DNA of 62,833 bases from a virus. The position numbers and the translations under genes were made by a program. The notes beneath the pieces are model-generated. The model searched no databases. It was not told the DNA's origin and worked only from the letters and a program-made list of their open reading frames with translations. The DNA is taken from the IMG/VR virus record IMGVR_UViG_3300006752_000028, positions 1-62,833 of that record. The stretch is one strand, 5' to 3'. Of the stretch, positions 1 through 62,833 are shown one piece after another (the stretch's first letter is position 1; every line of letters starts with the position of its first letter).

Positions 1-308
1 ACTTTTGGTCTAGGTACATCTATAAATTTATCTACATATCTTTTTTTGTAAACTGTCTTAATTACTTCAACTGGCTTTTCAACTATTTTTATAATTGTAT
101 CAGTCTGTACTTTAGTTTTAAGTTTAGTAACGTACTCTATTACTTTTTTCTCTACTACTTTATTTACTATTACAGTATCTATTATTACTTCTTTTTTTAC
201 TATCTCTACAGGTACTTCTTTAACTACCTCTATTGGATTCAAAATAAGATAAGCAATACCTATTAAGAGTCCAACTATTATTACAATTTTTTTATCTATT
301 TTTTTCAT
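1..308 (-). CDS. Single-pass membrane protein, 3' part beyond window
   Basis: An open frame starts with ATG at 308-306 and runs off the left edge, giving 102 visible codons without a stop. Residues 1-5 are charged, residues 8-24 form one hydrophobic transmembrane helix, and the rest is a Val/Lys/Glu/Ile-rich extracytoplasmic segment with repeated 'KPVEV' and 'VVEK'-like patterns. It starts 3 nt after the stop of the acidic-repeat protein, so it belongs to the same envelope operon. The layout (anchor plus a Lys/Val stalk) resembles the protein at 2905-3180. Function is unknown; a periplasm-spanning stalk or spanin-like role is only a guess. Confidence 0.75.
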   Translation of the reverse strand, partial: MKKIDKKIVIIVGLLIGIAYLILNPIEVVKEVPVEIVKKEVIIDTVIVNKVVEKKVIEYVTKLKTKVQTDTIIKIVEKPVEVIKTVYKKRYVDKFIDVPRPK

Positions 309-310
309 AC

Positions 311-1750
311 TTATAATGGTATTTTAGACCCTATCATGAAAGAATGCATGATTGGAACAAATTCGTTGCTACTATATATCATTGTCCATCCTACATTAAA
401 AGAGAAAGACTTAGTTAATTGTACTGTAAAAGAGTTAGCAAGTATACCTATAAAGTCTTTGCTAACAGAACCAAATGCTAAACTAGTATCTGTTTTATCT
501 ATAAAGCTCATCGGTGTTTGTGCTCCAATTATAGCTGGAGAATATAATACTCTGTTATGTACTTTAAAAGAATTAGCATACAAAAAGTTATACCCTAATG
601 AATACATATTAGGTAGTTTATCTCCTAATTGATCTTTACCAAACATAGTAGAGTAATTTATACCTAATCCGACAGTCCCATACTTACCTAAAGGTTTAGT
701 TCTTGTTAATGAAATACCTACTGCATTCATAGTATAGTTTCTCATATATGAAATTGATGCTCCATCTACCCATGAAACTTGATAGTCTTCTGTTAGAGAT
801 ACTTTAGATGTACCGATATTTAATCCTACTTGTTTTAAGTTATCATACACCATTAACGAAGCTGAATTAGTTCTATCTCCATATATAGATGACTGGGAAG
901 CACCTATGCTCATAATGGTATTATAACTTAAAGTTAAAGACTGTTGTTGTAACATATCTGCTTTAAGTTGAATAGGCATAAACTTTTTTTCTTTTTTCTT
1001 TTTATCCTCTTCTTCCTCTTCATCCTCTTTAGATTCTTCCTCGCTTTCCTCTTCTTCCTTTTCCTCTTCTTCTTTTTCTTCTTCTTTTTCCTCTTCTTTA
1101 GTTTCTTCTTCCTCTTTAGATTCTTCTTCACTTTCACTTTCTGATTCACTTTCTGTTTCTTCTTCTCCCGAACCTTCACCTTCTGATTCTCCTTCACCTT
1201 CTCCAGAACCTTCTCCTTCACCGCTACCTTCTCCCTCTCCAGATCCTTCACCATTTCCTTCTCCAGATCCTTCACCATTTCCTTCTCCAGATCCTTCACC
1301 ATTTCCTTCTCCGGAACCTTCACCTCCACTTCCGGAATCACCTCCTCCAGAGTTATCATTAGAACTACCTCCTGTATCTCCTCCTCCGCTGCTATCACTA
1401 GAACCACTTCCTGATGAGCTACTTGAAGAACTACTAGAACTATTAGTAGCATTGTTAGCTGCATTTTGAGCATTTTGTGCTTGGGTAGTAGCTGACGAAC
1501 AAGGAGAAAGTGCTGCCCACCATGCATACTTTTGCTGTAGCCATTGCTGCAATTCTCCGTTAATGTATTGTTGGTAAGTAAATATTTTAGCTTCGTCGTA
1601 AAACGCTACTACAGCAGAACCGGTGCTAAAGTTAGCAGTCACTATCTGTACTTCTCCTGTACATCTATCTATAAATGTTTGAGTAAATGTCTGACCATAG
1701 GTATAGTTTGCCAGTAGCACTAAAAGGAATATGCAAAACTTTCTTTTCAT
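311..1750 (-). CDS. Exported acidic-repeat protein, partner of CsgG-like gene
   Basis: This 479-aa protein has a clear signal peptide (residues 1-20, ending YGQ). An N-terminal domain with two cysteines (about 21-85) begins TFTQTF and precedes an Ala/Asn/Gln and Ser-rich linker. Residues about 110-255 are low complexity: Ser/Gly, then GEGSGEGN-type repeats, then an almost pure Glu/Lys/Ser tract. The C-terminal ~220 residues have alternating polar/hydrophobic strands that look like an outer-membrane beta-barrel. It lies 3 nt downstream of the CsgG-like gene, an arrangement I recall from marine T4-like phages. Role unknown; an outer-membrane or secreted partner of the CsgG-like protein is inferred. 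Confidence 0.8.
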   Translation of the reverse strand: MKRKFCIFLLVLLANYTYGQTFTQTFIDRCTGEVQIVTANFSTGSAVVAFYDEAKIFTYQQYINGELQQWLQQKYAWWAALSPCSSATTQAQNAQNAANNATNSSSSSSSSSSGSGSSDSSGGGDTGGSSNDNSGGGDSGSGGEGSGEGNGEGSGEGNGEGSGEGNGEGSGEGEGSGEGEGSGEGEGESEGEGSGEEETESESESESEEESKEEEETKEEEKEEEKEEEEKEEEESEEESKEDEEEEEDKKKKEKKFMPIQLKADMLQQQSLTLSYNTIMSIGASQSSIYGDRTNSASLMVYDNLKQVGLNIGTSKVSLTEDYQVSWVDGASISYMRNYTMNAVGISLTRTKPLGKYGTVGLGINYSTMFGKDQLGDKLPNMYSLGYNFLYANSFKVHNRVLYSPAIIGAQTPMSFIDKTDTSLAFGSVSKDFIGILANSFTVQLTKSFSFNVGWTMIYSSNEFVPIMHSFMIGSKIPL

Positions 1751-1753
1751 TCA

Positions 1754-2473
1754 TTAGTTTTCAAATATACGCTTCCTTATCATTCTTGCAACTATTCTTG
1801 CAGAGGCTGTTTCTAAAGCTTTCCGTGTAGTAACCCCTATAGCTGATTGTCTAAATTTTATTTCTTCTACATCCAGACCTAATAAACCTTCTTGAGTCTT
1901 TACTGTATTAGCTTCTCCTAAACCTGAACCTACAAAGTAAGTTCCTCTTTCGGCATCTGTAAATCTAACTTGTAGTCCTAATCTAGTAGTTTGAGTTTGT
2001 TTAGAACCGTCCGATAAAGAAAGTACTTCATCTTCTGAGACTGAGAAGTCATATATCTCTATAGTTACAAAGTACTTAGCTAACATTATCTTCCCTACAC
2101 CGTACACTTCATTCTGAGATATTCCTTTTCTCGAAGCTACCCACTGTGTTTTCATTCTGTCTTTTATTGCTGATTTCTCTTCAACAAATTCAAAACGATT
2201 CGTCCAATCTAAGTACTCTATTACCATATTTGTTACTCCTAAACCTATACGTGCATCTTTTAATTCAGGCCACATTTCGTAAACCTCATCCGATGCGGAG
2301 ATTTTTAATAAAGCAATTGGTATCATATCTCCATAATAATCAGAGACATCATCAATTGATTTCTTTTTTTCAAATTCAGCTTGGTATGTTTCTGCTTTTA
2401 TTTTACCAACAGTTTGTCCGTAGGAAAAAGTATATACCAAGAGTGTTACTAATAGTGCTAAAATGTTTTTCAT
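1754..2473 (-). CDS. CsgG-like curli secretion / outer-membrane protein
   Basis: The 239-aa protein has a signal peptide ending SYGQ at residue 20. It then carries the CsgG-family pattern: a 'GLGVTNMVIEYL' helix, an 'RFEFVEEK' strand, a Tyr/Phe-rich beta segment and a C-terminal helix with 'ARIVARM'. CsgG forms the outer-membrane channel for curli subunits in bacteria, and homologues are known in marine T4-like phages with no settled role. There is no lipobox Cys after the signal peptide, unlike bacterial CsgG. It sits in a run of exported and membrane proteins, so a function in the host envelope (pore, lysis or surface alteration) is plausible. Confidence 0.75.
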   Translation of the reverse strand: MKNILALLVTLLVYTFSYGQTVGKIKAETYQAEFEKKKSIDDVSDYYGDMIPIALLKISASDEVYEMWPELKDARIGLGVTNMVIEYLDWTNRFEFVEEKSAIKDRMKTQWVASRKGISQNEVYGVGKIMLAKYFVTIEIYDFSVSEDEVLSLSDGSKQTQTTRLGLQVRFTDAERGTYFVGSGLGEANTVKTQEGLLGLDVEEIKFRQSAIGVTTRKALETASARIVARMIRKRIFEN

Positions 2474-2474
2474 A

Positions 2475-2654
2475 TTATCCTAATGTATCAAATATTCCAA
2501 ATGTTGCGGTGCTAACTGATTCAGGGTTAGTACATATATGATATAGTAATCCTATCAATCCTAGAATAGCTAAAGCAAGTAATGAACCTGACCATACTTT
2601 GAGCAAGATATTCATATACTTATTTGGATGCATTCTTTCTTTAAAAATATTCAT
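2475..2654 (-). CDS. Small single-TM protein
   Basis: This is a 59-aa protein with a basic N-terminus (MNIFKERMHPNKY) and one strong hydrophobic helix (about residues 20-42). The frame is open upstream to 2735, but the longer start would overlap the 76-aa gene before it by over 70 nt, so I chose the ATG at 2654-2652, 8 nt after that gene's stop. It ends 1 nt before the CsgG-like gene starts. The function is not recognised; a small membrane protein in a lysis or envelope operon. Confidence 0.6.
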   Translation of the reverse strand: MNIFKERMHPNKYMNILLKVWSGSLLALAILGLIGLLYHICTNPESVSTATFGIFDTLG

Positions 2655-2662
2655 TATTATTA

Positions 2663-2893
2663 TTAATGTGTGTTCTTTATATCTTCTGGAAGTCTCCAAC
2701 CATGTTTTTTCATTTGCCATGCATACCATGTGCAAAGTATTACAAAGCTAGCTAACCATCCTGCTGCTAATAATTTATTTTCCTGCATTTCTTGACCTAG
2801 AGCTAAAAAATAAACATTAAGGTATATTACTATACCCATAAAGCCTATTATTTGTCCCCATACTTTCCACCATTTATTAAATTTATTTTTCAT
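2663..2893 (-). CDS. Two-TM small membrane protein
   Basis: The 76-aa protein has two predicted membrane helices (about residues 13-34 and 41-61) with a short acidic turn between them. Basic residues at the N-terminus and after TM2 suggest both ends are cytoplasmic. Size, topology and placement in a cluster of membrane proteins are compatible with a holin, but no family is recognised. It starts 11 nt after the stop of the 91-aa membrane protein. Confidence 0.6.
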   Translation of the reverse strand: MKNKFNKWWKVWGQIIGFMGIVIYLNVYFLALGQEMQENKLLAAGWLASFVILCTWYAWQMKKHGWRLPEDIKNTH

Positions 2894-2904
2894 AATTAAA
2901 AAGT

Positions 2905-3180
2905 TTACCAGTCCATTGTTTCTTCTACCTCTTTCTTTTTTTCTACTTTAGGTTTAACTACAGGTTGAATAATAGTTTTTGTTATTACTAAAGTATCTTT
3001 AATACTATTTTTTGGAACTGAGATGGTTTGTTCCATCATTGGAGGTTCTTCTGTTGGGTTAAATATAGCTTCCATATTAGTAACTAGTAAACCACCTCCT
3101 GCAGTTATTACTATACCTATAGTAGCGACTATTTGATTTTTAATTTGGCTAAAGAAGCCTTCTTTTTTTTCTTCTGACAT
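2905..3180 (-). CDS. Single-TM protein with charged extracytoplasmic tail
   Basis: The 91-aa protein has a Lys/Glu-rich cytoplasmic start, one Gly-rich membrane helix (about residues 17-35), and a 55-residue tail of Thr/Val/Ile and Lys/Glu with 'KPKVEKKKEVEE' ending in MDW. The tail resembles the stalk of the protein at the left edge of the window. It lies 6 nt downstream of the lipoprotein gene. An anchor/lipoprotein pair is reminiscent of two-component spanins, but the resemblance is architectural only. Confidence 0.6.
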   Translation of the reverse strand: MSEEKKEGFFSQIKNQIVATIGIVITAGGGLLVTNMEAIFNPTEEPPMMEQTISVPKNSIKDTLVITKTIIQPVVKPKVEKKKEVEETMDW

Positions 3181-3186
3181 TATTTA

Positions 3187-3561
3187 TTACTTTACTACAA
3201 ATGATGTTCTACCTAAAACAATATGGAACTCACTTGTTAATTCCAATAGGTACGCACTTTTATCTAGAGTGCTTACATATACTTTTAAAATATTATCCCC
3301 TTCGGTACCATTTAGTTTTTCTTGAGAGATTAATTCATTGGTCATTGAATGTCTAATTTTAACTCTATAAACTCCATCTGCAGGTAATTTAACATTCATT
3401 GCAACTCTTTCAGTTACTATATTATTTTCTAATTTGATACCAACTAATTCATCCATCATCAATGCTTGAGGTACTTCTTGTACCGGTTCTACTATAAAAT
3501 CCTCATCTCTTACACATCCTAAAAGAGTCAGTACTACTAAACTTATAATTAATTTTTTCAT
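3187..3561 (-). CDS. Putative lipoprotein
   Basis: This 124-aa protein has a type II signal peptide: MKK, a hydrophobic stretch and an LLGC lipobox with Cys at residue 16, followed by acidic residues. The mature part (about 108 aa) is rich in beta-strand pattern and has no recognised domain. It lies between the anchor protein (2905-3180) and the cohesin-like exported protein, in the same tight operon. Membrane-attached periplasmic or outer-membrane placement is predicted. Confidence 0.7.
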   Translation of the reverse strand: MKKLIISLVVLTLLGCVRDEDFIVEPVQEVPQALMMDELVGIKLENNIVTERVAMNVKLPADGVYRVKIRHSMTNELISQEKLNGTEGDNILKVYVSTLDKSAYLLELTSEFHIVLGRTSFVVK

Positions 3562-3570
3562 GTTTTTATC

Positions 3571-5277
3571 TTATTGTATATTAAAAATTACTTTTGAACC
3601 ATCCTGTTTAACAGCTTCAGTGAAACTAAATGTTATTAACCCTGATGTGTTATTTAATTCCTCATTAGGTGTAAATATTAGTTTGTAAGCTACTCCTGTT
3701 TTTATGGTTACTTCTGCTGATTGATCTAATGAACCTACACTTACAGTCGCATCTTGCTCTCTATGATTAGCAAAGTTTGTCATTTCATTACCTGTATCGA
3801 ATATAGCATTGTCTAAAGTTAGAATAGTTTCATCATACTTAACACTAAACTGTGCCCCGATTAAATCCTCTTCTTCTATGTTTATAGATAAATGTACTTT
3901 CCCTTCTATCAATTCAGTATTAATATCTAAATTAGCAGTTGTAGGTGTTTGAAGTGCTTTAGTAGTTAAAGACATTCTAGCTGAAGATGTTGATAAAGCA
4001 GATGATTCTGCTGTTGGGGTATATGAATGTGAAAAATCTACATCTCCTATTAATGCATGCCCGAAGTTAAAAATCTTAGTACCATCTGTAGGTGTAAAAA
4101 TAAAGTTTTGACCAAAGTAATAATCGTCTGTTGATACCCCTAAATTTTCTACTCTACCCCAGACATCTTTTGCTCCGTTAGTATCTGATGTAAACCATTC
4201 ACTTAGTCCTTCTACTCCCTGAATATGACCTAATGCCTCATATGAATCATCAAAGTCTATGTTACCGCTGTTTGTCAATTCACCTAGAAGGTACTGTATA
4301 CTGTAATCAAATGTATTACTAGATCCTGCTCCTGGTCCGGAACCGCCGCTTGATGCTGCGATTGCCTGTTGAAATATTATATATACGTCTGTTACTGTAA
4401 TGACATCGTCCAACCAGTCTGCTTGATCACTAACTCCTAATTCTAAGTAGTAACTCTCTCCTATCGATAAATCTCCTCCAGCAAATATCATTTGTCCATT
4501 TGCATCTACATTACCAGTAAGAAGAGCTTCTCCAGTTTTACCGTTTACTCCATTTGCAGCATATATTTTATACGTAAAATCTGTAGCATAATCTGCTTTA
4601 GCTTCTGAGTTTAGATTTAATGTAACGGTACCTGCATTTACACCTGTTACTGCTCCTTGATTTTCTATATTTAGGTTTATACCTGAAGGACCTACTCCTA
4701 CTTCGTATAAGTTGGTGTCTGCTGTGGAAGTATTATCTGTTGCTTTCATCCATGATAATCTAGTTAGTTCAGTATAGTCATCATAGCCAGTCCCTTGTCT
4801 GTCTTTAATTTTAAATCTTACCTCTAATAAAGTTTCTCCATGAGATATAGCTGTGTTTGCTTCTTGAATTGTAATTCTTTCTACTGACCAATCGTTACTA
4901 GTACTGTAAGAGCCGTTACCGCGATTTAACCAACCTTCTTTATATTGAAAATCTAAATCTGCAGGTGATTGAGCAACTCCAGCAAATTGAGTTAAGACGT
5001 TAAAAGAGTAACCATCCCAGTGAGTTAAATTCTTATTAGCTGATGAATTATCAGGAAGTTTAAAAGTATGATCTATTTTCTGTAATAATTTATTATTGTA
5101 TTGATAATCAAATAACATAAAATAAACATCTGCATCACTGTCACTGAGTGTGTTAAATTTAACTGTTATAGTATCCCCTACTATAAAAGGTGCTGTATCG
5201 GTATAACTGTGATCTAATTTAAGATCTTGACCTACAGTTAACATAGGTACTAATAATAATAAGAGTAATTTTCTCAT
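3571..5277 (-). CDS. Large exported protein with cohesin-like C-terminal domain
   Basis: The 568-aa protein has a signal peptide (residues 1-16, ending TVGQ). The mature part is beta-rich: an N-terminal Ig-like region, a central region with a Gly/Ser linker near residue 315 (GGSGPGAGSS), and a C-terminal ~115 residues with a cohesin-like look ('GAQFSVKYDETILTLDNA' followed by 'LIFTPNEEL...GLITFSF'). Its start overlaps the stop of the 170-aa exported protein by 4 nt (ATGA). Such domains usually mediate protein-protein or surface binding. Role in this phage unknown; probably a surface or periplasmic partner of the CsgG-like module. Confidence 0.7.
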   Translation of the reverse strand: MRKLLLLLLVPMLTVGQDLKLDHSYTDTAPFIVGDTITVKFNTLSDSDADVYFMLFDYQYNNKLLQKIDHTFKLPDNSSANKNLTHWDGYSFNVLTQFAGVAQSPADLDFQYKEGWLNRGNGSYSTSNDWSVERITIQEANTAISHGETLLEVRFKIKDRQGTGYDDYTELTRLSWMKATDNTSTADTNLYEVGVGPSGINLNIENQGAVTGVNAGTVTLNLNSEAKADYATDFTYKIYAANGVNGKTGEALLTGNVDANGQMIFAGGDLSIGESYYLELGVSDQADWLDDVITVTDVYIIFQQAIAASSGGSGPGAGSSNTFDYSIQYLLGELTNSGNIDFDDSYEALGHIQGVEGLSEWFTSDTNGAKDVWGRVENLGVSTDDYYFGQNFIFTPTDGTKIFNFGHALIGDVDFSHSYTPTAESSALSTSSARMSLTTKALQTPTTANLDINTELIEGKVHLSINIEEEDLIGAQFSVKYDETILTLDNAIFDTGNEMTNFANHREQDATVSVGSLDQSAEVTIKTGVAYKLIFTPNEELNNTSGLITFSFTEAVKQDGSKVIFNIQ

Positions 5278-5786
5278 AATAAGTTTTTAATAATTTTTTC
5301 ACATACCTTTTTTAAAGCTATGCTTGCTGTTTGTTGGTTAAATGTTCCATCTTCTGTAACTACAAGGGTGCTGGTAGAAATAGTCTTACTCGTACCTTTT
5401 TGAGTAGTTCTCTTTTTAACCTTACCTTTGACTTCTAATTCACCTATTGCTATTATCTGCGTCAGTGATACATCTTTGTGGAGAATACCTATATTATTCC
5501 CAATATTTTTTATATCAAAAAAGACCAATCTAACATTTACCTTAGTAGATGCTTGGTCTGATAGATCATAATCTAGATCCATTAATAATTCTTCTAGTAT
5601 ATTTCGGACACCCATTGCCAGGTTTCTATTACCTGCAAACTTGCCCATTCTGATTTCGTTGGTGACTTCACCGACCATAATAAGATCCTGGCCGTCTATC
5701 TGTACCTCTTTGTTAGAACCTGTTGGAAGCAGTAACAAGATACAAATAACGAATATTTTGATTACGTTAAGAGTAGCAATTTTCAA
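5274..5786 (-). CDS. Exported alpha/beta protein of the envelope module
   Basis: The 170-aa protein has an N-terminal hydrophobic segment (residues 8-21, ICILLLLPTG) that is a signal peptide or anchor. The body has the helix-strand pattern 'GVRNILEELLMDLDYDLS', several long strands, and a C-terminal helix 'ASIALKKVCEKIIKNLL'. This recalls periplasmic LpoB/YajG/CsgG-type anticodon-binding-like folds, but identity is not assured. It is the first gene of the envelope operon proper; about 90 nt separate it from the upstream two-TM protein. Confidence 0.6.
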   Translation of the reverse strand: MKIATLNVIKIFVICILLLLPTGSNKEVQIDGQDLIMVGEVTNEIRMGKFAGNRNLAMGVRNILEELLMDLDYDLSDQASTKVNVRLVFFDIKNIGNNIGILHKDVSLTQIIAIGELEVKGKVKKRTTQKGTSKTISTSTLVVTEDGTFNQQTASIALKKVCEKIIKNLL

Positions 5787-5877
5787 AGTCTTTATTTAAA
5801 AAATTACTAAAACCTTTAAAAGGTAACGCTTATAAGAAACTATTGTTAGGGGAACTATTAGATATAACTGAGGAGTA

Positions 5878-6135
5878 TTACTCTCCTTTTTTACCGCCAA
5901 AGATCTTCCCTGCTTCTGCGATACCGAAACAGCCTAATGTAATGAATAAGAAAGAGTCATAAATAAATTCCTGTATTACCAAGTCTCTACCTATAAATCC
6001 TGTTATAATATCTGCCGAAGCAAATAGTACCATTACTGCGAATGCAGCAAAACCAACGACAGATTTTTCGTTGATATCATTATTGTCTTTAAATATGTTA
6101 CCAAATTTCATACAAATTGATTTAAATTTTTTCAT
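5878..6135 (-). CDS. Two-TM membrane protein, holin candidate
   Basis: The 85-aa protein has a basic N-terminal 25 residues, two hydrophobic helices (about 27-47 and 57-78) and a Lys-rich C-terminus (GGKKGE). This is the size and topology of a class II holin. It is the first gene after a strong terminator at 6192-6219, so it probably starts its own transcript. No holin family signature can be verified by eye, so the role is tentative. Confidence 0.6.
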   Translation of the reverse strand: MKKFKSICMKFGNIFKDNNDINEKSVVGFAAFAVMVLFASADIITGFIGRDLVIQEFIYDSFLFITLGCFGIAEAGKIFGGKKGE

Positions 6136-6191
6136 AATGTAACTTAATTAGATGTAACTCATTTATAATAAATACAACTCGAAAACGAAAC

Positions 6192-6219
6192 AAAAAAAAA
6201 CGGAGCAAAAAGCCCCGTT
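6192..6219 (-). terminator. Rho-independent terminator
   Basis: On the minus strand an 8-bp stem (AACGGGGC/GCTCCGTT, one G-U pair) with a TTTTT loop is followed directly by nine T residues. It lies just after the zinc-ribbon gene and ahead of the holin-like gene. Confidence 0.85.
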
Positions 6220-6259
6220 AATTCAATCATAAATTTCACCTTGGATTCCGGAATAAAAC

Positions 6260-6481
6260 TTACCCAAGATCTTCGATCTCTTTTGGTAGAAACTCTGCGT
6301 TGCAGTGTCCGCATTTTCTACAGTTAAAGACTGGGATTGGAATGTAAGTTGTTTTTCCTGTTCCTGTAAGGATTCCTGATGCTTTTCTAAGGACGAGTCC
6401 TTGATCAAAGTAGGCTCCTCCACATTCGTCACAGGTAACTCCTGTTGTTTGTTTGATGTCGACATTTGGTGTTTGTTGCAT
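6260..6481 (-). CDS. Small zinc-ribbon protein
   Basis: The 73-aa protein has two metal-binding knuckles, CDEC at residues 17-20 and CRKCGHC at about 54-60, typical of a zinc ribbon. The start MQQTPNVDI and the C-terminal 'EFLPKE' are familiar from a small protein conserved in marine T4-like phages. Its ATG shares one base with the stop codon of the upstream membrane/coiled-coil gene (TAATG), and it ends upstream of the terminator at 6192-6219. Function unknown; nucleic-acid or protein binding is likely for the fold. Confidence 0.8.
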   Translation of the reverse strand: MQQTPNVDIKQTTGVTCDECGGAYFDQGLVLRKASGILTGTGKTTYIPIPVFNCRKCGHCNAEFLPKEIEDLG

Positions 6482-6885
6482 TATTTAGAGTGGTGAATTG
6501 AATAAATTTGATTTATAAGGTTAGTTTTAGATAATCCTGAATCTAATTTTTCTCCTAAATCATTTTGAGCATGTGCTAGTAAATCTTTTTTAGTCATTGC
6601 TCTTAATTTGCTTTTTGTAATCTTTCCTTTTAAAGCGTCTTTTACATCTTTAACTTCTTCGATTACATCTGCAATTTCTTTTTTAGCTGCTTCTGCTCTT
6701 CTTTTCACTTCTTTTGCTGTTGCTTTTACATCTTCAGCAAATTCTTTAACATCTTCTACTGCGTCTTCGACTACATCTGGAATATAATCTCCATCTGAAT
6801 CTTTAATCTTTCCTTGTTTTACCAAGTAAATAGTCACTCCTGCTGCTACGAGCAATAATGCTATAATAACTGTAATTGTTGTCAT
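6481..6885 (-). CDS. Membrane-anchored coiled-coil protein with SAP/HeH-like end
   Basis: The 134-aa protein has an N-terminal TM helix (residues 3-22), a Ca-binding-like 'DSDGDYIPD' loop, a long Ala/Lys/Glu coiled coil (about 37-88) and a C-terminal ~40 residues ('MTKKDLLAHAQNDLG...SKTNLINQIY') that look like a SAP/HeH/LEM-type helix-extended-loop-helix motif. The last part would bind DNA or a partner on the cytoplasmic side. Function unknown. It lies downstream of a TATTTATA-type promoter-like motif. Confidence 0.7.
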   Translation of the reverse strand: MTTITVIIALLLVAAGVTIYLVKQGKIKDSDGDYIPDVVEDAVEDVKEFAEDVKATAKEVKRRAEAAKKEIADVIEEVKDVKDALKGKITKSKLRAMTKKDLLAHAQNDLGEKLDSGLSKTNLINQIYSIHHSK

Positions 6886-6922
6886 AAACTGTTTTGTTAA
6901 TTAGTATTTATTGATATATATC

Positions 6923-6937
6923 TATATATAAATAGAG
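6923..6937 (-). promoter_or_regulatory. TATTTATA-type (class B) promoter-like motif
   Basis: The coding-strand sequence CTCTATTTATATATA lies about 40 nt upstream of the coiled-coil gene and matches motifs before the tape measure and other tail genes. Confidence 0.45.
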
Positions 6938-6942
6938 GGGTA

Positions 6943-7461
6943 TTACGAAACATTCCTAAGTCTCTTAGTTCTTTTTCCATATTTTTCCTCCATTTCAAAA
7001 TAGAATTCGGTTATGGTACCAGAAGACTCTATTACTTCTTCTTCGTACTCTTCTTTAGTCATTACAAACTCCTTTACAAATAGGTTTCTAATCTCCATTA
7101 GCTTCCTAGCTTCTTCCTTCTCATGATCTTCTACAAGCCTTTTCTTCCTAGCTCTATCAATAGACGTTTCGTTATGAAACTTACCATGATCTATCTCTCC
7201 ACTCTGAGTAGTATTCTCAATATACTTATCATTAATAGTATGGTAAACTAATTCTACTTCAAGCAGGTAAGGACCTGGTTCAAAGTCTCCATTTAGTATT
7301 CTATCTATAAAACTATGACGAGCAGTCAACGGCTTATTCTTAGGCGTATAACTCCTCCACCACATAAACCTATCATAAGGTTTTTTGAAATAGTTCTTAC
7401 TAAGTTTTTTCTCTATCCAGGTCTTAGACCATCTAGGACTATAAGGTAAGTTTACTTGCAT
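6943..7461 (-). CDS. Conserved phage protein of unknown function
   Basis: The 172-aa soluble protein has a basic, aromatic-rich N-terminal half and a highly charged C-terminal half with predicted long helices ('RKKRLVEDHEKEEARKL'). No catalytic motif is seen. I recall similar proteins in marine T4-like phages but no function. The ATG lies only a few bases after a TTTCTTATATTG motif, implying a very short leader and no Shine-Dalgarno sequence. Confidence 0.65.
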   Translation of the reverse strand: MQVNLPYSPRWSKTWIEKKLSKNYFKKPYDRFMWWRSYTPKNKPLTARHSFIDRILNGDFEPGPYLLEVELVYHTINDKYIENTTQSGEIDHGKFHNETSIDRARKKRLVEDHEKEEARKLMEIRNLFVKEFVMTKEEYEEEVIESSGTITEFYFEMEEKYGKRTKRLRNVS

Positions 7462-7467
7462 ATACTA

Positions 7468-7480
7468 CAATATAAGAAAT
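7468..7480 (-). promoter_or_regulatory. TTTCTTATATTG-type (class A) promoter-like motif
   Basis: On the minus strand ATTTCTTATATTG sits just upstream of the ATG of the 172-aa gene. It is one of about 15 near-identical intergenic motifs in the window. Confidence 0.55.
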
Positions 7481-7489
7481 TTTTGGCAA

Positions 7490-7672
7490 TTATCCAAACA
7501 TTAAACGATTAAAAGCATACTTTATTATTTTACCATCATACTCAGTTAATAGTCTATATGCTTGTTCTTTCTCTTCTAAGGTAAGCTCTAAAGGGCCGTT
7601 AGTTGTACCTTCCTTCGGCACGATTTTTCCTTCGCTTACTAACTCATTATACTTTTTGATTGAATCGCTCAT
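7490..7672 (-). CDS. Small hypothetical protein
   Basis: The 60-aa charged soluble protein starts MSDSIKKYNELVSEG and has two predicted helices. No domain is recognised. It is preceded by its own class A motif at 7696-7710 and followed 28 nt later by the next gene. Confidence 0.55.
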   Translation of the reverse strand: MSDSIKKYNELVSEGKIVPKEGTTNGPLELTLEEKEQAYRLLTEYDGKIIKYAFNRLMFG

Positions 7673-7695
7673 AACTTTGATTATTATTTATACTA

Positions 7696-7710
7696 CAATA
7701 TAAGAAAAAT
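7696..7710 (-). promoter_or_regulatory. Class A promoter-like motif
   Basis: The minus strand reads ATTTTTCTTATATTG, 24 nt upstream of the 60-aa gene start and just downstream of the terminator at 7738-7761. Confidence 0.6.
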
Positions 7711-7737
7711 TACGCATATAGGCAAGAATTCCACAAT

Positions 7738-7761
7738 AAAAAACCCGGCACGTCTGCCGGG
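7738..7761 (-). terminator. Rho-independent terminator
   Basis: On the minus strand a perfect 7-bp stem CCCGGCA/TGCCGGG with a GACG loop is followed by TTTTTT. It ends the candidate ncRNA. Confidence 0.9.
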
Positions 7762-7886
7762 CTCGTGTTGTTAAGTAGTGTACTGCAACCGGATGCAATT
7801 AAGATTACCGGAAATTTCTTTTAAGCTCTTGGGGTACTTTACGCCGGACTACTCCTTACCGACTTACTTACCTTAACTAACTTACC
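7744..7886 (-). ncRNA. Candidate standalone small RNA
   Basis: This interval between two terminators (7940-7967 upstream, 7738-7761 downstream) has no ORF of useful length. A class A promoter-like motif at 7887-7902 would start a transcript of about 140 nt ending in the strong hairpin. The RNA contains two CCGG-bearing segments and Ala/Gly-rich direct repeats (TTAAGGTAAGT twice at the upstream edge). It matches no RNA family I can recognise. Its independence as a transcription unit in an otherwise tightly packed genome is the main evidence. Confidence 0.45.
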
Positions 7887-7902
7887 TTAATATATGAATA
7901 AT
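7887..7902 (-). promoter_or_regulatory. Class A promoter-like motif (CATATATT variant)
   Basis: The minus strand reads TTATTCATATATTAAGG, close to the motif at 14041-14056 (TTTTTCGTATATTAAGG). It lies downstream of the terminator at 7940-7967 and upstream of the candidate ncRNA. Confidence 0.5.
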
Positions 7903-7939
7903 AAAGTTCATATGCAACTATATCACCATATATTTCCAA

Positions 7940-7967
7940 TAAAAAACCCCTCCGTTTCCGGAAGGGC
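7940..7967 (-). terminator. Rho-independent terminator
   Basis: On the minus strand an 8-bp stem CCCTTCCG/CGGAGGGG (one wobble) with a GAAA loop is followed by TTTTTTATT. It ends the chaperonin / Hc1-like transcript. Confidence 0.85.
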
Positions 7968-8015
7968 CTTCTAAATTCGCGCGTGGCGACTTCGTCGGTT
8001 AAGAGAAACGCCCCC

Positions 8016-8183
8016 CTACCTCGTTGCGTCCATGTTCGCTTTCTTATAAGGTGTGATTAATTTCTTAATCTCTCCTGCTGCTTTACGAGCTCTTGCTTGT
8101 GAAGCTTTTGTTGAACCTTCATGGTTCTCCTGTAACGTTGCAAACTGTTCTGCAATTTGTTCAAATAATTCTTGTTTGTTCAT
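8016..8183 (-). CDS. Histone H1-like (Hc1-type) 55-aa DNA-binding protein
   Basis: A 55-aa frame begins with ATG at 8183-8181 and ends TAG at 8018-8016, 11 nt downstream of groEL. The acidic/aromatic N-terminal helix (MNKQELFEQIAEQF) is followed by 'STKASQARARKAAGEIKKL' and a basic end. This closely follows the pattern of small Bacteroidetes Hc1/histone H1-like proteins, which carry an RxRKA..EIKK segment and bind DNA. It is followed by the terminator at 7940-7967. A role in phage or host nucleoid packaging is inferred. Confidence 0.7.
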   Translation of the reverse strand: MNKQELFEQIAEQFATLQENHEGSTKASQARARKAAGEIKKLITPYKKANMDATR

Positions 8184-8194
8184 AATTTTTAATT

Positions 8195-9826
8195 TTACAT
8201 CATCATAGAAGGATCTATTCCATTTGTTTTATCCTCCTCTTTCCGATTTGATATTACTGCTTCGGTTATTAACATTGTACTAGCTACAGATGCAGCATTC
8301 TCTAGAGCTAGTCGGGTTACTTTAGTTGGGTCGATAATACCAGATGCGAACATATTTACATATTTTTCGTCTCTAGGGTTATAACCTGACCAGAAGTCTC
8401 CCTCTTCTTTAATGTGTTCTTCTATACCTCCTATATCATCGTTAGTGTATCCTGCATTAAGAAGGATTTTATAGAAAGGTCTTTCAATAGCTGAGATTAC
8501 AATTTCGTATCCTGTATGATATTCGTAAGGTTGATCTCCTATTAGGTCTGTGAGTCTTAGAGCAGAGTTTAATAATGCTATACCTCCTCCAGGTAAAATA
8601 CCTTCCTCTAAGGCTGCTTTTGTAGCATGGAGTGCATCGTCAACTCTATCCTTTTTCTCTTTCATTTCAACTTCAGTATGACCTCCTACAAATACAATTG
8701 CTACTCCTCCAATAAATCTAGCCAATCTATCTTGAAGTGTTTCGATTTCATATGGAGATTTACTATCATCAATTTGAGTTTTAATCTCTTCTACTCTTTT
8801 TGTAATAGATTCTTCTTCTCCTTTAGCATCAATAATGGTAGTAGAGTCTTTAGTGATAGTTACTTTCTTAGCTTCACCAAACCAATCAGAGTTAAATTTC
8901 TCTAATTTCATACCTCTTTCTGTTGATACTACTGTACCTCCTGTTAGTACTGCAATATCTTCTAATACTGCTTTCTTTCTGTCTCCAAACTCAGGAGCAT
9001 TTACAGCTGCTACAGATAGATTACCTCTCATCTTATTAACTACTAAGGTAGACAACGCCTCTCCTCCAATATCATCTGCAATGATAAGAAGACTCTTGTT
9101 CTGACTAGAACATGCTTCTAAGATAGGAAGTAACTCCTTAACTTGATTAAGCCTTTTGTCTGTAATTAATATCAACGGAGATTGAAGAACAGCCTGCATT
9201 GACGAATTGTCCGTAACAAAATATGGAGACTTATAACCTCTGCTAAATTGCATTCCTTCTACCGTTTCTAGGTAGGTTTCTCCTGTTCGGGATTCCTCAA
9301 TCGTGACTACACCGTCTCTGCCTACTTTATCCATGGCTGTGGAAATTAACTCACCTACTTCTGTGTCGTTATTGGCAGATATCGTAGCTACTTGCTTGAG
9401 CTGCTCTTCATCCGTGATATCTTTTGATTCTTCTTTTAAATAAGTTACTACATCTTTTACTGCAGAGTCAATACCTCTTTTGATATCAACTGCATTAGCA
9501 CTTTTTTTAAGTCTATCTATCCCTTCTGTAAGGATTGATTGTGCTAATAATGTAGATGTTGTAGTACCATCTCCTGCTTGATCTGCAGTTTTAATAGCTG
9601 CTTGTTTAACAATTTGTGCTCCTATATTCTCTACTTTACTTTTTAGTTCAATTGCTTTTGCAACTGTAACTCCGTCTTTAGTAGAGATAGGGTTACCTTG
9701 TTCTTGTTCGATAATTACATTCCTTCCTGAGGGTCCTAATGTAGCCGTAACAGCTTCTGCTAATTTATCTACTCCGTCCGCTAGTTTATGTCTAGCCTCT
9801 TTTGAAAAAACTAATTTTTTACTCAT
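8195..9826 (-). CDS. groEL: Chaperonin GroEL
   Basis: The 543-aa protein is a full-length group I chaperonin. The ATP site shows 'GDGTTT' near residue 86 (catalytic Asp) and 'DRVDDALHATKAALEEG' near 393 (the second catalytic Asp). 'LGPSGRNV' lies near residue 31 and 'LPGGGIALL' near 413. The tail ends DPSMMM in place of the usual GGM repeats. It would fold phage proteins with the adjacent GroES; its start overlaps the groES stop by 8 nt. Complete GroEL/GroES pairs are uncommon in phages. Confidence 0.97.
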   Translation of the reverse strand: MSKKLVFSKEARHKLADGVDKLAEAVTATLGPSGRNVIIEQEQGNPISTKDGVTVAKAIELKSKVENIGAQIVKQAAIKTADQAGDGTTTSTLLAQSILTEGIDRLKKSANAVDIKRGIDSAVKDVVTYLKEESKDITDEEQLKQVATISANNDTEVGELISTAMDKVGRDGVVTIEESRTGETYLETVEGMQFSRGYKSPYFVTDNSSMQAVLQSPLILITDKRLNQVKELLPILEACSSQNKSLLIIADDIGGEALSTLVVNKMRGNLSVAAVNAPEFGDRKKAVLEDIAVLTGGTVVSTERGMKLEKFNSDWFGEAKKVTITKDSTTIIDAKGEEESITKRVEEIKTQIDDSKSPYEIETLQDRLARFIGGVAIVFVGGHTEVEMKEKKDRVDDALHATKAALEEGILPGGGIALLNSALRLTDLIGDQPYEYHTGYEIVISAIERPFYKILLNAGYTNDDIGGIEEHIKEEGDFWSGYNPRDEKYVNMFASGIIDPTKVTRLALENAASVASTMLITEAVISNRKEEDKTNGIDPSMMM

Positions 9827-10127
9827 TACTTTCTGGTTTAATTGATGCTAAAATTTCCTTGTCTGCTGTTATGAAGTATTCAGTACCTTCAAAATCAATT
9901 CTAATAGAACCAATTTTTGGTATTAGTACGATATCTCCTACTTTAGCATTAACTCTAATAAATTGTCCGAACTCGGTCTGTCGGCCAGGTCCTGTAGCGA
10001 TAACTTCTCCCATTTCTGGTCTCTCTTTTCCTAAATCAGGAATAACTATGTTACCGTACATTTGTTCGTCTTCTTCGATAGGCTTTATAATAACTCTATC
10101 ATTGAACGGTGTAAGTGTTTTTGACAT
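9819..10127 (-). CDS. groES: Co-chaperonin GroES
   Basis: The 102-aa protein shows the GroES pattern: 'PFNDRVIIKPIEEDE', a short mobile-loop segment with the Ile-Val-Ile GroEL-binding triad ('GNIVIPD'), then 'GEVIATGPGR', 'VGDIVLIP' and a C-terminal strand. It caps GroEL for folding. It precedes groEL in the transcript, overlapping it by 8 nt, and has a class A promoter-like motif at 10149-10163. Confidence 0.95.
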   Translation of the reverse strand: MSKTLTPFNDRVIIKPIEEDEQMYGNIVIPDLGKERPEMGEVIATGPGRQTEFGQFIRVNAKVGDIVLIPKIGSIRIDFEGTEYFITADKEILASIKPESNE

Positions 10128-10148
10128 ATATAACTTTGTTTATTTATA

Positions 10149-10163
10149 TTAATATAAGAATAA
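10149..10163 (-). promoter_or_regulatory. Class A promoter-like motif before groES
   Basis: The minus strand reads TTATTCTTATATTAA, 21 nt upstream of the groES ATG. Confidence 0.6.
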
Positions 10164-10172
10164 TAATGATAA

Positions 10173-10189
10173 GATCAAACTTGAGAGCG
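10173..10189. repeat. Inverted repeat arm, 3' side of hsp20
   Basis: GATCAAACTTGAGAGCG on the + strand is the inverted copy (one extra A) of the arm at 10665-10680; together they bracket the Hsp20 gene. Confidence 0.75.
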
Positions 10190-10198
10190 TAAAAAAAC

Positions 10199-10612
10199 CT
10201 ATTTAATTTTCAAAGTCTTTAACTCTGAACCTTTACTGAAAGGTATACTAATACGAAGAAGTCCGTTTTCGAATGAAGCTTCTGCTTTATTCAATTGGAA
10301 CTTGCTATCGATTTTCCAACCTAAATTAAATGCTCGTTTAGCAATACCTCTATGGTAAAACTTACTATCAAGCTCTGTTTTAGGTTTATCGTAAATTACT
10401 CTAAGAATGTTTCCTTGGATTTGAATCTCAATGTCCTCTTTATCGATTCCTGTACAAGCAATATCTATACCAATACCGTTAGGTGCTTCGTAAATATCAA
10501 CAGGATGTGGAACTTTGGATTCTTCTAAAGGACGGAAGTGTCCTTGTGACTGTAAAAAATTTCTGACAAGTATGTCAAAAGGGTTGTTGTTTAATAATTC
10601 TAATGTACTCAT
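10199..10612 (-). CDS. Small heat-shock protein, Hsp20 / alpha-crystallin family
   Basis: The 137-aa protein has an alpha-crystallin domain: 'VDIYEAPNGIGIDIACTGIDKEDIEIQIQG' leading strands, a short loop, 'FNLGWKID', then the family signature 'ASFENGLLRISIPF' (GxLxI-type) before the C-terminus. Holdase chaperones of this class are common in marine T4-like phages. It lies upstream of groES-groEL, forming a chaperone cassette. A class B motif at 10689-10702 and a pair of inverted repeats flank it. Confidence 0.92.
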   Translation of the reverse strand: MSTLELLNNNPFDILVRNFLQSQGHFRPLEESKVPHPVDIYEAPNGIGIDIACTGIDKEDIEIQIQGNILRVIYDKPKTELDSKFYHRGIAKRAFNLGWKIDSKFQLNKAEASFENGLLRISIPFSKGSELKTLKIK

Positions 10613-10664
10613 ATCATTTTAAGTTTATGACGTCCTAAGATCGTCGGTTAATGTAATAAAAAAT

Positions 10665-10680
10665 CGCTCTCAAGTTGATC
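10665..10680. repeat. Inverted repeat arm, 5' side of hsp20
   Basis: CGCTCTCAAGTTGATC on the + strand is the reverse complement of the arm at 10173-10189. It lies about 50 nt upstream of the Hsp20 start in the direction of transcription. Confidence 0.75.
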
Positions 10681-10688
10681 TTTCATCT

Positions 10689-10702
10689 TATATAAATATA
10701 GG
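10689..10702 (-). promoter_or_regulatory. Class B promoter-like motif before hsp20
   Basis: The minus strand reads CCTATATTTATATA, upstream of the inverted-repeat arm and the Hsp20 gene. Confidence 0.4.
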
Positions 10703-10713
10703 TTAAATTCGTT

Positions 10714-13062
10714 TTAATGACCTTCTGCCCAATTATTAGCAATCTCTGGTGGTGCTTTTAAAGTAACTCCAGGTAGTTTGGTAGTATTCTCCATAATCTC
10801 TTGAACGTAAGGAGCAAACATTTCTGCGTCTTTTTCAGCTATATTAACTATCAGTTGATCATGCACTTGAGCCTGACATATAGCATCGATGTTTAACTCT
10901 TTAGCTTTTTGATTAATCTTTAACGCTGCTCTATTTACTACCGCTGCTGCTAAAGACTGCAATTGGAAGTTAAGACAGTTATTAAGTCCGTTTCTATAAT
11001 CTCTATACGCTTTTAAAACTATATCTTTACCGTAAGTCCTTTCTAGTTCCTTTCTGAATCTCCAATCCATCATCTTATCTTGAAACTTAATATAGGTCTT
11101 TTGAACTTTAGGTAGATGTCTAACTCGTCCTACATAGTTTTTAATATAACCATGAGCTTTGACTTGAAGTCTAGAATTCTCTCTCCATTCTTTTAGCTGA
11201 GGGAATCCATCTAGGTAACCTTGAACTAAACGTTCAGCAGTTTTCTGATCTACTCCTAAAGTCATTTTTAACGCATAAGCTTCCATACCATATGCAATAC
11301 CTAATGAATAAGCTTTTGCTTTATTACGAGCTGGAGCATCTAGTTTCTTTAGGTAGTTAGGAGCACTTTTATCAGCTGAGACTCCGTTAGGAAATCTAGT
11401 AGTATCTTCGTTTAGCTTTTCAGTTTTAATAGCAACAGTAGAATAAAAATCCCAGTTCTTATTAAAGATCTCTTGTAAAGCTTTATCTCCTGTTACTGAG
11501 GCAAAGCAGTGAGGTTCCAAAGATTCGTAATCGGCATCAATAACCTTTCTACCATTTCCGGCAATAAGAAACTTTCTTACTACGTTTACATACTTCATAA
11601 TGATAGGAGCTTCTTCTCCTTCTTCTAGAGGTTTAGGTAGTTGTTGAGCATCAGATCCATAACGACCAGATACAGTACCGTTTTGCTTAAAGTAAAAATA
11701 GTATCTACCATCTTCCTGACGATCTCTAAATCTATCTACATAGGTAGACTTTATTTTAAGTAATCTATTATATACTCTTAAGTTTTCTGCCCAAGGGTAG
11801 TCTTTAGATAAATCCTTAATCATATCCATATCGAACTTAGCTCTACCAGATTTAGTATTCGATCCTGCTACTTTAGGAGTAATACCCATATACTTAAATA
11901 CGATCTCACCTAACTGCTTTTTAGATTGAATATTAATATAGTCACCATCATTCGATTCCTTCCACATAGTCATAGAAATTCTAGCTACTTCAATTTCATC
12001 TAGTAGTTCTATATTACCTGTTAATAGGTAATTTTTAGCTGGAGATTCTTCTAAAGCTTCTATATTTTTTTGAGTTACAGAATACTTACCTGTCTTCTCA
12101 GATTTAGGTAAATTTAATGAATACCTTTCAGCTAACCTTTGAGCCCAGTTACCTTTATGAGAAGGTGGATACTCTTTAAAAGCTGTATCCATAATCCACT
12201 CTTTAACTTCAGGTATCTCTAATAGAGACTTCATTACTATTTCCTTATTATTTTTTTGATCTTCTATAATCTCACCATGAACTTTTTCAATTAGTTCTAT
12301 ATCTAAATCTACTCCACAAGCTTCCATAGGTACAGTTACTTCACGGTAGATAGGCATTACTTCATCTTCAAAGAAAAACTTCTCTAGTCCTTCTTCTTTA
12401 AGTTTTCCAAGGTATAGATTACATATACGTAAAGTAAGATCGGTATCAGCAGAAGCATATTTACTAAGAATATCCAAGTCAGCTTTAAATATTTCATATA
12501 ACGCTTTAGTAGTTGATCCTCCATTATTTTTTATTGATTCTTTAAGTTCTATTTGTTCTTTATTAGCTGCTTCTTCTACGTCTAAACCAAGCTCTTTTTG
12601 ATTCATTATAGCAATAGACTTTAACCCGAAAGGATTACCATAGCCAAAGGCTCCTTCTTCGTATACAGTATGAACTAATAGTCCAGTATCTACGTATACA
12701 CTAGGTAGTAAATCAACTCCAAAATAGTTCTTTATAAACTGAACATCAAAAGAGGCATTATGAAATACTAATTTTTTACCTATAAGTAATTTTAGTAAAT
12801 TTCTAGATATAACCTCAGTAGATTTGCCGTTTATTTCTTGTAGTACTAACTCATCTTTCTCATAATCAAAAACTAAGGTAGGTAAGTAAAAACCTACTCC
12901 TTCGTCTCCAGAAACAGACCAACCAATAATTTTATTCTTACGAGGGTTAAGTCCGGTAGTCTCCGTATCGACTGCTATTACATCTGAGTCTAAGATATGT
13001 TGATGAAGTAATTTTAAGGTCTCTTCATCTTGAACCGTATAGTACTTTTTTTCTAATTGCAT
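10714..13062 (-). CDS. polA: DNA polymerase, family A (with 3'-5' exonuclease)
   Basis: The 782-aa replicative polymerase has an N-terminal proofreading exonuclease (ExoI 'AVDTETTGL' near 34, ExoII 'HNASFDVQF', ExoIII 'YASADTDLTL') and no 5' nuclease domain. The polymerase domain shows motif A 'DADYESLEPH', motif B 'RNKAKAYSLGIAYG' and motif C 'QVHDQL'. The residue matching E. coli Phe762 is Leu, a substitution also known in other environmental viral PolA proteins. A class A motif at 13086-13100 lies upstream. A separate 5' nuclease gene is at 28565-29593. Confidence 0.97.
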   Translation of the reverse strand: MQLEKKYYTVQDEETLKLLHQHILDSDVIAVDTETTGLNPRKNKIIGWSVSGDEGVGFYLPTLVFDYEKDELVLQEINGKSTEVISRNLLKLLIGKKLVFHNASFDVQFIKNYFGVDLLPSVYVDTGLLVHTVYEEGAFGYGNPFGLKSIAIMNQKELGLDVEEAANKEQIELKESIKNNGGSTTKALYEIFKADLDILSKYASADTDLTLRICNLYLGKLKEEGLEKFFFEDEVMPIYREVTVPMEACGVDLDIELIEKVHGEIIEDQKNNKEIVMKSLLEIPEVKEWIMDTAFKEYPPSHKGNWAQRLAERYSLNLPKSEKTGKYSVTQKNIEALEESPAKNYLLTGNIELLDEIEVARISMTMWKESNDGDYINIQSKKQLGEIVFKYMGITPKVAGSNTKSGRAKFDMDMIKDLSKDYPWAENLRVYNRLLKIKSTYVDRFRDRQEDGRYYFYFKQNGTVSGRYGSDAQQLPKPLEEGEEAPIIMKYVNVVRKFLIAGNGRKVIDADYESLEPHCFASVTGDKALQEIFNKNWDFYSTVAIKTEKLNEDTTRFPNGVSADKSAPNYLKKLDAPARNKAKAYSLGIAYGMEAYALKMTLGVDQKTAERLVQGYLDGFPQLKEWRENSRLQVKAHGYIKNYVGRVRHLPKVQKTYIKFQDKMMDWRFRKELERTYGKDIVLKAYRDYRNGLNNCLNFQLQSLAAAVVNRAALKINQKAKELNIDAICQAQVHDQLIVNIAEKDAEMFAPYVQEIMENTTKLPGVTLKAPPEIANNWAEGH

Positions 13063-13077
13063 ATATAACCGTTTTAT

Positions 13078-13623
13078 TTATTTAATAATATAAGAAAAAT
13101 TATTCAGACTAAAAAATTCTTGAACAGCTTTCTTTCCATCTTTAATATTTAATTTCTCTTGGTAGTGTTTTTCTATAGTGTCTAATCTAGGAGTATACTG
13201 AACTTCTATATCGTCGTCCATCTTTGTAACTTTATCATCAAACCCTCTATAATAAATCTCAAATTCTCCTCCGTATTCCTTTAGGAATGCATACATTGCT
13301 GGGGAGAGCCATCCTGTGTTTGCTCCAGATCCTGCTAAATAATTACTACCTATACGTTGAAAGCATTTTTGAGATTGACCAACTTTAAATTTTTGTTTTG
13401 TTCCGGAAGGGGATTTCCATACTAAGATGTATATCAATCTCATAACAGGAAAATCTTCTGGTTTGTAGGTTAGACGGTCAATTAGATCTCTCCTGTTTTT
13501 AAGTTTTAAAAAGTACTTATATCTTATATCCTCTGTGATATGTTGATTTAGAGCTCTGTTGCTTTTTTCCAGATTTCTAGGGAGTACAAATGAATCTAAA
13601 TACTTGAAATTCTTTGGTATCAT
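13078..13623 (-). CDS. Possible GIY-YIG-like protein
   Basis: The 181-aa basic protein has a central segment 'MRLIYILVWKSPSGTKQKFKVGQS' followed by 'CFQRIGSNY'. This resembles the strand-strand-helix start of GIY-YIG/T5orf172-type nucleases (YxL ... KVGxS ... R). A later Glu in 'DTIEKHYQEKL' could be the metal ligand. The match is weak, so a nuclease role is tentative. Its ATG overlaps the stop of the preceding 46-aa gene by 4 nt. Confidence 0.55.
   Translation of the reverse strand: MIPKNFKYLDSFVLPRNLEKSNRALNQHITEDIRYKYFLKLKNRRDLIDRLTYKPEDFPVMRLIYILVWKSPSGTKQKFKVGQSQKCFQRIGSNYLAGSGANTGWLSPAMYAFLKEYGGEFEIYYRGFDDKVTKMDDDIEVQYTPRLDTIEKHYQEKLNIKDGKKAVQEFFSLNNFSYIIK
13086..13100 (-). promoter_or_regulatory. 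Class A promoter-like motif before polA
   Basis: The minus strand reads ATTTTTCTTATATTA inside the 3' end of the preceding gene, 23 nt before the polymerase ATG. Confidence 0.6.
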
Positions 13624-13760
13624 CTCGATGTTAGTTTTTTTAATCTTTCGTTAAACCGTTTCATTTCTTCTTTGAATGCCTTTTTGCCTGAAGATGATAA
13701 TTTAGTATCTGTCCTTTGGGCATATTGGTTCTTTGCTTTTGAATATCCTGGGTGTTTCAT
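13620..13760 (-). CDS. Small basic protein
   Basis: This is a 46-aa, Lys/Arg-rich protein (MKHPGYSKAKNQY...). The frame is open to an ATG at 13805, but that start would overlap the upstream gene by 35 nt, so the ATG at 13760-13758 is preferred. It ends in an ATGA overlap with the GIY-YIG-like gene. The charge suggests nucleic-acid binding, but there is no recognised domain. Confidence 0.5.
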   Translation of the reverse strand: MKHPGYSKAKNQYAQRTDTKLSSSGKKAFKEEMKRFNERLKKLTSR

Positions 13761-13770
13761 TTTACTTTTT

Positions 13771-14013
13771 TTAAATTCCACATTCCATTCTATACTGAGA
13801 AGCATGATGTTCAGCTTCTGAATAGACTCTTAGGTTTAAATAATCACCAAATTTACTGTAATCTCCAATGTACGAAGTATCTTCTCTAATACTTTTATCA
13901 TATGCAAAACAAAAGTCATACTCCTCTTGTGTGAGGTATTCTTTTGTATTCATAATCTCTTCAAACTTGAAATACTCTTGCTCTGCAATGTATAAACTTT
14001 CTGGACTCATCAT
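13771..14013 (-). CDS. Small acidic hypothetical protein
   Basis: The 80-aa protein starts MMSPESLYIAEQ and is rich in Tyr and Glu, with no recognised domain. An in-frame ATG exists at 14070, but the class A promoter motif at 14041-14056 lies inside that extension, so I place the start at 14013. Confidence 0.55.
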   Translation of the reverse strand: MMSPESLYIAEQEYFKFEEIMNTKEYLTQEEYDFCFAYDKSIREDTSYIGDYSKFGDYLNLRVYSEAEHHASQYRMECGI

Positions 14014-14040
14014 AACCTTTATTGTTTTATTAATATACCT

Positions 14041-14056
14041 TAATATACGAAAAATA
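14041..14056 (-). promoter_or_regulatory. Class A promoter-like motif (CGTATATT variant)
   Basis: The minus strand reads TATTTTTCGTATATTA, 27 nt upstream of the chosen start of the 80-aa gene; it decides that start. Confidence 0.55.
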
Positions 14057-14078
14057 ACAATAGGAAACAACTTTTGCC

Positions 14079-14339
14079 CTAATATTCTCCGTAAAGATCG
14101 AACTTTTCTGGTTCTGGTTCTTCTATAGTAACCTCTTCAGTCTTTATAGCGAATAATTTACCATTCAAAGGTTCTAATCTATAGTGACCTTTAAATTTAG
14201 TTTTACGCATATATTGAGTGAGGGTAGGTACTAAGCCATCAATAAGGTTTTCCTTATCAATGACTAGTTCCCATTTGTCTCCAGGTGGTACTCTTTTTGC
14301 TATAAGTTCGTTATGCTCTACTATTTCTTTTTGCATCAA
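14079..14339 (-). CDS. Hypothetical protein
   Basis: The 86-aa soluble protein starts MMQKEIVEHNELIAKR and ends in an acidic tail (PEPEKFDLYGEY). No motif is recognised. It overlaps the end of the 88-aa gene upstream by 29 nt; a start at the second Met would barely change this. It belongs to the operon that begins upstream of QueF. Confidence 0.5.
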   Translation of the reverse strand: MMQKEIVEHNELIAKRVPPGDKWELVIDKENLIDGLVPTLTQYMRKTKFKGHYRLEPLNGKLFAIKTEEVTIEEPEPEKFDLYGEY

Positions 14340-14577
14340 AATACTCTTTTAAGAATTCTTTTCTATATAACATTACCTTACCTGTGTAAGCTTTATTACT
14401 TATCTCTCTTACTCCAACTGGTTCTTTAAGTATTAATGCTGTTTTGTATACATCTTTACCTAATTCTGGACCTGCTTTTTGTCCTAAGTAATCATAAAGT
14501 GAAAATGTTGCATCTAATACCGATTTTCCATCAAATTTTAAACTAGCGAGTTCTTCTTGTAATTTTATATTTTCCAT
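14311..14577 (-). CDS. Hypothetical protein
   Basis: The 88-aa protein has mixed helix/strand character (MENIKLQEELASLKFDG...), no TM helix and no recognised motif. It starts 1 nt after the QueF stop codon, so it is co-transcribed and probably translationally coupled with QueF. Confidence 0.55.
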   Translation of the reverse strand: MENIKLQEELASLKFDGKSVLDATFSLYDYLGQKAGPELGKDVYKTALILKEPVGVREISNKAYTGKVMLYRKEFLKEYFDAKRNSRA

Positions 14578-14578
14578 A

Positions 14579-15490
14579 CTATTGTCTCAAAGTTTTTTCA
14601 ATTCTATAATCTGTATGTGTAAAGAAATCTGGTATAAATCTTGAATGCGTAGCTCTAATAGGGTTAATATCTAAACCGCCTCGTCTAGTATATAAACATG
14701 CTACCATTAAGTCGTCTGGTTGATAAGCATCCGTTAAATGTTTAAACACCATCTCGCATATCTCTTCATGAAAATGGCTAACAGTTCTATGAGATACTAT
14801 ATACTTAGCTATTGACTCAGGAGAAGGAATATTTTTACCATTCATTCTAATAAAAACATCTCCCCAATCTGGCTGATTAGTAACTCTACAGTTAGATCTT
14901 AGTAAGTTTGATTTTAACTTAATTTCTTTAGATTCTTTAACTACAGTTTCAGTTTCCAATTGAGAAGCATCAGATGAAAAAGCAGTAAAATCTATTAAGT
15001 CTAAATCTGCTATATCTCCTAGATCTTGATACCCTTCAAATGATAATGCTTTACCGTCATCTATATCACTATAGAAACTTACAGTCGTACTTGTTTCTAA
15101 TAATTTATCTAAGTCTTCTTTAACTTTAGCTTCTATCACAGCCATACAATCTGCTGCACAGTCTCCTAATCTAGTCATATTGAAAGAATTTAAATATAAC
15201 TTAATAGATTTAGATTCTACGTGAAATTCTGAATTGGAAGGACAGACTATTTTTAACATACCGGCTACAGGTTGACCTTTAGTTGTAATAGCTGATACTT
15301 CATAACAATTCCAAGTATCTACTCCTACAAAGCTTTTATCAGTTAATCCGTATCCTTCTCTGTTTAAATACCTTGGTACCTTAACTAGTAATTCAGGAGC
15401 GTAAGTATCTTTATACCCGTCTCCTCCTACTTTACCTAAATGTTTAGACGCTATGTCTACTACTGCTTGATAATTTTTTACTTCTGCCAT
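14579..15490 (-). CDS. queF: QueF, PreQ0 reductase (bimodular)
   Basis: The 303-aa NADPH-dependent 7-cyano-7-deazaguanine reductase is of the two-module (E. coli) type. The QueF motif ESKSIKLYLNSFN is at 92-104, the catalytic Cys201 lies in SNCRVTNQPDWGD with Asp208 exactly seven residues on, and the C-terminal signature 'YTRRGGLDINPIRA' is intact. It converts PreQ0 to PreQ1. In phages QueF marks a DNA modification beyond PreQ0. It sits in the same block as DpdA, the formyltransferase and QueC/D/E/FolE. Confidence 0.95.
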   Translation of the reverse strand: MAEVKNYQAVVDIASKHLGKVGGDGYKDTYAPELLVKVPRYLNREGYGLTDKSFVGVDTWNCYEVSAITTKGQPVAGMLKIVCPSNSEFHVESKSIKLYLNSFNMTRLGDCAADCMAVIEAKVKEDLDKLLETSTTVSFYSDIDDGKALSFEGYQDLGDIADLDLIDFTAFSSDASQLETETVVKESKEIKLKSNLLRSNCRVTNQPDWGDVFIRMNGKNIPSPESIAKYIVSHRTVSHFHEEICEMVFKHLTDAYQPDDLMVACLYTRRGGLDINPIRATHSRFIPDFFTHTDYRIEKTLRQ

Positions 15491-15496
15491 TTGTTT

Positions 15497-16060
15497 TTAT
15501 TTATTAATATAATCAATCCACTTTGTTCCTTTTGTATCCGAGTTCGGAAATACAAACGATTTAGTTACATCACCTATAGTAATGATTTTTCGAAATCCTG
15601 AAGGGATAGTAGCACCAGTTGGTAATACTTCTAACTTCCCTTCAAATAGGACTTCTACTCTCACTTTAACTTCTTTTCCAAAAAAGTTTGCTGCGTCTCT
15701 TTCAAAAGACTCTAATTTACTCCATTGACCTCTATTCAATCCTTCATGCTGTAAAGCAGAGTTGATATAAGAAAAGGTTTTGAGTAATGTTTCTTTATCA
15801 CAACTAAAGGCTGCTGCTGGAGCTAGATGACCTTTGTCGTATATATTATTTCTATAATCCTCATTATCTGAGGTTTTAATATCTTTGGGTACCCAGAAAT
15901 CCATACCTTGTCGTGATGCTTTGCCGTTAGGACATTTTACAGTATATTCAACCCAAAGAGGTTGTTGGTATTCTTCACTGTATTCTACAGTATAAAGACC
16001 ATTATCTACTATTTGAGCGACAGATGATACTGAAAATAAAAGTGCTATTATATATTTCAT
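15497..16060 (-). CDS. Exported DNA/RNA non-specific endonuclease (NucA type)
   Basis: The 187-aa protein has a signal peptide (residues 1-16, SSVAQ) and a beta-beta-alpha metal nuclease core: 'YDKGHLAPAAAF' near 76-87 corresponds to the family's DRGH motif (catalytic His), and 'NSALQHEGLNRGQWSKLE' supplies the metal Asn and following Arg. It would cut DNA or RNA outside the cytoplasm. An exported nuclease is unusual in a phage; degradation of extracellular DNA or of DNA from competing phages at the envelope is possible. Neighbours are an NTPase and QueF, 3-6 nt away. Confidence 0.85.
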   Translation of the reverse strand: MKYIIALLFSVSSVAQIVDNGLYTVEYSEEYQQPLWVEYTVKCPNGKASRQGMDFWVPKDIKTSDNEDYRNNIYDKGHLAPAAAFSCDKETLLKTFSYINSALQHEGLNRGQWSKLESFERDAANFFGKEVKVRVEVLFEGKLEVLPTGATIPSGFRKIITIGDVTKSFVFPNSDTKGTKWIDYINK

Positions 16061-16063
16061 ATT

Positions 16064-16582
16064 TTAATTTATAAATTTCATTATTTGTTCTACTCTTTGC
16101 ATAGGAGAGCCAGTTATAGTTAAGTAAGGTTGACGTACTCCATCTAGTACTGCTTTAAACTCATCGTCTATTTCTTTTCTCCACTCTTCACTTATACTTC
16201 TTACTCCATCATCCACAGATTCAAATTCAATAGGAAAATAAATATAATGAGTATATTCATTTTTTACTCTATTCCAAGTATCTTCTATATAATTGTAAGT
16301 ATGCGAAGTTACTCCTTTCATAAATTTAGTATAGACTACAACATCCATATAACATCTATCTAAAACTAAGTTATAAGGTTGGAGTAAAGCTTCTAAATGG
16401 AAACTACTAATAGCTAGCTGAGTAGCACAAGTACCTTCTTCATTGATAGGAAATCCGTAACTACCTACAGTTCTAGTAGATTCGTTTACGAATTCATATT
16501 TAGGTAATTTATTTTTAAGTAGTTCATAAACAGTAGTCTTACCTGTACTACTTGCTCCTACTAATGCGATACGTTTAATCAT
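16064..16582 (-). CDS. P-loop NTPase / nucleotide kinase (AAA_28, NadR-like)
   Basis: The 172-aa protein opens with a Walker A motif 'GASSTGKTT' at residues 9-17, has 'NESTRTVG' as in NadR-type ATPases, and a Walker B/LID-like 'LVLDRCYMDVVVY'. The family includes nicotinamide riboside kinase-like and deoxynucleoside kinase-like enzymes, so phosphorylation of a nucleoside or modified base is conceivable. It follows the formyltransferase with a class A motif between them. Confidence 0.8.
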   Translation of the reverse strand: MIKRIALVGASSTGKTTVYELLKNKLPKYEFVNESTRTVGSYGFPINEEGTCATQLAISSFHLEALLQPYNLVLDRCYMDVVVYTKFMKGVTSHTYNYIEDTWNRVKNEYTHYIYFPIEFESVDDGVRSISEEWRKEIDDEFKAVLDGVRQPYLTITGSPMQRVEQIMKFIN

Positions 16583-16597
16583 TTAATAACCTTTTAT

Positions 16598-16614
16598 TTA
16601 ATATAAGAAAAAAA
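16598..16614 (-). promoter_or_regulatory. Class A promoter-like motif
   Basis: The minus strand reads TTTTTTTCTTATATTAA in the 35-nt gap after the formyltransferase, 15 nt before the NTPase ATG. Confidence 0.6.
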
Positions 16615-16617
16615 ATG

Positions 16618-17160
16618 TTATAAACCAAATACTTTCTTTAGAAATATAGTCCACATATATAATGATCTATCTTTAAATACCCCCCACATTTCTTCTTCTG
16701 TAATGTTAAAAGCATTGAATCTTTCTTCTGCTAGTATCTTACCTTCATCTACCCCTGCATCAACTTTATGAAGAACACATCCCATAACTGGGTATTTTCC
16801 TTCAAATGCTCTAATCTGTGGATCTTTTCCTTTAAGTTCTGGGTATTCAGTTATAAGACCTGGATGTCCGTTAAAGATAGAGAACTTTTCGCATACTTCT
16901 TTCGGCATAATACGTAACCAACCATGTAAGGTAATTATTGCTTCCGGAAAATATACTAGTATTTCTTCATAATCCTCTAAAGTAGGTTTATTATTTAAAG
17001 TGAAAAAACCATTTTCTACTATTCTAGGATCTATCTCTCTAAGTCTTTCAGGTCTCTCGTTAGTATAAATTCTATCAGGCCATTTACCAAGTGACTTAGC
17101 TAAATCAGCTATCTCACTACCAGTCTGACTAAAGAATGCTATCCAAGGTTTAGTTGCCAT
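16618..17160 (-). CDS. dpdN: Formyltransferase, probable DpdN (PreQ1 formylation)
   Basis: The 180-aa protein has the core of the PurN/Fmt formyltransferase family: 'ITLHGWLRIMP' near 76-86, catalytic Asn97-x-His99 in 'FNGHPGL', and 'HKVDAGVDEGKIL' with the catalytic Asp at about 138. It would use 10-formyl-THF. Its start overlaps the DpdA stop by 11 nt. A formyltransferase (DpdN) was proposed from phage genomes to convert DNA PreQ1 into 7-(formylamino)methyl-7-deazaguanine, and the presence of QueF and DpdA here fits. An ordinary PurN is shorter on context evidence. Confidence 0.82.
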   Translation of the reverse strand: MATKPWIAFFSQTGSEIADLAKSLGKWPDRIYTNERPERLREIDPRIVENGFFTLNNKPTLEDYEEILVYFPEAIITLHGWLRIMPKEVCEKFSIFNGHPGLITEYPELKGKDPQIRAFEGKYPVMGCVLHKVDAGVDEGKILAEERFNAFNITEEEMWGVFKDRSLYMWTIFLKKVFGL

Positions 17161-17953
17161 TCGTAAACCATTTAAATTTCTGTATATTGTTTTTAATCGT
17201 TCCTAATTGCTTCATATCAATATCTGAGTTTATTAGTTCGAATAGTTTTTGTCTTTCTTTAGACCAAAGTCCATCTGAACCATATGTTATACCTTTTATT
17301 CCGTGAACAACAGGGTTAGATGTATCTAGTGAATAAATCCAATCATAATCTGAATGCTTGTAGAAGCTAAATTCTTGAGGTAGCCCACAACCTAGTAAAT
17401 GATGAGGTTTATGTTTATTAATTATACCGTCTTTAAGTAAATCTCCCAGTAACTTAACACGTCCTAGCATCCAACTAACATACTTGTTAGCATGAGGTAC
17501 AGAAGTGCTGTAATACGAATAATCAAATGATATAGCTATCATATCTACATCTGCTGATTTATTCATATAGTTATAGCAATCTACTATTTCATCATAAGTC
17601 TTACCTTGAACTACTCCTATCTTTCCACTTCCTTCGTATCCAAGACCTTTATTATTCCAATCTTCCATTTGATCGCAAGTTTTAGTAGCGTCTTCTAAAG
17701 CATCAGGAACAATGTACCATGAAGGTCTAAAGTCTTTTACCCATTTATCAAACTTCGCAGCATCAAAAGCTTCTTCTAATTCGAAAATAGAGTTATCTAG
17801 TATAATCTCTCTACCTTTGTCTCTAGCTCTTTTAAATTGATTGAGGTATGCTTCATCTTCCTCAAATAAATGAACTAAAGCATAATCATAATCAGTAAGT
17901 TTTTGAACTTCTTCAAATACCTCTTTGGGACTTTCGTGTGCTATTTTTATCAT
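17150..17953 (-). CDS. dpdA: DpdA, DNA-guanine transglycosylase (TGT-like)
   Basis: The 267-aa protein is a short relative of tRNA-guanine transglycosylase. Asp53 in 'ILDNSIFE' and Asp210 in 'YSLDTSNP' occupy the positions of the two catalytic aspartates, with 'VPDALED', 'IGVVQGKTY' and 'LLGCGLPQEF' of the TIM barrel between. DpdA proteins exchange guanine in DNA for a 7-deazaguanine base after replication. The subfamily cannot be fixed by eye. It overlaps the formyltransferase (11 nt) and the upstream 71-aa gene (4 nt), so all three are one translational unit. Confidence 0.88.
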   Translation of the reverse strand: MIKIAHESPKEVFEEVQKLTDYDYALVHLFEEDEAYLNQFKRARDKGREIILDNSIFELEEAFDAAKFDKWVKDFRPSWYIVPDALEDATKTCDQMEDWNNKGLGYEGSGKIGVVQGKTYDEIVDCYNYMNKSADVDMIAISFDYSYYSTSVPHANKYVSWMLGRVKLLGDLLKDGIINKHKPHHLLGCGLPQEFSFYKHSDYDWIYSLDTSNPVVHGIKGITYGSDGLWSKERQKLFELINSDIDMKQLGTIKNNIQKFKWFTNGN

Positions 17954-18165
17954 ATATTACTATCTAAATTTGAATCGTCTAATTGACTTAAGTCTGGTTG
18001 TAAGCTAGTTAATTCTTCTGAAAGAGTAGCTATTGCTGCGTCTAATTGTTTTATTTGAGCAGCTTCTATTGCTTCTTCTACTGCTTGTTTAGCTACAGAT
18101 AATGGTACTACCTGCAGTTTACTTTCAAAATCAAAGAAAGCGTTTTCGTCTAGATTGATTGCCAT
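17950..18165 (-). CDS. Small acidic coiled-coil protein
   Basis: The 71-aa Ala/Glu/Leu-rich protein (MAINLDENAFFDFESK...) is predicted to be mainly helical with a coiled coil in the middle. No family is recognised. It overlaps the DpdA start by 4 nt (ATGA) and starts 1 nt after the MazG-like gene. Confidence 0.6.
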   Translation of the reverse strand: MAINLDENAFFDFESKLQVVPLSVAKQAVEEAIEAAQIKQLDAAIATLSEELTSLQPDLSQLDDSNLDSNI

Positions 18166-18166
18166 A

Positions 18167-18688
18167 TTAAAAGAATTTTTTTAAGTTAGGTCTAAAGTAA
18201 TTAATACTTTTCATTACTTTTTTATCTCTTGTTCGATAAACAATGTACCGTCCCTCCTCGATTTTTTCAAAATGACAGGCCTCACCTTGTTCCTCAGCTC
18301 TTTTGCTGACACTGCGTATGGCCTCTTCTTCAGTTTTACAAGCTTTAGACATATTGCTCGCTTGTACTTCTTGATATGCTGGCCATATCTTATCCTTAAG
18401 GCCGTGTAACATAACACCGTTCCCAAGGGAAACATAAGCAATGTCGCACAAAGCATCCAAAACTTCCACAATGTCTCCGTTTTCGCAAGCCTCTCTATAC
18501 TCTTCGAGCTCTTCAAGGATGAAATCGTAAACGAACTGCCACTCTTTTTTTTCTGGTATGTTTGGTTCATAATTATTTGGTTTACTAAAAGTATCGTTAA
18601 ATATCTCAACTTCATCTACAAAAGGTACTGAAGGAGAAGATGGTACTTTATAATTCTCTTCTACAAAAAGTGATAACTGTTTTCCCAT
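18167..18688 (-). CDS. MazG-like all-alpha NTP pyrophosphohydrolase
   Basis: The 173-aa protein has the MazG/dUTPase-like helical metal site: 'EELEEYREACENGD' followed by 'EVLDALCDIAYV', and the phage-typical 'EVQASNMSKACKTEEEA'. Enzymes of this superfamily hydrolyse NTPs or dNTPs to monophosphates. An N-terminal ~45-residue extension of unknown role precedes it. It could trim unmodified or damaged nucleotides or alter host ppGpp-type signalling. The neighbouring genes are DpdA and a DUF4494-like gene. Confidence 0.82.
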   Translation of the reverse strand: MGKQLSLFVEENYKVPSSPSVPFVDEVEIFNDTFSKPNNYEPNIPEKKEWQFVYDFILEELEEYREACENGDIVEVLDALCDIAYVSLGNGVMLHGLKDKIWPAYQEVQASNMSKACKTEEEAIRSVSKRAEEQGEACHFEKIEEGRYIVYRTRDKKVMKSINYFRPNLKKFF

Positions 18689-18689
18689 T

Positions 18690-18893
18690 TTAATATACTT
18701 TAATTATTCTAGATTCTGCAAGGCTTATAATCTTAAAACTAGTTTCACCTAACTCCTCTAGCATTTTATACGTTTTAGCTTCTGCTTCTGTTCCAGTCAT
18801 AGCATCTACTAAATATATTTCTTTTACTTTCTGTACTCTACCTCTATCGTTTTCTCTTTCGAACTGGGTAGTAACTTGCCAATAGTTTGTCAT
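18690..18893 (-). CDS. DUF4494-like small protein
   Basis: The 67-aa protein begins MTNYWQVTTQFER and contains 'KEIYLVDAMTGTEAEAK', a pattern I recall from the DUF4494 family common in Bacteroidetes and their phages. Function unknown. It supports the Bacteroidetes affiliation. It ends 1 nt before the MazG-like gene. Confidence 0.65.
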   Translation of the reverse strand: MTNYWQVTTQFERENDRGRVQKVKEIYLVDAMTGTEAEAKTYKMLEELGETSFKIISLAESRIIKVY

Positions 18894-18907
18894 AATTATA
18901 TTATTTA

Positions 18908-19621
18908 TTAATGTTTACAAATACTTGCTAATTCTATATTCTTATAGAACTCTGCTTTTGCTGAATCTTCGTTTAAGAACGCTCCTGTTAGTTTAGCAGT
19001 TTGCATTGATGCTCCTCTATGCTTAACTCCTCTACAGCTAACACAGTTATGGGTAGCTGATATCATTACTGCAACTCCTAAATTACCTTCACATATCTTA
19101 TCTACTGCATTATGTATAGCTACAGTTAATTGTTCTTGAATAGCTCCTCTTCTACCGAATTGTTCTACTATCCTATTAAGTTTAGATAGTCCTACTACTT
19201 TTCCATCCTCTGAAGCTATATAAGCAATGCTTACATTACCACCGATTGTTTGGTGATGATGTGAACACATCGACTGAACTGGTATATTGCTTTCTTGTAC
19301 TATACCGTCGTATCCGTCTGATGGAAATGCTGTTATACGGTCTAGAGGGTTATACCTTCCGGCCCATAAATCATTAACATATGCTTTAGCTACTCTCATT
19401 GGGGTATCAGATGAATTAGGATCATCTTTATAATCACATCCTAACGCAGTTAAAAACTCTGCGTATGCTTTTGCTGCTCTTTCTATAATTACATGCTTCT
19501 CATGTTCTGTTAACCTTGCTTCAGGTCCTTCTAATTCTTGCTTTGCAGCTAATTGACTTGATATACCATTTGCATATCCTGCTTTTACTAATTCTGTTCC
19601 GTCTATAAACTTTTTAGGCAT
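18908..19621 (-). CDS. folE: GTP cyclohydrolase I (FolE)
   Basis: The 237-aa enzyme catalyses the first step of deazaguanine synthesis, GTP to dihydroneopterin triphosphate. Zinc and catalytic residues are visible: Cys/His in 'MCSHHHQTIGG' and the second zinc region 'ATHNCVSCRGVKHRG'. 'DDPNSSDTPMRVAKAYVNDL' is the family N-terminal signature. It lies between the PRTase and DUF4494 genes. A preQ1-I-like leader at 19625-19658 and a class A motif at 19668-19682 precede it. Confidence 0.95.
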   Translation of the reverse strand: MPKKFIDGTELVKAGYANGISSQLAAKQELEGPEARLTEHEKHVIIERAAKAYAEFLTALGCDYKDDPNSSDTPMRVAKAYVNDLWAGRYNPLDRITAFPSDGYDGIVQESNIPVQSMCSHHHQTIGGNVSIAYIASEDGKVVGLSKLNRIVEQFGRRGAIQEQLTVAIHNAVDKICEGNLGVAVMISATHNCVSCRGVKHRGASMQTAKLTGAFLNEDSAKAEFYKNIELASICKH

Positions 19622-19624
19622 AAT

Positions 19625-19658
19625 ATTTAATTTGTTTTATTGAGGTTCTACGACTCAT
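19625..19658 (-). promoter_or_regulatory. preQ1-I riboswitch-like leader of folE
   Basis: The coding strand contains a small hairpin (TGAG/CTCA) enclosing TCGTAGAAC, followed by an A-rich tail AATAAAACAAA and then the folE start. The order GUCG-AG-AACC, stem, AACAAAAC-type tail matches the Thermoanaerobacter preQ1-I aptamer pattern. Loop-tail pseudoknot pairing is weak here. Closely related to the leader at 21949-21978. Confidence 0.45.
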
Positions 19659-19667
19659 TTGTTAATA

Positions 19668-19682
19668 CAATATACGATTTTT
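19668..19682 (-). promoter_or_regulatory. Class A promoter-like motif before folE
   Basis: The minus strand reads AAAAATCGTATATTG, about 10 nt upstream of the riboswitch-like hairpin; it shares the CGTATATTG variant with the motif at 21997-22011. Confidence 0.5.
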
Positions 19683-19685
19683 AAT

Positions 19686-20090
19686 TTAATTATCCAAATA
19701 ATCTTGAATAGGTTTTGAATTTTCTTTTTCCCAAGGGTAGACTACCCAGCCGAAATCATCGTCTATTTCTTCTGCATAGTATTCTGGTTTTGCTTTTGAT
19801 GATGTTTTATAGTGTAGAGTAGCAAACTTAGGATTAAACATTTCGTCTCTCCACTTTAAAATTGTATCTCCACTATCTGCTATATCATCTATAATTAATA
19901 ACCTAGGATAGTGGTTACTTCTATACTCCATATATGGAATCTCAAATCGATGAGAATACATAATAGCGAGTATGGTACCTCCTCTGGGTATTCCTGTTAC
20001 ATAGTCTATCTCTCCTTTGCATTTTTCGTGTATAATATCTAAGAGTCTATTGATATCGTCCCACGTTAGAAAAACTTTTTTTACTGCCAT
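19686..20090 (-). CDS. Phosphoribosyltransferase
   Basis: The 134-aa type I PRTase has the PRPP-binding signature 'RLLIIDDIADSGDTI' (about residues 64-78) and an upstream 'GIPRGGTILAIM' pyrophosphate loop. The size and the PRGG loop resemble xanthine/guanine PRTases. It could recycle bases or handle guanine released by DpdA, which is inferred only from context. Its start is overlapped by the 57-aa gene upstream by 10 nt. Confidence 0.85.
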   Translation of the reverse strand: MAVKKVFLTWDDINRLLDIIHEKCKGEIDYVTGIPRGGTILAIMYSHRFEIPYMEYRSNHYPRLLIIDDIADSGDTILKWRDEMFNPKFATLHYKTSSKAKPEYYAEEIDDDFGWVVYPWEKENSKPIQDYLDN

Positions 20091-20254
20091 GTATGGTTCA
20101 TTACCCAGTTACCAGTAGAGTAATTTGCTATAGATTTACTACCTACCGATTGTAGCTTCTCTTTTAAGTGGTCCCATTGTTGAGGAGTAATATTGTAATG
20201 GTGAACTCCTTCTGTGAAGCCTCGTAACCATTCTATAAATTGTGATTCATTCAT
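20081..20254 (-). CDS. Small conserved phage protein (57 aa)
   Basis: A 57-aa frame opens with ATG at 20254-20252 and stops TAA at 20083-20081. The sequence FIEWLRGFTEGVHHYNITPQ followed by 'QWDHLKEKL' is a pattern (FIEWLxGF...LTxxQWxxIKEKL) frequently seen in small proteins of Bacteroidetes and marine phages. Function unknown. It overlaps both neighbours (ATGAATGA with the 44-aa gene, 10 nt with the PRTase). Confidence 0.7.
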   Translation of the reverse strand: MNESQFIEWLRGFTEGVHHYNITPQQWDHLKEKLQSVGSKSIANYSTGNWVMNHTWQ

Positions 20255-20381
20255 TTTCTATATAACTTTTTAATTTATCTATTAATACTAATACTTCGTC
20301 TGGTTCCATTGTTATAGCACAGCAAGTATTTATGTTTTCTGCTACTTCCTCTAATACCTCTAAAGCTTCATCTTTAGTCAT
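20247..20381 (-). CDS. Small acidic protein (44 aa)
   Basis: A 44-aa frame starts at the last base of the QueE stop codon (TAATG) and ends 8 nt into the next gene. It is acidic and helical (MTKDEALEVLEEVAEN) with a Cys-Cys pair at residues 20-21. No family is recognised. The exact start/stop overlaps on both sides are the main support. Confidence 0.6.
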   Translation of the reverse strand: MTKDEALEVLEEVAENINTCCAITMEPDEVLVLIDKLKSYIENE

Positions 20382-21169
20382 TATACCTCTCTTTGATCTT
20401 CAAAAGCAATAATATGAGGTCTCCAAGTCATTCTATATCCGTTATCTCTAACCCAATCAAATAATACTGGGTATGATTTAAATAATGCTTCTCTAGAATC
20501 TCCTGCAGGCATAAACCATACTTTTTCAGATTTAACATCCAAAGTTTTTATACAGTCCATTATTTCAGCTAATGCTTCTTGATCTTTACCGTCCCATACT
20601 GGTTTAATATGGAAATCAGAATGATACTCTATTGACTGCTTAATTGCCTCATAATTAAGTCTAAATTTATTATGACGTTTTACCATTCTCTCATCTGTAA
20701 TTGCACCTTGAGGAGTTTCTACTCCAACGACTGGAACAGAATTAGAAAACTTAGGGCTAATAGATAACAAATTAATAGGGTAATCTGTGGGTAGGAAATG
20801 ACTACCTTCAGTTTCGATAGTAATAAAGATATTATTTTCATGTGCAAAATGTGTTAATTCGTTTACTAAAGCTGGATGCATAGTAGGAGAACCTCCTGTC
20901 AACATCATCTCTTTTATATGAGGATTCTTTTCGTACATCGCAATTATATCTTTAAAATTGAAGTCTCCTTTTTCCGGGTGTATACTTGTATACCAACTAT
21001 CACACCATCCTCCTTCTCCGAAGTAACATCTATGGGTACATCCTGTAGTTCTTATTACAACTGTTGGGTAACCTGCTCTTGAACCTTCTGATTGTACTGC
21101 TGTATATATTTCTACGATAGGTAGGTTTTTATCGTAATCTTCTATTCTCTTTAATTGCTTGTGTGCCAT
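20381..21169 (-). CDS. queE: QueE, 7-carboxy-7-deazaguanine synthase (radical SAM)
   Basis: The 262-aa radical SAM enzyme makes CDG from CPH4. It has 'RTTGCTHRC' with cluster cysteines followed after seven residues by 'WCDSWYT', so the cluster motif is CX3CX7C, wider than the usual CX3CX2C; a two-Cys shift for metal binding is possible but the WCD is typical of QueE. 'MLTGGSPTMHP' is the glycine-rich SAM-binding motif and 'SISPKFS' is conserved. It lies 20 nt downstream of QueD. Confidence 0.92.
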   Translation of the reverse strand: MAHKQLKRIEDYDKNLPIVEIYTAVQSEGSRAGYPTVVIRTTGCTHRCYFGEGGWCDSWYTSIHPEKGDFNFKDIIAMYEKNPHIKEMMLTGGSPTMHPALVNELTHFAHENNIFITIETEGSHFLPTDYPINLLSISPKFSNSVPVVGVETPQGAITDERMVKRHNKFRLNYEAIKQSIEYHSDFHIKPVWDGKDQEALAEIMDCIKTLDVKSEKVWFMPAGDSREALFKSYPVLFDWVRDNGYRMTWRPHIIAFEDQREV

Positions 21170-21189
21170 ATATTTTTATTATATTAATA

Positions 21190-21678
21190 CTACTCCTCGT
21201 AGATTGATGAATTTTTATCTGCTTCCCAACATTCAACTTTGGTAACTTTTACTCTACCTCCTCCAGTTAGTTCCATTCTTTTGTTAAAATGATCAAATAC
21301 TAATTTAGCACAAGATTCTGCTCCCATTGAATCCATAACCCTTAAAGCACATAGTCCTAATTCCTCCATGTATTGGAAAGTTTCTAATTGAGGATCATCT
21401 TTTTCTATTAGTAGAGTGTGATCCCACATATGGTTCATCCAATCTTTTAAACCATTACCGGGTGTTGGTTCAGCATCAGTTGATTTAAACCCTCCGTAAT
21501 CCATAATCCAATTCATCTCATCTAATTGATTTTCTTCTAGTGGTTCTTTAGATTCAAACCATACTTTAAATTTTAAAGCATATCCGTGAAGTAATTCACA
21601 ATGTGAGTGTGCAGCTTTATGCTGTCTTAGTGCTACTGAGTAATTATCAAATAGCTTTGTTGATTTGTATGTTCCCAT
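21190..21678 (-). CDS. queD: QueD, 6-carboxytetrahydropterin synthase
   Basis: The 162-aa protein of the PTPS family converts dihydroneopterin triphosphate to CPH4. It shows the zinc ligand set: 'AAHSHCELLHGY' (His, Cys and His-Gly) near residues 22-33, 'MDYGGFK' near 64, 'HTLLIEKDDP' near 91. The usual family length is 120-150 aa. It is first downstream of the 85-aa membrane protein and upstream of QueE. Confidence 0.93.
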   Translation of the reverse strand: MGTYKSTKLFDNYSVALRQHKAAHSHCELLHGYALKFKVWFESKEPLEENQLDEMNWIMDYGGFKSTDAEPTPGNGLKDWMNHMWDHTLLIEKDDPQLETFQYMEELGLCALRVMDSMGAESCAKLVFDHFNKRMELTGGGRVKVTKVECWEADKNSSIYEE

Positions 21679-21688
21679 AATTTTTATT

Positions 21689-21946
21689 TTAAACTAATTC
21701 TTCTCCTATTCCTACTATTTCTGATAGTATAAGCAAAATAGCAGCTATATCTATACTCCACCATAATGCAGCATACCCTAATATACGGATACCTGATTTG
21801 ATGAAGCTAATTTGTTGATGTAATTTTGGATCTGGAATTTTATGATCATTGATCTTAATTCCTGTAAATTCTTTACCTGTAGAATGCGAACCTTCTCTGT
21901 CGTATAGTTCGTCTAGGATTTCTTTTTCTTCTTTTCTTTTTATCAT
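21689..21946 (-). CDS. Small membrane protein led by riboswitch-like RNA
   Basis: The 85-aa protein has a charged N-terminal half ('MIKRKEEKEILDELYDREG') and one long or two short hydrophobic helices in the C-terminal half (about residues 53-78). No family is recognised. It is first in the QueD-QueE operon and its start codon directly follows a preQ1-I-like structure. A transport or membrane role in deazaguanine or pterin metabolism is conceivable, but nothing in the sequence shows it. Confidence 0.65.
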   Translation of the reverse strand: MIKRKEEKEILDELYDREGSHSTGKEFTGIKINDHKIPDPKLHQQISFIKSGIRILGYAALWWSIDIAAILLILSEIVGIGEELV

Positions 21947-21948
21947 AT

Positions 21949-21978
21949 TCGTGTTTTTATAGTGGTGCTACGACACTG
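21949..21978 (-). promoter_or_regulatory. preQ1-I riboswitch-like leader of queD/queE operon
   Basis: The coding strand has a 4-bp stem AGTG/CACT around TCGTAGCAC, then ATAAAAACACGA and the start ATG two bases later. The loop TCGT is complementary to the tail ACGA, giving the H-type pseudoknot of preQ1-I aptamers, with the characteristic CACC-stem-ATAAAAA arrangement. Folding would cover the start codon, consistent with repression by PreQ1 in a genome without Shine-Dalgarno sites. Confidence 0.6.
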
Positions 21979-21996
21979 TTGTGCTATATATTTATA

Positions 21997-22011
21997 CAAT
22001 ATACGAAACTT
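21997..22011 (-). promoter_or_regulatory. Class A promoter-like motif
   Basis: The minus strand reads AAGTTTCGTATATTG, about 20 nt upstream of the riboswitch-like hairpin; the same CGTATATTG variant precedes folE. Confidence 0.5.
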
Positions 22012-22686
22012 TTATTTAAGAACCAACATTTTTTCATGTCCTATTATTAAAGTTGGATCGACATATATATCGTAACCTTTTTTTGTTATCATTCTACAGA
22101 ATGCTACATCTTCCATAGTAAATTCTTTAAATGAAGTATCTCCTACCTTAAATTCTTCCCAAAGAGGTTGAAACCATGGATACTCTAGTGATTCAAATAC
22201 ACCTTTTTTAATTAATACCCAACCAAACCCAGTATACTCTACTTTAAATGGTTTAGTTCTTTTATTTATTAACTTATCATCTAAAAATTCAAAAGAACCA
22301 TTCTTTGCATAGTGCTCTTTGTCCCATTTTTCCACTGTAGCGTAGTTGGTATTGTTCTGAGTTTTGTATATTCCGGAAGCAATATCTTTATTCATGTTAA
22401 GTAACTTAATAAAGTCATTAACTTCAAATACCATATCTGAATCTATCCACATTATGTAATCGTAATCTATTTGACCATCGAACGGCATTTGGTTTTTACC
22501 TCTAACTGATGCTCCTCCTAAACATTGATTTCTAACGTAGTATAGTAGTGGACTATAACTATTTGACAGAATTGGAGTAATTCCATACTTGGGTAAGTAT
22601 TGTAGAAGATTACTCCAACTAGTCAAAAAATTATTTGAAAAAGTTCGTCCCGGTAGACAAAATACTATTTTTAATTGTTTTTGCAA
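22012..22686 (-). CDS. Glycosyltransferase, family 2-like
   Basis: The 224-aa GT-A-fold protein has 'IMWIDSDMVF' (the DxD metal/nucleotide-sugar site, near residues 78-87), 'YTGFGWVLIKKGVFE' and a late 'EDVAFCRMITKKGYDIYVDP'. It lacks a membrane anchor. It sits inside the deazaguanine block between QueD/E and QueC; the acceptor is unknown. It could modify a host or phage surface glycan or, speculatively, the modified base. Confidence 0.78.
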   Translation of the reverse strand: MQKQLKIVFCLPGRTFSNNFLTSWSNLLQYLPKYGITPILSNSYSPLLYYVRNQCLGGASVRGKNQMPFDGQIDYDYIMWIDSDMVFEVNDFIKLLNMNKDIASGIYKTQNNTNYATVEKWDKEHYAKNGSFEFLDDKLINKRTKPFKVEYTGFGWVLIKKGVFESLEYPWFQPLWEEFKVGDTSFKEFTMEDVAFCRMITKKGYDIYVDPTLIIGHEKMLVLK

Positions 22687-22704
22687 ATTTATATTTTTAG
22701 TATT

Positions 22705-22848
22705 TTAAATATTACGGTGTCTTCTCATACCGTCCCATTTCACTTTTTTTGTTTTACTCAACATCCTTAATTTATCTATACGATTATTAAGTTTATTCCT
22801 TTCAGAATTTAATTGAGTATTTCCGTTTGTTTGATCACTAATTGCCAT
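22705..22848 (-). CDS. Small basic protein (47 aa)
   Basis: A 47-aa frame starts 11 nt inside the 3' end of QueC and stops at 22707-22705. It is rich in Asn, Lys and Arg with a helical middle (NKLNNRIDKLRML) and a basic tail. No family is recognised. Supported by overlap with QueC and good fit into an otherwise empty gap. Confidence 0.5.
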   Translation of the reverse strand: MAISDQTNGNTQLNSERNKLNNRIDKLRMLSKTKKVKWDGMRRHRNI

Positions 22849-23659
22849 ATCCTGCGAGTACTTTTTCAACATGAGCTTTTGCAACTTGGTAACTAACTAC
22901 ACCTGTTTCATCAGCATATCCAACAGGATCAGGTCTACCTAATTTAATAAAAGCCTCAATACGTTCTACTGATGAAGCTGATTTATAATCACTATACCAT
23001 TCCCAAGCATTTGCTTCAGGTCTGCTGTAAACTTTCATTGGTTTATAAGAGGTATTTGTTCTTCTATACACCTCGTCAAAGTCTAAATCTAGTACCTCAC
23101 ATAAATTTAATCCATCTTGTAAGATACCAAACTTATCAGTATCTAAATAAGGAGTAAAGTAACCTACTCTATCAGCATCCCAATTCCCCATTCTAAAAGC
23201 TGCATCATCTGCATCTCTAAATTCCTGTCTGCAATCAGGGTAAACTGCATGATCACCAGCATGAATACCTAAAGCAATATCACAAACACCTTCTGTTTTA
23301 TTTGCTACAGATAATGCTACTGCTTGTGTAATTGAAGCAAACATTTTATTTCTATTAGGAACAACAGTTTCTTTCATATTCTCTTGCTCGTAATGTCCTT
23401 CTGGTACATCATCTCCGCCTTCTACTAAAGCTGAATCTAGTAAATCTACTAAACCATCTAATTTAATTTGACGATAATTTACTTTGTGACCTTTACTTGC
23501 AAGGTAATCAATTAATGATTGAGCTCTTTCTAGCTCTACTTTATGTTTTTGACCGTAGTCAAATGAGATACCTGTTACTGTATCATACTTCTCGATAGCT
23601 CTTAACAATAGGGTGCTGCTATCCATTCCACCACTTAAACTTACTACACAATGTGCCAT
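22838..23659 (-). CDS. queC: QueC, 7-cyano-7-deazaguanine synthase
   Basis: The 273-aa ATP-dependent amidase-type synthetase turns CDG and ammonia into PreQ0. The PP-loop 'SLSGGMDSSTLL' (residues 7-18), 'FDYGQKH', 'VPNRNKMF' and 'HAGDHAVYPDCR' are all family hallmarks. The usual C-terminal four-cysteine zinc site is missing: where bacterial QueC has TSCY...CGxCxxC, this has 'TNTSYKP' and no cysteine thereafter. Activity is probably kept, but the zinc site has been replaced by other structure. Confidence 0.92.
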   Translation of the reverse strand: MAHCVVSLSGGMDSSTLLLRAIEKYDTVTGISFDYGQKHKVELERAQSLIDYLASKGHKVNYRQIKLDGLVDLLDSALVEGGDDVPEGHYEQENMKETVVPNRNKMFASITQAVALSVANKTEGVCDIALGIHAGDHAVYPDCRQEFRDADDAAFRMGNWDADRVGYFTPYLDTDKFGILQDGLNLCEVLDLDFDEVYRRTNTSYKPMKVYSRPEANAWEWYSDYKSASSVERIEAFIKLGRPDPVGYADETGVVSYQVAKAHVEKVLAGYGN

Positions 23660-23705
23660 ATTTATTTATTTAATTTTTGCCAGGTATTTTACGTATAGGC
23701 TAACG

Positions 23706-24005
23706 CTAGATATTAATTATATTAGTCATAGTTTTACTGATATTTTCGTATGTATTAACATACTCTTTTATAGAACTATAACTTTTCTTTTGATTTAACT
23801 TTTCTTCTGCAACTTTTTTAAGAGCATAAGAAAAATTAGCAGGGTAACATACAGTTTTAATATACTCTGTATTATTCTCTCCTTTGGTTACTCTTTCATA
23901 TACGGTATAACCTCCTGTTGAGGATTTACTAATGAAGAAAGGTTCCATACTGGGGTCCTGAACGATAGTATCGTTAGCAGGGATTGAATCTGGTTTACGT
24001 AACAT
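23706..24005 (-). CDS. Conserved hypothetical protein
   Basis: The 99-aa protein contains 'PFFISKSSTGGYTVYERV', a strand-turn-strand typical of a small phage protein family (possibly DUF5405-like, not confirmed). A helical C-terminus follows ('YSSIKEYVNTYENIS'). It lies between thioredoxin and QueC. Function unknown. Confidence 0.6.
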   Translation of the reverse strand: MLRKPDSIPANDTIVQDPSMEPFFISKSSTGGYTVYERVTKGENNTEYIKTVCYPANFSYALKKVAEEKLNQKKSYSSIKEYVNTYENISKTMTNIINI

Positions 24006-24030
24006 TTATATAACTTATTTTATTGATTAC

Positions 24031-24288
24031 TTATTTTAATAATTCTTTGAGTTCTTGTTCTTTTATTAGTCCTGTTTTAGTTGTAGCTTTACCCTCTTCA
24101 TTTATAATAACTGTAAAAGGTATTGATCTAACTTTATACTCTGCTGCTAAACCCGAAGTATCTTTTTCTATATTAATACTTTTGAACTCAACTTTTTCAT
24201 TTAATTCACTTTCTACCTTAGTCCATACTTTGTTATAGATCTTACAAGGTCCGCACCAATCTGCGTAAAATTTTATTGCCTGTACCAT
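24031..24288 (-). CDS. Thioredoxin / glutaredoxin-like
   Basis: The 85-aa compact thioredoxin has the active site WCGPC at residues 11-15 ('FYADWCGPCKIYNKV'), the cis-Pro segment 'RSIPFTVII' near 53-61 and a C-terminal helix. It starts only 48 nt after NrdA stop, preceded by a class A motif. It most likely re-reduces ribonucleotide reductase NrdA (C-terminal CxxC). Confidence 0.92.
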   Translation of the reverse strand: MVQAIKFYADWCGPCKIYNKVWTKVESELNEKVEFKSINIEKDTSGLAAEYKVRSIPFTVIINEEGKATTKTGLIKEQELKELLK

Positions 24289-24291
24289 ACT

Positions 24292-24307
24292 GTAATATAT
24301 GAAATTA
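24292..24307 (-). promoter_or_regulatory. Class A promoter-like motif (CATATATT variant)
   Basis: The minus strand reads TAATTTCATATATTAC, 3 nt before the thioredoxin ATG. Confidence 0.45.
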
Positions 24308-24336
24308 ATTTATATTTACCAACTATTCTTAATTAT

Positions 24337-26049
24337 TTATCCGTCACAACTTAAACAATCCGTAGAAGTCCTGCTACCTATATCTCCGTTGATTACTGAA
24401 TCTGTTCTTAGGTAGTACAGAGTTTTAACTCCTAATCTCCATGCTGCTTGATGTACTTCGTTAATAAACTTAGGACTATCTGTTGGATCAAATGCTAGAT
24501 TAAGAGATTGTGTTTGATCTATATATTTTTGTCTGGCAGAAGCTTGTTCAACCAATTGAAGCTGGTTAATCTCTGCAAAGGTTAAAAATATAGGCTTATC
24601 TTCTGCAGGCATTATATCTTCAGGTAAGTTAGCAATTGAACCTCTATCTTTCATAATTTGATCCCATACTTCTTCTGTGTTATGTCCTGATTCTTCTAAA
24701 TAATTTTCTAAAGCAGAGTTCTTTCTAATAAAAGTTCCTTTAGCAGAATTAAAAGTATAAACATTAGCAGGTACAGGTTCAATACCCGCAGATACTCCTC
24801 CTGCTATAGTGCTGTTAGAGACTGTAGGAGCAACTGCTATCAAATGTGTATTTCTCATCCCAGTTCCCTTACACCATAGTGGCTCTCCATATTCATTTGC
24901 TAATTTTCTAGAAGCATTTTCTGCTTTTTGTTTAATATCTGAAAATATCTGGTGAGTTAGCGATGTTGCAGCAACTGAGGTAAATGGAATTCTTTCGTTT
25001 TGAAGTAATGTATGCCAACCTAATACTCCTAATCCAATTGCTCTTCCTTTTTTAGCTGATCTGTGAGCTCTAATCAATGAATCTCTTCCGGATGTTTTAG
25101 CTAAAAATTCTTCTAATACTCCGTCTAGAAAGTAAACTGCGGTCTCAATTAAATCTGAGTTTTTCCATTCATGGTATTTCGTAAGGTTAACTGAAGATAA
25201 GCAACATATAAAGCTATGTTCTTCATCAGTATGTAAAGTAATTTCAGAACAAATATTAGTCATAGAAACATCTAGATTATTTTTCTTATAAGCTAATGGA
25301 TTTGCATTATTTACTGTATCTCCAAACATAATATATGGTTCTCCGGTTTCCATTCTAGATTTAAGAATCTTTATCCATAATTCCATTGCTTCTGCATCTC
25401 TATGTTCTAAACGTTGCATAAAAGCATCATCTATATTTACACATTGATGCAAATTGAGGCACTGTCTGTTAGGGTCTCCCTTAGGTCTACGTATTTCTAG
25501 GTACTCCTCTATATCTGGATGATTGATATCTAAGTTTACTGATGCTGCTCCTCTTCTGACTGCTCCTTGATTAGTCGCTATGATAGTAGAATCGTAAATT
25601 TTAGCCCAAGGTACAATACCTTCTGATTGACCAACTCCATTACCTATTTTTTCACCTCTTCCTCTGACTTTACCTAAACCGATTCCAACTCCACCGCCTA
25701 GAGAAGTTAATCTCATAAGTTCTGCGTTAGTTAAACCGATACCTCTAATAGAGTCAGGAGTATCAATACCAAAACAGGAGATTGGCAGTCCTTTATCAGT
25801 TCCAGTATTAGATAAAACTGGTGATGCTAGATTTAACCAACCTTTCCACATATACCTAAAGAACTTATTTTCTAAATCCGGTCTATCTAACCTTCTTGCT
25901 ACTGTAGAAGCAACTCTTCTAAAAGCTTTTTTTGGTGTTTCATCTGCTAAAAGGTATCCTTTAGATATAGTAGCAATTGATATTTCATTCATCCATTCTG
26001 GGTAATCCTTACCTGATTCCCAGGAGGAAGTATCTACAATTATGCTCAT
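24337..26049 (-). CDS. nrdA: Ribonucleotide reductase class Ia, alpha subunit (NrdA)
   Basis: The 570-aa protein is shorter than bacterial NrdA (about 760 aa) because the N-terminal ATP-cone domain is absent. Catalytic residues are visible: Cys in 'ISCFGID', 'NICSEI' (Asn-x-Cys-x-Glu, thiyl-radical site), a Cys in 'ICCLSSVNL', and the Tyr pair in 'TLYYLRT'. The C-terminus ends CLSCDG, the CxxC re-reduction site. It converts rNDP to dNDP with NrdB, 9 nt upstream. No allosteric overall-activity site would be expected. Confidence 0.95.
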   Translation of the reverse strand: MSIIVDTSSWESGKDYPEWMNEISIATISKGYLLADETPKKAFRRVASTVARRLDRPDLENKFFRYMWKGWLNLASPVLSNTGTDKGLPISCFGIDTPDSIRGIGLTNAELMRLTSLGGGVGIGLGKVRGRGEKIGNGVGQSEGIVPWAKIYDSTIIATNQGAVRRGAASVNLDINHPDIEEYLEIRRPKGDPNRQCLNLHQCVNIDDAFMQRLEHRDAEAMELWIKILKSRMETGEPYIMFGDTVNNANPLAYKKNNLDVSMTNICSEITLHTDEEHSFICCLSSVNLTKYHEWKNSDLIETAVYFLDGVLEEFLAKTSGRDSLIRAHRSAKKGRAIGLGVLGWHTLLQNERIPFTSVAATSLTHQIFSDIKQKAENASRKLANEYGEPLWCKGTGMRNTHLIAVAPTVSNSTIAGGVSAGIEPVPANVYTFNSAKGTFIRKNSALENYLEESGHNTEEVWDQIMKDRGSIANLPEDIMPAEDKPIFLTFAEINQLQLVEQASARQKYIDQTQSLNLAFDPTDSPKFINEVHQAAWRLGVKTLYYLRTDSVINGDIGSRTSTDCLSCDG

Positions 26050-26058
26050 AAATTTTTT

Positions 26059-27036
26059 TTAAAATGCGTTAGACCAGTCAATATGACCTTTACTGTAATT
26101 TGTAACTCTGCTTGCAAAGAAATCGGTCTGTTGTTTACCAGCTATAACTGCATCAAACCATTTCATAGTTTTTAAAGCACCTTTATCAATATCTTCTGAT
26201 GGTACGATAGGTGTAAGACCTAAATCTGCCATTTTAGTATTTATTCTATGTTTGATAAAGTTTTTAAGCTCATTTTTAGTTAAGTTTTCTAGGTCTCCTA
26301 ATTCAAATACTTTATCTATAAAATCAAACTCTAATCTCATCATCATTTCAGCTGCTTCTTCTATCTCAGCTATAAGCTTAGGTGTTTTAAATTCTGGATG
26401 TTCTTTCATTAAGGTTCTAAATAACCAACACCCAGCATCAGAATGTAATGATTCATCTCTAACAGACCACTCTACTATCTGTCCAACTCCTTTTAGTTTG
26501 TTTCTCATCTTAAAAGATAATAAGACTGCAAATGAACTAAATAAATTAACTCCTTCTGTAAACGCGGAAAAAATTGCTAATGATTTAGCTCTTTCATGCC
26601 AATTAGGGGTACCATCATGGTGATCTCTAACACTCATTAACGTTTCTATCTTAGCCATAGTAGCTTCATCTTCTAAAAATTCTGAGAAGTCATCTAATCC
26701 TAATTGTTCGTTTAATAAAGAGTATGCTTCAGCATGAATCGTTTCACTAGACCCTAAAGTAGTACCCATCATAATAATTTCAGGTTTTCTGAACCACTTA
26801 GTAACTAGTGTTGACCAGTAATCATTAACCACAGTTTCAGTTTGTGCAAAACCTTTTAGTATCTGTCCTACGACGTTCTTTTCGTTGTCTTTCATATTAG
26901 ACTTCCAATCAGTTACGTCGTTCGCCATCGGCACTTCTGTATGCAGCCAGTGAGCTTGTTGTTGTTTTAGCCAGTAATCGTATGCTTGTGGGTATTCAAA
27001 CGGTTTGTAAACTACCCTTTCTTTAAGTAAACTCAT
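26059..27036 (-). CDS. nrdB: Ribonucleotide reductase class Ia, beta subunit (NrdB)
   Basis: The 325-aa radical-generating subunit has the metal ligands and radical site: 'SSETIHAEAYSLL' (Glu-x-x-His then the Tyr) and 'VRDESLHSDAGC' (Glu-x-x-His). A C-terminal 'NAF' may be the NrdA-docking end. It precedes nrdA in the same operon, with a hairpin and a TATTTATA-like motif in the 90-nt leader. Confidence 0.95.
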   Translation of the reverse strand: MSLLKERVVYKPFEYPQAYDYWLKQQQAHWLHTEVPMANDVTDWKSNMKDNEKNVVGQILKGFAQTETVVNDYWSTLVTKWFRKPEIIMMGTTLGSSETIHAEAYSLLNEQLGLDDFSEFLEDEATMAKIETLMSVRDHHDGTPNWHERAKSLAIFSAFTEGVNLFSSFAVLLSFKMRNKLKGVGQIVEWSVRDESLHSDAGCWLFRTLMKEHPEFKTPKLIAEIEEAAEMMMRLEFDFIDKVFELGDLENLTKNELKNFIKHRINTKMADLGLTPIVPSEDIDKGALKTMKWFDAVIAGKQQTDFFASRVTNYSKGHIDWSNAF

Positions 27037-27073
27037 ATATCTTTATATATTATTAGGTTGTTGAGACAATGAA

Positions 27074-27105
27074 TCCCCAAGAGTCAGTCAGAAAGATCTT
27101 GAGGA
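27074..27105 (-). promoter_or_regulatory. Hairpin in the nrdB leader
   Basis: On the coding strand a 9-bp stem TCCTCAAGA/TCTTGGGGA (one G-U) with a 14-nt loop lies between dnaB stop and nrdB start. No T-run follows, so it is probably regulatory and not a terminator. Confidence 0.45.
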
Positions 27106-27108
27106 TAC

Positions 27109-27122
27109 TTTTATAAATATGC
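27109..27122 (-). promoter_or_regulatory. Class B-like motif before nrdB
   Basis: The minus strand reads GCATATTTATAAAAG, upstream of the nrdB hairpin and just after the helicase stop. Match to the other class B sites is partial. Confidence 0.35.
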
Positions 27123-27125
27123 CTC

Positions 27126-28484
27126 TTATTCATTATTACTTTGTTCTACACTAAAAAATTTCTTTGCAAGCTCTTTATGGGTAGAAGTAACGCCATTAGC
27201 ATTAGGCTCTAGATCTTCCATATCAGCTTTTCCTTCGAATTCAATATGTCCATTATTAGTATCCATCTTAAGGTTATACGTCATCCCGTCCATACCGTAT
27301 CTATTTTTCATAACATGCCATCGACCTGTACCTAGCACTTTATCTTCTTTCATTCTAGATAAAGAGAAACACATATCTGCTACCATCATTTTATCATACG
27401 AACCAGCAGCTTTATCTCCTTCAATTACAGAATCCTTAGCACCCATTCTATTTACTTGAGAAGGAGTAATTACTGGTATCTGGAATTCTTTAGCTAATCC
27501 TTTAGTAGCGATAAATACATCGTCAATTTCATCTTTACGTTCTGAGAATTTACCTTTAGAGGGAGCTCTTAAATAATCAACATAATCAATAACAATTAAA
27601 TCTGGTTTATGTTCCATATCTATACATTTCTGTATATGAGATTTTATAGTATTAACAGTTGCTCCTTTAGGTGGATATTCTTTTACTATAAGTTTACCTT
27701 TCAAGCCGTCAACTTTTTTCTGTACGTCTTTTCTATGGCTATTTACCTCATCTATAGAGTAACCTGTAAAGTAACAATCAAATCGTTTACCGACATAATC
27801 TTCTCCTAATTCTAAAGTGTAATAATTAACGTTATAACCCATCTTTACTGCATGAGCAGCCATTGCTACACAAGTCCAACTTTTTCCACCTCCTGGGTTA
27901 CCAAATACAATAGCTAAATCTCCTGGTCCAAAACCACCTTGTATACCTTCGTTAAGAACCGGCCAAGGAGTAGGTATAGTTGGTCTATAGTTCTCTCTAT
28001 ATCTACTTTCTATATCCTTATTATACTCATGTCCAATATTTTTATCCATACCAGCTTTCATAGCTTTCTCTACTACATTTCTGATACCGTCAAAATCACC
28101 TTCTTTAAGTAAATCAGCAGAATTAAGTATTGCTGCTTTCATTTCTTGATTCTTACAGAAGTTAGTAAACTCTTCTTGAACGTACTCTAAATCATCTTGG
28201 GAAGCAGCATAAGAATTTCTCAATTCCTCTTTTAATGCTACTTGAAGGATGTCGTTATCTAGTTTTTGAAGCTCTACTTTCAAAACATCCATAGTCACAG
28301 TAGTGTGGTAATTATCGAAATATCTCATAATTTCGTTAATAATCCACTTATGTGCATCTGAATCGAAGTAGTCTTCAGTTAAAACATCTCTTACGTTTAA
28401 TAAGAACGTTTTATCTGTCAATAATGACCCTAAAACTTTTAATTGAAACCCCTTTCCGTATTGTTGTAAACTCTTTAATGTCAT
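27126..28484 (-). CDS. Replicative DNA helicase, DnaB/gp41-like
   Basis: The 452-aa RecA-fold hexameric helicase has Walker A 'GNPGGGKSW' (near residue 195), Walker B 'LIVIDYVDYL' near 296, and a late 'GSYDKMMVADMCFSLSR' and 'KNRYG' region typical of the gp41/DnaB family. The N-terminal ~160 residues are helical. It would unwind the fork with the family A polymerase. An 80-nt gap with no gene separates it from the 5' nuclease. Confidence 0.92.
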   Translation of the reverse strand: MTLKSLQQYGKGFQLKVLGSLLTDKTFLLNVRDVLTEDYFDSDAHKWIINEIMRYFDNYHTTVTMDVLKVELQKLDNDILQVALKEELRNSYAASQDDLEYVQEEFTNFCKNQEMKAAILNSADLLKEGDFDGIRNVVEKAMKAGMDKNIGHEYNKDIESRYRENYRPTIPTPWPVLNEGIQGGFGPGDLAIVFGNPGGGKSWTCVAMAAHAVKMGYNVNYYTLELGEDYVGKRFDCYFTGYSIDEVNSHRKDVQKKVDGLKGKLIVKEYPPKGATVNTIKSHIQKCIDMEHKPDLIVIDYVDYLRAPSKGKFSERKDEIDDVFIATKGLAKEFQIPVITPSQVNRMGAKDSVIEGDKAAGSYDKMMVADMCFSLSRMKEDKVLGTGRWHVMKNRYGMDGMTYNLKMDTNNGHIEFEGKADMEDLEPNANGVTSTHKELAKKFFSVEQSNNE

Positions 28485-28564
28485 ATTATAACCTTTATTT
28501 CAATATAGTTAATTTTAATTTAATAAGCAACTGTTTTAGTGTATATGTTTACTAAAAAAGCAGT

Positions 28565-29593
28565 TTATTTTACTGTTGTAAGCCCTCTAAAGTTCTCCAA
28601 CCATCCTTCGGTATTTTTTGTAATACCTTCAATTTTATCCTGCTCTAACTGCCTTAGAAAAGCACCTGTTTGCAAGTCCGGAAGTGATGCTCTAAGAACA
28701 TCCATAACATACTCTTTCTCTTTATCGTCTAAATCAGAGACATTCAAGTCCATAAGTTTAAAGTTGGTTTCAACTCTATCCCATTCCGTTATTATCTTAG
28801 GAAATATTTTCTTAAACTTTTTCTCTTCTAATTTTTCAGCACATATATCGTATACGTACTCTAGACTCATATTAGGTTCTTTAGCTAGTTTCGGAAACTC
28901 TGAAAGTATAGTTTTTATACCTAATCCTTTTACTCCTGCTAAATTATCGGAATTATCCCCTAATAACGCTTTAACTATGTTGTAATTCTCTGGTAATACC
29001 TTAAGTTCATCAAATATATTACTCTCAGTAAAGGTTTTCTTTTTTATTGGTGCATATACTTCTACAGTATCGTCCACTAACTGCAAAAAATCCTTATCTG
29101 ATGAAATAATCGTACACTTTTTGACATTACTTACTGAAGCTCTTTTGGCAATATATGCTATTATATCGTCTGCTTCTAATTTCTCCATCATTAACTGTTG
29201 TACTGGTAGACAGTCTAGATAGTCTTGCGTTCTATGCAATTGTCCTATAAGAGCTTCCATTTCCTCCTGTTTACTGTCGTAAAGTCCCCAGTGTGTTATT
29301 CTACTGGTTGCTCTTTGAGCTTTGTAATTAGGGTCAATGTTCTTTCTATTAGCAGAACCTCCTTTACCGTCCCAAACTATAATTACTCTGGTAGGATCAA
29401 ATATTCTGGTAACATACCCTAAAGAGCGAAGGAAGCCCACCAGGCCTCCGATATGTGCGCCTGATGGGTTCATCGCCTTGAGAAGAGAGAAACTACGAAT
29501 TAACATATTCATAGCATCTACGATCAAGATATGATCGTTCAACTCACGGGGTGGGGTCTCTTTTAAATTGTTAAGTATATTTTCGTATGCCAT
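28565..29593 (-). CDS. 5'-3' exonuclease / flap nuclease (T4 RNase H-like)
   Basis: The 342-aa FEN-family nuclease has conserved acidic clusters: 'LIVDAMNMLIRSF' near 23-35, 'VIIVWDGKGG' near 67-76, 'LEADDIIAYIA' near 138-148, 'IISSDKDFLQLV', and the helix-hairpin-helix 'LGDNSDNLAGVKGLGIKT'. It would remove RNA primers and process flaps, supplying the 5' nuclease absent from the polymerase at 10714-13062. It overlaps the UvsX stop by 1 nt (TAATG). Confidence 0.92.
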   Translation of the reverse strand: MAYENILNNLKETPPRELNDHILIVDAMNMLIRSFSLLKAMNPSGAHIGGLVGFLRSLGYVTRIFDPTRVIIVWDGKGGSANRKNIDPNYKAQRATSRITHWGLYDSKQEEMEALIGQLHRTQDYLDCLPVQQLMMEKLEADDIIAYIAKRASVSNVKKCTIISSDKDFLQLVDDTVEVYAPIKKKTFTESNIFDELKVLPENYNIVKALLGDNSDNLAGVKGLGIKTILSEFPKLAKEPNMSLEYVYDICAEKLEEKKFKKIFPKIITEWDRVETNFKLMDLNVSDLDDKEKEYVMDVLRASLPDLQTGAFLRQLEQDKIEGITKNTEGWLENFRGLTTVK

Positions 29594-30666
29594 TAATCTA
29601 GTAAATTAGGAGATATTGGTGTTTCTTCTAAATCTCCTTCTTCAATAAGATCAAAGTCTACAGATCCAACTAATTTTAGCCAGTGAGCTTTATGAGCATC
29701 TCTATACTTATCAATTGCTTTCTTATCATCTTCAATAAAGCCGTGTTGAGTCATTACAATTCTACCTCTAGATTGTACTCCTCCGATATGGTTTTTCTCT
29801 ACTTGAACGTTAGTACGTTTAGCAAACTCAACTTGCATACCATTTTTAATTGCTTTAATTTTAGAAGTTCCTGGATTGGTGATATTACCAAAAGTAATTA
29901 CTAGAGTAGCATCGTACCACATAGACATACCTCCTTTATTTTGCAATTTAGGTTGTCCCATAGGGTGTTCTGGTTTCATAGTCCAGACTTTATTAATAGC
30001 TACCATAGTATTTGTATATGGTGAATTCTCTTTTCTAGATAATAGAATCTTTTGGTTAAGATTATTACCAAATTGAGTAGACATCGCACCAGCATTCCAT
30101 TCGTTGTTATTCTTATTAGAACGTACTGATAAGTCACAAGGTACAGATCCGATACTATCCCAGAAGAAACACATATCATAAGGTAAGTTACCTTTAGCTT
30201 GTTCGTCCATAAGATCAGCAATATAAACTGCTACATCTTCGATAGTATTTAATTGACCTCTATCTGCATATAGAAAATGTCCTTCGTAATCCGTAACATT
30301 GCCTTGCTCGTCTTTAGTTTCTTCAAACTGTAAGCCCATTTCTTTAGCATGATCCCAAGACCATTTCATCTCCGTAATGATGAAGACAGGCAGTATACCC
30401 ATTTTTTGGGCATTGACTGCTGCTTCAATTAGAGCTGTTGTTTTTCCAGTATCACTATGTCCTCTCAGAAGAGTTATGTGACCAGTTGGAATACCGGGAA
30501 GAGAGGTAATGTCTTGAAAAGCTTTAGATAAAGGAATCCATCCTTGTTCTTTAAACTTTACGGAAGCATTCGAAAAACCTTTTTTCTTTTTAAAATTTCC
30601 TAAATTAAACGACTTCTGTACAGCAGCAGTCGCTCTTGCTTTTACTTCTTCTTTCTTTTTTGCCAT
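29593..30666 (-). CDS. uvsX: Recombinase UvsX / RecA-like
   Basis: The 357-aa RecA-fold strand-exchange protein has Walker A 'GHSDTGKTT' (near 69-77), 'VFIITEMKWSWD', the Walker B region 'CFFWDSIGSVPC' and 'NNLNQKILLSRKENSPYTNTMVAINKVW'. The N-terminus is basic (MAKKKEEVKARA). It is the presynaptic filament of T4-like recombination-dependent replication. It sits 2 nt from the SSB gene, with helicase and nuclease on the other side. Confidence 0.92.
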   Translation of the reverse strand: MAKKKEEVKARATAAVQKSFNLGNFKKKKGFSNASVKFKEQGWIPLSKAFQDITSLPGIPTGHITLLRGHSDTGKTTALIEAAVNAQKMGILPVFIITEMKWSWDHAKEMGLQFEETKDEQGNVTDYEGHFLYADRGQLNTIEDVAVYIADLMDEQAKGNLPYDMCFFWDSIGSVPCDLSVRSNKNNNEWNAGAMSTQFGNNLNQKILLSRKENSPYTNTMVAINKVWTMKPEHPMGQPKLQNKGGMSMWYDATLVITFGNITNPGTSKIKAIKNGMQVEFAKRTNVQVEKNHIGGVQSRGRIVMTQHGFIEDDKKAIDKYRDAHKAHWLKLVGSVDFDLIEEGDLEETPISPNLLD

Positions 30667-30668
30667 GT

Positions 30669-31466
30669 TTATTCGTTAAATAGATCATCAAATTTACTTA
30701 CTGTGTCTTTGTTGCCAGCCGTAGCTGTTTCCAAAGTAAAGTCCGTTTTTTGTTGACCTAAGCTTTCTGGCAGTTTATCTTTAGCAGGTGTTTCAGTCGT
30801 TTCGTCTCCTGAACCTGGGTTTAGATAATTTTGAAGTTGTTTTTTAATAAAGTCATAATCATATTGACTATGTACCTCTACTGGGTTAGGTTGAGTTTTT
30901 AACCAAGTATCCACTAAATCGTTATTATCTGATAAAGGAGTTTGTTTAGGTTTAATTCTAACTGTAGTTTCAGGGTAAGGGTTACCTTGAGCTTGTTCAA
31001 CTACCATATCCCATCCGTTGATTACATCTGTAAAATCTCCGATGTCTTCATCTTCTGCTAAAGCTAATAAAGCTTTATAAATAGTAATTCCGAATCCCCA
31101 AAGTCGAACTCCTTTGTCCTCCTCTCCTCTAACGATTACTGGGGCAAATATCCTAGTTTTAGGACTGATTTTCCCTGATAGAGACCAGTTATCTTTATCA
31201 TTCGTTTTTCTTAACTCTTTAACAAACTCTTCAATAGGGTCTTGCTTACCAAAGTTAGATAGTGCTACCATCGGATACTTTCCGATTCCGTAGTGAAATT
31301 TCAATTCCTTAAAAGGAAATGCAGGGTCAAAAGCAGACGGTACAATACGTAACGTTTGTTTGCCCAGTTGTGGTTTCCAAAAAATCTTGGAGTAGTCAGT
31401 CTTTTCTCTATCCTGACCGTTGTTGTTTAAGGCATCTAGTTTAGCCTTGATTGCATTAATATCCAT
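30669..31466 (-). CDS. gp32-like single-stranded DNA binding protein
   Basis: The 265-aa protein follows the T4 gp32 family pattern: an N-terminal self-association segment, 'ILFWKPQLGKQTLRIVPS'-like 'DYSKIFWKPQLGKQTLRIVPS' beginning of the OB core, 'FHYGIGKYPMVAL', and an acidic C-terminal tail ending FDDLFNE that would recruit partners. The zinc cysteines of T4 gp32 are not seen. It lies upstream of uvsX with a class A motif before it. Confidence 0.88.
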   Translation of the reverse strand: MDINAIKAKLDALNNNGQDREKTDYSKIFWKPQLGKQTLRIVPSAFDPAFPFKELKFHYGIGKYPMVALSNFGKQDPIEEFVKELRKTNDKDNWSLSGKISPKTRIFAPVIVRGEEDKGVRLWGFGITIYKALLALAEDEDIGDFTDVINGWDMVVEQAQGNPYPETTVRIKPKQTPLSDNNDLVDTWLKTQPNPVEVHSQYDYDFIKKQLQNYLNPGSGDETTETPAKDKLPESLGQQKTDFTLETATAGNKDTVSKFDDLFNE

Positions 31467-31496
31467 ATATAACTAATTTTTAAATGTATTACTCTA

Positions 31497-31513
31497 TTAA
31501 TATAAGAATAAAA
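31497..31513 (-). promoter_or_regulatory. Class A promoter-like motif before SSB
   Basis: The minus strand reads TTTTATTCTTATATTAA, 30 nt upstream of the gp32-like gene. Confidence 0.6.
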
Positions 31514-31515
31514 AA

Positions 31516-31971
31516 TCAATTATCCAACTCTATTATGTTAAATAATTTAGTATTTATCCTTTTTAATTCTGGTCCTTTGGTTAAAAGTACACAGTTTCTG
31601 TAATCCGCCCAATTTATTCTGTAAGAAGAGTCAAGCTGTCCGCCATTGAGCTGTTTTATGAGTGTATTAAGAGCATTGATTGTGTAGAGGGTATTTGTTT
31701 CTTTCTTTCTATGAACTAAGATAGTATTATCTAAGAAAGCTGAGACATTACCGAAATCAACGTTATAAGTACATATATATTCATCTTGACTTTTAGAATA
31801 AAGTACAAAGATCTTATTATATATAATCTTATATCTTTCCTGTATTGAAGTAAGGACGTTTTCTAAATTCTCTTGGGTCGAAAACGTACAGAACAATTTG
31901 TTACTCATATCACCACTTAAAAAAATGTCGTCGAAATCATAATCGACTGAAAAATCCGTATCTACTCGCAT
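31516..31971 (-). CDS. Conserved hypothetical protein upstream of SSB
   Basis: The 151-aa acidic protein contains 'TLYTINALNTLIKQLNGGQLD' and ends 'FNIIELDN', a combination I recall from T4-like marine phages next to gp32. No catalytic motif is recognised. It follows a class B-like motif and precedes the SSB gene. A role in replication or late transcription is possible given synteny only. Confidence 0.65.
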   Translation of the reverse strand: MRVDTDFSVDYDFDDIFLSGDMSNKLFCTFSTQENLENVLTSIQERYKIIYNKIFVLYSKSQDEYICTYNVDFGNVSAFLDNTILVHRKKETNTLYTINALNTLIKQLNGGQLDSSYRINWADYRNCVLLTKGPELKRINTKLFNIIELDN

Positions 31972-31989
31972 TTATTATAAATATAAACT
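31972..31989 (-). promoter_or_regulatory. Class B promoter-like motif
   Basis: The minus strand reads AGTTTATATTTATAATAA directly before the ATG of the 151-aa gene, a very short leader. Confidence 0.4.
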
Positions 31990-31992
31990 GTT

Positions 31993-33318
31993 CTACAAAA
32001 CTAAATTTTTATTGTACTTAAATTTAACTGGATATTTTTTACCGCTTTCTAATATATCTTTCAGTTCATTTAAAGTCTCTTTGCCGTCTTCTTTACTAAA
32101 ATCAAATAAGATAGCATCATATGTATAAAGCGATATTTTAGTCTTTTTATTTCTTAAGTATCGCAGTACTTCTTTCAATATAAGAATATTATTTGAGGTT
32201 TCCAACGATTGCATCATATAATTCATTAGCTTAGCTGGATGAGTGTCTTTAAGGTTGGTAGTAAACGGTTTTCCAGATTGAGGATTACTCACTACTCCTA
32301 TTTCTTTATAGACTGCCCACATGTTATCAATATATTCCTGTATTAATTTAAATATTTTTAAATTTTTATGTTCTTCTGGTATTTTACCGTATATGGCTTG
32401 AAAATTAATTTGTTTAGCTTCAATATACTGTTCATCTGTAATATCTTCAGTTCCAAAGTAATGTTTTGCTAGTTGCTTATGAGCAGACTCAGGGGTAAGT
32501 TCATATCCAATCTGATTACAAAGTAACCTAAGGTGATAACCATCAAAATCAAACTCAACAAAGTAATCATTGGTCGGGTGGAAACAGTTTCGATGCTGCT
32601 CACTTTTAGGTATAGCAGCGAAATTAACGCTGTTGAAAGCATTAGTAGGTCTAGAAGTTGCATTATATAAATTATAAAAGGTTAAAACTTTATTGTTCTT
32701 AATATTGTATACGGGATCTCTTGGAGTAAAGTTCTCCAGGAATTTATCATAATCTATTCCAATTCCATGTTGCTCTAATAAGAAAAACACATTAGTTGCT
32801 ATAGAGTTATAAAAATCAAATCCAGCAGGGATTTCAATATCTAATACAGTACTTACCGCTTCATATGCTTTTTCACAAACTTCGAAATGTTTAGATATAG
32901 GTATTAGTTTATTAATATGTGGAAACTCCCTAAATTTATTATAAAAATAATTAACTGTGGAATTAGTTTTAGTTATGTCCAATCTTTCGTATTTTACCAT
33001 ACTATAGACTAAAGATATATCTATTGCTCCCTGTAAATTAAAATGATAGAGTAATTTTTTCTTATCTAATGTATATAGTTTATTGCATTTAGAAAGAATA
33101 TCGTAGATACGTTGTTTATCTACATTAATACATTCTTCGTGGTCTATAGGAATTATATAGCCGTGTTGACTTTTTAGTATTCTTATATAGACTGCTACTG
33201 TAGTTGTTAATTTAGGGTGATAAAGATCGTGTGTAGGTATAATATCTACATAGCAGCCAAGCCTCATTAGCTTTTCTAAGCGTTCTAACTTATAAGATTC
33301 TTCAACTATATAAAACAT
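31993..33318 (-). CDS. Divergent family A DNA polymerase-like protein
   Basis: The 441-aa protein keeps the palm/fingers motifs of family A polymerases: motif A 'VEFDFDGYHLRLL' (Asp257 in place of E. coli Asp705, Arg264 for Arg712), motif B 'AKQINFQAIYG' (Lys302, Phe306, Tyr310 in the K-x3-F-x3-Y spacing) and motif C 'YTYDAILFDF' (Asp401; the neighbouring Glu is Ala). The O-helix Arg is missing and the E710 position is His. An N-terminal domain resembles a degenerate 3'-5' exonuclease without its acidic motifs. It is about 100 kDa smaller than Pol I, beside SSB, UvsX and helicase. Possible accessory or repair polymerase, or an inactive replication cofactor. Confidence 0.8.
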   Translation of the reverse strand: MFYIVEESYKLERLEKLMRLGCYVDIIPTHDLYHPKLTTTVAVYIRILKSQHGYIIPIDHEECINVDKQRIYDILSKCNKLYTLDKKKLLYHFNLQGAIDISLVYSMVKYERLDITKTNSTVNYFYNKFREFPHINKLIPISKHFEVCEKAYEAVSTVLDIEIPAGFDFYNSIATNVFFLLEQHGIGIDYDKFLENFTPRDPVYNIKNNKVLTFYNLYNATSRPTNAFNSVNFAAIPKSEQHRNCFHPTNDYFVEFDFDGYHLRLLCNQIGYELTPESAHKQLAKHYFGTEDITDEQYIEAKQINFQAIYGKIPEEHKNLKIFKLIQEYIDNMWAVYKEIGVVSNPQSGKPFTTNLKDTHPAKLMNYMMQSLETSNNILILKEVLRYLRNKKTKISLYTYDAILFDFSKEDGKETLNELKDILESGKKYPVKFKYNKNLVL

Positions 33319-33335
33319 TATTATAACCTTTTATA

Positions 33336-33350
33336 TAATATAAGAAAAAT
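33336..33350 (-). promoter_or_regulatory. Class A promoter-like motif
   Basis: The minus strand reads ATTTTTCTTATATTA, 17 nt before the PolA-like gene. Confidence 0.6.
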
Positions 33351-33365
33351 AAATTGAATTACAAA

Positions 33366-34196
33366 CTAATAATAATTATTTGCTGAATTACTTGTTAAAT
33401 TGCTGTTGCCCATTGATTGATTGTCAGGGTCATTCATTACTTCATCAAAGGATTGGTTTAATCCGCCGCCGCCTCCACCGGTTGATCCTCCACCAGATGG
33501 AGAATTAGATTGTGAGATAGGGAGAGCTGGTGTATTATCTACAGGCTCTGGTCTTAGGAATGCTCTTGGTTTAACTTTTGGAGGTCTCTGTATGTTAGGT
33601 CTCTGTTGCTTAATTATTCTGATCTTCTCTTTTTTAGGTAAATCTTCAAATTTAAATCCTTTTACATCAGATTCTATATTAACGAATTTATCATACTCTG
33701 TAATATATGTATCTAACCCTGTGATATTAAAAGATATTTCTTTTGTGTTTGCTTTATTTCTAGTTATTGCTCCTTTATATAAATAACCTTGGTTAAATAT
33801 ATCTTTTGCTGGTTTAGTTAAAATCCATTTCAATACATCTCCTTTGTAGTATTTCTTTTTAATTAGTTTTGTATAGTTAACTTTTTTTACTTCTATAATT
33901 TTACCTGTTGTAAAGTTTTTAAGAAAGTATCTAAACATGAATCCTCTATTATAATCTTCAGGAGTAGGGAATACTGTTTCAGACTCAAAAGGAATTGTTT
34001 TCTTTCCATTAAAGATAATATCATTGTTATCTACTGAAATTAATTCTAAACCGGTATCTGTAGGAGATTCACCTGCATATAACTTACCGGTATTTGTTTC
34101 AACATATGGACCTTGGTACTCTTGTCCAGTCCCTTTGAATGCAAACATTCCTAGTTTAGCAAATTTTAACAGGTATTTAAATACAGGTAGCCACAT
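33366..34196 (-). CDS. Tail/baseplate-associated protein with Gly-rich end
   Basis: The 276-aa protein has a compact N-terminal ~190 residues of alternating strands ('GPYVETNTGKLYAGESPTDTG') and a low-complexity C-terminus: Pro/Lys-rich, then GGGSTGGGGGG, then Asn/Ser-rich to the end. It overlaps the hub gene stop by 1 nt, so it is tail-operon. No family is recognised; a baseplate or tail-tip adaptor is likely from context. Confidence 0.6.
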   Translation of the reverse strand: MWLPVFKYLLKFAKLGMFAFKGTGQEYQGPYVETNTGKLYAGESPTDTGLELISVDNNDIIFNGKKTIPFESETVFPTPEDYNRGFMFRYFLKNFTTGKIIEVKKVNYTKLIKKKYYKGDVLKWILTKPAKDIFNQGYLYKGAITRNKANTKEISFNITGLDTYITEYDKFVNIESDVKGFKFEDLPKKEKIRIIKQQRPNIQRPPKVKPRAFLRPEPVDNTPALPISQSNSPSGGGSTGGGGGGLNQSFDEVMNDPDNQSMGNSNLTSNSANNYY

Positions 34197-37141
34197 TATA
34201 CGATATCTTTATCAAAGTTATTCCAATTTACAGAGGCCCAATATGTTTTTAGTCTATCAAAAATTATTGGAGATCTTGGTTTATCATAATTAGCCATAGT
34301 TTCTTGATCTACTCTTTGGTTCTCTGTATCTACATGCCAAATATGCCATTCTTCAAGAGCAGCTTGTACCATAGCAGTTATGTTTACAGCTGCTTTAGGT
34401 CTTAATACTATTACCATACCGTTTCCGTAATTTCCGTTTGAATCAGCTTTAAAGAATTTTTTCTTTACTGTGTGTATCACATTACCTCCGATTGCATGAA
34501 ACTTTCTGTCTCCAATTTGTGATACATACGTAACCAAATCCCCATGAGATTTTCCGCCCCATCTAGAAGAATTAAAGTTTAAAGTATTACCTGCTCTTCC
34601 TTTTATTATAATATCACCTACCTGAGGTTTAGTAGACTTTGCTGGTAGAGCTGTCCAATTAGCAGCACTTCTTGCTCCTTGTGCATACTTAGTATGTGCT
34701 GGAGCTTTAGGGAATGATGGGTCTCCTTTAAGCGCTACGTAGGATATAAATGCTGCACTCCAAGGAGTATTAGTAGGGGTTGTAACACCACTTCGTGTTT
34801 TATACTTAGGTCTATAATTTACATTGGTAGTATCCGGTACCGGTCTTTCTTTTACTATTGGTTTTGGAGCAGTAGGGTCTGTTGATGCTAACATAAACAT
34901 TCTAGTAGTTATACTAGTCTCCCACCTACTATCATTACCTATTTCTTGTTCTATTTGAGTTACTATAAAACCAACTTTACCATCGTACCTACTAGGTAGG
35001 ATTCCTTTATTAACTTGAAATGATTCTCCAACTCTTAAGTTCGTTATTCCATCTGTACTGAAGGAAAGCTCTATTGGTATTAAACCAGAAAAACCAGCTG
35101 GCTTTTTCTTTCTTCGTTTTTCATCTTGTTCTATCGCATGTCTTATTGTTGAATACTTTTGATAATCAATCGTATTATCTAAAAATTTACTTCTATCGTA
35201 ATGTCCTTGAGCATAACTTGAAAATGTTCCGCCAATCTTAGCAATAATTTCCTCTAATGATTTATTTTCTTCTTCTATCTTTTCTTTTATTAAGTTAGGG
35301 TTAGTAATAGAGTATCTGTTATAAAGATTTTTGTTAAATTGAAGTAAATTAGTATGTTTACGTTTAACAGTGTCTGATATTGTAGCGTTTAAAGATAAAG
35401 TGCTAACGATAGCACTAGAGATTTTAGAACTAATCTGTACTTTAGTAATAGACGATCCTGTTCCGGCTATGTTAAGAGTAGGTGCTGTTTTAACTGTTTG
35501 TTCAACAGGTATCGCTCTGTCTACAACACTCCATTCTTTATCATCCTCATCGTAATGTAAATCAAAGGAGTTAATACCTCCCATTGCTGTTTCACAGTCA
35601 TTTAGAACCTGCTGTATTAAGGTAAATACTGATGTGGATGCTTTAGTATCTTCTTTATTTGCATCAAGAAAACCGTTCTGTATCTCTAATAAATGATTTA
35701 TATTTAAGCATATAGCTCCAGGGGACCTTGGGTCATAAGCGTCACCGTATTTTTCTTTTTGTTTTTTATGTGCTTCTTCAAATACTTTTGGAGGTAGTCC
35801 CCCGTGTGTAGAGTGGTTATCGAAAAAACTATTTCGCCAGTACCATTCATCAGAATTAAGATACCAAGCTTTTCCTGGGCCAATATATGGGAGAAAACAC
35901 ACGCCAGGGTCTATAGACATATGTTCATGATAAGTACAGAACTGTTGTTTTGAATACGTAGTAGATAAATTAAAAGGTTTTCCGTCTTTCTCATCACCTC
36001 TTTGTAGAAATACTTTATCTAATAAGTCCATAAAGTCTCTTAATGAAATATACCAGTGGTAATTTTTGGATTTATCCGAATTATCATCTTCATCTGCTTC
36101 TCCTTCTTCTTTATCTGCTTTTAATTCTACTGATCTATAGATTTCTATACCGTATGTTTTTTGTAGTTGTGCTTTAATGTATTCACTACTATACATACAT
36201 GCTTGGAGTAAAGAGGATATAGCATCATTCACATCTGCCCCGGATTTTGTCTTGGACCCTGCAGTGTTATTTTTTTTAGCTATTTTTTTAAACTCTGCAC
36301 CGTTTGCTGTGTATATAGTGGACTCTAAAGATTCCATAAGTTCCCCTTTAGAAATAAGAACTAATTTACAATCGTAACTACCATCATTACCGTAGTCCCA
36401 AGAAAAATTAGTTACTTTAGCAAATAATGCTTCATAGTTACCGCCTGTTTTTAGTTTATATTCTTGCGCTTTATCCTGTGTTTTTAAAAGCTCTTCTCCT
36501 TTCAAGAACTTTTTTGAAACAGAGCGAGTACGGCTTTGTACTTCTCCATCTTCATCTATATAAGCGTTTGCTCCGTATTCAACTAAAACATCAAATCCAG
36601 GTTTAAAGTACAGCTTATCTATAATATTTAAATCTTCTAATGTATTAACCTTTATATCTATATCTATCTGTTTTAGTGCACCATAGGTACTTTTAGAAGC
36701 TACTTTAAAGGAAGTTATTCCTGGCATAGACCTAAAACCTCTTTCTGAATTGGAGTAACTACTAGCTTTTTCGTCTACTAGATTTAACCCATCTTTCATA
36801 TATGTTCGAAGTGGCTTTTCAGGGTCCATTTCTTGCCTTAGTACACCACCGCTAAGAACAAAATTTACGGCATCGTCTGATCCTTTAGATCTAAATGTTG
36901 ATAATGCATCTTGTGAAGCTTTTACGTCTTTTCCGTATACCTTCTCTTGAAGCTCTTTAAATTCTGCACCTAAAATTTCGTTTACGCCGGAAGTTATTTT
37001 TACCCACCCTCCTCTATTATTAAGTAAAGAGGTTTCTTCTACTGATCTGCTTTCTTTGGAGAGTAGTTCTTGCCTTAGTTTGAGTTGGTTAGCTGCTTCT
37101 TTATTTAAAGGGCCTCCGAATATTAATTTACTTTCTGCCAT
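34196..37141 (-). CDS. Baseplate hub-like protein with DUF2272 peptidoglycan-hydrolase-like end
   Basis: The 981-aa protein has an N-terminal and middle part with hub-like beta domains ('FKVASKSTYGALKQIDIDIKV', 'FKPGFDVLVEYGANAYID'), and 'FQVNKGILPSRYDGKVGFIVTQIEQEIG' as in gp27/gp5-type hub proteins. Its C-terminal ~180 residues contain 'TPWSAAFISYVAL', then 'HTKYAQGA', 'KPQVGDIIIKGRAG' and 'HGDLVTYVS', a CHAP/NlpC-like DUF2272 cysteine/histidine pattern lacking the usual Cys. It would cut the host wall during injection. Confidence 0.75.
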   Translation of the reverse strand: MAESKLIFGGPLNKEAANQLKLRQELLSKESRSVEETSLLNNRGGWVKITSGVNEILGAEFKELQEKVYGKDVKASQDALSTFRSKGSDDAVNFVLSGGVLRQEMDPEKPLRTYMKDGLNLVDEKASSYSNSERGFRSMPGITSFKVASKSTYGALKQIDIDIKVNTLEDLNIIDKLYFKPGFDVLVEYGANAYIDEDGEVQSRTRSVSKKFLKGEELLKTQDKAQEYKLKTGGNYEALFAKVTNFSWDYGNDGSYDCKLVLISKGELMESLESTIYTANGAEFKKIAKKNNTAGSKTKSGADVNDAISSLLQACMYSSEYIKAQLQKTYGIEIYRSVELKADKEEGEADEDDNSDKSKNYHWYISLRDFMDLLDKVFLQRGDEKDGKPFNLSTTYSKQQFCTYHEHMSIDPGVCFLPYIGPGKAWYLNSDEWYWRNSFFDNHSTHGGLPPKVFEEAHKKQKEKYGDAYDPRSPGAICLNINHLLEIQNGFLDANKEDTKASTSVFTLIQQVLNDCETAMGGINSFDLHYDEDDKEWSVVDRAIPVEQTVKTAPTLNIAGTGSSITKVQISSKISSAIVSTLSLNATISDTVKRKHTNLLQFNKNLYNRYSITNPNLIKEKIEEENKSLEEIIAKIGGTFSSYAQGHYDRSKFLDNTIDYQKYSTIRHAIEQDEKRRKKKPAGFSGLIPIELSFSTDGITNLRVGESFQVNKGILPSRYDGKVGFIVTQIEQEIGNDSRWETSITTRMFMLASTDPTAPKPIVKERPVPDTTNVNYRPKYKTRSGVTTPTNTPWSAAFISYVALKGDPSFPKAPAHTKYAQGARSAANWTALPAKSTKPQVGDIIIKGRAGNTLNFNSSRWGGKSHGDLVTYVSQIGDRKFHAIGGNVIHTVKKKFFKADSNGNYGNGMVIVLRPKAAVNITAMVQAALEEWHIWHVDTENQRVDQETMANYDKPRSPIIFDRLKTYWASVNWNNFDKDIV

Positions 37142-37444
37142 CTACCTATCATTATTGAGCTCGTTAAATTCATCTAAAATGGTATTAACATCCATAGGTA
37201 TTCTGATTTGTATTCCCGGTGCTACAACTAAAGAGTCTTTTTTTTCTTTATTTACTCCTGCTATAATCCACCAAAGAGATGAATCACTGTAATACTGTAG
37301 AGCTAAAGTATCAAATCTATCACCTGCAGTAGTAATAACGTATATGTCTTTTAAAGATTCCTTTATTTCAGGAAATATAATATTTCTTCTGTAGTTAAAA
37401 CCTTCAGAATTTGATAACGTTTTAATATCTTTGTACCTATTCAT
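37142..37444 (-). CDS. Baseplate wedge gp53-like / LysM-like protein
   Basis: The 100-aa protein has 'YVITTAGDRFDTLALQYYSDSSLWWIIAGVN' ending 'VAPGIQIRIP', the core of the LysM-like tail protein / T4 gp53 family. It is wedge-associated and would bind between hub and tail. It lies between the hub (1 nt away, start/stop adjacent) and the 497-aa baseplate protein. Confidence 0.8.
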   Translation of the reverse strand: MNRYKDIKTLSNSEGFNYRRNIIFPEIKESLKDIYVITTAGDRFDTLALQYYSDSSLWWIIAGVNKEKKDSLVVAPGIQIRIPMDVNTILDEFNELNNDR

Positions 37445-37447
37445 GGG

Positions 37448-38941
37448 TTAAAATTCTGCTTTAAATATTGTATTCTGTTTTCCTATAAATTCATTACCGT
37501 ATCTTGGTGTATCTTGATGTATAGGAGTGAAACTTATAGATACATCTAAAACTGTTGGAAGTTTTTTAGTTTCTGTCTGTCCTTCACTGGTTCCTATAGT
37601 TGCATTTTTTTCATCCATTCCTTCTGTATGCCAGATATAATCTGGATTCCATGTTAATGACACGCTTGTGATTATTCCTGTAGCATCAGATAAATAATCC
37701 CCTATAGTCAAGGATACTATCTGGCCTCTCATATACCCTCCTCCAACGTATGTAGGTGCTGTTGTTCCTGCTAGAAGGTTTAGTTTTTGGTATAAAGGGA
37801 GTATTTCTTCTTTGGTATTTGCTGCTATTTTAAAGGAACACTCTATACTTCTATTAAATCCTCCGTAGGAATAGAAAGTTTCTGCTCTACCTACATAGTT
37901 ATGATCATTCCAGTTACCAGTAAAACTATCGCTAAAGCTATCTATAAACGCCCTAAAAGGTAGGTAGGTGACTTCTGAGTTATCTTCTTTACCTCTTCTA
38001 GGGGTTATAACTTTAAAGTTAAAATCAATTAGATCCTTATAGTATTGATTTTCAAAATCATTTGGGTCAATAATCGTTGTACCTTTAGATAAATCTCCAA
38101 TAATAGGACCTAGCCCATTTATTCTATCTATTACTTCTATAGTAGTATCTTTACTATCTTTATCCCTTAGTAGTTTACTCTTCAGATTAACACTATATTT
38201 GTTTCTATCAAAACCAAAATTAGCTTGTTCGTATCCGTGGCTTCTATTTTCTGCTGAAACGTAAAGGACTGTATATTCAGAACCAATTTTATTTTTATTT
38301 AACTGCTCTGGTTTATTTCTATCTGTTTTAGATATAATAGTTGGAGCTGTAGTTGCAGGATTGTATAAATCTTTTAATTTAATACCATCTGCTGCAGAAT
38401 CTTCAAACTTATCTACATAAGTGGTGAGTATTTTACCTCTAAACGTACTATCCTCTGGGTTTTCTAATCTACCTTTTGTTGTTATATTATTAGTACCTTT
38501 GTTGTACAGTGCATTTGGTACTTTGTTTTTATACTCTATATGTCCTCTAACGCCTGGTAAATACCCTCTTTTTCCTGCAAAACCTTCTACGAAGTGTAAA
38601 CCAGTTCCTGAAACAGGAACTTGTGCTAGAGTTGAAGCTAATTTAGTTACGGTACCTACGACTCCTCCTAAAAGCTTTTTGCCGAAACCAGCATCAGGGT
38701 TTTGAATTCCTTTTTCTATTATTCCTAATGCTGCCTGATTAGAAGCAAATTTTAATGCTGCTGGAGTTTGGGTTAGTAGTTTGCTTATTCTTTTTAAATC
38801 ATCTATCCTTTTAGATCCTTCCAAGGCTATACCCTTAGGGCTTGGATTAGCATTAATATCCTTTACTACTAAAGGCTCAGTGCTTCCAAACTCACCATAA
38901 GTCAAGGACTTAAGATTAGTATTCAAATCTATTAAAGGCAT
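37448..38941 (-). CDS. Baseplate/tail protein of T4-like marine phages
   Basis: The 497-aa protein has a long Lys/Gly-rich N-terminal half with low hydrophobicity and a C-terminal ~170 residues with the segment 'FIDSFSDSFTGNWNDHNYVGRAETFYSYGGFNRSIECSF'. I recall that segment from tail tube/baseplate proteins of T4-like marine phages. It may be a tube-initiator or tail-terminator-like component (gp48/gp54 position). Assignment is by context and pattern, not certain. Confidence 0.6.
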   Translation of the reverse strand: MPLIDLNTNLKSLTYGEFGSTEPLVVKDINANPSPKGIALEGSKRIDDLKRISKLLTQTPAALKFASNQAALGIIEKGIQNPDAGFGKKLLGGVVGTVTKLASTLAQVPVSGTGLHFVEGFAGKRGYLPGVRGHIEYKNKVPNALYNKGTNNITTKGRLENPEDSTFRGKILTTYVDKFEDSAADGIKLKDLYNPATTAPTIISKTDRNKPEQLNKNKIGSEYTVLYVSAENRSHGYEQANFGFDRNKYSVNLKSKLLRDKDSKDTTIEVIDRINGLGPIIGDLSKGTTIIDPNDFENQYYKDLIDFNFKVITPRRGKEDNSEVTYLPFRAFIDSFSDSFTGNWNDHNYVGRAETFYSYGGFNRSIECSFKIAANTKEEILPLYQKLNLLAGTTAPTYVGGGYMRGQIVSLTIGDYLSDATGIITSVSLTWNPDYIWHTEGMDEKNATIGTSEGQTETKKLPTVLDVSISFTPIHQDTPRYGNEFIGKQNTIFKAEF

Positions 38942-38965
38942 GCTTTAAAATTTAATAATTAATTA

Positions 38966-39211
38966 CTAGTTATTTCCTGTTCCGTCTACAGCTCTAGTAC
39001 GTACTCCTTTCTCAGGTAAATTATCTAAGTAATTGTTGCTAGGTTTGAGACCTTTTAGACTCAATTTAGATTGCTGTGCCAAAATATCTGGATTGTCTGT
39101 TATTGATGAGTTGGCATGTAGAGTTGATGTAATTTTAGCACCCTCTCTTTTACTAGGTGTTTGACCTTTTAGGCTTAGTACTGATTCTTTTACTTTGTTT
39201 AATAATGACAT
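38966..39211 (-). CDS. Small conserved tail-region protein
   Basis: The 81-aa protein has an internal repeat ('LSLKGQTPS' and 'LSLKGLKPS') and a Ser/Asn-rich body. It is preceded by a class B motif, between tape measure and baseplate protein. Known as a small gene next to the tape measure in similar phages; function unknown. Confidence 0.6.
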   Translation of the reverse strand: MSLLNKVKESVLSLKGQTPSKREGAKITSTLHANSSITDNPDILAQQSKLSLKGLKPSNNYLDNLPEKGVRTRAVDGTGNN

Positions 39212-39234
39212 GTTTATAATTTATTAAAGTTCGT

Positions 39235-39251
39235 TATATAATATAAATAGC
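39235..39251 (-). promoter_or_regulatory. Class B promoter-like motif
   Basis: The minus strand reads GCTATTTATATTATATA, identical to the motif before the tape measure gene. Confidence 0.55.
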
Positions 39252-39252
39252 A

Positions 39253-41640
39253 CTAAGTACTAAGTTTAGCTCCTAAAGCTAGTGCTGATCCTACTTTACT
39301 ACCGTCAAGGTAGACATCTCCACCTTGTTTTACAATATGTATTAATTCTTCTAGGAGTTTTTCTACATTCCCACCTAGTTTTGTTCCACCAGCCATGGTT
39401 ATTGTATCCTTAGGATTAGATCTAATTGTAAAATCATCTACCTTCATAGGTTCTGCAGAACGTGATTTGGATTGTTTTATATCTCTTACTGCGAGTCCAG
39501 CATCTATTGCTACGGATGCTGCTGTTCCTATACCAGGTATAAGGCTTGCTCCACCGGATGCTAATTCTAGTGCTGCTCCTGCGTAATCGCCTTTTGCTGC
39601 TCTGCTTATAGCAAATCCGACTCCTGCTAGTGCTCCAATTATAGGTATTTTTTTAAGTAACGACTTACCAACTGCTTTTGCTCCTATTTTACCAGCTGTC
39701 TTTGCTAAGTTTTTACCTCCTGTTTTTGCAACAGTTTTTGTAAGTGTTTTAGCGCCTGCCTTACCGCCCATACCTAATACACTTTTAAGACCTTTTGCTC
39801 CTTTTGTTAAATTTTTAAAAACCTTTAAAAGGCCTTTAAATTTTTTGAATATAGAAAGAGCTCCAATGGCGCCAACAGTAGTTAATATAAGTCCTGAATA
39901 TTCTGTCATCTTAGAAAAGAATCCTGCTATTGTTTTTAATGGATCTCCTAAAGCTTTAACTGATTCAGTCATTTCTTGCTGTAATTCTTGTTGTGCTTCT
40001 GCTGCAGTTTTTGTTTCTAATTGGCGCAGTAGTTCCTCTGCTCCTGCTGTTCCTCTAATTTTTGCTAATGCTGCTTCTCGCTTTTCTTCATCTTTTATAA
40101 GAAGTGCTTTTTCATATTGCTTCCTAACTGCTTCATCTAGAGATTTACTTTGATCTCCACCTAATTTCTTTATAGCTTCCTGCTTTATTAACGTTTCAGC
40201 TACTTCTTCTCTAGACATCCCCATTGACTTTGCAAGAGCGTTTTGCTGTAGAACGTTTAATTTGCCAAATTCTTCTGCTGATCCCATTTCTCTAGCTAAT
40301 TCTGCTGCTAAAGTAGCTTGATCTCCTGATAGGGCTGCTGCACGTGCTTTATCTAAGTTAATATTTCTTCCTAACATTAATTCAGCTTCCATTTCACTTG
40401 CAATGGAACTTTCAAAATCTAATAAGTTATCAGCCGCACTATTTAATTGATTGAAGTTTAATCCTAATTTTCTTGCTTGGTAAGCTGCTTTTGCAATTCC
40501 GCCTGGGAATTTCTGAGTTGTTAATTGTGTTGCTGATGATGCTGATGCAACATCTTTCATTATATCTTGATACCTAACAGCAGATTTATTGCTGACGTTT
40601 TGTAGTTTTACTTGTCCTACTAAATTATCGTTAAAAGTTTTTAAATCTGTTCCGGATGCTGCTGTGAATTGTGCTAGTTTTGCTGCTTCTTCAGCAGAAA
40701 TGCCTAACTTCTTTGTCATTGTACCGAAAGCAACTAGGGTATCGTCAGATAAGTCAGCTGTTACTCCCATTGCGTCGGACATTGCATGTTGAGTTGCAAG
40801 CATTTCTTTACTAGTAAGACTCTTTGTTGCTTTTCCTAGAGCAATAAACCTATCATCCAGTTTATCTGCTTCCTGGTATGACATGTTAAAATTCCTTTGC
40901 ATGTCAACTAAAGTCTCATTTGTTCTAATAAGTCCTTTGGTAACTTTACCTACAGTAAACGCAAGTGCCATTTTTGAAACAGCTCCTAGAAGAGATTTAC
41001 CGCCTGCAACCATTGCATTTCCTCCTTCTGCTGCTGCTGCTCTTGCTGATTTGGCAGCAGTTTCAAACTCTCCAAATACTTTACTCAAGCCAGGTATATC
41101 TTTAACGAACCCAGCCATTTTATCAAAGAAGTTAGATTCCTCGTTTATTTTTTGTGCGGCATCGGCTACTTCTTCAAAATTTTGTGCTAATCTTGATGCT
41201 TCAGATGTAGCGGCATTAAGTTGCTTTAAAGTTTTATTAATAGCTCTACGTTCTTTATCTGAAGCGGTGACTCTAGCATCTGATAATACTTTAATTTGTG
41301 AATCTAACTCTGCTATTTTACCTTTTAAACGTGCTTGTGCTCTTGATGCTGTAGCTAATGCTTTTTCAGATTTTAGTTTATCTTTATCAAGTCTTGCAAT
41401 AATTTTTGCTTCGTTTTGAATACCTTTTACTGCACTAGCGGAGTTTTTCATTGCTGAGGTGAATTCTTCTCCGTCTTTAGCTGCTTGGCTAATATTACTA
41501 ACCATGTCTGCAAATGCATTATTCGATAGAATAGCATCTTCTCGTAAGTCAGCCAATCGTTCTCCAGCTCTAGCTAAATTTTCTGCTAATGCTTTTGCTT
41601 CTTTTGGATCTGGTATATTTTTATTTCCTTCTTCAGCCAT
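39253..41640 (-). CDS. Tail tape-measure-like protein
   Basis: The 795-aa protein has long coiled-coil helices in the N-terminal ~200 residues ('KLKSEKALATASRAQARLKGKIAELD'), Ala/Gly-rich middle helices, and hydrophobic segments near residues 585-600 and 680-730 ('IPIIGALAGVGFAI', 'ASLIPGIGTAASVAIDAGLAV') as in tape measure proteins. The order tube, chaperone, tape measure, baseplate is canonical. The moderate size suggests a short to medium tail or an additional domain elsewhere. Confidence 0.82.
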   Translation of the reverse strand: MAEEGNKNIPDPKEAKALAENLARAGERLADLREDAILSNNAFADMVSNISQAAKDGEEFTSAMKNSASAVKGIQNEAKIIARLDKDKLKSEKALATASRAQARLKGKIAELDSQIKVLSDARVTASDKERRAINKTLKQLNAATSEASRLAQNFEEVADAAQKINEESNFFDKMAGFVKDIPGLSKVFGEFETAAKSARAAAAEGGNAMVAGGKSLLGAVSKMALAFTVGKVTKGLIRTNETLVDMQRNFNMSYQEADKLDDRFIALGKATKSLTSKEMLATQHAMSDAMGVTADLSDDTLVAFGTMTKKLGISAEEAAKLAQFTAASGTDLKTFNDNLVGQVKLQNVSNKSAVRYQDIMKDVASASSATQLTTQKFPGGIAKAAYQARKLGLNFNQLNSAADNLLDFESSIASEMEAELMLGRNINLDKARAAALSGDQATLAAELAREMGSAEEFGKLNVLQQNALAKSMGMSREEVAETLIKQEAIKKLGGDQSKSLDEAVRKQYEKALLIKDEEKREAALAKIRGTAGAEELLRQLETKTAAEAQQELQQEMTESVKALGDPLKTIAGFFSKMTEYSGLILTTVGAIGALSIFKKFKGLLKVFKNLTKGAKGLKSVLGMGGKAGAKTLTKTVAKTGGKNLAKTAGKIGAKAVGKSLLKKIPIIGALAGVGFAISRAAKGDYAGAALELASGGASLIPGIGTAASVAIDAGLAVRDIKQSKSRSAEPMKVDDFTIRSNPKDTITMAGGTKLGGNVEKLLEELIHIVKQGGDVYLDGSKVGSALALGAKLST

Positions 41641-41653
41641 TTATAGGGTGGTT

Positions 41654-41670
41654 TATATAATATAAATAGC
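41654..41670 (-). promoter_or_regulatory. Class B promoter-like motif before tape measure
   Basis: The minus strand reads GCTATTTATATTATATA, 13 nt upstream of the tape measure ATG and just after the hairpin at 41671-41697. Confidence 0.6.
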
Positions 41671-41697
41671 AAAGGCCTCTTTTATTTAGAAGCCTTT
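41671..41697 (-). terminator. Hairpin after gp51-like frame, weak terminator
   Basis: On the coding strand a 10-bp stem AAAGGCTTCT/AGAGGCCTTT (one G-U) encloses the stop codon of the gp51-like frame. No strong T-run follows; the next bases are the class B motif. Confidence 0.55.
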
Positions 41698-41984
41698 GTT
41701 GAATAACTAGGTTTTATATTAGGTCTTGCAATTGACGTTTTTGTTTTTGCGGGTGTTGGTGCTTTTTCTTCATTTGCCTGTTGAAAATGTTCTCTTATTT
41801 TGTTAAAAGTAAACTTTCTTAACCAAATAGGCATATTATAGACTGTATGCCAATCGTACCCGCCATTGCCGTGGAATACTATATCATGTATATTGTTAAA
41901 AACACTTAACCTATATTCAGGCGTCAGGCCAAAAAAAGTTAAGCCCGATGGGCAAATCAACTTCCTCCTCTCCACCTTCTTCAT
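41682..41984 (-). CDS. gp51-like second frame of the gp26/gp51 gene pair
   Basis: A 100-aa frame with ATG at 41984 overlaps the 3' end of the gp26-like gene by 68 nt in the +1 frame. After the overlap it reads 'EYRLSVFNNIHDIVFHGNGGYDWHTVYNMPIWLRKF', which continues sensibly from the gp26-like C-terminus 'PIGLNFFWPDA'. T4 gp51 is a small baseplate-hub assembly factor next to gp26. Because the upstream residues of this frame are unlike the rest, it is probably made as a frameshift extension of the gp26-like protein and not from its own ATG. Confidence 0.65.
   Translation of the reverse strand: MKKVERRKLICPSGLTFFGLTPEYRLSVFNNIHDIVFHGNGGYDWHTVYNMPIWLRKFTFNKIREHFQQANEEKAPTPAKTKTSIARPNIKPSYSTKASK
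41917..41937 (-). promoter_or_regulatory. Apparent programmed frameshift site
   Basis: On the coding strand AACTTTTTTTGGCC precedes GACGCCTGA. A +1 slip at GCC-UGA or a -2 slip on the seven-T run joins 'NFFWPDA' to 'EYRLSVF'. Confidence 0.6.
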
Positions 41985-42660
41985 CTTGAAGGTTAAATAC
42001 CATTTTTACATCTGGGTTAATTAATTGATATTCTGCTCTTAATGCTCTTGCATCTTTAGCTAAGAGGTACTCGTCAACAAAAGATCTAATATCTTTCTGC
42101 TCTGTTAACCCGTTTACGGAGGTTATTATCTTTTTAAGTCTAGTTGTTACTTCAGGAGAAGAATTTTTATTTAATTTCTTAAGCCCTGTTAATTCTCTCT
42201 CTATACTTGTTTCATCACTATGAGTTAGAAGTTTAAAAGTAATTGTATTACCTGTTGTTGGTAGAGCAAAGCTAAACTTATTTTCTTTTTCTTTAACTAA
42301 ACTTTCATCTAAGTATTTTAATTCCAATTTAGATAAGTCAACTGTATGGTTTGTTCCACCTCTAGAAAAGGTATAGTCCTTTCCATAAGAAAGTACTCTA
42401 GCAGCAAACATGATTGCATTTTTATCACCTACTAAAAGTTGATTGTAATCTACTCCTTCAGTAACAATCAAAGATTTAAGTAATCTGTCAATTACAGTTC
42501 CGTTCTTAATGTAATTTTGATTAGTTAAAATATCTTCTTCCTTTGCGGTCATATATTTCATTTCTACTTTCCCTGCAGCTAAAGCTGAATCTTCTGGGTA
42601 TAGCAGCCCTTTAGATGGTAATTCTACTGATTCTGTAGGGACTTTAAATTGTGATTCCAT
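41917..42660 (-). CDS. Baseplate hub assembly/chaperone protein, T4 gp26-like
   Basis: The 247-aa protein matches the T4 baseplate (gp26) family: 'ESVELPSKGLLYPEDS' near 7-22, 'VEMKYMTAKEEDILTNQNYIKNGTVIDRLLKSLI', 'LLVGDKNAIMFAARVLSYGKDY' and a long helical C-terminus ending FFWPDA before a UGA. In gene order it occupies the tail-assembly-chaperone place between tube and tape measure. The UGA lies within a GCC-UGA-A context, with a run of seven T upstream, where a frameshift into the gp51-like frame would produce a 326-aa protein. Confidence 0.85.
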   Translation of the reverse strand: MESQFKVPTESVELPSKGLLYPEDSALAAGKVEMKYMTAKEEDILTNQNYIKNGTVIDRLLKSLIVTEGVDYNQLLVGDKNAIMFAARVLSYGKDYTFSRGGTNHTVDLSKLELKYLDESLVKEKENKFSFALPTTGNTITFKLLTHSDETSIERELTGLKKLNKNSSPEVTTRLKKIITSVNGLTEQKDIRSFVDEYLLAKDARALRAEYQLINPDVKMVFNLQDEEGGEEEVDLPIGLNFFWPDA

Positions 42661-42692
42661 AAATTTTATTAATTATAACTTGTTCTATATAT

Positions 42693-42707
42693 AAATATAA
42701 GAAAAAT
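42693..42707 (-). promoter_or_regulatory. Class A promoter-like motif
   Basis: The minus strand reads ATTTTTCTTATATTT, 33 nt upstream of the gp26-like gene. Confidence 0.55.
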
Positions 42708-42724
42708 AACTTTTAGAAACAACT

Positions 42725-42749
42725 AAAAAACCCGGAAAAGATCCGGGTT
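42725..42749 (-). terminator. Rho-independent terminator after tail tube
   Basis: On the minus strand a perfect 8-bp stem AACCCGGA/TCCGGGTT with a TCTTT loop is followed by TTTTAG. It ends the tube transcript. Confidence 0.88.
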
Positions 42750-42777
42750 CATTAACTTTATAAGAGGTAGGTGTGTA

Positions 42778-43263
42778 TTAGTAATTTAATACGCAGTAGT
42801 CCATTGCTACTGTAATGCTGATTTCAACAGCTTCATCAGATGTCCAGTCATATTGACCAAAGTCTCCGTTTGATAGTATAGCACCTTTGATGATCCATTC
42901 TCCTACGATGTCTCCTACAGGTCCTAAAATATTTAGAGTTAAATCCTTTTTATAGAAATCAGAGTATCCTGCTCTACCAGTTACTGATTCGTAACCTTGT
43001 CTTGCCCATTCCATTACTGCTTGAGCACCACTTGGTGTTACTGGATCGTAAAGTGTCATGGTCATATCGTCCCATTCTCTTTTTCCTCTAATTTTTCTAT
43101 ATGAATTGATGTGATCTAATTTGATAACGTTATCGGTGAAGGTAGGAGCTTTTACATTCTTTACCATGAAGGAAGGAATTCCGTCGATAAGCATTACAAA
43201 TCTGTTTTGTACTTTCGGTTCGAAAGCTTTAAACATTATTTCGTTTGGATCTAATATTGCCAT
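42778..43263 (-). CDS. Tail tube protein, T4 gp19-like
   Basis: The 161-aa protein starts 'MAILDPNEIMFKAFEPKVQNRFVMLIDGIPSFMVK', contains 'KLDHINSYRKIRGKREWDDMTMTLYDPV' and ends in strands, matching the gp19/gpFII-type inner tube family. It forms stacked hexamers through which DNA passes. It is immediately downstream of the sheath, terminated by the hairpin at 42725-42749, and preceded by a class B motif. Confidence 0.9.
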   Translation of the reverse strand: MAILDPNEIMFKAFEPKVQNRFVMLIDGIPSFMVKNVKAPTFTDNVIKLDHINSYRKIRGKREWDDMTMTLYDPVTPSGAQAVMEWARQGYESVTGRAGYSDFYKKDLTLNILGPVGDIVGEWIIKGAILSNGDFGQYDWTSDEAVEISITVAMDYCVLNY

Positions 43264-43274
43264 GTTCTATTTAC

Positions 43275-43290
43275 TTTATTATAAATATCG
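43275..43290 (-). promoter_or_regulatory. Class B promoter-like motif
   Basis: The minus strand reads CGATATTTATAATAAA, 12 nt before the tube ATG. Confidence 0.45.
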
Positions 43291-43301
43291 TTAATTAAAA
43301 A

Positions 43302-45059
43302 TTATCCATTAAAAGTTGCTCCAGTTGGCTCAACTGTAAAGTCAAGTACTATAAATTCTGCAGTTTTTGCTGGCTGAATGAATATTTGACCTACTAATTG
43401 ATTTCTGTCTACAACATCTGCTGTATTGTTTGTATCATCCATTACTACTCTAAAAGTGTAAAGACCTTGTCTTTGTACTACTGATTCTAAGTATGGATTT
43501 ACTATAGATAAAAATCTGTTTCTAGTTGCTACTGTATTTTGTTCAAATACTAAGTTTCTAGCTTGATCTCCTAAGAACTTCTTAAGCTCGATTAATAATC
43601 TTCTTACGTTTACTCTATCTAAAGCTGATGCTTTAGTCTGTAAAGTCTTTTGACCAAATACTGCAATACCTTGTCCAGGGAAAGTAGCGATTGGATTAAC
43701 TTTACCATCATACAATAAGTCTCTTTGACCTCTTGTTAATTTTTGTTCTGCTTGAATTACTCCAACGATTCCTCCTCTTACTAATCCAGCTGGTGCGAAC
43801 CAAGGTGCTGAACTATTATCTGTAAATGCATATACTCCTGGTATAACACAAGAAGCAGGGACATATACGTTTCTTCCCGTAGCAGATACAACTTGTACCC
43901 ATGGCCAATAAGAAGAAGCATAAGAACTATTTAATCCTGTTGCTGTTGATGTAATGTTGCTTACAGTTGAACCATAAGACTCTAGATCTATTACTGCGAT
44001 ACAGTCTCCTCTAGATTCTGCTAAAGTAACTACACTATTTAATGCTCCTGCTTGATCAGCATGTTTGTAAATTAAACCTGGTGCAGATAGTATATTAAAT
44101 ATGTATTCGTCTTTATTATCTAGTATTGATATAGCATCTGTATAGTTACCAGATGTTAAACCTTGAGTGTTTGTATTTGATATAGATCCAAAGTAGTTAG
44201 CGTTAGCTACAGCATTGATTCCATTTGCATTGTAGAATGATCCAGATTCTTCAATCGGTAAAGATCCTGAATAAGAAGCTCCAGCTCCATCTACTCCTAC
44301 TGATACACCATCGTTTTGTAAGTAGTCAACTGTTGCTGAATTTACTGCCGAAATGTATATGTAGTTAGACTTGTTAACATAATCTCCTTGAGTCTTAACA
44401 TATGTTTTAGTCCCGTCTGTTGCTTTAGTTTTAAACTGAGTACCAATTGCGCTTTCAATGTAGTTAGAAGAATTAGGATCTAAACTTAAATTATTAAAAG
44501 TCTCTAATACTACTTTATTACTGTGACTGTCATCACCTCTTCTTATTAAAAGAGAGAATGTACCTTTTTTAGCATCGACGTTTTGTATTTGCCATCTGAT
44601 GTTATCAACTGAACCAGCTACTAATGCTCCTCCAGATCCTGCAATTTCTGCTCCTGGGTTAGTTAGTGAAACTGAGTTGTTAAAGATAGCTCCTTTTCCT
44701 AATGTTTTAATTTCAAAAGGTTGAACACTACCGTTAAGTGATGATGAAACGTGAGTTGAAGATGCTTGAGTAAAAGATCCAGTTACTACTCTTGTCATCA
44801 ATACAGAATTACCTCCTTGTTGGAAGTAGTTTTTAACCGCTATAGAAGTTAAATATTCTTGCTTTGTTGATGCTGATACAAAAGTTTCTCCGAAATTACG
44901 TACATACTGATTGTATGATGTAACGATGGTTGGTTCTTCTACTGGTCCTTTAACTGAAGGCCCGATGATTGCAGCGCCAGCTTCTACTGGAGCAGGCTGG
45001 ATAAAAGAAATATCGTTTTCTCTTGCAAATACACCCGGTGAGATGATTGATTCTGCCAT
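43302..45059 (-). CDS. Tail sheath protein
   Basis: The 585-aa sheath subunit has the family start 'MAESIISPGVFARENDISFIQPAPVEAGAAIIGPSVKGP', a variable middle rich in Ser/Thr/Gly, and the conserved C-terminal end 'LPGQGIAVFGQKTL', 'VNVRRLLIELKKFLGDQARNLVFEQNT' and 'DTNNTADVVDRNQLVGQIFIQPAKTAEFIVLDF'. It contracts around the tube (T4 gp18). It lies directly upstream of the tube gene. Confidence 0.95.
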   Translation of the reverse strand: MAESIISPGVFARENDISFIQPAPVEAGAAIIGPSVKGPVEEPTIVTSYNQYVRNFGETFVSASTKQEYLTSIAVKNYFQQGGNSVLMTRVVTGSFTQASSTHVSSSLNGSVQPFEIKTLGKGAIFNNSVSLTNPGAEIAGSGGALVAGSVDNIRWQIQNVDAKKGTFSLLIRRGDDSHSNKVVLETFNNLSLDPNSSNYIESAIGTQFKTKATDGTKTYVKTQGDYVNKSNYIYISAVNSATVDYLQNDGVSVGVDGAGASYSGSLPIEESGSFYNANGINAVANANYFGSISNTNTQGLTSGNYTDAISILDNKDEYIFNILSAPGLIYKHADQAGALNSVVTLAESRGDCIAVIDLESYGSTVSNITSTATGLNSSYASSYWPWVQVVSATGRNVYVPASCVIPGVYAFTDNSSAPWFAPAGLVRGGIVGVIQAEQKLTRGQRDLLYDGKVNPIATFPGQGIAVFGQKTLQTKASALDRVNVRRLLIELKKFLGDQARNLVFEQNTVATRNRFLSIVNPYLESVVQRQGLYTFRVVMDDTNNTADVVDRNQLVGQIFIQPAKTAEFIVLDFTVEPTGATFNG

Positions 45060-45080
45060 GTTTGGTCTATTTTATTTTAA

Positions 45081-45096
45081 TTTATTATAAATATCA
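45081..45096 (-). promoter_or_regulatory. Class B promoter-like motif before sheath
   Basis: The minus strand reads TGATATTTATAATAAA, 22 nt before the sheath ATG. Confidence 0.45.
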
Positions 45097-45153
45097 TTCA
45101 GGAATGTAAAACAGAACTAATGTTTTAACTATATCTGTCTATAATAAATAGGA

Positions 45154-45176
45154 AAGGAGGATGTAAAACCCTCCTT
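45154..45176 (-). terminator. Hairpin between small coiled-coil gene and sheath
   Basis: On the minus strand a 7-bp stem AAGGAGG/CCTCCTT with a 9-nt loop is followed by only a weak T-run (TCCTATTT). Possible terminator. Confidence 0.4.
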
Positions 45177-45200
45177 AACTATAAGTATGTAAAAGATTCT

Positions 45201-45497
45201 TTATTTTTCCTCTACAAGCTCTGGTTCTTCAACACCTTTTTCTTCTTTAGGTGCAGGAATAAACTCGCCGTTCTTCAAGTCAATTGAACCAGCGCCGTAA
45301 GATGCTTCTAAAGCGTCTACTAACTCTTTTTCTGATTCTCTTAATTCAGCTAAAAATGATTTTGCTCCTTCTTTTCTCTCTGAGATATTGATTTCTGCTA
45401 GAGAAATACCTCCTAGTTCATTTACCAAAGCAGCATTCTTTTGCTGTAGTTCTTGTAACTTGTCAAGCTCTTCTTGAGTTAACTTTTGATTTGCCAT
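45201..45497 (-). CDS. Small coiled-coil protein upstream of the sheath
   Basis: The 98-aa acidic protein has a Gln/Glu/Leu-rich coiled coil (residues 8-35), a second helix and an acidic Pro/Glu C-terminus. Similar proteins lie near the sheath in marine T4-like phages. No function known; an assembly or scaffold role is possible. Confidence 0.6.
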   Translation of the reverse strand: MANQKLTQEELDKLQELQQKNAALVNELGGISLAEINISERKEGAKSFLAELRESEKELVDALEASYGAGSIDLKNGEFIPAPKEEKGVEEPELVEEK

Positions 45498-45531
45498 AAT
45501 TTAATTTTTAATTAATCGATTTATTATAATA

Positions 45532-45546
45532 GTAATATAAGAATAA
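45532..45546 (-). promoter_or_regulatory. Class A promoter-like motif
   Basis: The minus strand reads TTATTCTTATATTAC, upstream of the small coiled-coil gene. Confidence 0.5.
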
Positions 45547-45575
45547 ATATCTTATAAAACAACTTTTATTTAAAT

Positions 45576-45938
45576 TTATTCTCCTGGTGTAGCTAAATAC
45601 TTTACTACAGATGTAGGGTTTCTCTGTAAGTTAAGAGAAGCTGATACTGCATTTTTTAACTGCTGTACAGAACCTGAATTTGCAGATTCCATTTCTGATG
45701 TTATCCATGCAGATACTACTGCATTATCTAGAGCATCAAAAGAATCAAATGAAGATAAATCCTCTGTTGATACTGCTTGAGTTCCAATTATAGAAGCTGA
45801 TTCACTTCCTGTGCTAACTGTTAAAGTATAATGTACGTTATACACTACATCGTTTTCGGTGTTTACCGGGTCTTGAGAATCTGAAGCTGTTGGGTAAGTG
45901 TCTAATGCTCCAACATGCCAAGAATAAGATAATGCCAT
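45576..45938 (-). CDS. Conserved virion-region protein
   Basis: The 120-aa protein has an all-beta start ('MALSYSWHVGALDTYPTASDSQDPVNTENDVVYNVHYTLTV') and a helical end. I recall this pattern from marine phage structural regions; the function is not assigned. Confidence 0.6.
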   Translation of the reverse strand: MALSYSWHVGALDTYPTASDSQDPVNTENDVVYNVHYTLTVSTGSESASIIGTQAVSTEDLSSFDSFDALDNAVVSAWITSEMESANSGSVQQLKNAVSASLNLQRNPTSVVKYLATPGE

Positions 45939-45972
45939 AATTTTTGTTTTTTACTAATTAGTTTTTGTTTGT

Positions 45973-45995
45973 ATATATATTAAATAAATAGCTGC
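45973..45995 (-). promoter_or_regulatory. Class B-like motif
   Basis: The minus strand reads GCAGCTATTTATTTAATATAT, upstream of the 120-aa gene. Confidence 0.4.
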
Positions 45996-46008
45996 TATAT
46001 TGCTAAAT

Positions 46009-46716
46009 CTATATTTGTATATTAAAGTTGATAACAGCTCTGTGAGTTTTACCGTAAAAAGGTTCAACTGAATGTATAATATCATAAGGCCATATTATAA
46101 GCATACCTTTTTTAGGTCTAATGTAATGTTTCATACCTCTTACATGAAAGGCAAAAACTCCACTATAAGGGTGATCCTTAATTGGGTCACCGTCAGATAA
46201 GTAGTACCCTCCGGAAAACATTATTGGCTTTGCTTCATTATGATGCCACCTACAGTGATTATGAGCATTGTGTCCTCTACCTGAGGTTGGTTCATAGTAC
46301 TGTAACCAGCTTTCTGTAATTTCTGGTTTATTGTTATTTTCAATTTCCAATAAGTCTAGCATTTTACAGAAACTGCCTTTTATCCGTCTCTTTATAACTT
46401 CTACATTATAATCTTTAGTTTCTAAAAAATCATTTGGAGGAGTATAAAACCTACTACCAATTGGTTGAAGTTTATGTTCTTCCACCCATTCTTCTTGTCT
46501 ATCGTAATTAACGTTGTAGCTATTCTGTCTTTGGGTATCAAATTGACCTGGTAGTTCTTGTCCCATTTTTTTTTGTTGTGGGTTGAGAATATTTAGTCCA
46601 AGAGTATACACTTCATCTGCTATAGTATCATCAAATATTCGTTTATATATTGGAATAGGGGCAAGATGATATAAATGTTCTTGAGTAGTTTTTATTAGTG
46701 GTTTTTTGAAATTCAT
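46009..46716 (-). CDS. 2-oxoglutarate/Fe(II)-dependent oxygenase-like
   Basis: The 235-aa protein has the C-terminal double-stranded beta-helix features of the 2OG-FeII_Oxy_5 group: 'AHNHCRWHHNEAKPIMFSGGYYLSDGDP' and 'MLIIWPYDIIHSVEPFYGKTHRAVINFNI' (metal His and substrate Arg). Such enzymes hydroxylate proteins, sugars or bases. Next to a radical SAM protein and sugar transferases, modification of a surface or fibre sugar or protein is inferred. Confidence 0.78.
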   Translation of the reverse strand: MNFKKPLIKTTQEHLYHLAPIPIYKRIFDDTIADEVYTLGLNILNPQQKKMGQELPGQFDTQRQNSYNVNYDRQEEWVEEHKLQPIGSRFYTPPNDFLETKDYNVEVIKRRIKGSFCKMLDLLEIENNNKPEITESWLQYYEPTSGRGHNAHNHCRWHHNEAKPIMFSGGYYLSDGDPIKDHPYSGVFAFHVRGMKHYIRPKKGMLIIWPYDIIHSVEPFYGKTHRAVINFNIQI

Positions 46717-46719
46717 ATA

Positions 46720-47745
46720 TTATTTTAAATATCCATTATGAAAAGGTACATAGAAATCTACCTTATAATTTTTAGTTTTAGCATATGCTTCGGCTTCTAA
46801 CTGTGCCTCCCAAAATATTCGCCAGTTAGTGCTATTGCAAAGTTTACTGTTATCTATCTTTAAATCTGATAGATATTTCATAGTTAAAGTGAATTGGGTA
46901 CTGTTTGACCCAACTTCTATTCCTAAATCTATCATTTCTTTTAATTCGTGTACATTATATAAATTAATATTATTAGTAATATAGGATTTGTCGTATATAC
47001 CTTCTCTTTTTTTTACTTTTTTAAAATAAGAAGTTAAATTCTTTTTTATTTTATTAAAATAATCTAACTTTCTTATAACCTTATACGTATCAGATGTTCC
47101 TGCATCTATTGAAAATCCTAAATGTACGTTTTTAACTGTATCCAAAAATCTTTCCTGTATCCTTTCAGTAAATATAGTTCCGTTGCAAAAAGTCCAGAAT
47201 AAGATATTGTCTCTATATTTTATGAAATCAAGTTTTTCGAATACATCAAAAATCCTGTCTTTATAAAACGGTTCTGCTATTCCTAAGACGGAAAGATTTC
47301 TAACCTCTGGCATTGCTATTTTTACCTCATTTAAAATATCATCTAGTATATCAGGTCCTACATTCTCCATAAACTGTTTACTGCTTCTAGGGCACATAAT
47401 ACAGGCAGTGTCCGGTGTAGGTTTTATACCTCCTATATTACAAAAAGTAGAGGGTATGTTCAACTCTATATCAACTGGATACTTAGTTAGGTGTACTTCT
47501 TTTTTGGGTAGTTTATTAAGACTGTAAAATCTGAATGGACATTTATTATTGTTACAGTATTTTCTATCCAAAGTACCTTTAAGGGTTGAATTTTTAACTC
47601 CTCTCAGTTCAGGATTTTTCCAAGCCTTCTCTATACCGTCTTTTAATATATTACCGTACATAGAAGATTGAAAGCAGCAGGAATGGTAACTCCCGTCTTC
47701 GTTAATTTTTAATCTAGTAAAAGGTAAATCACAAAATGCTTTCAT
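46720..47745 (-). CDS. Radical SAM protein with N-terminal SPASM-like domain
   Basis: The 341-aa protein appears to have a reordered architecture: an N-terminal SPASM-like region ('SYHSCCFQSSMYGNIL' through 'LDRKYCNNNKCPF') and then a radical SAM core. The core cluster motif is unusual, 'TFCNIGG' followed after ten residues by 'ACIMCPR' (CX12CX2C). 'SIDAGTSDTYKVIRK' is typical of SAM enzymes that act on sugar or peptide substrates. It starts 1 nt before the GT gene at 47745. The substrate is unknown. Confidence 0.75.
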   Translation of the reverse strand: MKAFCDLPFTRLKINEDGSYHSCCFQSSMYGNILKDGIEKAWKNPELRGVKNSTLKGTLDRKYCNNNKCPFRFYSLNKLPKKEVHLTKYPVDIELNIPSTFCNIGGIKPTPDTACIMCPRSSKQFMENVGPDILDDILNEVKIAMPEVRNLSVLGIAEPFYKDRIFDVFEKLDFIKYRDNILFWTFCNGTIFTERIQERFLDTVKNVHLGFSIDAGTSDTYKVIRKLDYFNKIKKNLTSYFKKVKKREGIYDKSYITNNINLYNVHELKEMIDLGIEVGSNSTQFTLTMKYLSDLKIDNSKLCNSTNWRIFWEAQLEAEAYAKTKNYKVDFYVPFHNGYLK

Positions 47746-48515
47746 TATATATGTTTAAAATATAAATTCATATCAAGCTCTTCATTAATAAACTTATTTA
47801 GTTTTCTTTGTATTTTACTAATCTTAAAGTAGTGATCAGTTCTATCGTCACTTACTCCTTGAACATATACTGGTTGAAATTTATTAATATATTCTTTTAA
47901 ACTACAGTTGGAATATATTAGCATAGCATGTTCTTCTATACATCCTTCGATTTTATTTTTTATAGTTATATCTATTAAATCTCTTCCTAAGTTTCTATTT
48001 GATGTATACAAACAACCAAAATTAGGTGTTGCTAATCCTTCTTTAAACTCCCAATTATATTTTTTAAATTCTCTTTCAAGGACTTTAAAGTATTCTAAGT
48101 TATAATTTAAAATTAATCTTCCTTCAAAAGTTTCCTTAAATGATTCTACTGTGTCTTTATGTTGAGCATATAAAGGGCAGAGTGTCTCATTTTTATTTAA
48201 TAGATTATAAAAGTTCTTATCTAATGGTCTTAAAGCGTAACAATCCCAATCCAACATAATGACTTTTTCAAACTTCTTCAAAGCTAAGTCTAATGCTACT
48301 AATTTTTTACCGTATTGGGTATTGTATGTTTCAAAATAGGGGTGTGAGTCCTTAACTAAGAATGTGTTAAATCCTCTTTCTTTTAGAAAGTTTTCGTTCT
48401 CCTTACCCCAAACGTATACCAAGTGATTACTCATTACCGGGAATCTTGGAATTTCAGCTTTAGTTTCATTCCTTTCCCCCCAGTATGTTCTAATTATAGG
48501 TATTGTTGTATTCAT
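47745..48515 (-). CDS. Glycosyltransferase-like, GT-A type
   Basis: The 256-aa protein has 'KVIMLDWDCYALRPLD' (DxD-like LDWD), helical C-terminal region, and no membrane anchor. No family assigned with confidence. It overlaps the radical SAM gene (1 nt) and the next GT gene (26 nt), so it is co-translated with them. Confidence 0.7.
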   Translation of the reverse strand: MNTTIPIIRTYWGERNETKAEIPRFPVMSNHLVYVWGKENENFLKERGFNTFLVKDSHPYFETYNTQYGKKLVALDLALKKFEKVIMLDWDCYALRPLDKNFYNLLNKNETLCPLYAQHKDTVESFKETFEGRLILNYNLEYFKVLEREFKKYNWEFKEGLATPNFGCLYTSNRNLGRDLIDITIKNKIEGCIEEHAMLIYSNCSLKEYINKFQPVYVQGVSDDRTDHYFKISKIQRKLNKFINEELDMNLYFKHI

Positions 48516-49482
48516 CCCAATATTTTTTAAATCTTGAATGTTGTAAATACTTACCTAATCCAAGCTCAATACATTCTCTAAAGTACCTTTTTGTTTCTTT
48601 TGCTAGAAACTCAGGAAACATGTTAAAATGTATTTTATTAAACCATACATGTTCCCATACTAAATCAGTATCTTTTTTATCTGATGCACCAAGCGGTAAG
48701 TACCATTGTTCTGATTTACCTTTATATCTATCTTTACGGTCTGAGTAATTACTATTAGCTAAAAACACCCTATCTGTTAACGTATTAGCTTTATAATCTC
48801 CTTCTCTAATAACATGTCCTAATATGCCTTGATCAGTAAGTAACCAAAACCATTCAGGTACATAGTCACCATTTGTTGCAACTAACTTTTTATGCCAATT
48901 AGAGTATTCAGATTTTAATTTCATATTATTTACTGCTAAAAAAGAAGTATTCGGACAAAGGTCGTTACAGTTATAATTGTCTGGGAATTCAATATGTTTT
49001 ATATCTTTTTCCCAATCTTCTTTTTCAAAGTAGTAATACCCTCTGGGTATTTCCCAATGAGTTACTGTTAAATCTCCTTCCAGTATATAATCTGGTATAG
49101 GTTGTCTGATTATCATATCTTGGTCCATGAAAATAAATGGTTCAGATTGGTTTGCTAGAACTTTTATTTTACCGCTAGTCCAAAAATAAGCCGGGTCTAT
49201 ATCAGTTTTCGAATATCCATCTAAAAACTTTATATCTACTTCATCATAAAGATCATTGATACCAAATTGCTGATAAAAGTTAAAACCTATTGAATCTGTG
49301 TAAAGTTTTATTGTACCATTGTGATGTTTCCACATCCCTGCAGATAAAATGGTGTACAGTATTTGGTATGTTGGTTGATCATAGCATTCTCCTGGTAATT
49401 CACGTGTAGATCTAAATCCATGTCCTCTTAATCTTTCTCTATGAAAAAAAGGTTTGGTCCAATTAACATGTATTCCTTTCAT
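48490..49482 (-). CDS. Glycosyltransferase-like protein (DUF6734-like)
   Basis: The 330-aa protein has a GT-A core with 'FIFMDQDMIIRQPI' (DxD-like MDQD) near 119-131 and 'NTSFLAVNNMKL'. I recall a DUF6734-type family of putative sugar transferases in Bacteroidetes with this pattern. Tryptophan- and tyrosine-rich N-terminus. It lies 1 nt from the GT25 gene. Confidence 0.7.
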   Translation of the reverse strand: MKGIHVNWTKPFFHRERLRGHGFRSTRELPGECYDQPTYQILYTILSAGMWKHHNGTIKLYTDSIGFNFYQQFGINDLYDEVDIKFLDGYSKTDIDPAYFWTSGKIKVLANQSEPFIFMDQDMIIRQPIPDYILEGDLTVTHWEIPRGYYYFEKEDWEKDIKHIEFPDNYNCNDLCPNTSFLAVNNMKLKSEYSNWHKKLVATNGDYVPEWFWLLTDQGILGHVIREGDYKANTLTDRVFLANSNYSDRKDRYKGKSEQWYLPLGASDKKDTDLVWEHVWFNKIHFNMFPEFLAKETKRYFRECIELGLGKYLQHSRFKKYWDEYNNTYN

Positions 49483-49483
49483 A

Positions 49484-50356
49484 TTAGGTGTTTAAATGTA
49501 TATACGCCCACTTAACCGGTATTTTACTAAGATAAGGTTTATAAAAGTTAAAAACAACTTTTTCCACAGAAAAAGATGGAGCAATATTCGCATTTTGTAC
49601 AGCGTAAGGAGAGTCATCTACCTTTCGTATCTCTTCTGCGGTAGTACCTCGAAACTCTTTAGGTGTATTTGAAACCCAAAAAGAATGAAACACTCTATGT
49701 AAATCTTCTTCTTTTACATGTCCTCTGTATTGTACAAATAAAGAATGTTGCGGGGAAATTACTTCCAAACCTAAGGTTTCTAAAAATACATCTGCTGCAA
49801 AACGTAATGGAAGACCTTTATCTAATAATACCTGAGCTGATTTCCTATTTAACTGGTATGCATGCCCAGCATATTTGTCTGAAAGCATATCAGGTTTAAA
49901 TATCTCTGTTTGATCAGTTGTATTTTTTCCTAATAATTCTTCATTGGTCCTGCCCCACATAACAATATCGTAAGGTGTTCTTTTTACTTGCTCAATAAAG
50001 TTAGTTAGTCTGCCTGTAAGAATATATTCAGTCATTCTTTCGCTAAACGTAGCATCATCTTCCAGTATTAAACAGTTAGCATGTTCTGAGTTTATGAAAG
50101 CAGTATACGCTAACCTGTGGGAAAGGGCACAGCCTATAATATTTTTGGTTAGTAGTCCATTGCAGTCTATAAATATAGGGTTTAATGTACCCTCTTTTAT
50201 AAGTTCTTGTTGGCTTTTTAAATCACTTCCTGCAATACATTCTATAAACTGATAGTTGGTAATATTAAACTTATTGAAAAAGTCTAATATTTTAGCTTTC
50301 CTTTCAGTGTATGCAGGGAGATTTAATACGTAGATTATATCAACTCCGAAATCCAT
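49484..50356 (-). CDS. Glycosyltransferase family 25-like
   Basis: The 290-aa protein has the GT25 N-terminal signature 'IIYVLNLPAYTERKAKI' and 'GCALSHRLAYTAFINSEHANCLILEDDATF' with the EDD metal site. GT25 enzymes act in LPS or collagen-type sugar transfer. It is at the tail-fibre side of the GT island, suggesting glycan modification related to host surface or fibres. Confidence 0.85.
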   Translation of the reverse strand: MDFGVDIIYVLNLPAYTERKAKILDFFNKFNITNYQFIECIAGSDLKSQQELIKEGTLNPIFIDCNGLLTKNIIGCALSHRLAYTAFINSEHANCLILEDDATFSERMTEYILTGRLTNFIEQVKRTPYDIVMWGRTNEELLGKNTTDQTEIFKPDMLSDKYAGHAYQLNRKSAQVLLDKGLPLRFAADVFLETLGLEVISPQHSLFVQYRGHVKEEDLHRVFHSFWVSNTPKEFRGTTAEEIRKVDDSPYAVQNANIAPSFSVEKVVFNFYKPYLSKIPVKWAYIHLNT

Positions 50357-50369
50357 AACTTAATTTAAT

Positions 50370-50915
50370 TTAAACGTCTAATAAACTTGAACTAGGTACT
50401 AAATTTTGCAGTTCTCCTTTTAAATGCGTGTAACAATGCTGGTAAATATTAGTTAAGTTATCCATCTGTATACGGTTAACGTCAAGTACAGATTCACTAA
50501 TATATGTCCATTCCGAACTAGATACCCATCTAGTTTCTTCTACTTCATTTCCATCATCATCAAAATCTATATAGGTTTGACTTGAAGAAGTGAATATTTC
50601 CTCCCAATGTTCTCTAACAACTTGTTCTGTAGACCCTGTTAAAGGGAAAGAAATAAGTTCAGGTAAGTTTAAAGAACCTGTGATAGATCCAGATTCGTAT
50701 TCTAGGTTATACATTGGAACACATGCTACATTTACTAAGTCATCTTGGTAGTAGTACTTTTTAGATTTAAGAGCATCGCTTGATGATAGAAATACTACAG
50801 GGTTGTACTCTACTTCACCTAACCATGGCTTTACTTTATAAAATTCTATCCTAATGTAGGCTGTTTCTGTATTACCCCAATCTGTTTTTAATGTTCCTTT
50901 TAATTGTATTGCCAT
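50370..50915 (-). CDS. Tail-fibre-adjacent protein of unknown function
   Basis: The 181-aa protein has an all-beta start ('MAIQLKGTLKTDWGNTETAYIRIEFYKVKPWLGE') and a helical end ('NLTNIYQHCYTHLKGELQNL'). It precedes the GT island downstream of the fibre gene, with a class A motif at 50932-50948. Similar proteins accompany fibres in marine phages. Function unknown. Confidence 0.55.
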   Translation of the reverse strand: MAIQLKGTLKTDWGNTETAYIRIEFYKVKPWLGEVEYNPVVFLSSSDALKSKKYYYQDDLVNVACVPMYNLEYESGSITGSLNLPELISFPLTGSTEQVVREHWEEIFTSSSQTYIDFDDDGNEVEETRWVSSSEWTYISESVLDVNRIQMDNLTNIYQHCYTHLKGELQNLVPSSSLLDV

Positions 50916-50931
50916 TTTGTTTTACTTTAAT

Positions 50932-50948
50932 ATAATATAAGCTAAATT
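50932..50948 (-). promoter_or_regulatory. Class A-like motif
   Basis: The minus strand reads AATTTAGCTTATATTAT at the 3' end of the fibre gene, 17 nt before the 181-aa gene. Confidence 0.4.
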
Positions 50949-53900
50949 TATTTATTCTCCAACTTTTTTATTCTATCTTCTAATTTATCGATAGTTTCTT
51001 GCTGTTCTTTCATACCTTCTATTAACAAAGCAACTATTTTTTGGTAGTTTACTGCTTTGTATCCGTTTTCTCTAGTTTGAACTATTTCCGGTAAGACTCC
51101 CTCTATCTCTTGAGCTATAATACCGATATCTTTACTCCCTTTCTCGTAAGTGTCTTGTTTATCATTCCAATTAAAATAATAACCAGAGAGTTTATTAATT
51201 TTAACTAGGGGATTATTAATTTTTACTAGATTATCTTTAAATCTTTTATCAGATGAGTAGAATGCTATTACATCACCTTTTACTCTTAAATTACCAGAGT
51301 GATCTAACCACATACTAGTCTTAGAACCTACTGCATAGGAATCGGTTGTAGCAAAATACATTTTAGTACCGTAGGAACCATCTGATCTTACATATATACC
51401 TGCTTGAGCATTTGATCCATTAGCGGTATCACTAGCTCCAAATGTTATTGCATTACCAAAATGATCAGTAGCAACTCCTGGATCTAAGTGTATAGTACCA
51501 ACCGCTGTTCCTGGTTGTGTAGTATTCCAGTTAGCAGAATCTCCTGATATGTAAAGACCAGTTCCAGGTGAAGAGGTACCGATACCTACGTTACCGCCAG
51601 TAAAAGTAAAATTACCTCCTGAACCACCGTGCTGATTTGCACGAAAGGCCATTGACGCGTACGAATTTAAATAAGCAGTAGAAGCGTTATCGTATACTGA
51701 AAAAGTAGGACCTGAATTTCCAGTTCTTTTACCTTGTAAGAAGTATAAATCATTTGATGTTCCTTCTACACTTATTCCTGCTCCTGCATTTATAAATAAT
51801 TCCCCTGATAAAGAATATGTTGATCCAGCAGAAAGTGGTAAATAAGGCCCTTGTGATCCTCCACCACTATCTGATTTAGGTAATTTAATCAATACCCACA
51901 CAGCAGAACTAAAGTCTTGTCCACCTTGCATATTGTTTGTTTCAGTAGGATATTCATCAAAAAATCCATTTATTCCATCATCATTACCAAAACCTGCATG
52001 TTCAAAACTATCTTGTCCACTATAAGTTCTTGTAGCAGATACAGTAATCTTAGCATCTGCAGCACCCTCCCAATTGAAAGCGTTTGCAGTAGCTGTTGTA
52101 TATGCCGATGATGGATTTGTAACATTACCATCAGACATACCTACTGAGGTTTGCGATGGGTTAATCCATCTTCCGAATCCATCGTAACTACCATTTATAT
52201 TCCATCCAAATTTATTATTACCCGAATGATTAGGTCCAACTGATGCCATTCCGCTATCAGCCCCTCCAGAAAAGAAATGTTTCCATAGTCTACCTGCTGG
52301 TACTCCGTATATAAAATCTATAGTTCGTGTATCCCTCCATTTAGTAAAGTCTGTTGCACCCATAATTCTAACCTCTGTAGGATAGCTATTCCCAAAATCT
52401 GCAGAGAACTGTGTGGTTTCACTTTGGGATGTAGACGTACTTAATCCGGATACAGAACTCCAAGTACCCTGTATTTCATTCATAGCATTACTAGCGAATC
52501 TACCGACTAAAACCCATTCACCGTAATTATCTGTAATTACTCTACATTTTTGTAATCCTCCGTTAGGAGTTTTTATTAATCTAATTTCTGAAGTGTATTT
52601 ACCAAAGTTAGTTGGTGTTGCCGAAGTAGATAATTCTTGAGATGGTGCAGATGAATTTCTACCAAAATAAGCATTACCATTTGCCAATACTCTAAATCCA
52701 GCATTATTGCTGCCTCCAAAAATAGAAGAAACTCTCAACACTTGTTGGGTGCCGCTTGAATTAGTTTCTATATGTGCTCCAATACCTGAAGTGCTGGTAT
52801 TGTAGAAGTACCCCATCCATTGAGAAGAGTTTTGACTAACTTGAAGTAACCCATCTGCAGGGTTAGTAACTCCTATACCAACATTTCCTTCTGATGATAT
52901 TGTCATTCTAGTAGCGAATGAACTATCTTGAGTTTGAAACTGTAAGGAACCTTTATTATCAGCGTTATCTCTATATCCTGCAACTGTAGCAAAAGTATCA
53001 CCGTTATTACTAAAGATCATTTCTCCAACAGGACCATCTGTTCCGTTTGTCCTTTTTCCGTCTAATTCTAACGTAGCAGTTGAGGTATCTGTATCATGAT
53101 TTTCGATTGATAGTTGGAAAGAAGGATCAGTTGTACCTATACCTACCTTACCGTCTCTATCTATTCTAACTTTTTCTGTTGGTGCGCTACCTCCTGTTTG
53201 TGTCATAAAGGTTAAAGCTGAACCTCCGTTACCGTTAGCTAACTGATGCACAGAATTTATTCTTGTTTCAACAAAATCAGTATTTGCTCCTGACCAGTAT
53301 CTACCGTTCATTACAATAGAGTTTTGTACATCTCCAGCATCGGTTAAAGCTCCATCACGATTTCTTAGACGTAAAATTGTACCTCCTGAATCAGATCTTA
53401 ATTCGACTAAATTAGCAGGACTAGTAGTACCTATACCTACCTTACCTGATTGTAAGATAGATAATGGTGTTTTTATATCTGTATCTGCATGAAATTTAAA
53501 ATCGATTCTTTTAGGGACACTATTACCTCCGTTTACTCCTATTATTTCAGAGTACCTAGGGTTAGAGCTACCAGGATTGAATAAATTATAACCTTGGAAC
53601 CTTATTGATGAACCTGAATTATCTGCGTCGGCATATTGGTGATTAGTTAATACTAAAAGATCACTAATTCCTGATGCAGTACCTTTACTTATGTTTAATT
53701 TACCATCAGGTTCGTCTGTACCTATTCCGATTTCTCCTTGATTAAATACTAATACATCTGAATAAACAGTACCTGCATTTTTTTGATCGAATACATACCT
53801 AACATTACCAGAGGTTACTGTTTCTGATAATTGTAAGTTATAATTATTGGCGCCGGGGTGATCATAACTCCATTGTTGGTATACACTTGATGCTTCGTTT

Positions 53901-56002
53901 GATATTTCTAGACCTGCTAGTGGTTCTGATACCCCTATACCAATCTTTCCGCCGTCTATTAAATACATTCTACCGCTACCTGAGTTAGTACCGAGAACTA
54001 ATGATCCTGTACTTGCAGAAGATATACCAAAATCACCATTTGTTAGACCGTTAATAGCCCAATCTCCTGAACCCATATAACCCAATGTTGTTGAATCTTC
54101 TTGAAATCTTATGGCTGGATGATCTCCGCTTCTTTTGATTTGTAGAATACCATTTACTTCAAGCTTCTCATTAGGGTCAGTTGTACCTATACCTATAAAC
54201 CCGTTTGGATTAATAACAAAATCTGCAGTTGCTCCAGAAGGTTCTGCTCCTGCGACACCTAGCACCATTGAGGCCATACCAGTATCGCTTCTAAGTATAG
54301 CAAATTTATTTGCCAAAAAGCCATTTGTCAAAGCAAATCTACGAGCACTACCGGTATAGTTAGTATTAGAGTTAAACTCTAAAAATCCATAAGATCCGTA
54401 AAAATTACCTGTTGATGAATCTTCTATTCCATGTCCTGAAATTAAAGTAATGTTAGGGTCTCCGGGGTAGTTGTTACCATTCCTTCCTAATTGAACACTT
54501 CCTTCTACACCTAACCTTTTAGAAGGGTTGTCGCTTCCAATACCAAGCTTACCTCCAATTGTAACATTTGCAACGTTATTAGGATTAGCTCCTAAATTTC
54601 CGTTAGTATTTTTAAATCTATACCAGGTATTTGCAACTCCTGATCCTGGTGTAGAGGTTTGTGTAAATATAAATTCAGGAGTACCTGAGTTGTACCCAGT
54701 GTAAGACATTTTAATAGAATCGTAAGCTGAATTATCTCCTAAATTGGATAAAAACATACCTGAGGATCCACCTGCTATATGAAGTTTTGCATTAGGGGAA
54801 GTCGTACCAATACCGAGGTTACCATCATTGTCAATAGTAACACGTGTTTGGGAATGCCTATAGTCTCGAATTCCAAAGTGCCCTTCTCCACCTTCTCGTA
54901 GAGTAAAGCCCCATCTATTTAGAGAAGGATTCAAGTTGGAAGCAGCAGTAAAAGCAATAGGAGAACTAGAGACTACTTGAATTGCTCCATCACTATAGCT
55001 ATTTACGTTCGATGAGGTTGCTACCTCAAGCTTAGCATTAGGAGTAGTTGTTCCGATACCAACAAATCTTGAGTTGGTATTGTAAATGTCTGTTCCATTT
55101 TCAGCCCAATAAGTACCACTTCCTCCGCCACTTGCGCCTCCTGGTATTTTAATTAACACCCATACAGCAGAACTAAAGTCTGATCCACCTTGCATATTGT
55201 TTGTTTCAGAAGGATACTCATCAAAAAACCCTTCAATACCATCATCATTACCGAAACCTGATGTAACATTTGTATCTTGTCCACAAAAAGTCCTTGTGGC
55301 ATGCACAGCAAATTTTGCATCACTATTTGTTTCCCAATTAAAAGCATTAACGGTTGCTGTAGTATATGCTGCTGGAGGGTTTAACACTGGGTTTGTTGTA
55401 TCAGACATTCTTATACTAACTAAGTCTGGATTTGTCCATCTACCAAAGCCATCGTAGGCGCCATTAACAGTCCATCCATATTTAACAGTATCAACTATTC
55501 CCATGGTTGTAGTATCGCCATTACTAAAGAAATGTTTCCATTTTCTACCTGCAGGAACTTTATAGACAAAATCAATAGTTCTTGTGTTTCTCCAATTGTT
55601 AAAATCAGTAGCACCCATTATCCTTACTTCATCCGGAAAACAATCACCAAAATCGGCAGAGAACTCTGTGGTTTCACTTTGAGATGTTCCTGTGCTTAAA
55701 CCACTAACAGAGCTCCAAACACTTTGAACAGTAGTCTTAGCATTAGCAGCAAATCTACCTACCTGAATCCATTCTCCATACTCATCAGTTATAACTCTAT
55801 ATGGTTTTAATCCTCCGTTTGGAGTATCTATTAATACTACCTTAGAGTCAAATATTGCACCTTTAATTTGATTAGGTCCATTTTTTTCTGCATCTTGAAA
55901 GTTTATACCTTTATCTGTAGATGTAAGTATTTGACCGGCAGCTCCTTTATTGCCGTCGTTGTCAATAATGTACTTAGTTGAATATGTTTTTCCTGTACCC
56001 AT
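50948..56002 (-). CDS. Tail fibre protein with S74 chaperone domain
   Basis: The 1684-aa protein is a fibre built of many 'NVGIGTTxPxxKLxV' repeats (Bacteroidetes/marine fibre style) and two copies of a ~230-residue beta-rich module. It ends in an intramolecular chaperone (peptidase S74) domain: 'SSDKRFKDNL' (Ser/Lys dyad region) then 'IGIIAQEIEGVLPEIV' and a C-terminal coiled coil. The S74 domain assembles the trimer and cleaves itself off. The start ATG is in the same frame as, and 4 nt after, the stop codon of the next fibre ORF. It may be read as part of one very long fibre if the stop is bypassed. Confidence 0.9.
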   Translation of the reverse strand: MGTGKTYSTKYIIDNDGNKGAAGQILTSTDKGINFQDAEKNGPNQIKGAIFDSKVVLIDTPNGGLKPYRVITDEYGEWIQVGRFAANAKTTVQSVWSSVSGLSTGTSQSETTEFSADFGDCFPDEVRIMGATDFNNWRNTRTIDFVYKVPAGRKWKHFFSNGDTTTMGIVDTVKYGWTVNGAYDGFGRWTNPDLVSIRMSDTTNPVLNPPAAYTTATVNAFNWETNSDAKFAVHATRTFCGQDTNVTSGFGNDDGIEGFFDEYPSETNNMQGGSDFSSAVWVLIKIPGGASGGGSGTYWAENGTDIYNTNSRFVGIGTTTPNAKLEVATSSNVNSYSDGAIQVVSSSPIAFTAASNLNPSLNRWGFTLREGGEGHFGIRDYRHSQTRVTIDNDGNLGIGTTSPNAKLHIAGGSSGMFLSNLGDNSAYDSIKMSYTGYNSGTPEFIFTQTSTPGSGVANTWYRFKNTNGNLGANPNNVANVTIGGKLGIGSDNPSKRLGVEGSVQLGRNGNNYPGDPNITLISGHGIEDSSTGNFYGSYGFLEFNSNTNYTGSARRFALTNGFLANKFAILRSDTGMASMVLGVAGAEPSGATADFVINPNGFIGIGTTDPNEKLEVNGILQIKRSGDHPAIRFQEDSTTLGYMGSGDWAINGLTNGDFGISSASTGSLVLGTNSGSGRMYLIDGGKIGIGVSEPLAGLEISNEASSVYQQWSYDHPGANNYNLQLSETVTSGNVRYVFDQKNAGTVYSDVLVFNQGEIGIGTDEPDGKLNISKGTASGISDLLVLTNHQYADADNSGSSIRFQGYNLFNPGSSNPRYSEIIGVNGGNSVPKRIDFKFHADTDIKTPLSILQSGKVGIGTTSPANLVELRSDSGGTILRLRNRDGALTDAGDVQNSIVMNGRYWSGANTDFVETRINSVHQLANGNGGSALTFMTQTGGSAPTEKVRIDRDGKVGIGTTDPSFQLSIENHDTDTSTATLELDGKRTNGTDGPVGEMIFSNNGDTFATVAGYRDNADNKGSLQFQTQDSSFATRMTISSEGNVGIGVTNPADGLLQVSQNSSQWMGYFYNTSTSGIGAHIETNSSGTQQVLRVSSIFGGSNNAGFRVLANGNAYFGRNSSAPSQELSTSATPTNFGKYTSEIRLIKTPNGGLQKCRVITDNYGEWVLVGRFASNAMNEIQGTWSSVSGLSTSTSQSETTQFSADFGNSYPTEVRIMGATDFTKWRDTRTIDFIYGVPAGRLWKHFFSGGADSGMASVGPNHSGNNKFGWNINGSYDGFGRWINPSQTSVGMSDGNVTNPSSAYTTATANAFNWEGAADAKITVSATRTYSGQDSFEHAGFGNDDGINGFFDEYPTETNNMQGGQDFSSAVWVLIKLPKSDSGGGSQGPYLPLSAGSTYSLSGELFINAGAGISVEGTSNDLYFLQGKRTGNSGPTFSVYDNASTAYLNSYASMAFRANQHGGSGGNFTFTGGNVGIGTSSPGTGLYISGDSANWNTTQPGTAVGTIHLDPGVATDHFGNAITFGASDTANGSNAQAGIYVRSDGSYGTKMYFATTDSYAVGSKTSMWLDHSGNLRVKGDVIAFYSSDKRFKDNLVKINNPLVKINKLSGYYFNWNDKQDTYEKGSKDIGIIAQEIEGVLPEIVQTRENGYKAVNYQKIVALLIEGMKEQQETIDKLEDRIKKLENK
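51879..52570 (-). repeat. Second copy of the 230-aa fibre module
   Basis: This copy begins 'PNGGLQKCRVITD' and ends 'SSAVWVLIKLP', similar through 'TRTIDF' and 'GRWINPS' to the copy at 55142-55822. Confidence 0.85.
55142..55822 (-). repeat. First copy of the 230-aa fibre module
   Basis: It runs from 'PNGGLKPYRVITD' to 'SSAVWVLIKIP' and shares the 'WSSVSGLST' and 'MGATDF' elements with the copy at 51879-52570; the two flank the GIGT-repeat stem. Confidence 0.85.
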
Positions 56003-56005
56003 TTT

Positions 56006-59000
56006 TTAATATGTATTTCTTACTATGTTAACCCATTCGTATGTGGATGCGCCTGTTTGCATACACATATCTGCGTAGCTTGCGTCTTCTTCTGTTACTT
56101 CTATTACTGATACGTTGTCTATAGATAAAGTAACAGCACTTACATCACCTGCAAGATATAAAAGTGAATTCGAACTTGCGTTTGTAACCTCTATAATATC
56201 AGTGTAAGTTCCATTTGCAGTTCTAGTAGTGCCTGCTGTATATCCTCCTAAAATTATTCGGAATATGCCTGATATGTAATTAGATATTGTATAAGTTACT
56301 TTATATGTTTTATTTACTGAAATTGAAATTGTTTGAGTTAAATCACCTCCAGCTGAGGCTCCGTTGCCTTTTCCCCCACTAATAGTCCAACCAGTTCCTT
56401 TAGTCCAATCGCTATCAGTATCAAAACCACCATTAGTAACTAACTCTTCTCCATCAACCTCTACATATTCTGTATCAGTTCTATATCGCATTGTACCTAC
56501 TTTATCTGCTGAAGCTGTGGCTGTATCATTAGCCATTTGTATACCACCAGTAACTTGTAGTTTTGAGACAGGACTAGTAGTACCTATACCTACGTTACCT
56601 GCATTTCCAGTTGCGTTACTTCCACCTCTAATTGTCATAGCAGTTTCACCTCCTGGTTGGAAATATATTCTATTTAAATCATTTGGTGAATCGTAATTAG
56701 TTGTGATATATAATTGATTATCACCATTTTGAGTATATTTAATACTAGCGTTTTGAGTAGCGCCGCTATTATGTTCAAATAGTATTTCAGCGCCACCACC
56801 GGGAGTTTGTTTTTTAACTAGTATATGCGGTTCTGAATTTGAAGTACTATTAACTTCTAGTTTACTACTAGGACTAGTCGTCCCGATACCTACGTTTCCA
56901 CCGCTAGGATTTAATAATAAATTTCTTAAAGTTCCACCTTCTGCAGATTGAATCCAACTATAGCTATTTTCTACAACTCCTAAAAGTAATTTAGATCCTC
57001 CAGTCGTATTAGTCACAGAAATTATTTCATTTCCATCCGCAGGTGTAGCGCTAGTGCCCTTAACCTCTAGTTTTGCTTGAGGGTCAGTAACCCCAATTCC
57101 TACGTTGCCTAACTGTGTGAGTATCATGGTTGTTTCATCAACAGATGTTGAATTTCTAGTGCTTCTTAAAAAAGCTAAATCAGAACCAAAAGGCTCGTTT
57201 GCGGCAGTTGCGGGAGCTGTTACCATAGCTATATCCCACTTGTATATATCTAAGTTGTTAACTCCTGTTTGACTAGTCTTAAAAGTTAAAGCGGATCTTT
57301 TAGTACCTACAGCTTGAGTGTTAACTGCGTTCCAACCTAATGTTATATCGTAGTTGCTACCGTCATCTAATCCACCAACTTGTAAAGCTGTACCAGGATT
57401 AGTAGTTCCTATTCCTACTTTTCCAGAAGTATCTATTACAAACCTATCATTTGTACCAACTCTACTGTAGTCAGATATTTTAAATTTATTACTATCGCTT
57501 CTGTCTGTTCCTATGCTCCAGTCATTTCCGTCTGTATTAAATATAACGTAACAGTCATCAGTTGTATTATCACCTATTCTAATAGATGTAGGATTTGCGG
57601 GATTATCTATTTGAAGCCTATCTGTATTGCCAGATGGGTCAACACCTATACCAACGTTTCCAGAACCATTAATAGTTTGTCTAACAACGCCATTCGTAGC
57701 AAATTCTAAATTATAATTACCTTGAACTGCTAAAATACCAGCATAAGCAGTATTGCCGGTTGCAAAAGAATCTACTGTAGCACCGTTTCGTGATAAATAA
57801 AAACTTTGACCATTATTTTGTAAATCTAAAGAAAGATATCCAGTACTACCCAGCATTCTAATTCTACCGTTGTTATTATGTATATCTATATCGTATGTAG
57901 GAGCAGTTGTCGTTCCAATACCTATTTTGCCTAAAAAATTGGCATCTCCTGCACCTGAGATTGTAAGTCTTTTAGAAGGGTTTCCTGATGTTCCGGTATA
58001 AAACTCCATATCATCACCGTTCCATCCATCAAAATATATACCACTACTTGGTAATGCAGAATTGTCATAAACAACATTACCAGAATTATTTACTCTTGAA
58101 TTTGCTCCTATATATAATCCCGCTCCACTTTGATCTACTGTAGATAAACCTGAACTAGCAGATGCACCGGTAAATGCTATTTTAAAATTATTAGATTCTT
58201 CTCCTGGAAGTACTATATTACCTGAAAAGATTGAATTACCGGAACTATTTATTTTAAATTTTTCTGAGCCGTTTATTAAAAATCTATGATAACCACCTGT
58301 GTTATACCCCATATAACCGTAAGTACCACCACCAAAAATCTTATAATTAGCATCAGCAGTCCCAAAAAATAAGTTACCTTCATTTGATGCAGCTTTTAAG
58401 TATACATTACCTGCAAAAGTTGCGTTACCACTTTCTTCAATTTTAAAAAGTTCAGTACCGCTACCAGAAGAACTATCTTTATACCAAGCAAAATATCTAT
58501 TAGTATCATCATTGTCTGTGTCAATATTAAATGTCATTAACTCTTTAGCATTAATATGACCAGATGCTGTATCTGCTTTACCTATCTCTAAAGTTCCACC
58601 TTCAATAATTACAGCACCTGCAAACGTTGCGTTACCAGAGGTGCTTAACGTTCCTATATTTGATAAATCATATACTGCTTCATTACCACTAGTGTTTCTT
58701 GTAGCAAGACTTAAAAACCCATCAGCAGCTTTGTTCATTACTTCAACACTAGACCTTAAGTACAACAAACCAAAAGCTTGAACATAGCCAGAGCTAACAA
58801 AGTTGCCACCAATATTTAAATTATTAGTTAAATCCCAAGTGTCATCTGCATCATCAAATATTAAACTTGCTTGTGTAACACCATCACCTCTATAAACAGA
58901 GATACCAGATGTAGCTGCTGTCGCAGTATCTGGTGTTCCTTGTGTGGTATTAAGCTGTAGTATATTATCTTCAACTTCTACGGTTGTAGTGTTTAATGTA

Positions 59001-62000
59001 GTGGTTGTACCATTAACAATTAGGTTACCCCCAACTGTTACATCACCTGAAAAAGTTGTGTTACCTGCACCATCTACTTGAATGTCCCATCTACTATCGG
59101 TATCATTATATAAACCAAAATAATTCGCAGTATTGCTAAACATGAAGTCATCTCCACCGCCATTGAAAACTAATCTTGGAATATTATCTGCTGCATTTAA
59201 TGTTAAATAACCACCTGTAGAAACTGCTCCAGCAAAAGTAGCGTTTTTATTAGGACTTAAAGTTAAAGTTAAATTTTCATTAGTTGTTCCATTTGCATCA
59301 GATGTATAAAACCTCATTTCTTGGTTATAACCGCCTGTATTTGCTGTTCTTATACTACCCAACCAATCTCCGTCATTAGATGATACACCCCTAACTAATA
59401 CAGACTCTGCGTTAGTTGTATTTGTGCCTTGTATATATAAAGTATCTGTAAGTTTTTTAGTCGACCCAGCTGTTAGTGGCAAATAACTTCCTAATGTACT
59501 AGGAGCAACTGCTCCAATATCGGATAATATTTCTGCTCCTGTTCTATATTTAATTATACCTGAGTCTGATACTAAAAACTTATCAGTGTCAGATGTTGCG
59601 TTTGTTATAGTATTTAATGTAAGTCCTGTTGATTGTAATGTAGCGGCTAAAGATGCTTGCAAGGCGCCTGCATAGAACTTAATTGAAGATCTACCATAAA
59701 TACTTAGTCTGTCTTGATCACTAAAGCTATTCCAATTGCCTTCAGTTATACCAAGTGGTGCTGCTGTAGTAGTATCCCCAAAGTGTATTTCACCACCTTG
59801 AGCCATTCTAATTCTTTTTATAGCACCTGTAGTATATGTACCTAATTCAGTTGTGTTATTAGAAGCTCCAATTAAGTTGCCTCCAATTGATACATTTCCT
59901 GCAAAAGTTGCGTTTCCATTATGAGCAATAGATAATTTTGTGCTAAAAACTGTATTAGCATCGTTTACAGTTCTAATATCAAACGATTCATACCCTGTTG
60001 CACCAATCGCTCTAATGTCCCATTTCTTTTTATCGGTGGTACTACCTGACCCATTGTCATGTAATCTTATAAAAGGATCATCATTTTCTAAATTAATACT
60101 TCCTTTGCCTGCTACTCCTTGTGCTGTAAAGTATACTGCTCCTGAAAAGGTTGAATCTGCACCTCCAGATTGCGTAAATGCAGCATCTACATATGTGCTT
60201 CCGTTTAAATAAGTTGTGCCGTTGTTATAAAAGTCATATGAACCATGAACAGCACTACTCTTTACGGCAAATTTGCCAGTAGCATTACCCGACGCCATTG
60301 CAACATTTCCTGTAATAACTGTATTTCCGCTATTTCCGCTTATAGTTAATCTTGCAGTTTCGTTTGTACCTAATACTAAATCTCTAATGGAGCTATCATG
60401 GTAAATATACATAGCAGTTGCATCTAAAGCAACAGCACCGGTATACCCAGAGCCTTTTACTTTTAATTGACCTGGTGCGCCAATTGCCATAGTTGTATTT
60501 GAAGAATCTCCTAAAACTACATTACCTGCAAAAGTTGAGTTTTGGGAAGCGTCTAATTCAAGTGCCTCTGTTCCAACTGTAAAAAATTTCATTGTTGAGC
60601 CAAGTGATTCAGCTCTTAATTCTACATTATCTCTATCTGAAGCATTTAATAATAGCTTAGCTCTTACTGTGCCAGCATCTGTTAAATATATATTATCTTC
60701 TGCTGCGACAGAGCCTGCAAAAGTTGCATTACCAGATTGATCTATTAAAAGTTTTTGTGCAAAACCTGTTGTGTATAAACGAAAACCATCTGCTGATCCT
60801 CCTATGTACATACCTCCAGCATTTCCACCTGTTCTAAATAATCCTATCTGAGCACTAGAATTTGTTAAGGTAATTCTAGGGTAGTTATTAGTATCGTTTG
60901 TTATAAAAGTACCAGTGTTCCCTGTAGCAATGGAATTTGTGTTTCCATTTACTGTTATATTACCTGCAAAAGTTGCGTTATTCCCACTAATTGCTATTGG
61001 AGCATCTGTTAGTGAATTAGCAGCTGACCACATTACTACATCATTAGTTGTTCCAGATCCATTTACTCCTCCAGCGGTAGCTATTGATGCTAATGAACTA
61101 GATACTGATCCCCAACCATCTATTGTAATATCGTCACTATCTATATCTCCTGATACTTGTAATTTAGATCCAGGATTAGAAGTACCGATCCCAACGTTAC
61201 CAGCTGAATTAATACGCATTCTTTCTGAAGCTGCAATTGATGTATCAGTCCCGTCTGTATTGTTAGTTTTAAAAACTATATCTCCCCTATACCAAGTTGA
61301 TGAATTTGTTACAAAATCAATAGATTGCATAACTGATAAGTTATTGCTATACCCTCTGGCTTGGCCTATAATTCTTGATAATGTTAAGCCTGCAACACCA
61401 TCTGCATTAGTATTTGTTAGTACTATATTTTGCTGACCACCATATAAGTGCAAGTCCCCAACAGGGCTAGTGGTTCCAATCCCGATGTCGCCGTTTGAGG
61501 TTATACGTAGTCTTTCTGAACCACCTGTAGAAAATCCTAATGTGTCTGATGATGCTCTAAATATTCCAGTATTATCATCTCCGTTGAATATTAAACTTGG
61601 AGAAGATGCTGTTCCTACAGAGTCTATGGATACAAAGGAAGTACCGGCTCTTAAGACTGTTCCAACTCCACCTGATTGTACTTCTAAAGGGTATATAGGG
61701 TTGGATGTACCTATACCTACGTTACCGTTACTCTTAATACGCATCCTTTCAGTACTACCTACATTCCATCTAATATCTCCAGCTAGTGTTTCATTAATTT
61801 GCCCTGAGCTATCCCAATAGTGTTGAACTTTGTTAGTCCCGTTAGCTTTAAGAAAAATACCCCCGGTTAAATCATTTCTGGTAGAATTTATACTAAGTGA
61901 TGTGGTATTTGCTGATAAAGTAGAGGGTCCTGTTGTTCCTATTCCTACATTTCCAGCATTAGAAATTGTTAATGCAAGATTACCGTCTGTTAAGTTTTGC

Positions 62001-62833
62001 CAGTATGTATTACTATTATCCGAATGAAAGCCCCATTTTTTGGCAGAAACTCCAGTTCGTTGATACGCTATAGATACAGTAGATGTACCATTGACCTCTA
62101 ATGGGTAATTTGGAGTATCTATACCAACACCTACATTACCAGATGACATATCCATAACAAGTACACTGTCTGTGGCATCTGTTCCATAGCTTCTAAACTT
62201 TATATCTCTAGCTGCGGATGCTGTTGCTCTTTGAGTAGAGGATAGTATTAGAAAGTTGTTAGTACTATCATCAGTGATTTGAAATGCGTGTTCACTATCT
62301 GTTCCTATTCTGGTATTACCTACAACATCGAGATGAGTGCTAGGGTTTATCGTTCCAATACCGACGTTACCGCTAGGTTTTACTACAAATCTTTTATTAG
62401 CAAATCCGTTAGTAGAGATAAACACATCATCTGCGCCTTCTGTTACTAATCCAAGGTATCCACTTTCAGCTCTTATACCTAAAGAAGTACTGTAGGTTAA
62501 ACCGTAATTTTTAAAATCAAATGTTCCGACACCTGTGTTTATGTTTAATTTATCTGTAGGAATAGTCGTCCCGATACCGACGTTACCGCTAGAAGTAATT
62601 CGCATTCTTTCAGACCCTGCTGTAGTGGTATTATTTGCTGCAGTAAAAAACCTTAATAAAGTAGCGGCGTTTTCAACGGTTGATCCTCCTCCGATGTGTA
62701 ACGTAGTGTCAGTAGAAAAGCTATTCATAAACATAAACGTAGCGGGTTGCTCCGTTATATCATAATGCTCACCTCTAATTCTATTTGTTTTATTAGTATT
62801 AGCCGTTTTATTATCACTTATTCTTAAATATCC
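56006..62833 (-). CDS. Giant tail fibre protein (5' end beyond window)
   Basis: The frame is open from the right edge (33 codons upstream of the first visible Met at 62734), so the true start is outside. The visible part is about 2275 residues of repeats: 'GNVGIGTTNP' and 'NATFAGN' motifs dozens of times, with strand-rich spacer segments, ending 'ASTYEWVNIVRNTY'. It lacks the S74 domain, which lies in the next ORF. It stops with TAA followed by AAA ATG in the same frame, so it may continue into the 1684-aa gene by readthrough. Confidence 0.9.
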   Translation of the reverse strand, partial: GYLRISDNKTANTNKTNRIRGEHYDITEQPATFMFMNSFSTDTTLHIGGGSTVENAATLLRFFTAANNTTTAGSERMRITSSGNVGIGTTIPTDKLNINTGVGTFDFKNYGLTYSTSLGIRAESGYLGLVTEGADDVFISTNGFANKRFVVKPSGNVGIGTINPSTHLDVVGNTRIGTDSEHAFQITDDSTNNFLILSSTQRATASAARDIKFRSYGTDATDSVLVMDMSSGNVGVGIDTPNYPLEVNGTSTVSIAYQRTGVSAKKWGFHSDNSNTYWQNLTDGNLALTISNAGNVGIGTTGPSTLSANTTSLSINSTRNDLTGGIFLKANGTNKVQHYWDSSGQINETLAGDIRWNVGSTERMRIKSNGNVGIGTSNPIYPLEVQSGGVGTVLRAGTSFVSIDSVGTASSPSLIFNGDDNTGIFRASSDTLGFSTGGSERLRITSNGDIGIGTTSPVGDLHLYGGQQNIVLTNTNADGVAGLTLSRIIGQARGYSNNLSVMQSIDFVTNSSTWYRGDIVFKTNNTDGTDTSIAASERMRINSAGNVGIGTSNPGSKLQVSGDIDSDDITIDGWGSVSSSLASIATAGGVNGSGTTNDVVMWSAANSLTDAPIAISGNNATFAGNITVNGNTNSIATGNTGTFITNDTNNYPRITLTNSSAQIGLFRTGGNAGGMYIGGSADGFRLYTTGFAQKLLIDQSGNATFAGSVAAEDNIYLTDAGTVRAKLLLNASDRDNVELRAESLGSTMKFFTVGTEALELDASQNSTFAGNVVLGDSSNTTMAIGAPGQLKVKGSGYTGAVALDATAMYIYHDSSIRDLVLGTNETARLTISGNSGNTVITGNVAMASGNATGKFAVKSSAVHGSYDFYNNGTTYLNGSTYVDAAFTQSGGADSTFSGAVYFTAQGVAGKGSINLENDDPFIRLHDNGSGSTTDKKKWDIRAIGATGYESFDIRTVNDANTVFSTKLSIAHNGNATFAGNVSIGGNLIGASNNTTELGTYTTGAIKRIRMAQGGEIHFGDTTTAAPLGITEGNWNSFSDQDRLSIYGRSSIKFYAGALQASLAATLQSTGLTLNTITNATSDTDKFLVSDSGIIKYRTGAEILSDIGAVAPSTLGSYLPLTAGSTKKLTDTLYIQGTNTTNAESVLVRGVSSNDGDWLGSIRTANTGGYNQEMRFYTSDANGTTNENLTLTLSPNKNATFAGAVSTGGYLTLNAADNIPRLVFNGGGDDFMFSNTANYFGLYNDTDSRWDIQVDGAGNTTFSGDVTVGGNLIVNGTTTTLNTTTVEVEDNILQLNTTQGTPDTATAATSGISVYRGDGVTQASLIFDDADDTWDLTNNLNIGGNFVSSGYVQAFGLLYLRSSVEVMNKAADGFLSLATRNTSGNEAVYDLSNIGTLSTSGNATFAGAVIIEGGTLEIGKADTASGHINAKELMTFNIDTDNDDTNRYFAWYKDSSSGSGTELFKIEESGNATFAGNVYLKAASNEGNLFFGTADANYKIFGGGTYGYMGYNTGGYHRFLINGSEKFKINSSGNSIFSGNIVLPGEESNNFKIAFTGASASSGLSTVDQSGAGLYIGANSRVNNSGNVVYDNSALPSSGIYFDGWNGDDMEFYTGTSGNPSKRLTISGAGDANFLGKIGIGTTTAPTYDIDIHNNNGRIRMLGSTGYLSLDLQNNGQSFYLSRNGATVDSFATGNTAYAGILAVQGNYNLEFATNGVVRQTINGSGNVGIGVDPSGNTDRLQIDNPANPTSIRIGDNTTDDCYVIFNTDGNDWSIGTDRSDSNKFKISDYSRVGTNDRFVIDTSGKVGIGTTNPGTALQVGGLDDGSNYDITLGWNAVNTQAVGTKRSALTFKTSQTGVNNLDIYKWDIAMVTAPATAANEPFGSDLAFLRSTRNSTSVDETTMILTQLGNVGIGVTDPQAKLEVKGTSATPADGNEIISVTNTTGGSKLLLGVVENSYSWIQSAEGGTLRNLLLNPSGGNVGIGTTSPSSKLEVNSTSNSEPHILVKKQTPGGGAEILFEHNSGATQNASIKYTQNGDNQLYITTNYDSPNDLNRIYFQPGGETAMTIRGGSNATGNAGNVGIGTTSPVSKLQVTGGIQMANDTATASADKVGTMRYRTDTEYVEVDGEELVTNGGFDTDSDWTKGTGWTISGGKGNGASAGGDLTQTISISVNKTYKVTYTISNYISGIFRIILGGYTAGTTRTANGTYTDIIEVTNASSNSLLYLAGDVSAVTLSIDNVSVIEVTEEDASYADMCMQTGASTYEWVNIVRNTY

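Follow-up and report, generated by a model that had tools for sequence, protein, structure and literature searches.

A CsgG-fold gene module of Bacteroidota phages and its candidate role in envelope export and surface display

We analysed a window of 62,833 nucleotides, the whole of the virus record IMGVR_UViG_3300006752_000028 of IMG/VR, and found that its CsgG-like protein belongs to a near-obligate core of five genes, which is shared by many phages and moves among them as a cassette. The core encodes the CsgG-like protein, a candidate outer-membrane barrel (BARREL), a protein with one transmembrane (TM) segment (TM91), a cohesin-type scaffold protein (COH1) and an LpoB-like protein (LPO170). 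Judged from sequence, the chances are about even that this is a late, horizontally mobile module of large tailed Bacteroidota phages for envelope export and surface display; the gene set would probably coat the surface of the infected cell with a sticky scaffold just before phage release. If this is true, a lytic phage rebuilds the exterior of its host late in infection by way of the host's own export routes. The role of phage CsgG genes has been debated since at least 2020, and here a separate CsgG-fold family comes with an obligate set of partners. The module also occurs in a cultured phage-host pair, phage immuto on Flavobacterium sp. LMO8, which makes the question testable.

Organization of the locus

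The window belongs to a T4-like phage with a contractile tail and has a relative in Flavobacterium phage immuto, to which the identities are 69% for the DNA polymerase and 65-69% for the sheath. A first-pass annotation had described a compact operon, which was borne out: it runs on the minus strand from 5786 to 311, in the 5' to 3' order LPO170, COH1, LIPO, TM91, TM76, TM86, CsgG-like and BARREL, and its genes are close-packed, with gaps of 0-17 nt or short overlaps. All genes named in that annotation are present on this strand. The features are as follows.

6191..6221, minus strand: putative intrinsic terminator, ACGGGGC-loop-GCTCCGT then a T run, read directly in the sequence
6164..6174, minus strand: late-type promoter motif TATTTATTATA, located 29 nt ahead of the first gene
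5878..6135, minus strand: TM85, small membrane protein; one homologue belongs to the lysis locus of immuto, others to the module of other phages
5274..5786, minus strand: LPO170, exported protein, core, with a hydrophobic N-terminal segment 3-21; in 62/73 loci
3571..5277, minus strand: COH1, exported cohesin-type scaffold protein, core (Pfam Cohesin)
3187..3561, minus strand: LIPO, lipoprotein with the surface-export signal C-V-R-D-E-D (by comparison with the LES)
2905..3180, minus strand: TM91, one-TM protein, core; in 69/73 loci
2663..2893, minus strand: TM76, small two-TM protein of type A modules (TM prediction); relatives in 12 loci
2475..2654, minus strand: TM86, small one-TM protein; the ATG at 2654 gives 59 aa
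1754..2473, minus strand: CsgG-fold exported protein (AF2 and Foldseek), core and most conserved member
311..1750, minus strand: BARREL, core (alignment, AF2 model and Foldseek); in 70/73 loci
3..308, minus strand: c28-type protein, accessory, with an N-terminal TM and a periplasmic stalk

The putative terminator separates the module from the genes that precede it, and 91 nt lie between TM85 and the start of the operon. TM85 probably flanks the module rather than belonging to its core here, as a lysis-locus gene that adjoins the module in the window lineage, because its immuto homologue, gp192 (42-45% identity), adjoins an endolysin and a holin without the module. In other phages, relatives of TM85 are located within the module. 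Five small TM proteins had been counted between 311 and 6135; four of them are found there (2475-2654, 2663-2893, 2905-3180 and 5878-6135), while the fifth protein with an N-terminal TM, at 3-308, lies outside that range. The latter is the c28-type protein, whose C-terminal beta part is lost at the contig end; its full-length relatives, of ~176 aa, occur in 9 loci. The start listed for TM86, a TTG at 2735, would overlap TM76.

Conservation, mobility and timing of the module

The module is found in two layouts. Type A, that of the window, has the order LPO170-COH1-LIPO-TM91-TMs-CsgG-BARREL, and in some cases a second COH-LIPO pair comes after it. Type B has the order COH1-TM91-TM-CsgG-BARREL-COH2-LPO170; it is often accompanied by a DNA/RNA endonuclease or by a small protein with an HExxH-like motif, both of them exported.

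Co-conservation of these genes with CsgG was tested in three directions and held in each. A search with the CsgG-like protein retrieved 71 viral contigs and the immuto isolates, and genes were clustered over 73 loci, made up of the window, immuto and the 71 contigs, many of which end short. COH proteins were present in 72 of these loci, BARREL in 70, TM91 in 69 and LPO170 in 62. Leaving aside the core and the small TM genes, no family occurred in more than 29/73. CsgG, BARREL, LPO170 and TM91 were all present in each of the loci retrieved with COH1 that had at least 5 kb downstream (45/45), and the remaining core genes in each of those retrieved with LPO170 that had at least 7 kb upstream (53/53). 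These two sets partly overlap, and the viral search with LPO170 used an alignment of the type B subset, the full LPO170 alignment being too diverse. Many contigs of the reverse searches, for example L090, L129, L148 and L150, had been missed by the search with CsgG. The CsgG-like protein, BARREL, TM91, COH1 and LPO170 are a near-obligate five-gene core, and their co-conservation is far beyond chance. There is strong support for reading these genes as one coherent envelope module of phages, in which many partners are exported.

The identities speak for horizontal transfer. Contigs with a CsgG 86-87% identical to that of the window have a sheath that is only 51-52% identical and no detectable copy of the window DNA polymerase; immuto, with a DNA polymerase 69% identical to that of the window, has a CsgG of only 55% identity. 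The placement differs as well. In immuto, genes for a Zn-finger protein, the TM85 homologue, the endolysin and the holin are grouped without the module, which is located ~30 kb away. The module of the window lineage follows the TM85 gene, and relatives have endolysin and holin genes 3' of the module. From these identities and placements it follows that the module is a travelling cassette, inserted at different sites among unrelated contractile phages. It also looks phage-specific, because only one of the 395 Bacteroidia genomes sampled carries the CsgG-like family, on a 12.6 kb contig, and this genome is the centre MAG itself; the other 394 lack it.

A sequence motif bears on the time of expression. 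In immuto, TATTTATWWTA occurs 15 times on the coding strand, against about 1.3 occurrences expected, and 14 of the 15 sites lie at most 80 nt upstream of a gene start (background fraction 0.106, p 3e-13). The sites precede terminase, sheath, tail-fibre and tail-spike genes, and two belong to the module, one ahead of gp013 and the other ahead of gp014. The window has seven sites on the minus strand, each directly before a gene start, mostly of a tail gene; one of them precedes the module, and the motif stands ahead of the tail sheath (two copies), tail-tube-position and tape-measure-like genes. A second motif, TTCTTATATT, is found ahead of many other genes. We infer late expression of the module in the window phage and in immuto, on the basis of the first motif and not of transcripts. 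For 69 loci, which come mostly from unrelated phages, the region ahead of COH1 showed no enrichment of this motif, and the promoter argument is therefore restricted to the window and immuto; such an absence is expected if each lineage has its own promoters.

Protein folds, export signals and the proposed mechanism

The first-pass name "CsgG-like" holds for the predicted fold and not for the sequence. The AF2 model is of medium confidence (mean pLDDT 69.5), and its second membrane hairpin is not resolved. In a Foldseek search of the PDB, its best matches are all E. coli CsgG structures (4uv2/4uv3; E 3e-7, probability 1.00, TM about 0.47); PelC and further folds of this kind come next. By sequence, the Pfam CsgG family (PF03783) had no match in the window protein and matched one of 25 family members (E 1e-3); profile searches of PDB sequences with the CsgG-like and LPO170 families had nothing but chance matches, none of them to CsgG; and the alignment of the family with E. 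coli CsgG by hhalign reached a probability of 1.6%, which is not alignable. On such a model, the protein is no more than a possible pore-former, for instance of the nonameric outer-membrane kind known from curli secretion. Some type B members have a lipobox without a surface signal, as in CsgG. LPO170, the LpoB-like protein, aligns with the CsgG-like family in hhalign (E 7e-9, probability 96%), which points to a distant relative of the CsgG-like protein.

BARREL had been described as an acidic-repeat exported protein. It is exported, but it can rather be described as a predicted 12-strand outer-membrane β-barrel with a long disordered arm. The alignment and the AF2 model give a signal peptide, a small N-terminal domain in which a pair of Cys residues is conserved, a low-complexity arm rich in Ser, Gly and Glu, which is variable in length, and the barrel itself. 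In Foldseek, FapF is the top match of the model, NanC follows with a nearly equal score, and several barrels score alike. The Pfam matches of BARREL to CDC45 and TrAA12 were discarded as low-complexity artefacts. TM91 has a single TM segment and a polar tail rich in Pro, Lys and Gln, and its last residue is Trp in 69/69 members.

The lipoprotein and the cohesin-like exported protein of the first-pass annotation are both present. The window COH1 matches Pfam Cohesin (PF00963) in two stretches (E 5.8e-7, a score above the cut-off), and comparison with its relatives places an X/CNA_B-like region and a degenerate dockerin-like region ahead of the C-terminal cohesin; this dockerin-like copy has no Pfam dockerin match. 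In immuto, where the module genes include gp013-gp019, COH1 consists of two genes, split between the dockerin-like part and the cohesin-CTD part. There gp013 has a lectin, gp013 and gp014 have an X-dockerin, gp014 and gp015 have cohesins, and gp015 has the CTD as well. Among 47 COH proteins compared with Pfam, Cohesin was found in 23, Dockerin_1 in 10 (E<=0.01) and Por_Secre_tail in 15, and further members have C-type lectin, PA14/GLEYA or LamG domains. The canonical dockerin calcium loop occurs in 55/116 cases, against 0.45 expected in shuffled sequences. By their predicted domains, the COH proteins are scaffold parts, with cohesin, X-like domain and dockerin, and relatives carry sorting domains of the type IX secretion system (T9SS). 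A type B COH1 scores 50.3 bits with TIGR04183, for which the cut-off is 23, while the window COH1 has no T9SS sorting domain (TIGR04183 / PF18962), so that LIPO and the relatives are what suggest how it would reach the surface.

The lipoprotein export signal (LES) of Bacteroidota has been defined as C-X-K-(D/E)2-X (PMC5080379). The signals of LIPO members match it: most have a C-x-[KRQ]-[DE]-[DE]-like signal, and that of the window, C-V-R-D-E-D, has Arg where the LES has Lys. LIPO also has a beta domain with a weak likeness to T9SS CTDs; it was considered as a true T9SS sorting domain, and this was dropped, the comparison with the CTDs by hhalign being a weak fold-level hint (E 5.5e-4, probability 30%).

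The COH proteins that are located downstream bear hypervariable lectin or PA14 heads. In pairs of modules with a CsgG 75-99% identical (median 88%), the median identity is 28% for the downstream head-bearing COH proteins, 64% for COH1, 64% for LPO170 and 45% for BARREL. An adhesin-display device would be expected to combine, as here, an unchanging core with binding heads that can be exchanged.

A possible mechanism can be drawn from these predictions. COH1 and its lectin-bearing partners would be exported and routed to the exterior of the host cell, in type B by the host T9SS where a sorting domain is present, and in type A, as in the window, alongside surface-exported lipoproteins. Cohesin and dockerin modules would join the scaffold units to the adhesive heads. 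The CsgG-fold ring, LPO170 and the 12-strand BARREL may form a conduit or an anchoring complex in the outer membrane, which TM91 would hold to the inner-membrane side. The displayed lectins could then stick infected cells or their debris to the glycans of neighbours, so that progeny would meet new hosts; an alternative outcome would be the masking of receptors against superinfection. A bolder version, which we offer tentatively and hold to be doubtful, is a dedicated phage system for secretion and display, in which a CsgG-fold ring, a CsgG-like periplasmic partner, a FapF-like barrel and TM91 as the inner-membrane tie work together to export dockerin-lectins, these plug into the cohesin scaffold on the surface late in infection, and the dying cell becomes a trap for new hosts.

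Other explanations and known systems

A lysis, secretion or superinfection-exclusion device had been proposed for this locus. Of these, secretion and surface display have the best fit, since T9SS sorting domains, signals for the surface export of lipoproteins and lectin heads that vary are all present among relatives. Lysis is conceivable and not favoured, and exclusion is possible as an outcome. As an outer-membrane lysis step, the CsgG-fold ring, the barrel and the small TM proteins would take the part of spanins and permeabilise or disrupt the outer membrane. The late-type motif before the module is consistent with this, as are the spanin-like look of the c28-type stalk proteins and the position of the module in the window lineage, with a lysis-locus TM gene on one side and, on the other side in relatives, genes for endolysin and holin. 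Over the 41 two-sided loci, an endolysin or holin family lies at most four genes away in 18; the association is not constant, however, with none within four genes in the other 23 and ~30 kb between the module and the endolysin/holin pair in immuto. Moreover, the constant or recurrent members of the module include T9SS sorting domains, lectins, cohesins and dockerins, for which lysis has no need, and we consider this explanation unlikely. In superinfection exclusion, the displayed scaffold and the envelope proteins would mask or block receptors against other phages. Genes for superinfection exclusion are usually early, and the late-type motif is less natural for such a role. There is essentially no match to PADLOC models, which gave one marginal hit in the module (TM76 to gop, E 0.0089) and none for the core proteins. 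The surface-targeting signals, the hypervariable lectin heads and the exported nuclease genes that adjoin the module in some relatives speak for exclusion, and the same outcome has been suggested for Cryophage T9SS cargo (PMC7468147); even so, we regard exclusion as the main function as quite improbable.

The COH proteins might instead be adhesins of the virion that aid adsorption, with the other genes as assembly helpers. Lectin and PA14 heads are also known from tail fibres, and the motif before the module is that found before tail genes. Signal peptides, lipoprotein signals and T9SS domains, however, direct proteins away from the cytoplasm, where virions are assembled, and the module is distant from the tail genes in both the window and immuto, which leaves this explanation with hardly any credit. 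Auxiliary genes for nutrition are also very unlikely. Here a cellulosome-like or Sus-like scaffold with a channel would improve the uptake of glycans or macromolecules, in agreement with the cohesin/dockerin and carbohydrate-binding domains and with the uptake role proposed for the pelagimyophage CsgG pore (PMC7029224), but no glycoside hydrolase or SusC/D gene recurs with the core in the 73 loci, and the late-type motif leaves little time for a benefit.

The module is not a curli system, and it also differs from the csgGF module already known from phages. The csgGF module of pelagimyophages and of the Methylophilales phage Melnitz (PMC7029224, PMC9004378) likewise has a CsgG-fold protein in a small phage operon of unsettled role, for which the capture of sibling cells and lysis have already been suggested (PMC7029224, PMC9004378); clumping of cells was sought and not seen (PMC9004378), in a system that is unrelated to the present one. 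The CsgGs of those phages share 37-40% identity with E. coli CsgG and are accompanied by CsgF and curlin-repeat proteins, whereas the present module has no CsgF, CsgE or curlin and has instead the barrel, LPO170, TM91 and the cohesin-lectin proteins. CsgE, CsgF and curlin had no Pfam or NCBIfam match in the window genes, and a search for CsgE in phage records found nothing. The link to the curli genes of marine T4-like phages that had been drawn at first is not a homology visible in the sequences: those CsgGs are recognisable homologues of E. coli CsgG, with which the window family cannot be aligned.

Other likenesses are partial. FapF and BARREL have the same architecture, in which an N-terminal domain, a long flexible arm and a helix stand ahead of a 12-strand barrel, but the two share about 10% identity, the match is not specific, with NanC nearly equal, and no family match to a FapC-type amyloid was found in the window genes. 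Cellulosome scaffoldins also have cohesins and X-like/dockerin pairs in the proteins of one operon; the present module differs in being phage-borne and in having no enzymes, its lectin heads standing where scaffoldin systems have glycoside hydrolases. Phage proteins with type A T9SS sorting domains, in some cases together with PA14 and variable between variants, are reported for Cryophage (PMC7468147) and for BACON-domain phages (PMC6949934), where the accessible text describes the cargo as single genes and no conserved operon with a CsgG-fold protein, a barrel and a cohesin/dockerin scaffold. No paper was found on phage cohesin/dockerin modules or describing a module of this composition. The module shares the CsgG fold with the csgGF modules and the T9SS tag with the phage T9SS cargo, and its composition is new in the literature that we found. 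A further likeness, drawn by description, is to a single contig of a marine Bacteroidetes T4-like virus (PMC7198788), which has adhesion genes, in this case with true curli annotations, and for which the attachment of infected to uninfected cells was suggested.

Exported and membrane-anchored proteins

A gene for an exported nuclease lies in the window, and it carries an apparent signal peptide:

15497-16060, minus strand: DNA/RNA non-specific endonuclease, exported (PF01223, E 1.5e-26)

The family was found in 24 loci, and in other phages relatives of this endonuclease adjoin the module, the operon that encodes the CsgG-fold protein, or stand within it. A small exported protein, cluster 7, has an HExxH-like motif (HESMH) and is a possible metallopeptidase. 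It occurs at L058:13195-13647, on a viral contig, and at 28 further loci, and it often follows the LPO170 gene in modules of the type B layout. The c28 family, with members at L007:10509-11039, its relatives and the window (3-308, minus strand), has a transmembrane segment at the N-terminus, a long stalk in the periplasm and about four amphipathic β-strands in its C-terminal part. It could be an unusual one-protein spanin that extends to the outer membrane.

DNA modification, chaperone and sugar genes

Based on the immuto annotation, the minus strand of the window at about 16618-23659 has genes like QueC, QueD and FolE and a gene in the DpdA position, which probably constitute a 7-deazaguanine DNA modification pathway. 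Consecutive phage genes for GroEL, GroES and an Hsp20-like protein are located at 8195-10612 (minus strand). Immuto (NC_055915), a lytic phage, has an island of glycosyltransferase and sugar-biosynthesis genes at 49172-59988, which suggests remodelling of the host surface polysaccharide alongside the adhesin module.

A second promoter-like motif

The motif TTCTTATATT, which is strongly enriched in the window (10 observed vs 1.3 expected), lies upstream of many non-structural genes:

7469, 7697, 10151, 13087, 16600, 31499, 32177, 33337, 42694 and 45534, minus strand: promoter-like motif

It occurs in immuto too. This motif and the late-type one, found upstream of the tail genes and the module, together suggest that the promoters of Immutovirus-like phages fall into two temporal classes.

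Follow-up and report, generated by a model that had tools for sequence, protein, structure and literature searches.

Two predicted preQ1-I-like riboswitches in the leaders of 7-deazaguanine genes of a phage that probably infects Bacteroidota

The 62,833-nt stretch of viral DNA analysed here in full (IMG/VR record IMGVR_UViG_3300006752_000028; referred to as the window) carries two short leader elements, designated riboswitches 1 and 2. Sequence comparison points to phage-encoded preQ1-I type II aptamers of a short variant with a 9-nt loop, in which ligand binding would mask a translation enhancer and so cap the preQ1 output of the phage; the probability assigned to this reading is roughly 0.8. 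The members of the family have a 4-bp P1 closed by G-C and a loop of the form U(C/U)nnAG-N-AC, followed by an A-rich L3 and a C able to pair with G11. They are positioned 12 to 20 nt ahead of the start codon of orf85 (with queD next in line), queD, queE, or folE.

On the minus strand, riboswitch 1 reads AGTG (21977-21974), TCGTAGCAC (21973-21965), CACT (21964-21961), ATAAAAACACGAAT (21960-21947), and ATG (21946-21944). Every part of the layout described in the first-pass annotation was present, namely the 4-bp stem, a loop opening with TCGT, the A-rich tail, the complementary ACGA, and a 2-nt gap to the ATG. The similar leader that had been noticed before folE was found as a second copy at 19657-19619 on the minus strand, with TGAG (19657-19654), TCGTAGAAC, CTCA, ATAAAACAAATTAAATATT, and ATG (19621-19619). 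Riboswitch 1 had been placed at the start of a queD/queE operon; queD and queE do lie downstream, but the first gene is orf85. All ORFs of more than 178 aa in the window are on the minus strand. The features of the two leaders are as follows.

21947..21977, minus strand: preQ1-I-like riboswitch 1 in the orf85-queD-queE leader; P1 AGTG/CACT, L3 ATAAAAA, C30 at 21953; ends at the ATG
21974..21977, minus strand: P1 5' strand AGTG; covariation across relatives
21965..21973, minus strand: loop TCGTAGCAC with U6, C7, and G11; the last C is the putative ligand cytosine
21961..21964, minus strand: P1 3' strand CACT; covariation across relatives
21953..21960, minus strand: A-rich L3 and C30; C30 can pair with G11, and the stretch overlies the translation-enhancer region 5' of the ATG
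19622..19657, minus strand: preQ1-I-like riboswitch 2 in the folE leader; P1 TGAG/CTCA, loop TCGTAGAAC, L3 ATAAAA, C30 at 19634
21998..22006, minus strand: promoter-like box TCGTATATT upstream of riboswitch 1
19669..19677, minus strand: promoter-like box TCGTATATT upstream of riboswitch 2
21689..21946, minus strand: orf85, an 85-aa hydrophobic ORF, the first gene after riboswitch 1

The exact box TCGTATATT occurs three times in the window, and two of the three copies precede the two aptamers. A relaxed descriptor (four Watson-Crick pairs closed by G, a loop T-N3-4-AGNAC, an A-run followed by CA, and an ATG within reach) matched exactly two sites in the window, the two leaders, versus none in 300 dinucleotide shuffles searched on both strands. 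P1 did not appear in the single-sequence minimum free energy (MFE) structure of riboswitch 1, which is another hairpin (z -0.54); single-sequence folding is uninformative here. Within 21930-21990 on the minus strand, an upstream GCAC is complementary to GUGU, a stretch overlapping the P1 5' strand, and the MFE structure prefers the resulting hairpin, which is a possible alternative fold of riboswitch 1.

A gene-blind DNA pattern, TCGTAGNACNNNNNTAAAANNA, which specifies neither a stem nor gene content, gave at least 127 matches in at least 119 stretches of viral contigs; among the matches listed, 56 had the full 4-bp stem and 71 did not. Downstream genes were identified with a query set of nine proteins from the window and further proteins from phages immuto and phi3:1. 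Among the matches listed, orf85, QueD, QueE, or FolE followed within 1,000 nt in 54 of the 56 cases with an intact stem and in none of the 71 with a broken stem, in agreement with the earlier proposal that the element controls deazaguanine genes. Counted by distinct 100-base context, the corresponding values among the matches listed were 42/44 and 0/57. Of the two exceptions with intact stems, one (L145) lies 27 bases from the end of its contig and the other (L082) has an unrelated stem.

Leaders were also collected by protein homology, from the best 80 of a longer list for FolE and the best 80 of 86 for orf85, 79 being usable in each set. Among these best-scoring leaders, the loop core and tail, sought with no stem rule, were present in 47/79 FolE and 31/79 orf85 leaders (78/158 in total), and the core was absent from 32/79 and 48/79, respectively. 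A search that required no loop letters, defined only by a 4-bp hairpin, a loop of 8 to 11 nt, and an A-run tail, returned the loop class T-N2-5-AGNAC in 77/158 of the best-scoring leaders (46/79 FolE and 31/79 orf85). AC directly before the P1 3' strand, which includes the specificity cytosine, was present in this loop class; the A-rich L3 was present as well, the A-run having been part of the search rules. The loops seen were TCGTAGAAC, TCGTAGCAC, TCACAGCAC, TCGAAGCAC, TCGGAGCAC, TTGAAGCAC, and TTCGAAGCAC. Other, mostly AT-rich hairpins occurred in 3 FolE and 13 orf85 leaders and were at most shared within small groups of contigs. The A-count filter of one descriptor lost sites L162, L164, and L190, which a looser version regained, and a narrower descriptor gave a TCGTAG site in only 4 of 80 loci collected by QueD homology. 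Because many relatives lack a riboswitch, the downstream genes evidently work without one.

orf85 had no match in Pfam, PHROG, or NCBIfam, and QueD lay downstream in 31/31 motif-bearing orf85 loci. Its C-terminal ~50 residues are conserved, and it lies near QueC or QueD in many related phage contigs, including riboswitch-less ones. In riboswitch-less phages, the end of the orf85 leader often resembles, on visual inspection, the 3' portion of a tRNA gene (GGTTCGA...; examples are L333, L340, L341, L343, L344, L351, L356, L387, and L388).

The stem was evaluated mainly on sequences chosen independently of it. Four Watson-Crick pairs were present in 34 of 36 distinct sequences sampled by homology; the exceptions were an outer A-A mismatch (L242) and a loop with an extra base in which the stem is kept in another register (L295). 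An alignment of 39 rows comprised these 36 phage sequences, obtained by protein homology without a stem rule, and 3 bacterial sequences picked from 24 (described below); the L295 row was shifted by one base, keeping the stem in register. In this alignment 99.4% of P1 cells were paired. In three of the four pairs both partners change, in one case solely by virtue of the 3 bacterial rows, and the closing G-C pair is present in 39/39 rows, the 3 bacterial rows having it by search pattern. The covariation score of P1 was 0.617, versus 0.104 in shuffles and at most 0.248 with the helix slid, with the reservation that related rows inflate such scores. This alignment replaces an earlier one, A1, whose P1 counts are no proof, its rows having been picked for a paired stem. 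A chance combination of a stem and an A-rich leader would draw on the AT-rich genome, the silence of Rfam, and the poor MFE; given the empty shuffles, the P1 covariation, and the gene association among the matches listed, this explanation is hardly credible.

In P2, the G11-C30 pair is possible in 58/58 distinct sequences (pattern and homology derived). AG and the A-run with its C were selection rules, so that the count agrees with the pair but does not prove it; because the pair never varies across the sequences, it has no covariation support. The 7-33 pair is Watson-Crick in 10/58 of these sequences, 8-32 in 31/58, and 9-31 in 49/58, and 9-33, the register that matches the Thermoanaerobacter tengcongensis (Tte) aptamer by count, is Watson-Crick in 34/58 and G-U in 7/58. 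P2 beyond G11-C30 is thus weak and variable as judged from the letters, and a 4-bp TCGT/ACGA P2 was rejected as a family feature on the 7-33 and 8-32 counts. Of the preQ1-I-like topology originally proposed, the general form was strengthened by the gene association, the P1 covariation, and the bacterial queC/queD leaders, but the 4-bp TCGT/ACGA P2 belongs to riboswitch 1 rather than to the family as a whole.

Known RNA-family models were silent. Rfam at gathering scores gave no match in the window; permissive mode gave nothing relevant around riboswitch 1 and no match at all on 56 bases. The check suggested in the first-pass annotation, the Rfam PreQ1 covariance model, thus returned no match even in permissive mode. 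The best RF00522 (PreQ1) score on the record was 10.5 bits at 7395-7416, elsewhere than the leaders, against a cut-off of 39; the Bacillus subtilis control scored over the cut-off. The preQ1-II model (RF01054) gave no match at an E value of 10. Rfam was likewise silent on the 7 scanned of the 24 bacterial queC/queD leaders, one of which was scanned in permissive mode too, and because the same model missed these leaders, little can be concluded from its silence on the window. RF00522 matched at an E value of 0.1 or better in 14 of 198 Bacteroidota genomes, in one of them over the cut-off; of the 13 sub-cut-off matches, 10 were viewed by eye without being reoriented, and none resembled a queuosine leader. 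Since the model misses both the phage leaders and the scanned bacterial ones, the annotation of preQ1 regulation is probably incomplete. A model built from the phage sequences, R1, scored riboswitch 1 at 49.5 bits and riboswitch 2 at 40.2 bits, both rows being part of its training, and gave 29 sites in 16 motif-bearing records, with two per record in 13/16.

A stricter pattern applied to 84,980 bacterial and archaeal species genomes returned 26 stretches, and queC or queD lay downstream in 24 of them (L205-L224, L226, L227, L229, and L230). Twenty, in 19 Thalassospira genomes and one Rhodospirillales metagenome-assembled genome, precede a reading frame starting MKTIVVC, which NCBIfam identifies as QueC in L205, the one case tested. 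Four, in three Vibrio genomes and one Marinomonas genome, precede a QueD-type frame, and the one tested scored 88.1 bits against a cut-off of 89.25. The remaining two (L225 and L228) are unrelated. R1 scored eight of the bacterial queC/queD leaders at 26.5 to 33.4 bits. The Thalassospira, Vibrio, and Marinomonas leaders share the cores GTCGTAGCACC and TTAAAAACA with the phage elements, but they have CCTG/CAGG as P1 and lie on cellular chromosomes, and Vibrio HA2012 has a terminator-like GC stem and T-run directly after the aptamer.

Two further explanations are touched by these relatives. The Vibrio stem would suit an aptamer that controls transcription termination, as in B. subtilis; since the ATG follows the stem by 14 nt (riboswitch 1) or 19 nt (riboswitch 2) in the window and leaves no room for a terminator, such an attenuator is very improbable for the phage. 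Alternatively, the hairpin could be bound by a phage or host protein, as a translational repressor site or a DNA operator, with no metabolite sensing: it is a short conserved stem-loop at a start codon, and at the DNA level AGTG-N9-CACT forms an inverted repeat. The conserved loop and L3 letters, which match preQ1-I contacts, the same core before queC or queD in Thalassospira, Vibrio, and Marinomonas, and stem letters that vary while pairing is kept argue against such a site, and this explanation is considered improbable.

R1 detected nothing in 395 Bacteroidota genomes, which is weak evidence of absence in hosts, about 18 candidates having been scored per listed genome. In 398 Pseudomonadota genomes it gave 4 matches and in 61 genomes from the family to which the Vibrio centre belongs also 4, the search centre itself being included in both counts. 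Among cultured phages, the motif precedes folE of Flavobacterium phage immuto, and four immuto records align over the leader; no similar motif was found in 8- to 10-kb stretches of Cellulophaga phages phi13:1 and phi3:1 and Chryseobacterium phage MA9V-3. Weak blastn matches in Enterococcus phages were dismissed as chance: two that were inspected lie inside an annotated coding gene, and one that was read lacks the loop core. Because the cultured phages with the closest FolE proteins have Flavobacterium and Cellulophaga hosts, the host is probably a flavobacterium or another member of the Bacteroidota.

The window encodes the following proteins of 7-deazaguanine metabolism.

21190..21678, minus strand: QueD-like 6-pyruvoyl-tetrahydropterin synthase (Pfam PF01242, phrog_2389)
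20381..21169, minus strand: QueE-like radical SAM enzyme (phrog_2076)
18908..19621, minus strand: FolE, GTP cyclohydrolase I (Pfam PF01227), the gene after riboswitch 2
22838..23659, minus strand: QueC (Pfam PF06508)
14579..15490, minus strand: QueF, two-domain nitrile reductase converting preQ0 to preQ1 (PF14819 and PF14489)
17150..17953, minus strand: DpdA homologue (DNA guanine transglycosylase), 73% identical to a Flavobacterium phage immuto protein annotated as DpdA

A tblastn search with QueF of phage phi3:1 revealed no QueF in the window, and a Pfam model later found one. This QueF scored 235.9 bits with TIGR03138, below the cut-off of 293.45, and its best solved relative is QueF 3bp1 (E value, 2.2e-42). 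The DpdA homologue had no match in Pfam or NCBIfam; its label derives from the annotation of the immuto record. In the chosen set of 16 motif-bearing records, window included, QueF was over the cut-off in 15, and all 16 had a DpdA-like protein, whose identity was only 33% in one record. Because the window encodes all steps to preQ1, that of QueF among them, the proposed feedback of preQ1 on its own synthesis is plausible. As the window encodes FolE, QueD, QueE, QueC, two-domain QueF, and a DpdA homologue, the role of the elements is likely to be preQ1 feedback on modification of the phage DNA.

An early idea that the ligand must be preQ0 was dropped once the Pfam model had found QueF. With QueF encoded in the window and in 15/16 motif-bearing records, preQ1 is probably made by the phage pathway and is the likeliest ligand; preQ0 is possible. 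A reading with the same fold and role, in which preQ0 or another 7-deazaguanine (CDG, G+, or a DNA-modification intermediate) is sensed instead, is considered unlikely. In its favour, FolE, QueD, QueE, and QueC together make preQ0, queF in the window has no such leader (the two descriptor sites being elsewhere), and the Tte type II aptamer binds preQ0 only 17-fold more weakly, according to the portion of PMC11625349 that was available. The two-domain QueF, by which preQ1 is probably made, and the preference of known type II aptamers for preQ1 argue against it.

A PurN-like formyltransferase (PF00551; 16618-17160, minus strand) follows the DpdA homologue, and the neighbour of DpdA in phage immuto is 59% identical to it. 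Formylated preQ1 has reportedly been observed in a Cellulophaga phage. In view of that report and of the formyltransferase adjoining DpdA, the modified base of the phage DNA may be formyl-preQ1. Phage DNA containing dPreQ1 is known for Dp-1 (PMC6884629, in part). A DNA/RNA non-specific endonuclease (PF01223; 15497-16060, minus strand) lies between the DpdA region and QueF, and two minus-strand ORFs match DNA polymerase A, at 31993-33318 (weak, 29.8 bits, below the cut-off) and 10714-13062.

No Shine-Dalgarno site was seen in the leader of riboswitch 1, as had been noted in the first-pass annotation. In Flavobacterium johnsoniae, A residues at -12 and -13, -6, and -3 raise translation, as described in the part of PMC6847099 consulted. 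Thirty distinct phage leaders were drawn from 39 sites after removal of duplicates, judged over the sequence as far as the ATG, and of one leader truncated at a contig end; in these, the stretch from L3 to C30 covers position -13 in 30, -14 in 27, -12 in 26, and -11 in 24. Position -12 is occupied by A in 25/30, -11 in 28/30, -10 in 29/30, and -13 in only 11/30, and these counts are inflated because the 39 sites had been required to carry 7 or more A among 12 tail bases. The placement of L3 to C30 over -14 to -11, not the A counts, is the point.

These positions suggest a mechanism. On accumulation of preQ1 (or preQ0), the ligand would pair with the last cytosine of the loop, P1 and the A-rich L3 would dock, and the pseudoknot would close on G11-C30. 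Docking of L3 would remove from access the unstructured A-rich stretch just 5' of the ATG that ribosomes of the Bacteroidota, the probable host phylum, use, and with the enhancer hidden, the early pathway enzymes would be translated less. The phage would in this way cap its own preQ1 output, which would feed DpdA-dependent 7-deazaguanine modification of its DNA. The wider proposal, that a riboswitch lineage found largely in Bacteroidota phages controls DNA-modification chemistry rather than tRNA queuosine, that it needs no Shine-Dalgarno site, and that its ligand-contacting A-rich loop doubles as the translation enhancer of the host phylum (A at about -14 to -11) hidden on binding, stands at even odds. 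If true, viruses tune the supply of their own DNA base through a metabolite-sensing RNA, and the leaders offer a concrete case of riboswitch action in a phylum with ribosomes that initiate independently of Shine-Dalgarno sites.

The fold of phage glutamine riboswitches differs from that of the preQ1-I-like aptamer. Glutamine riboswitches have been described in phage Melnitz and in pelagimyophages and are phage-borne too, but with another ligand and other genes (PMC9004378, in the sections available). The 7-deazaguanine DNA modification pathways of phages include FolE, QueD, QueE, QueC, QueF-type proteins, and DpdA, as in the window (PMC6884629, in part); the word riboswitch has no occurrence in the main text of that paper, the accessible portion of the phage Seurat paper describes no riboswitch of its own (PMC4342423), and sequence strings searched for in PMC11408619 were not found. 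Among the open-licence papers listed in literature searches, none reported a phage preQ1 riboswitch, which is no proof of novelty, subscription papers being mostly outside that search.

Among preQ1-I aptamers, type III (Escherichia coli) resembles the phage elements in its small size, the AC before the P1 3' strand, and its location at the ribosome site. As far as PMC11625349 and PMC10622847 were accessible, in type III the P1 5' strand is followed by UU, the loop is rich in pyrimidines, and the tail carries AAGG; in the phage elements UC follows that strand, the loop contains AG, and AAGG is absent, and type III membership was rejected. In type II, by the part of PMC11625349 available, AC precedes the P1 3' strand and contains the strictly conserved specificity cytosine, and the pocket has G5-C16 as its floor and C7-G11-C30 as its ceiling, the first-loop U and an L3 A being named as well. 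Type II representatives (Tte and the Bacillus subtilis aptamer, Bsu) and the phage elements have in common a P1 closed by G-C, AG in the loop, AC before the P1 3' strand, an A-rich L3 ending AAAAC, and a position upstream of deazaguanine genes, the G11-C30 pair of type II being possible in the phage elements, and the Tte loop starts U-C-G as in the phage. When the window sequence was placed by us on that of Tte, CUGGG-UCGCAGUAAC-CCCAG-UUAACAAAACAAGGG (PMC10639078, in part), an automatic alignment also being made, G5, U6, C7, A10, G11, AC, and AAAAC fell at corresponding positions, the phage loop being shorter by one base. The phage elements differ from type II in a P1 of 4 rather than 5 bp, a loop of 9 nt versus 10 in Tte (UCGCAGUAAC), the missing nucleotide being in L2, a base 9 that is mostly U, a tail with no Shine-Dalgarno sequence, the silence of RF00522, and their location in a phage genome.
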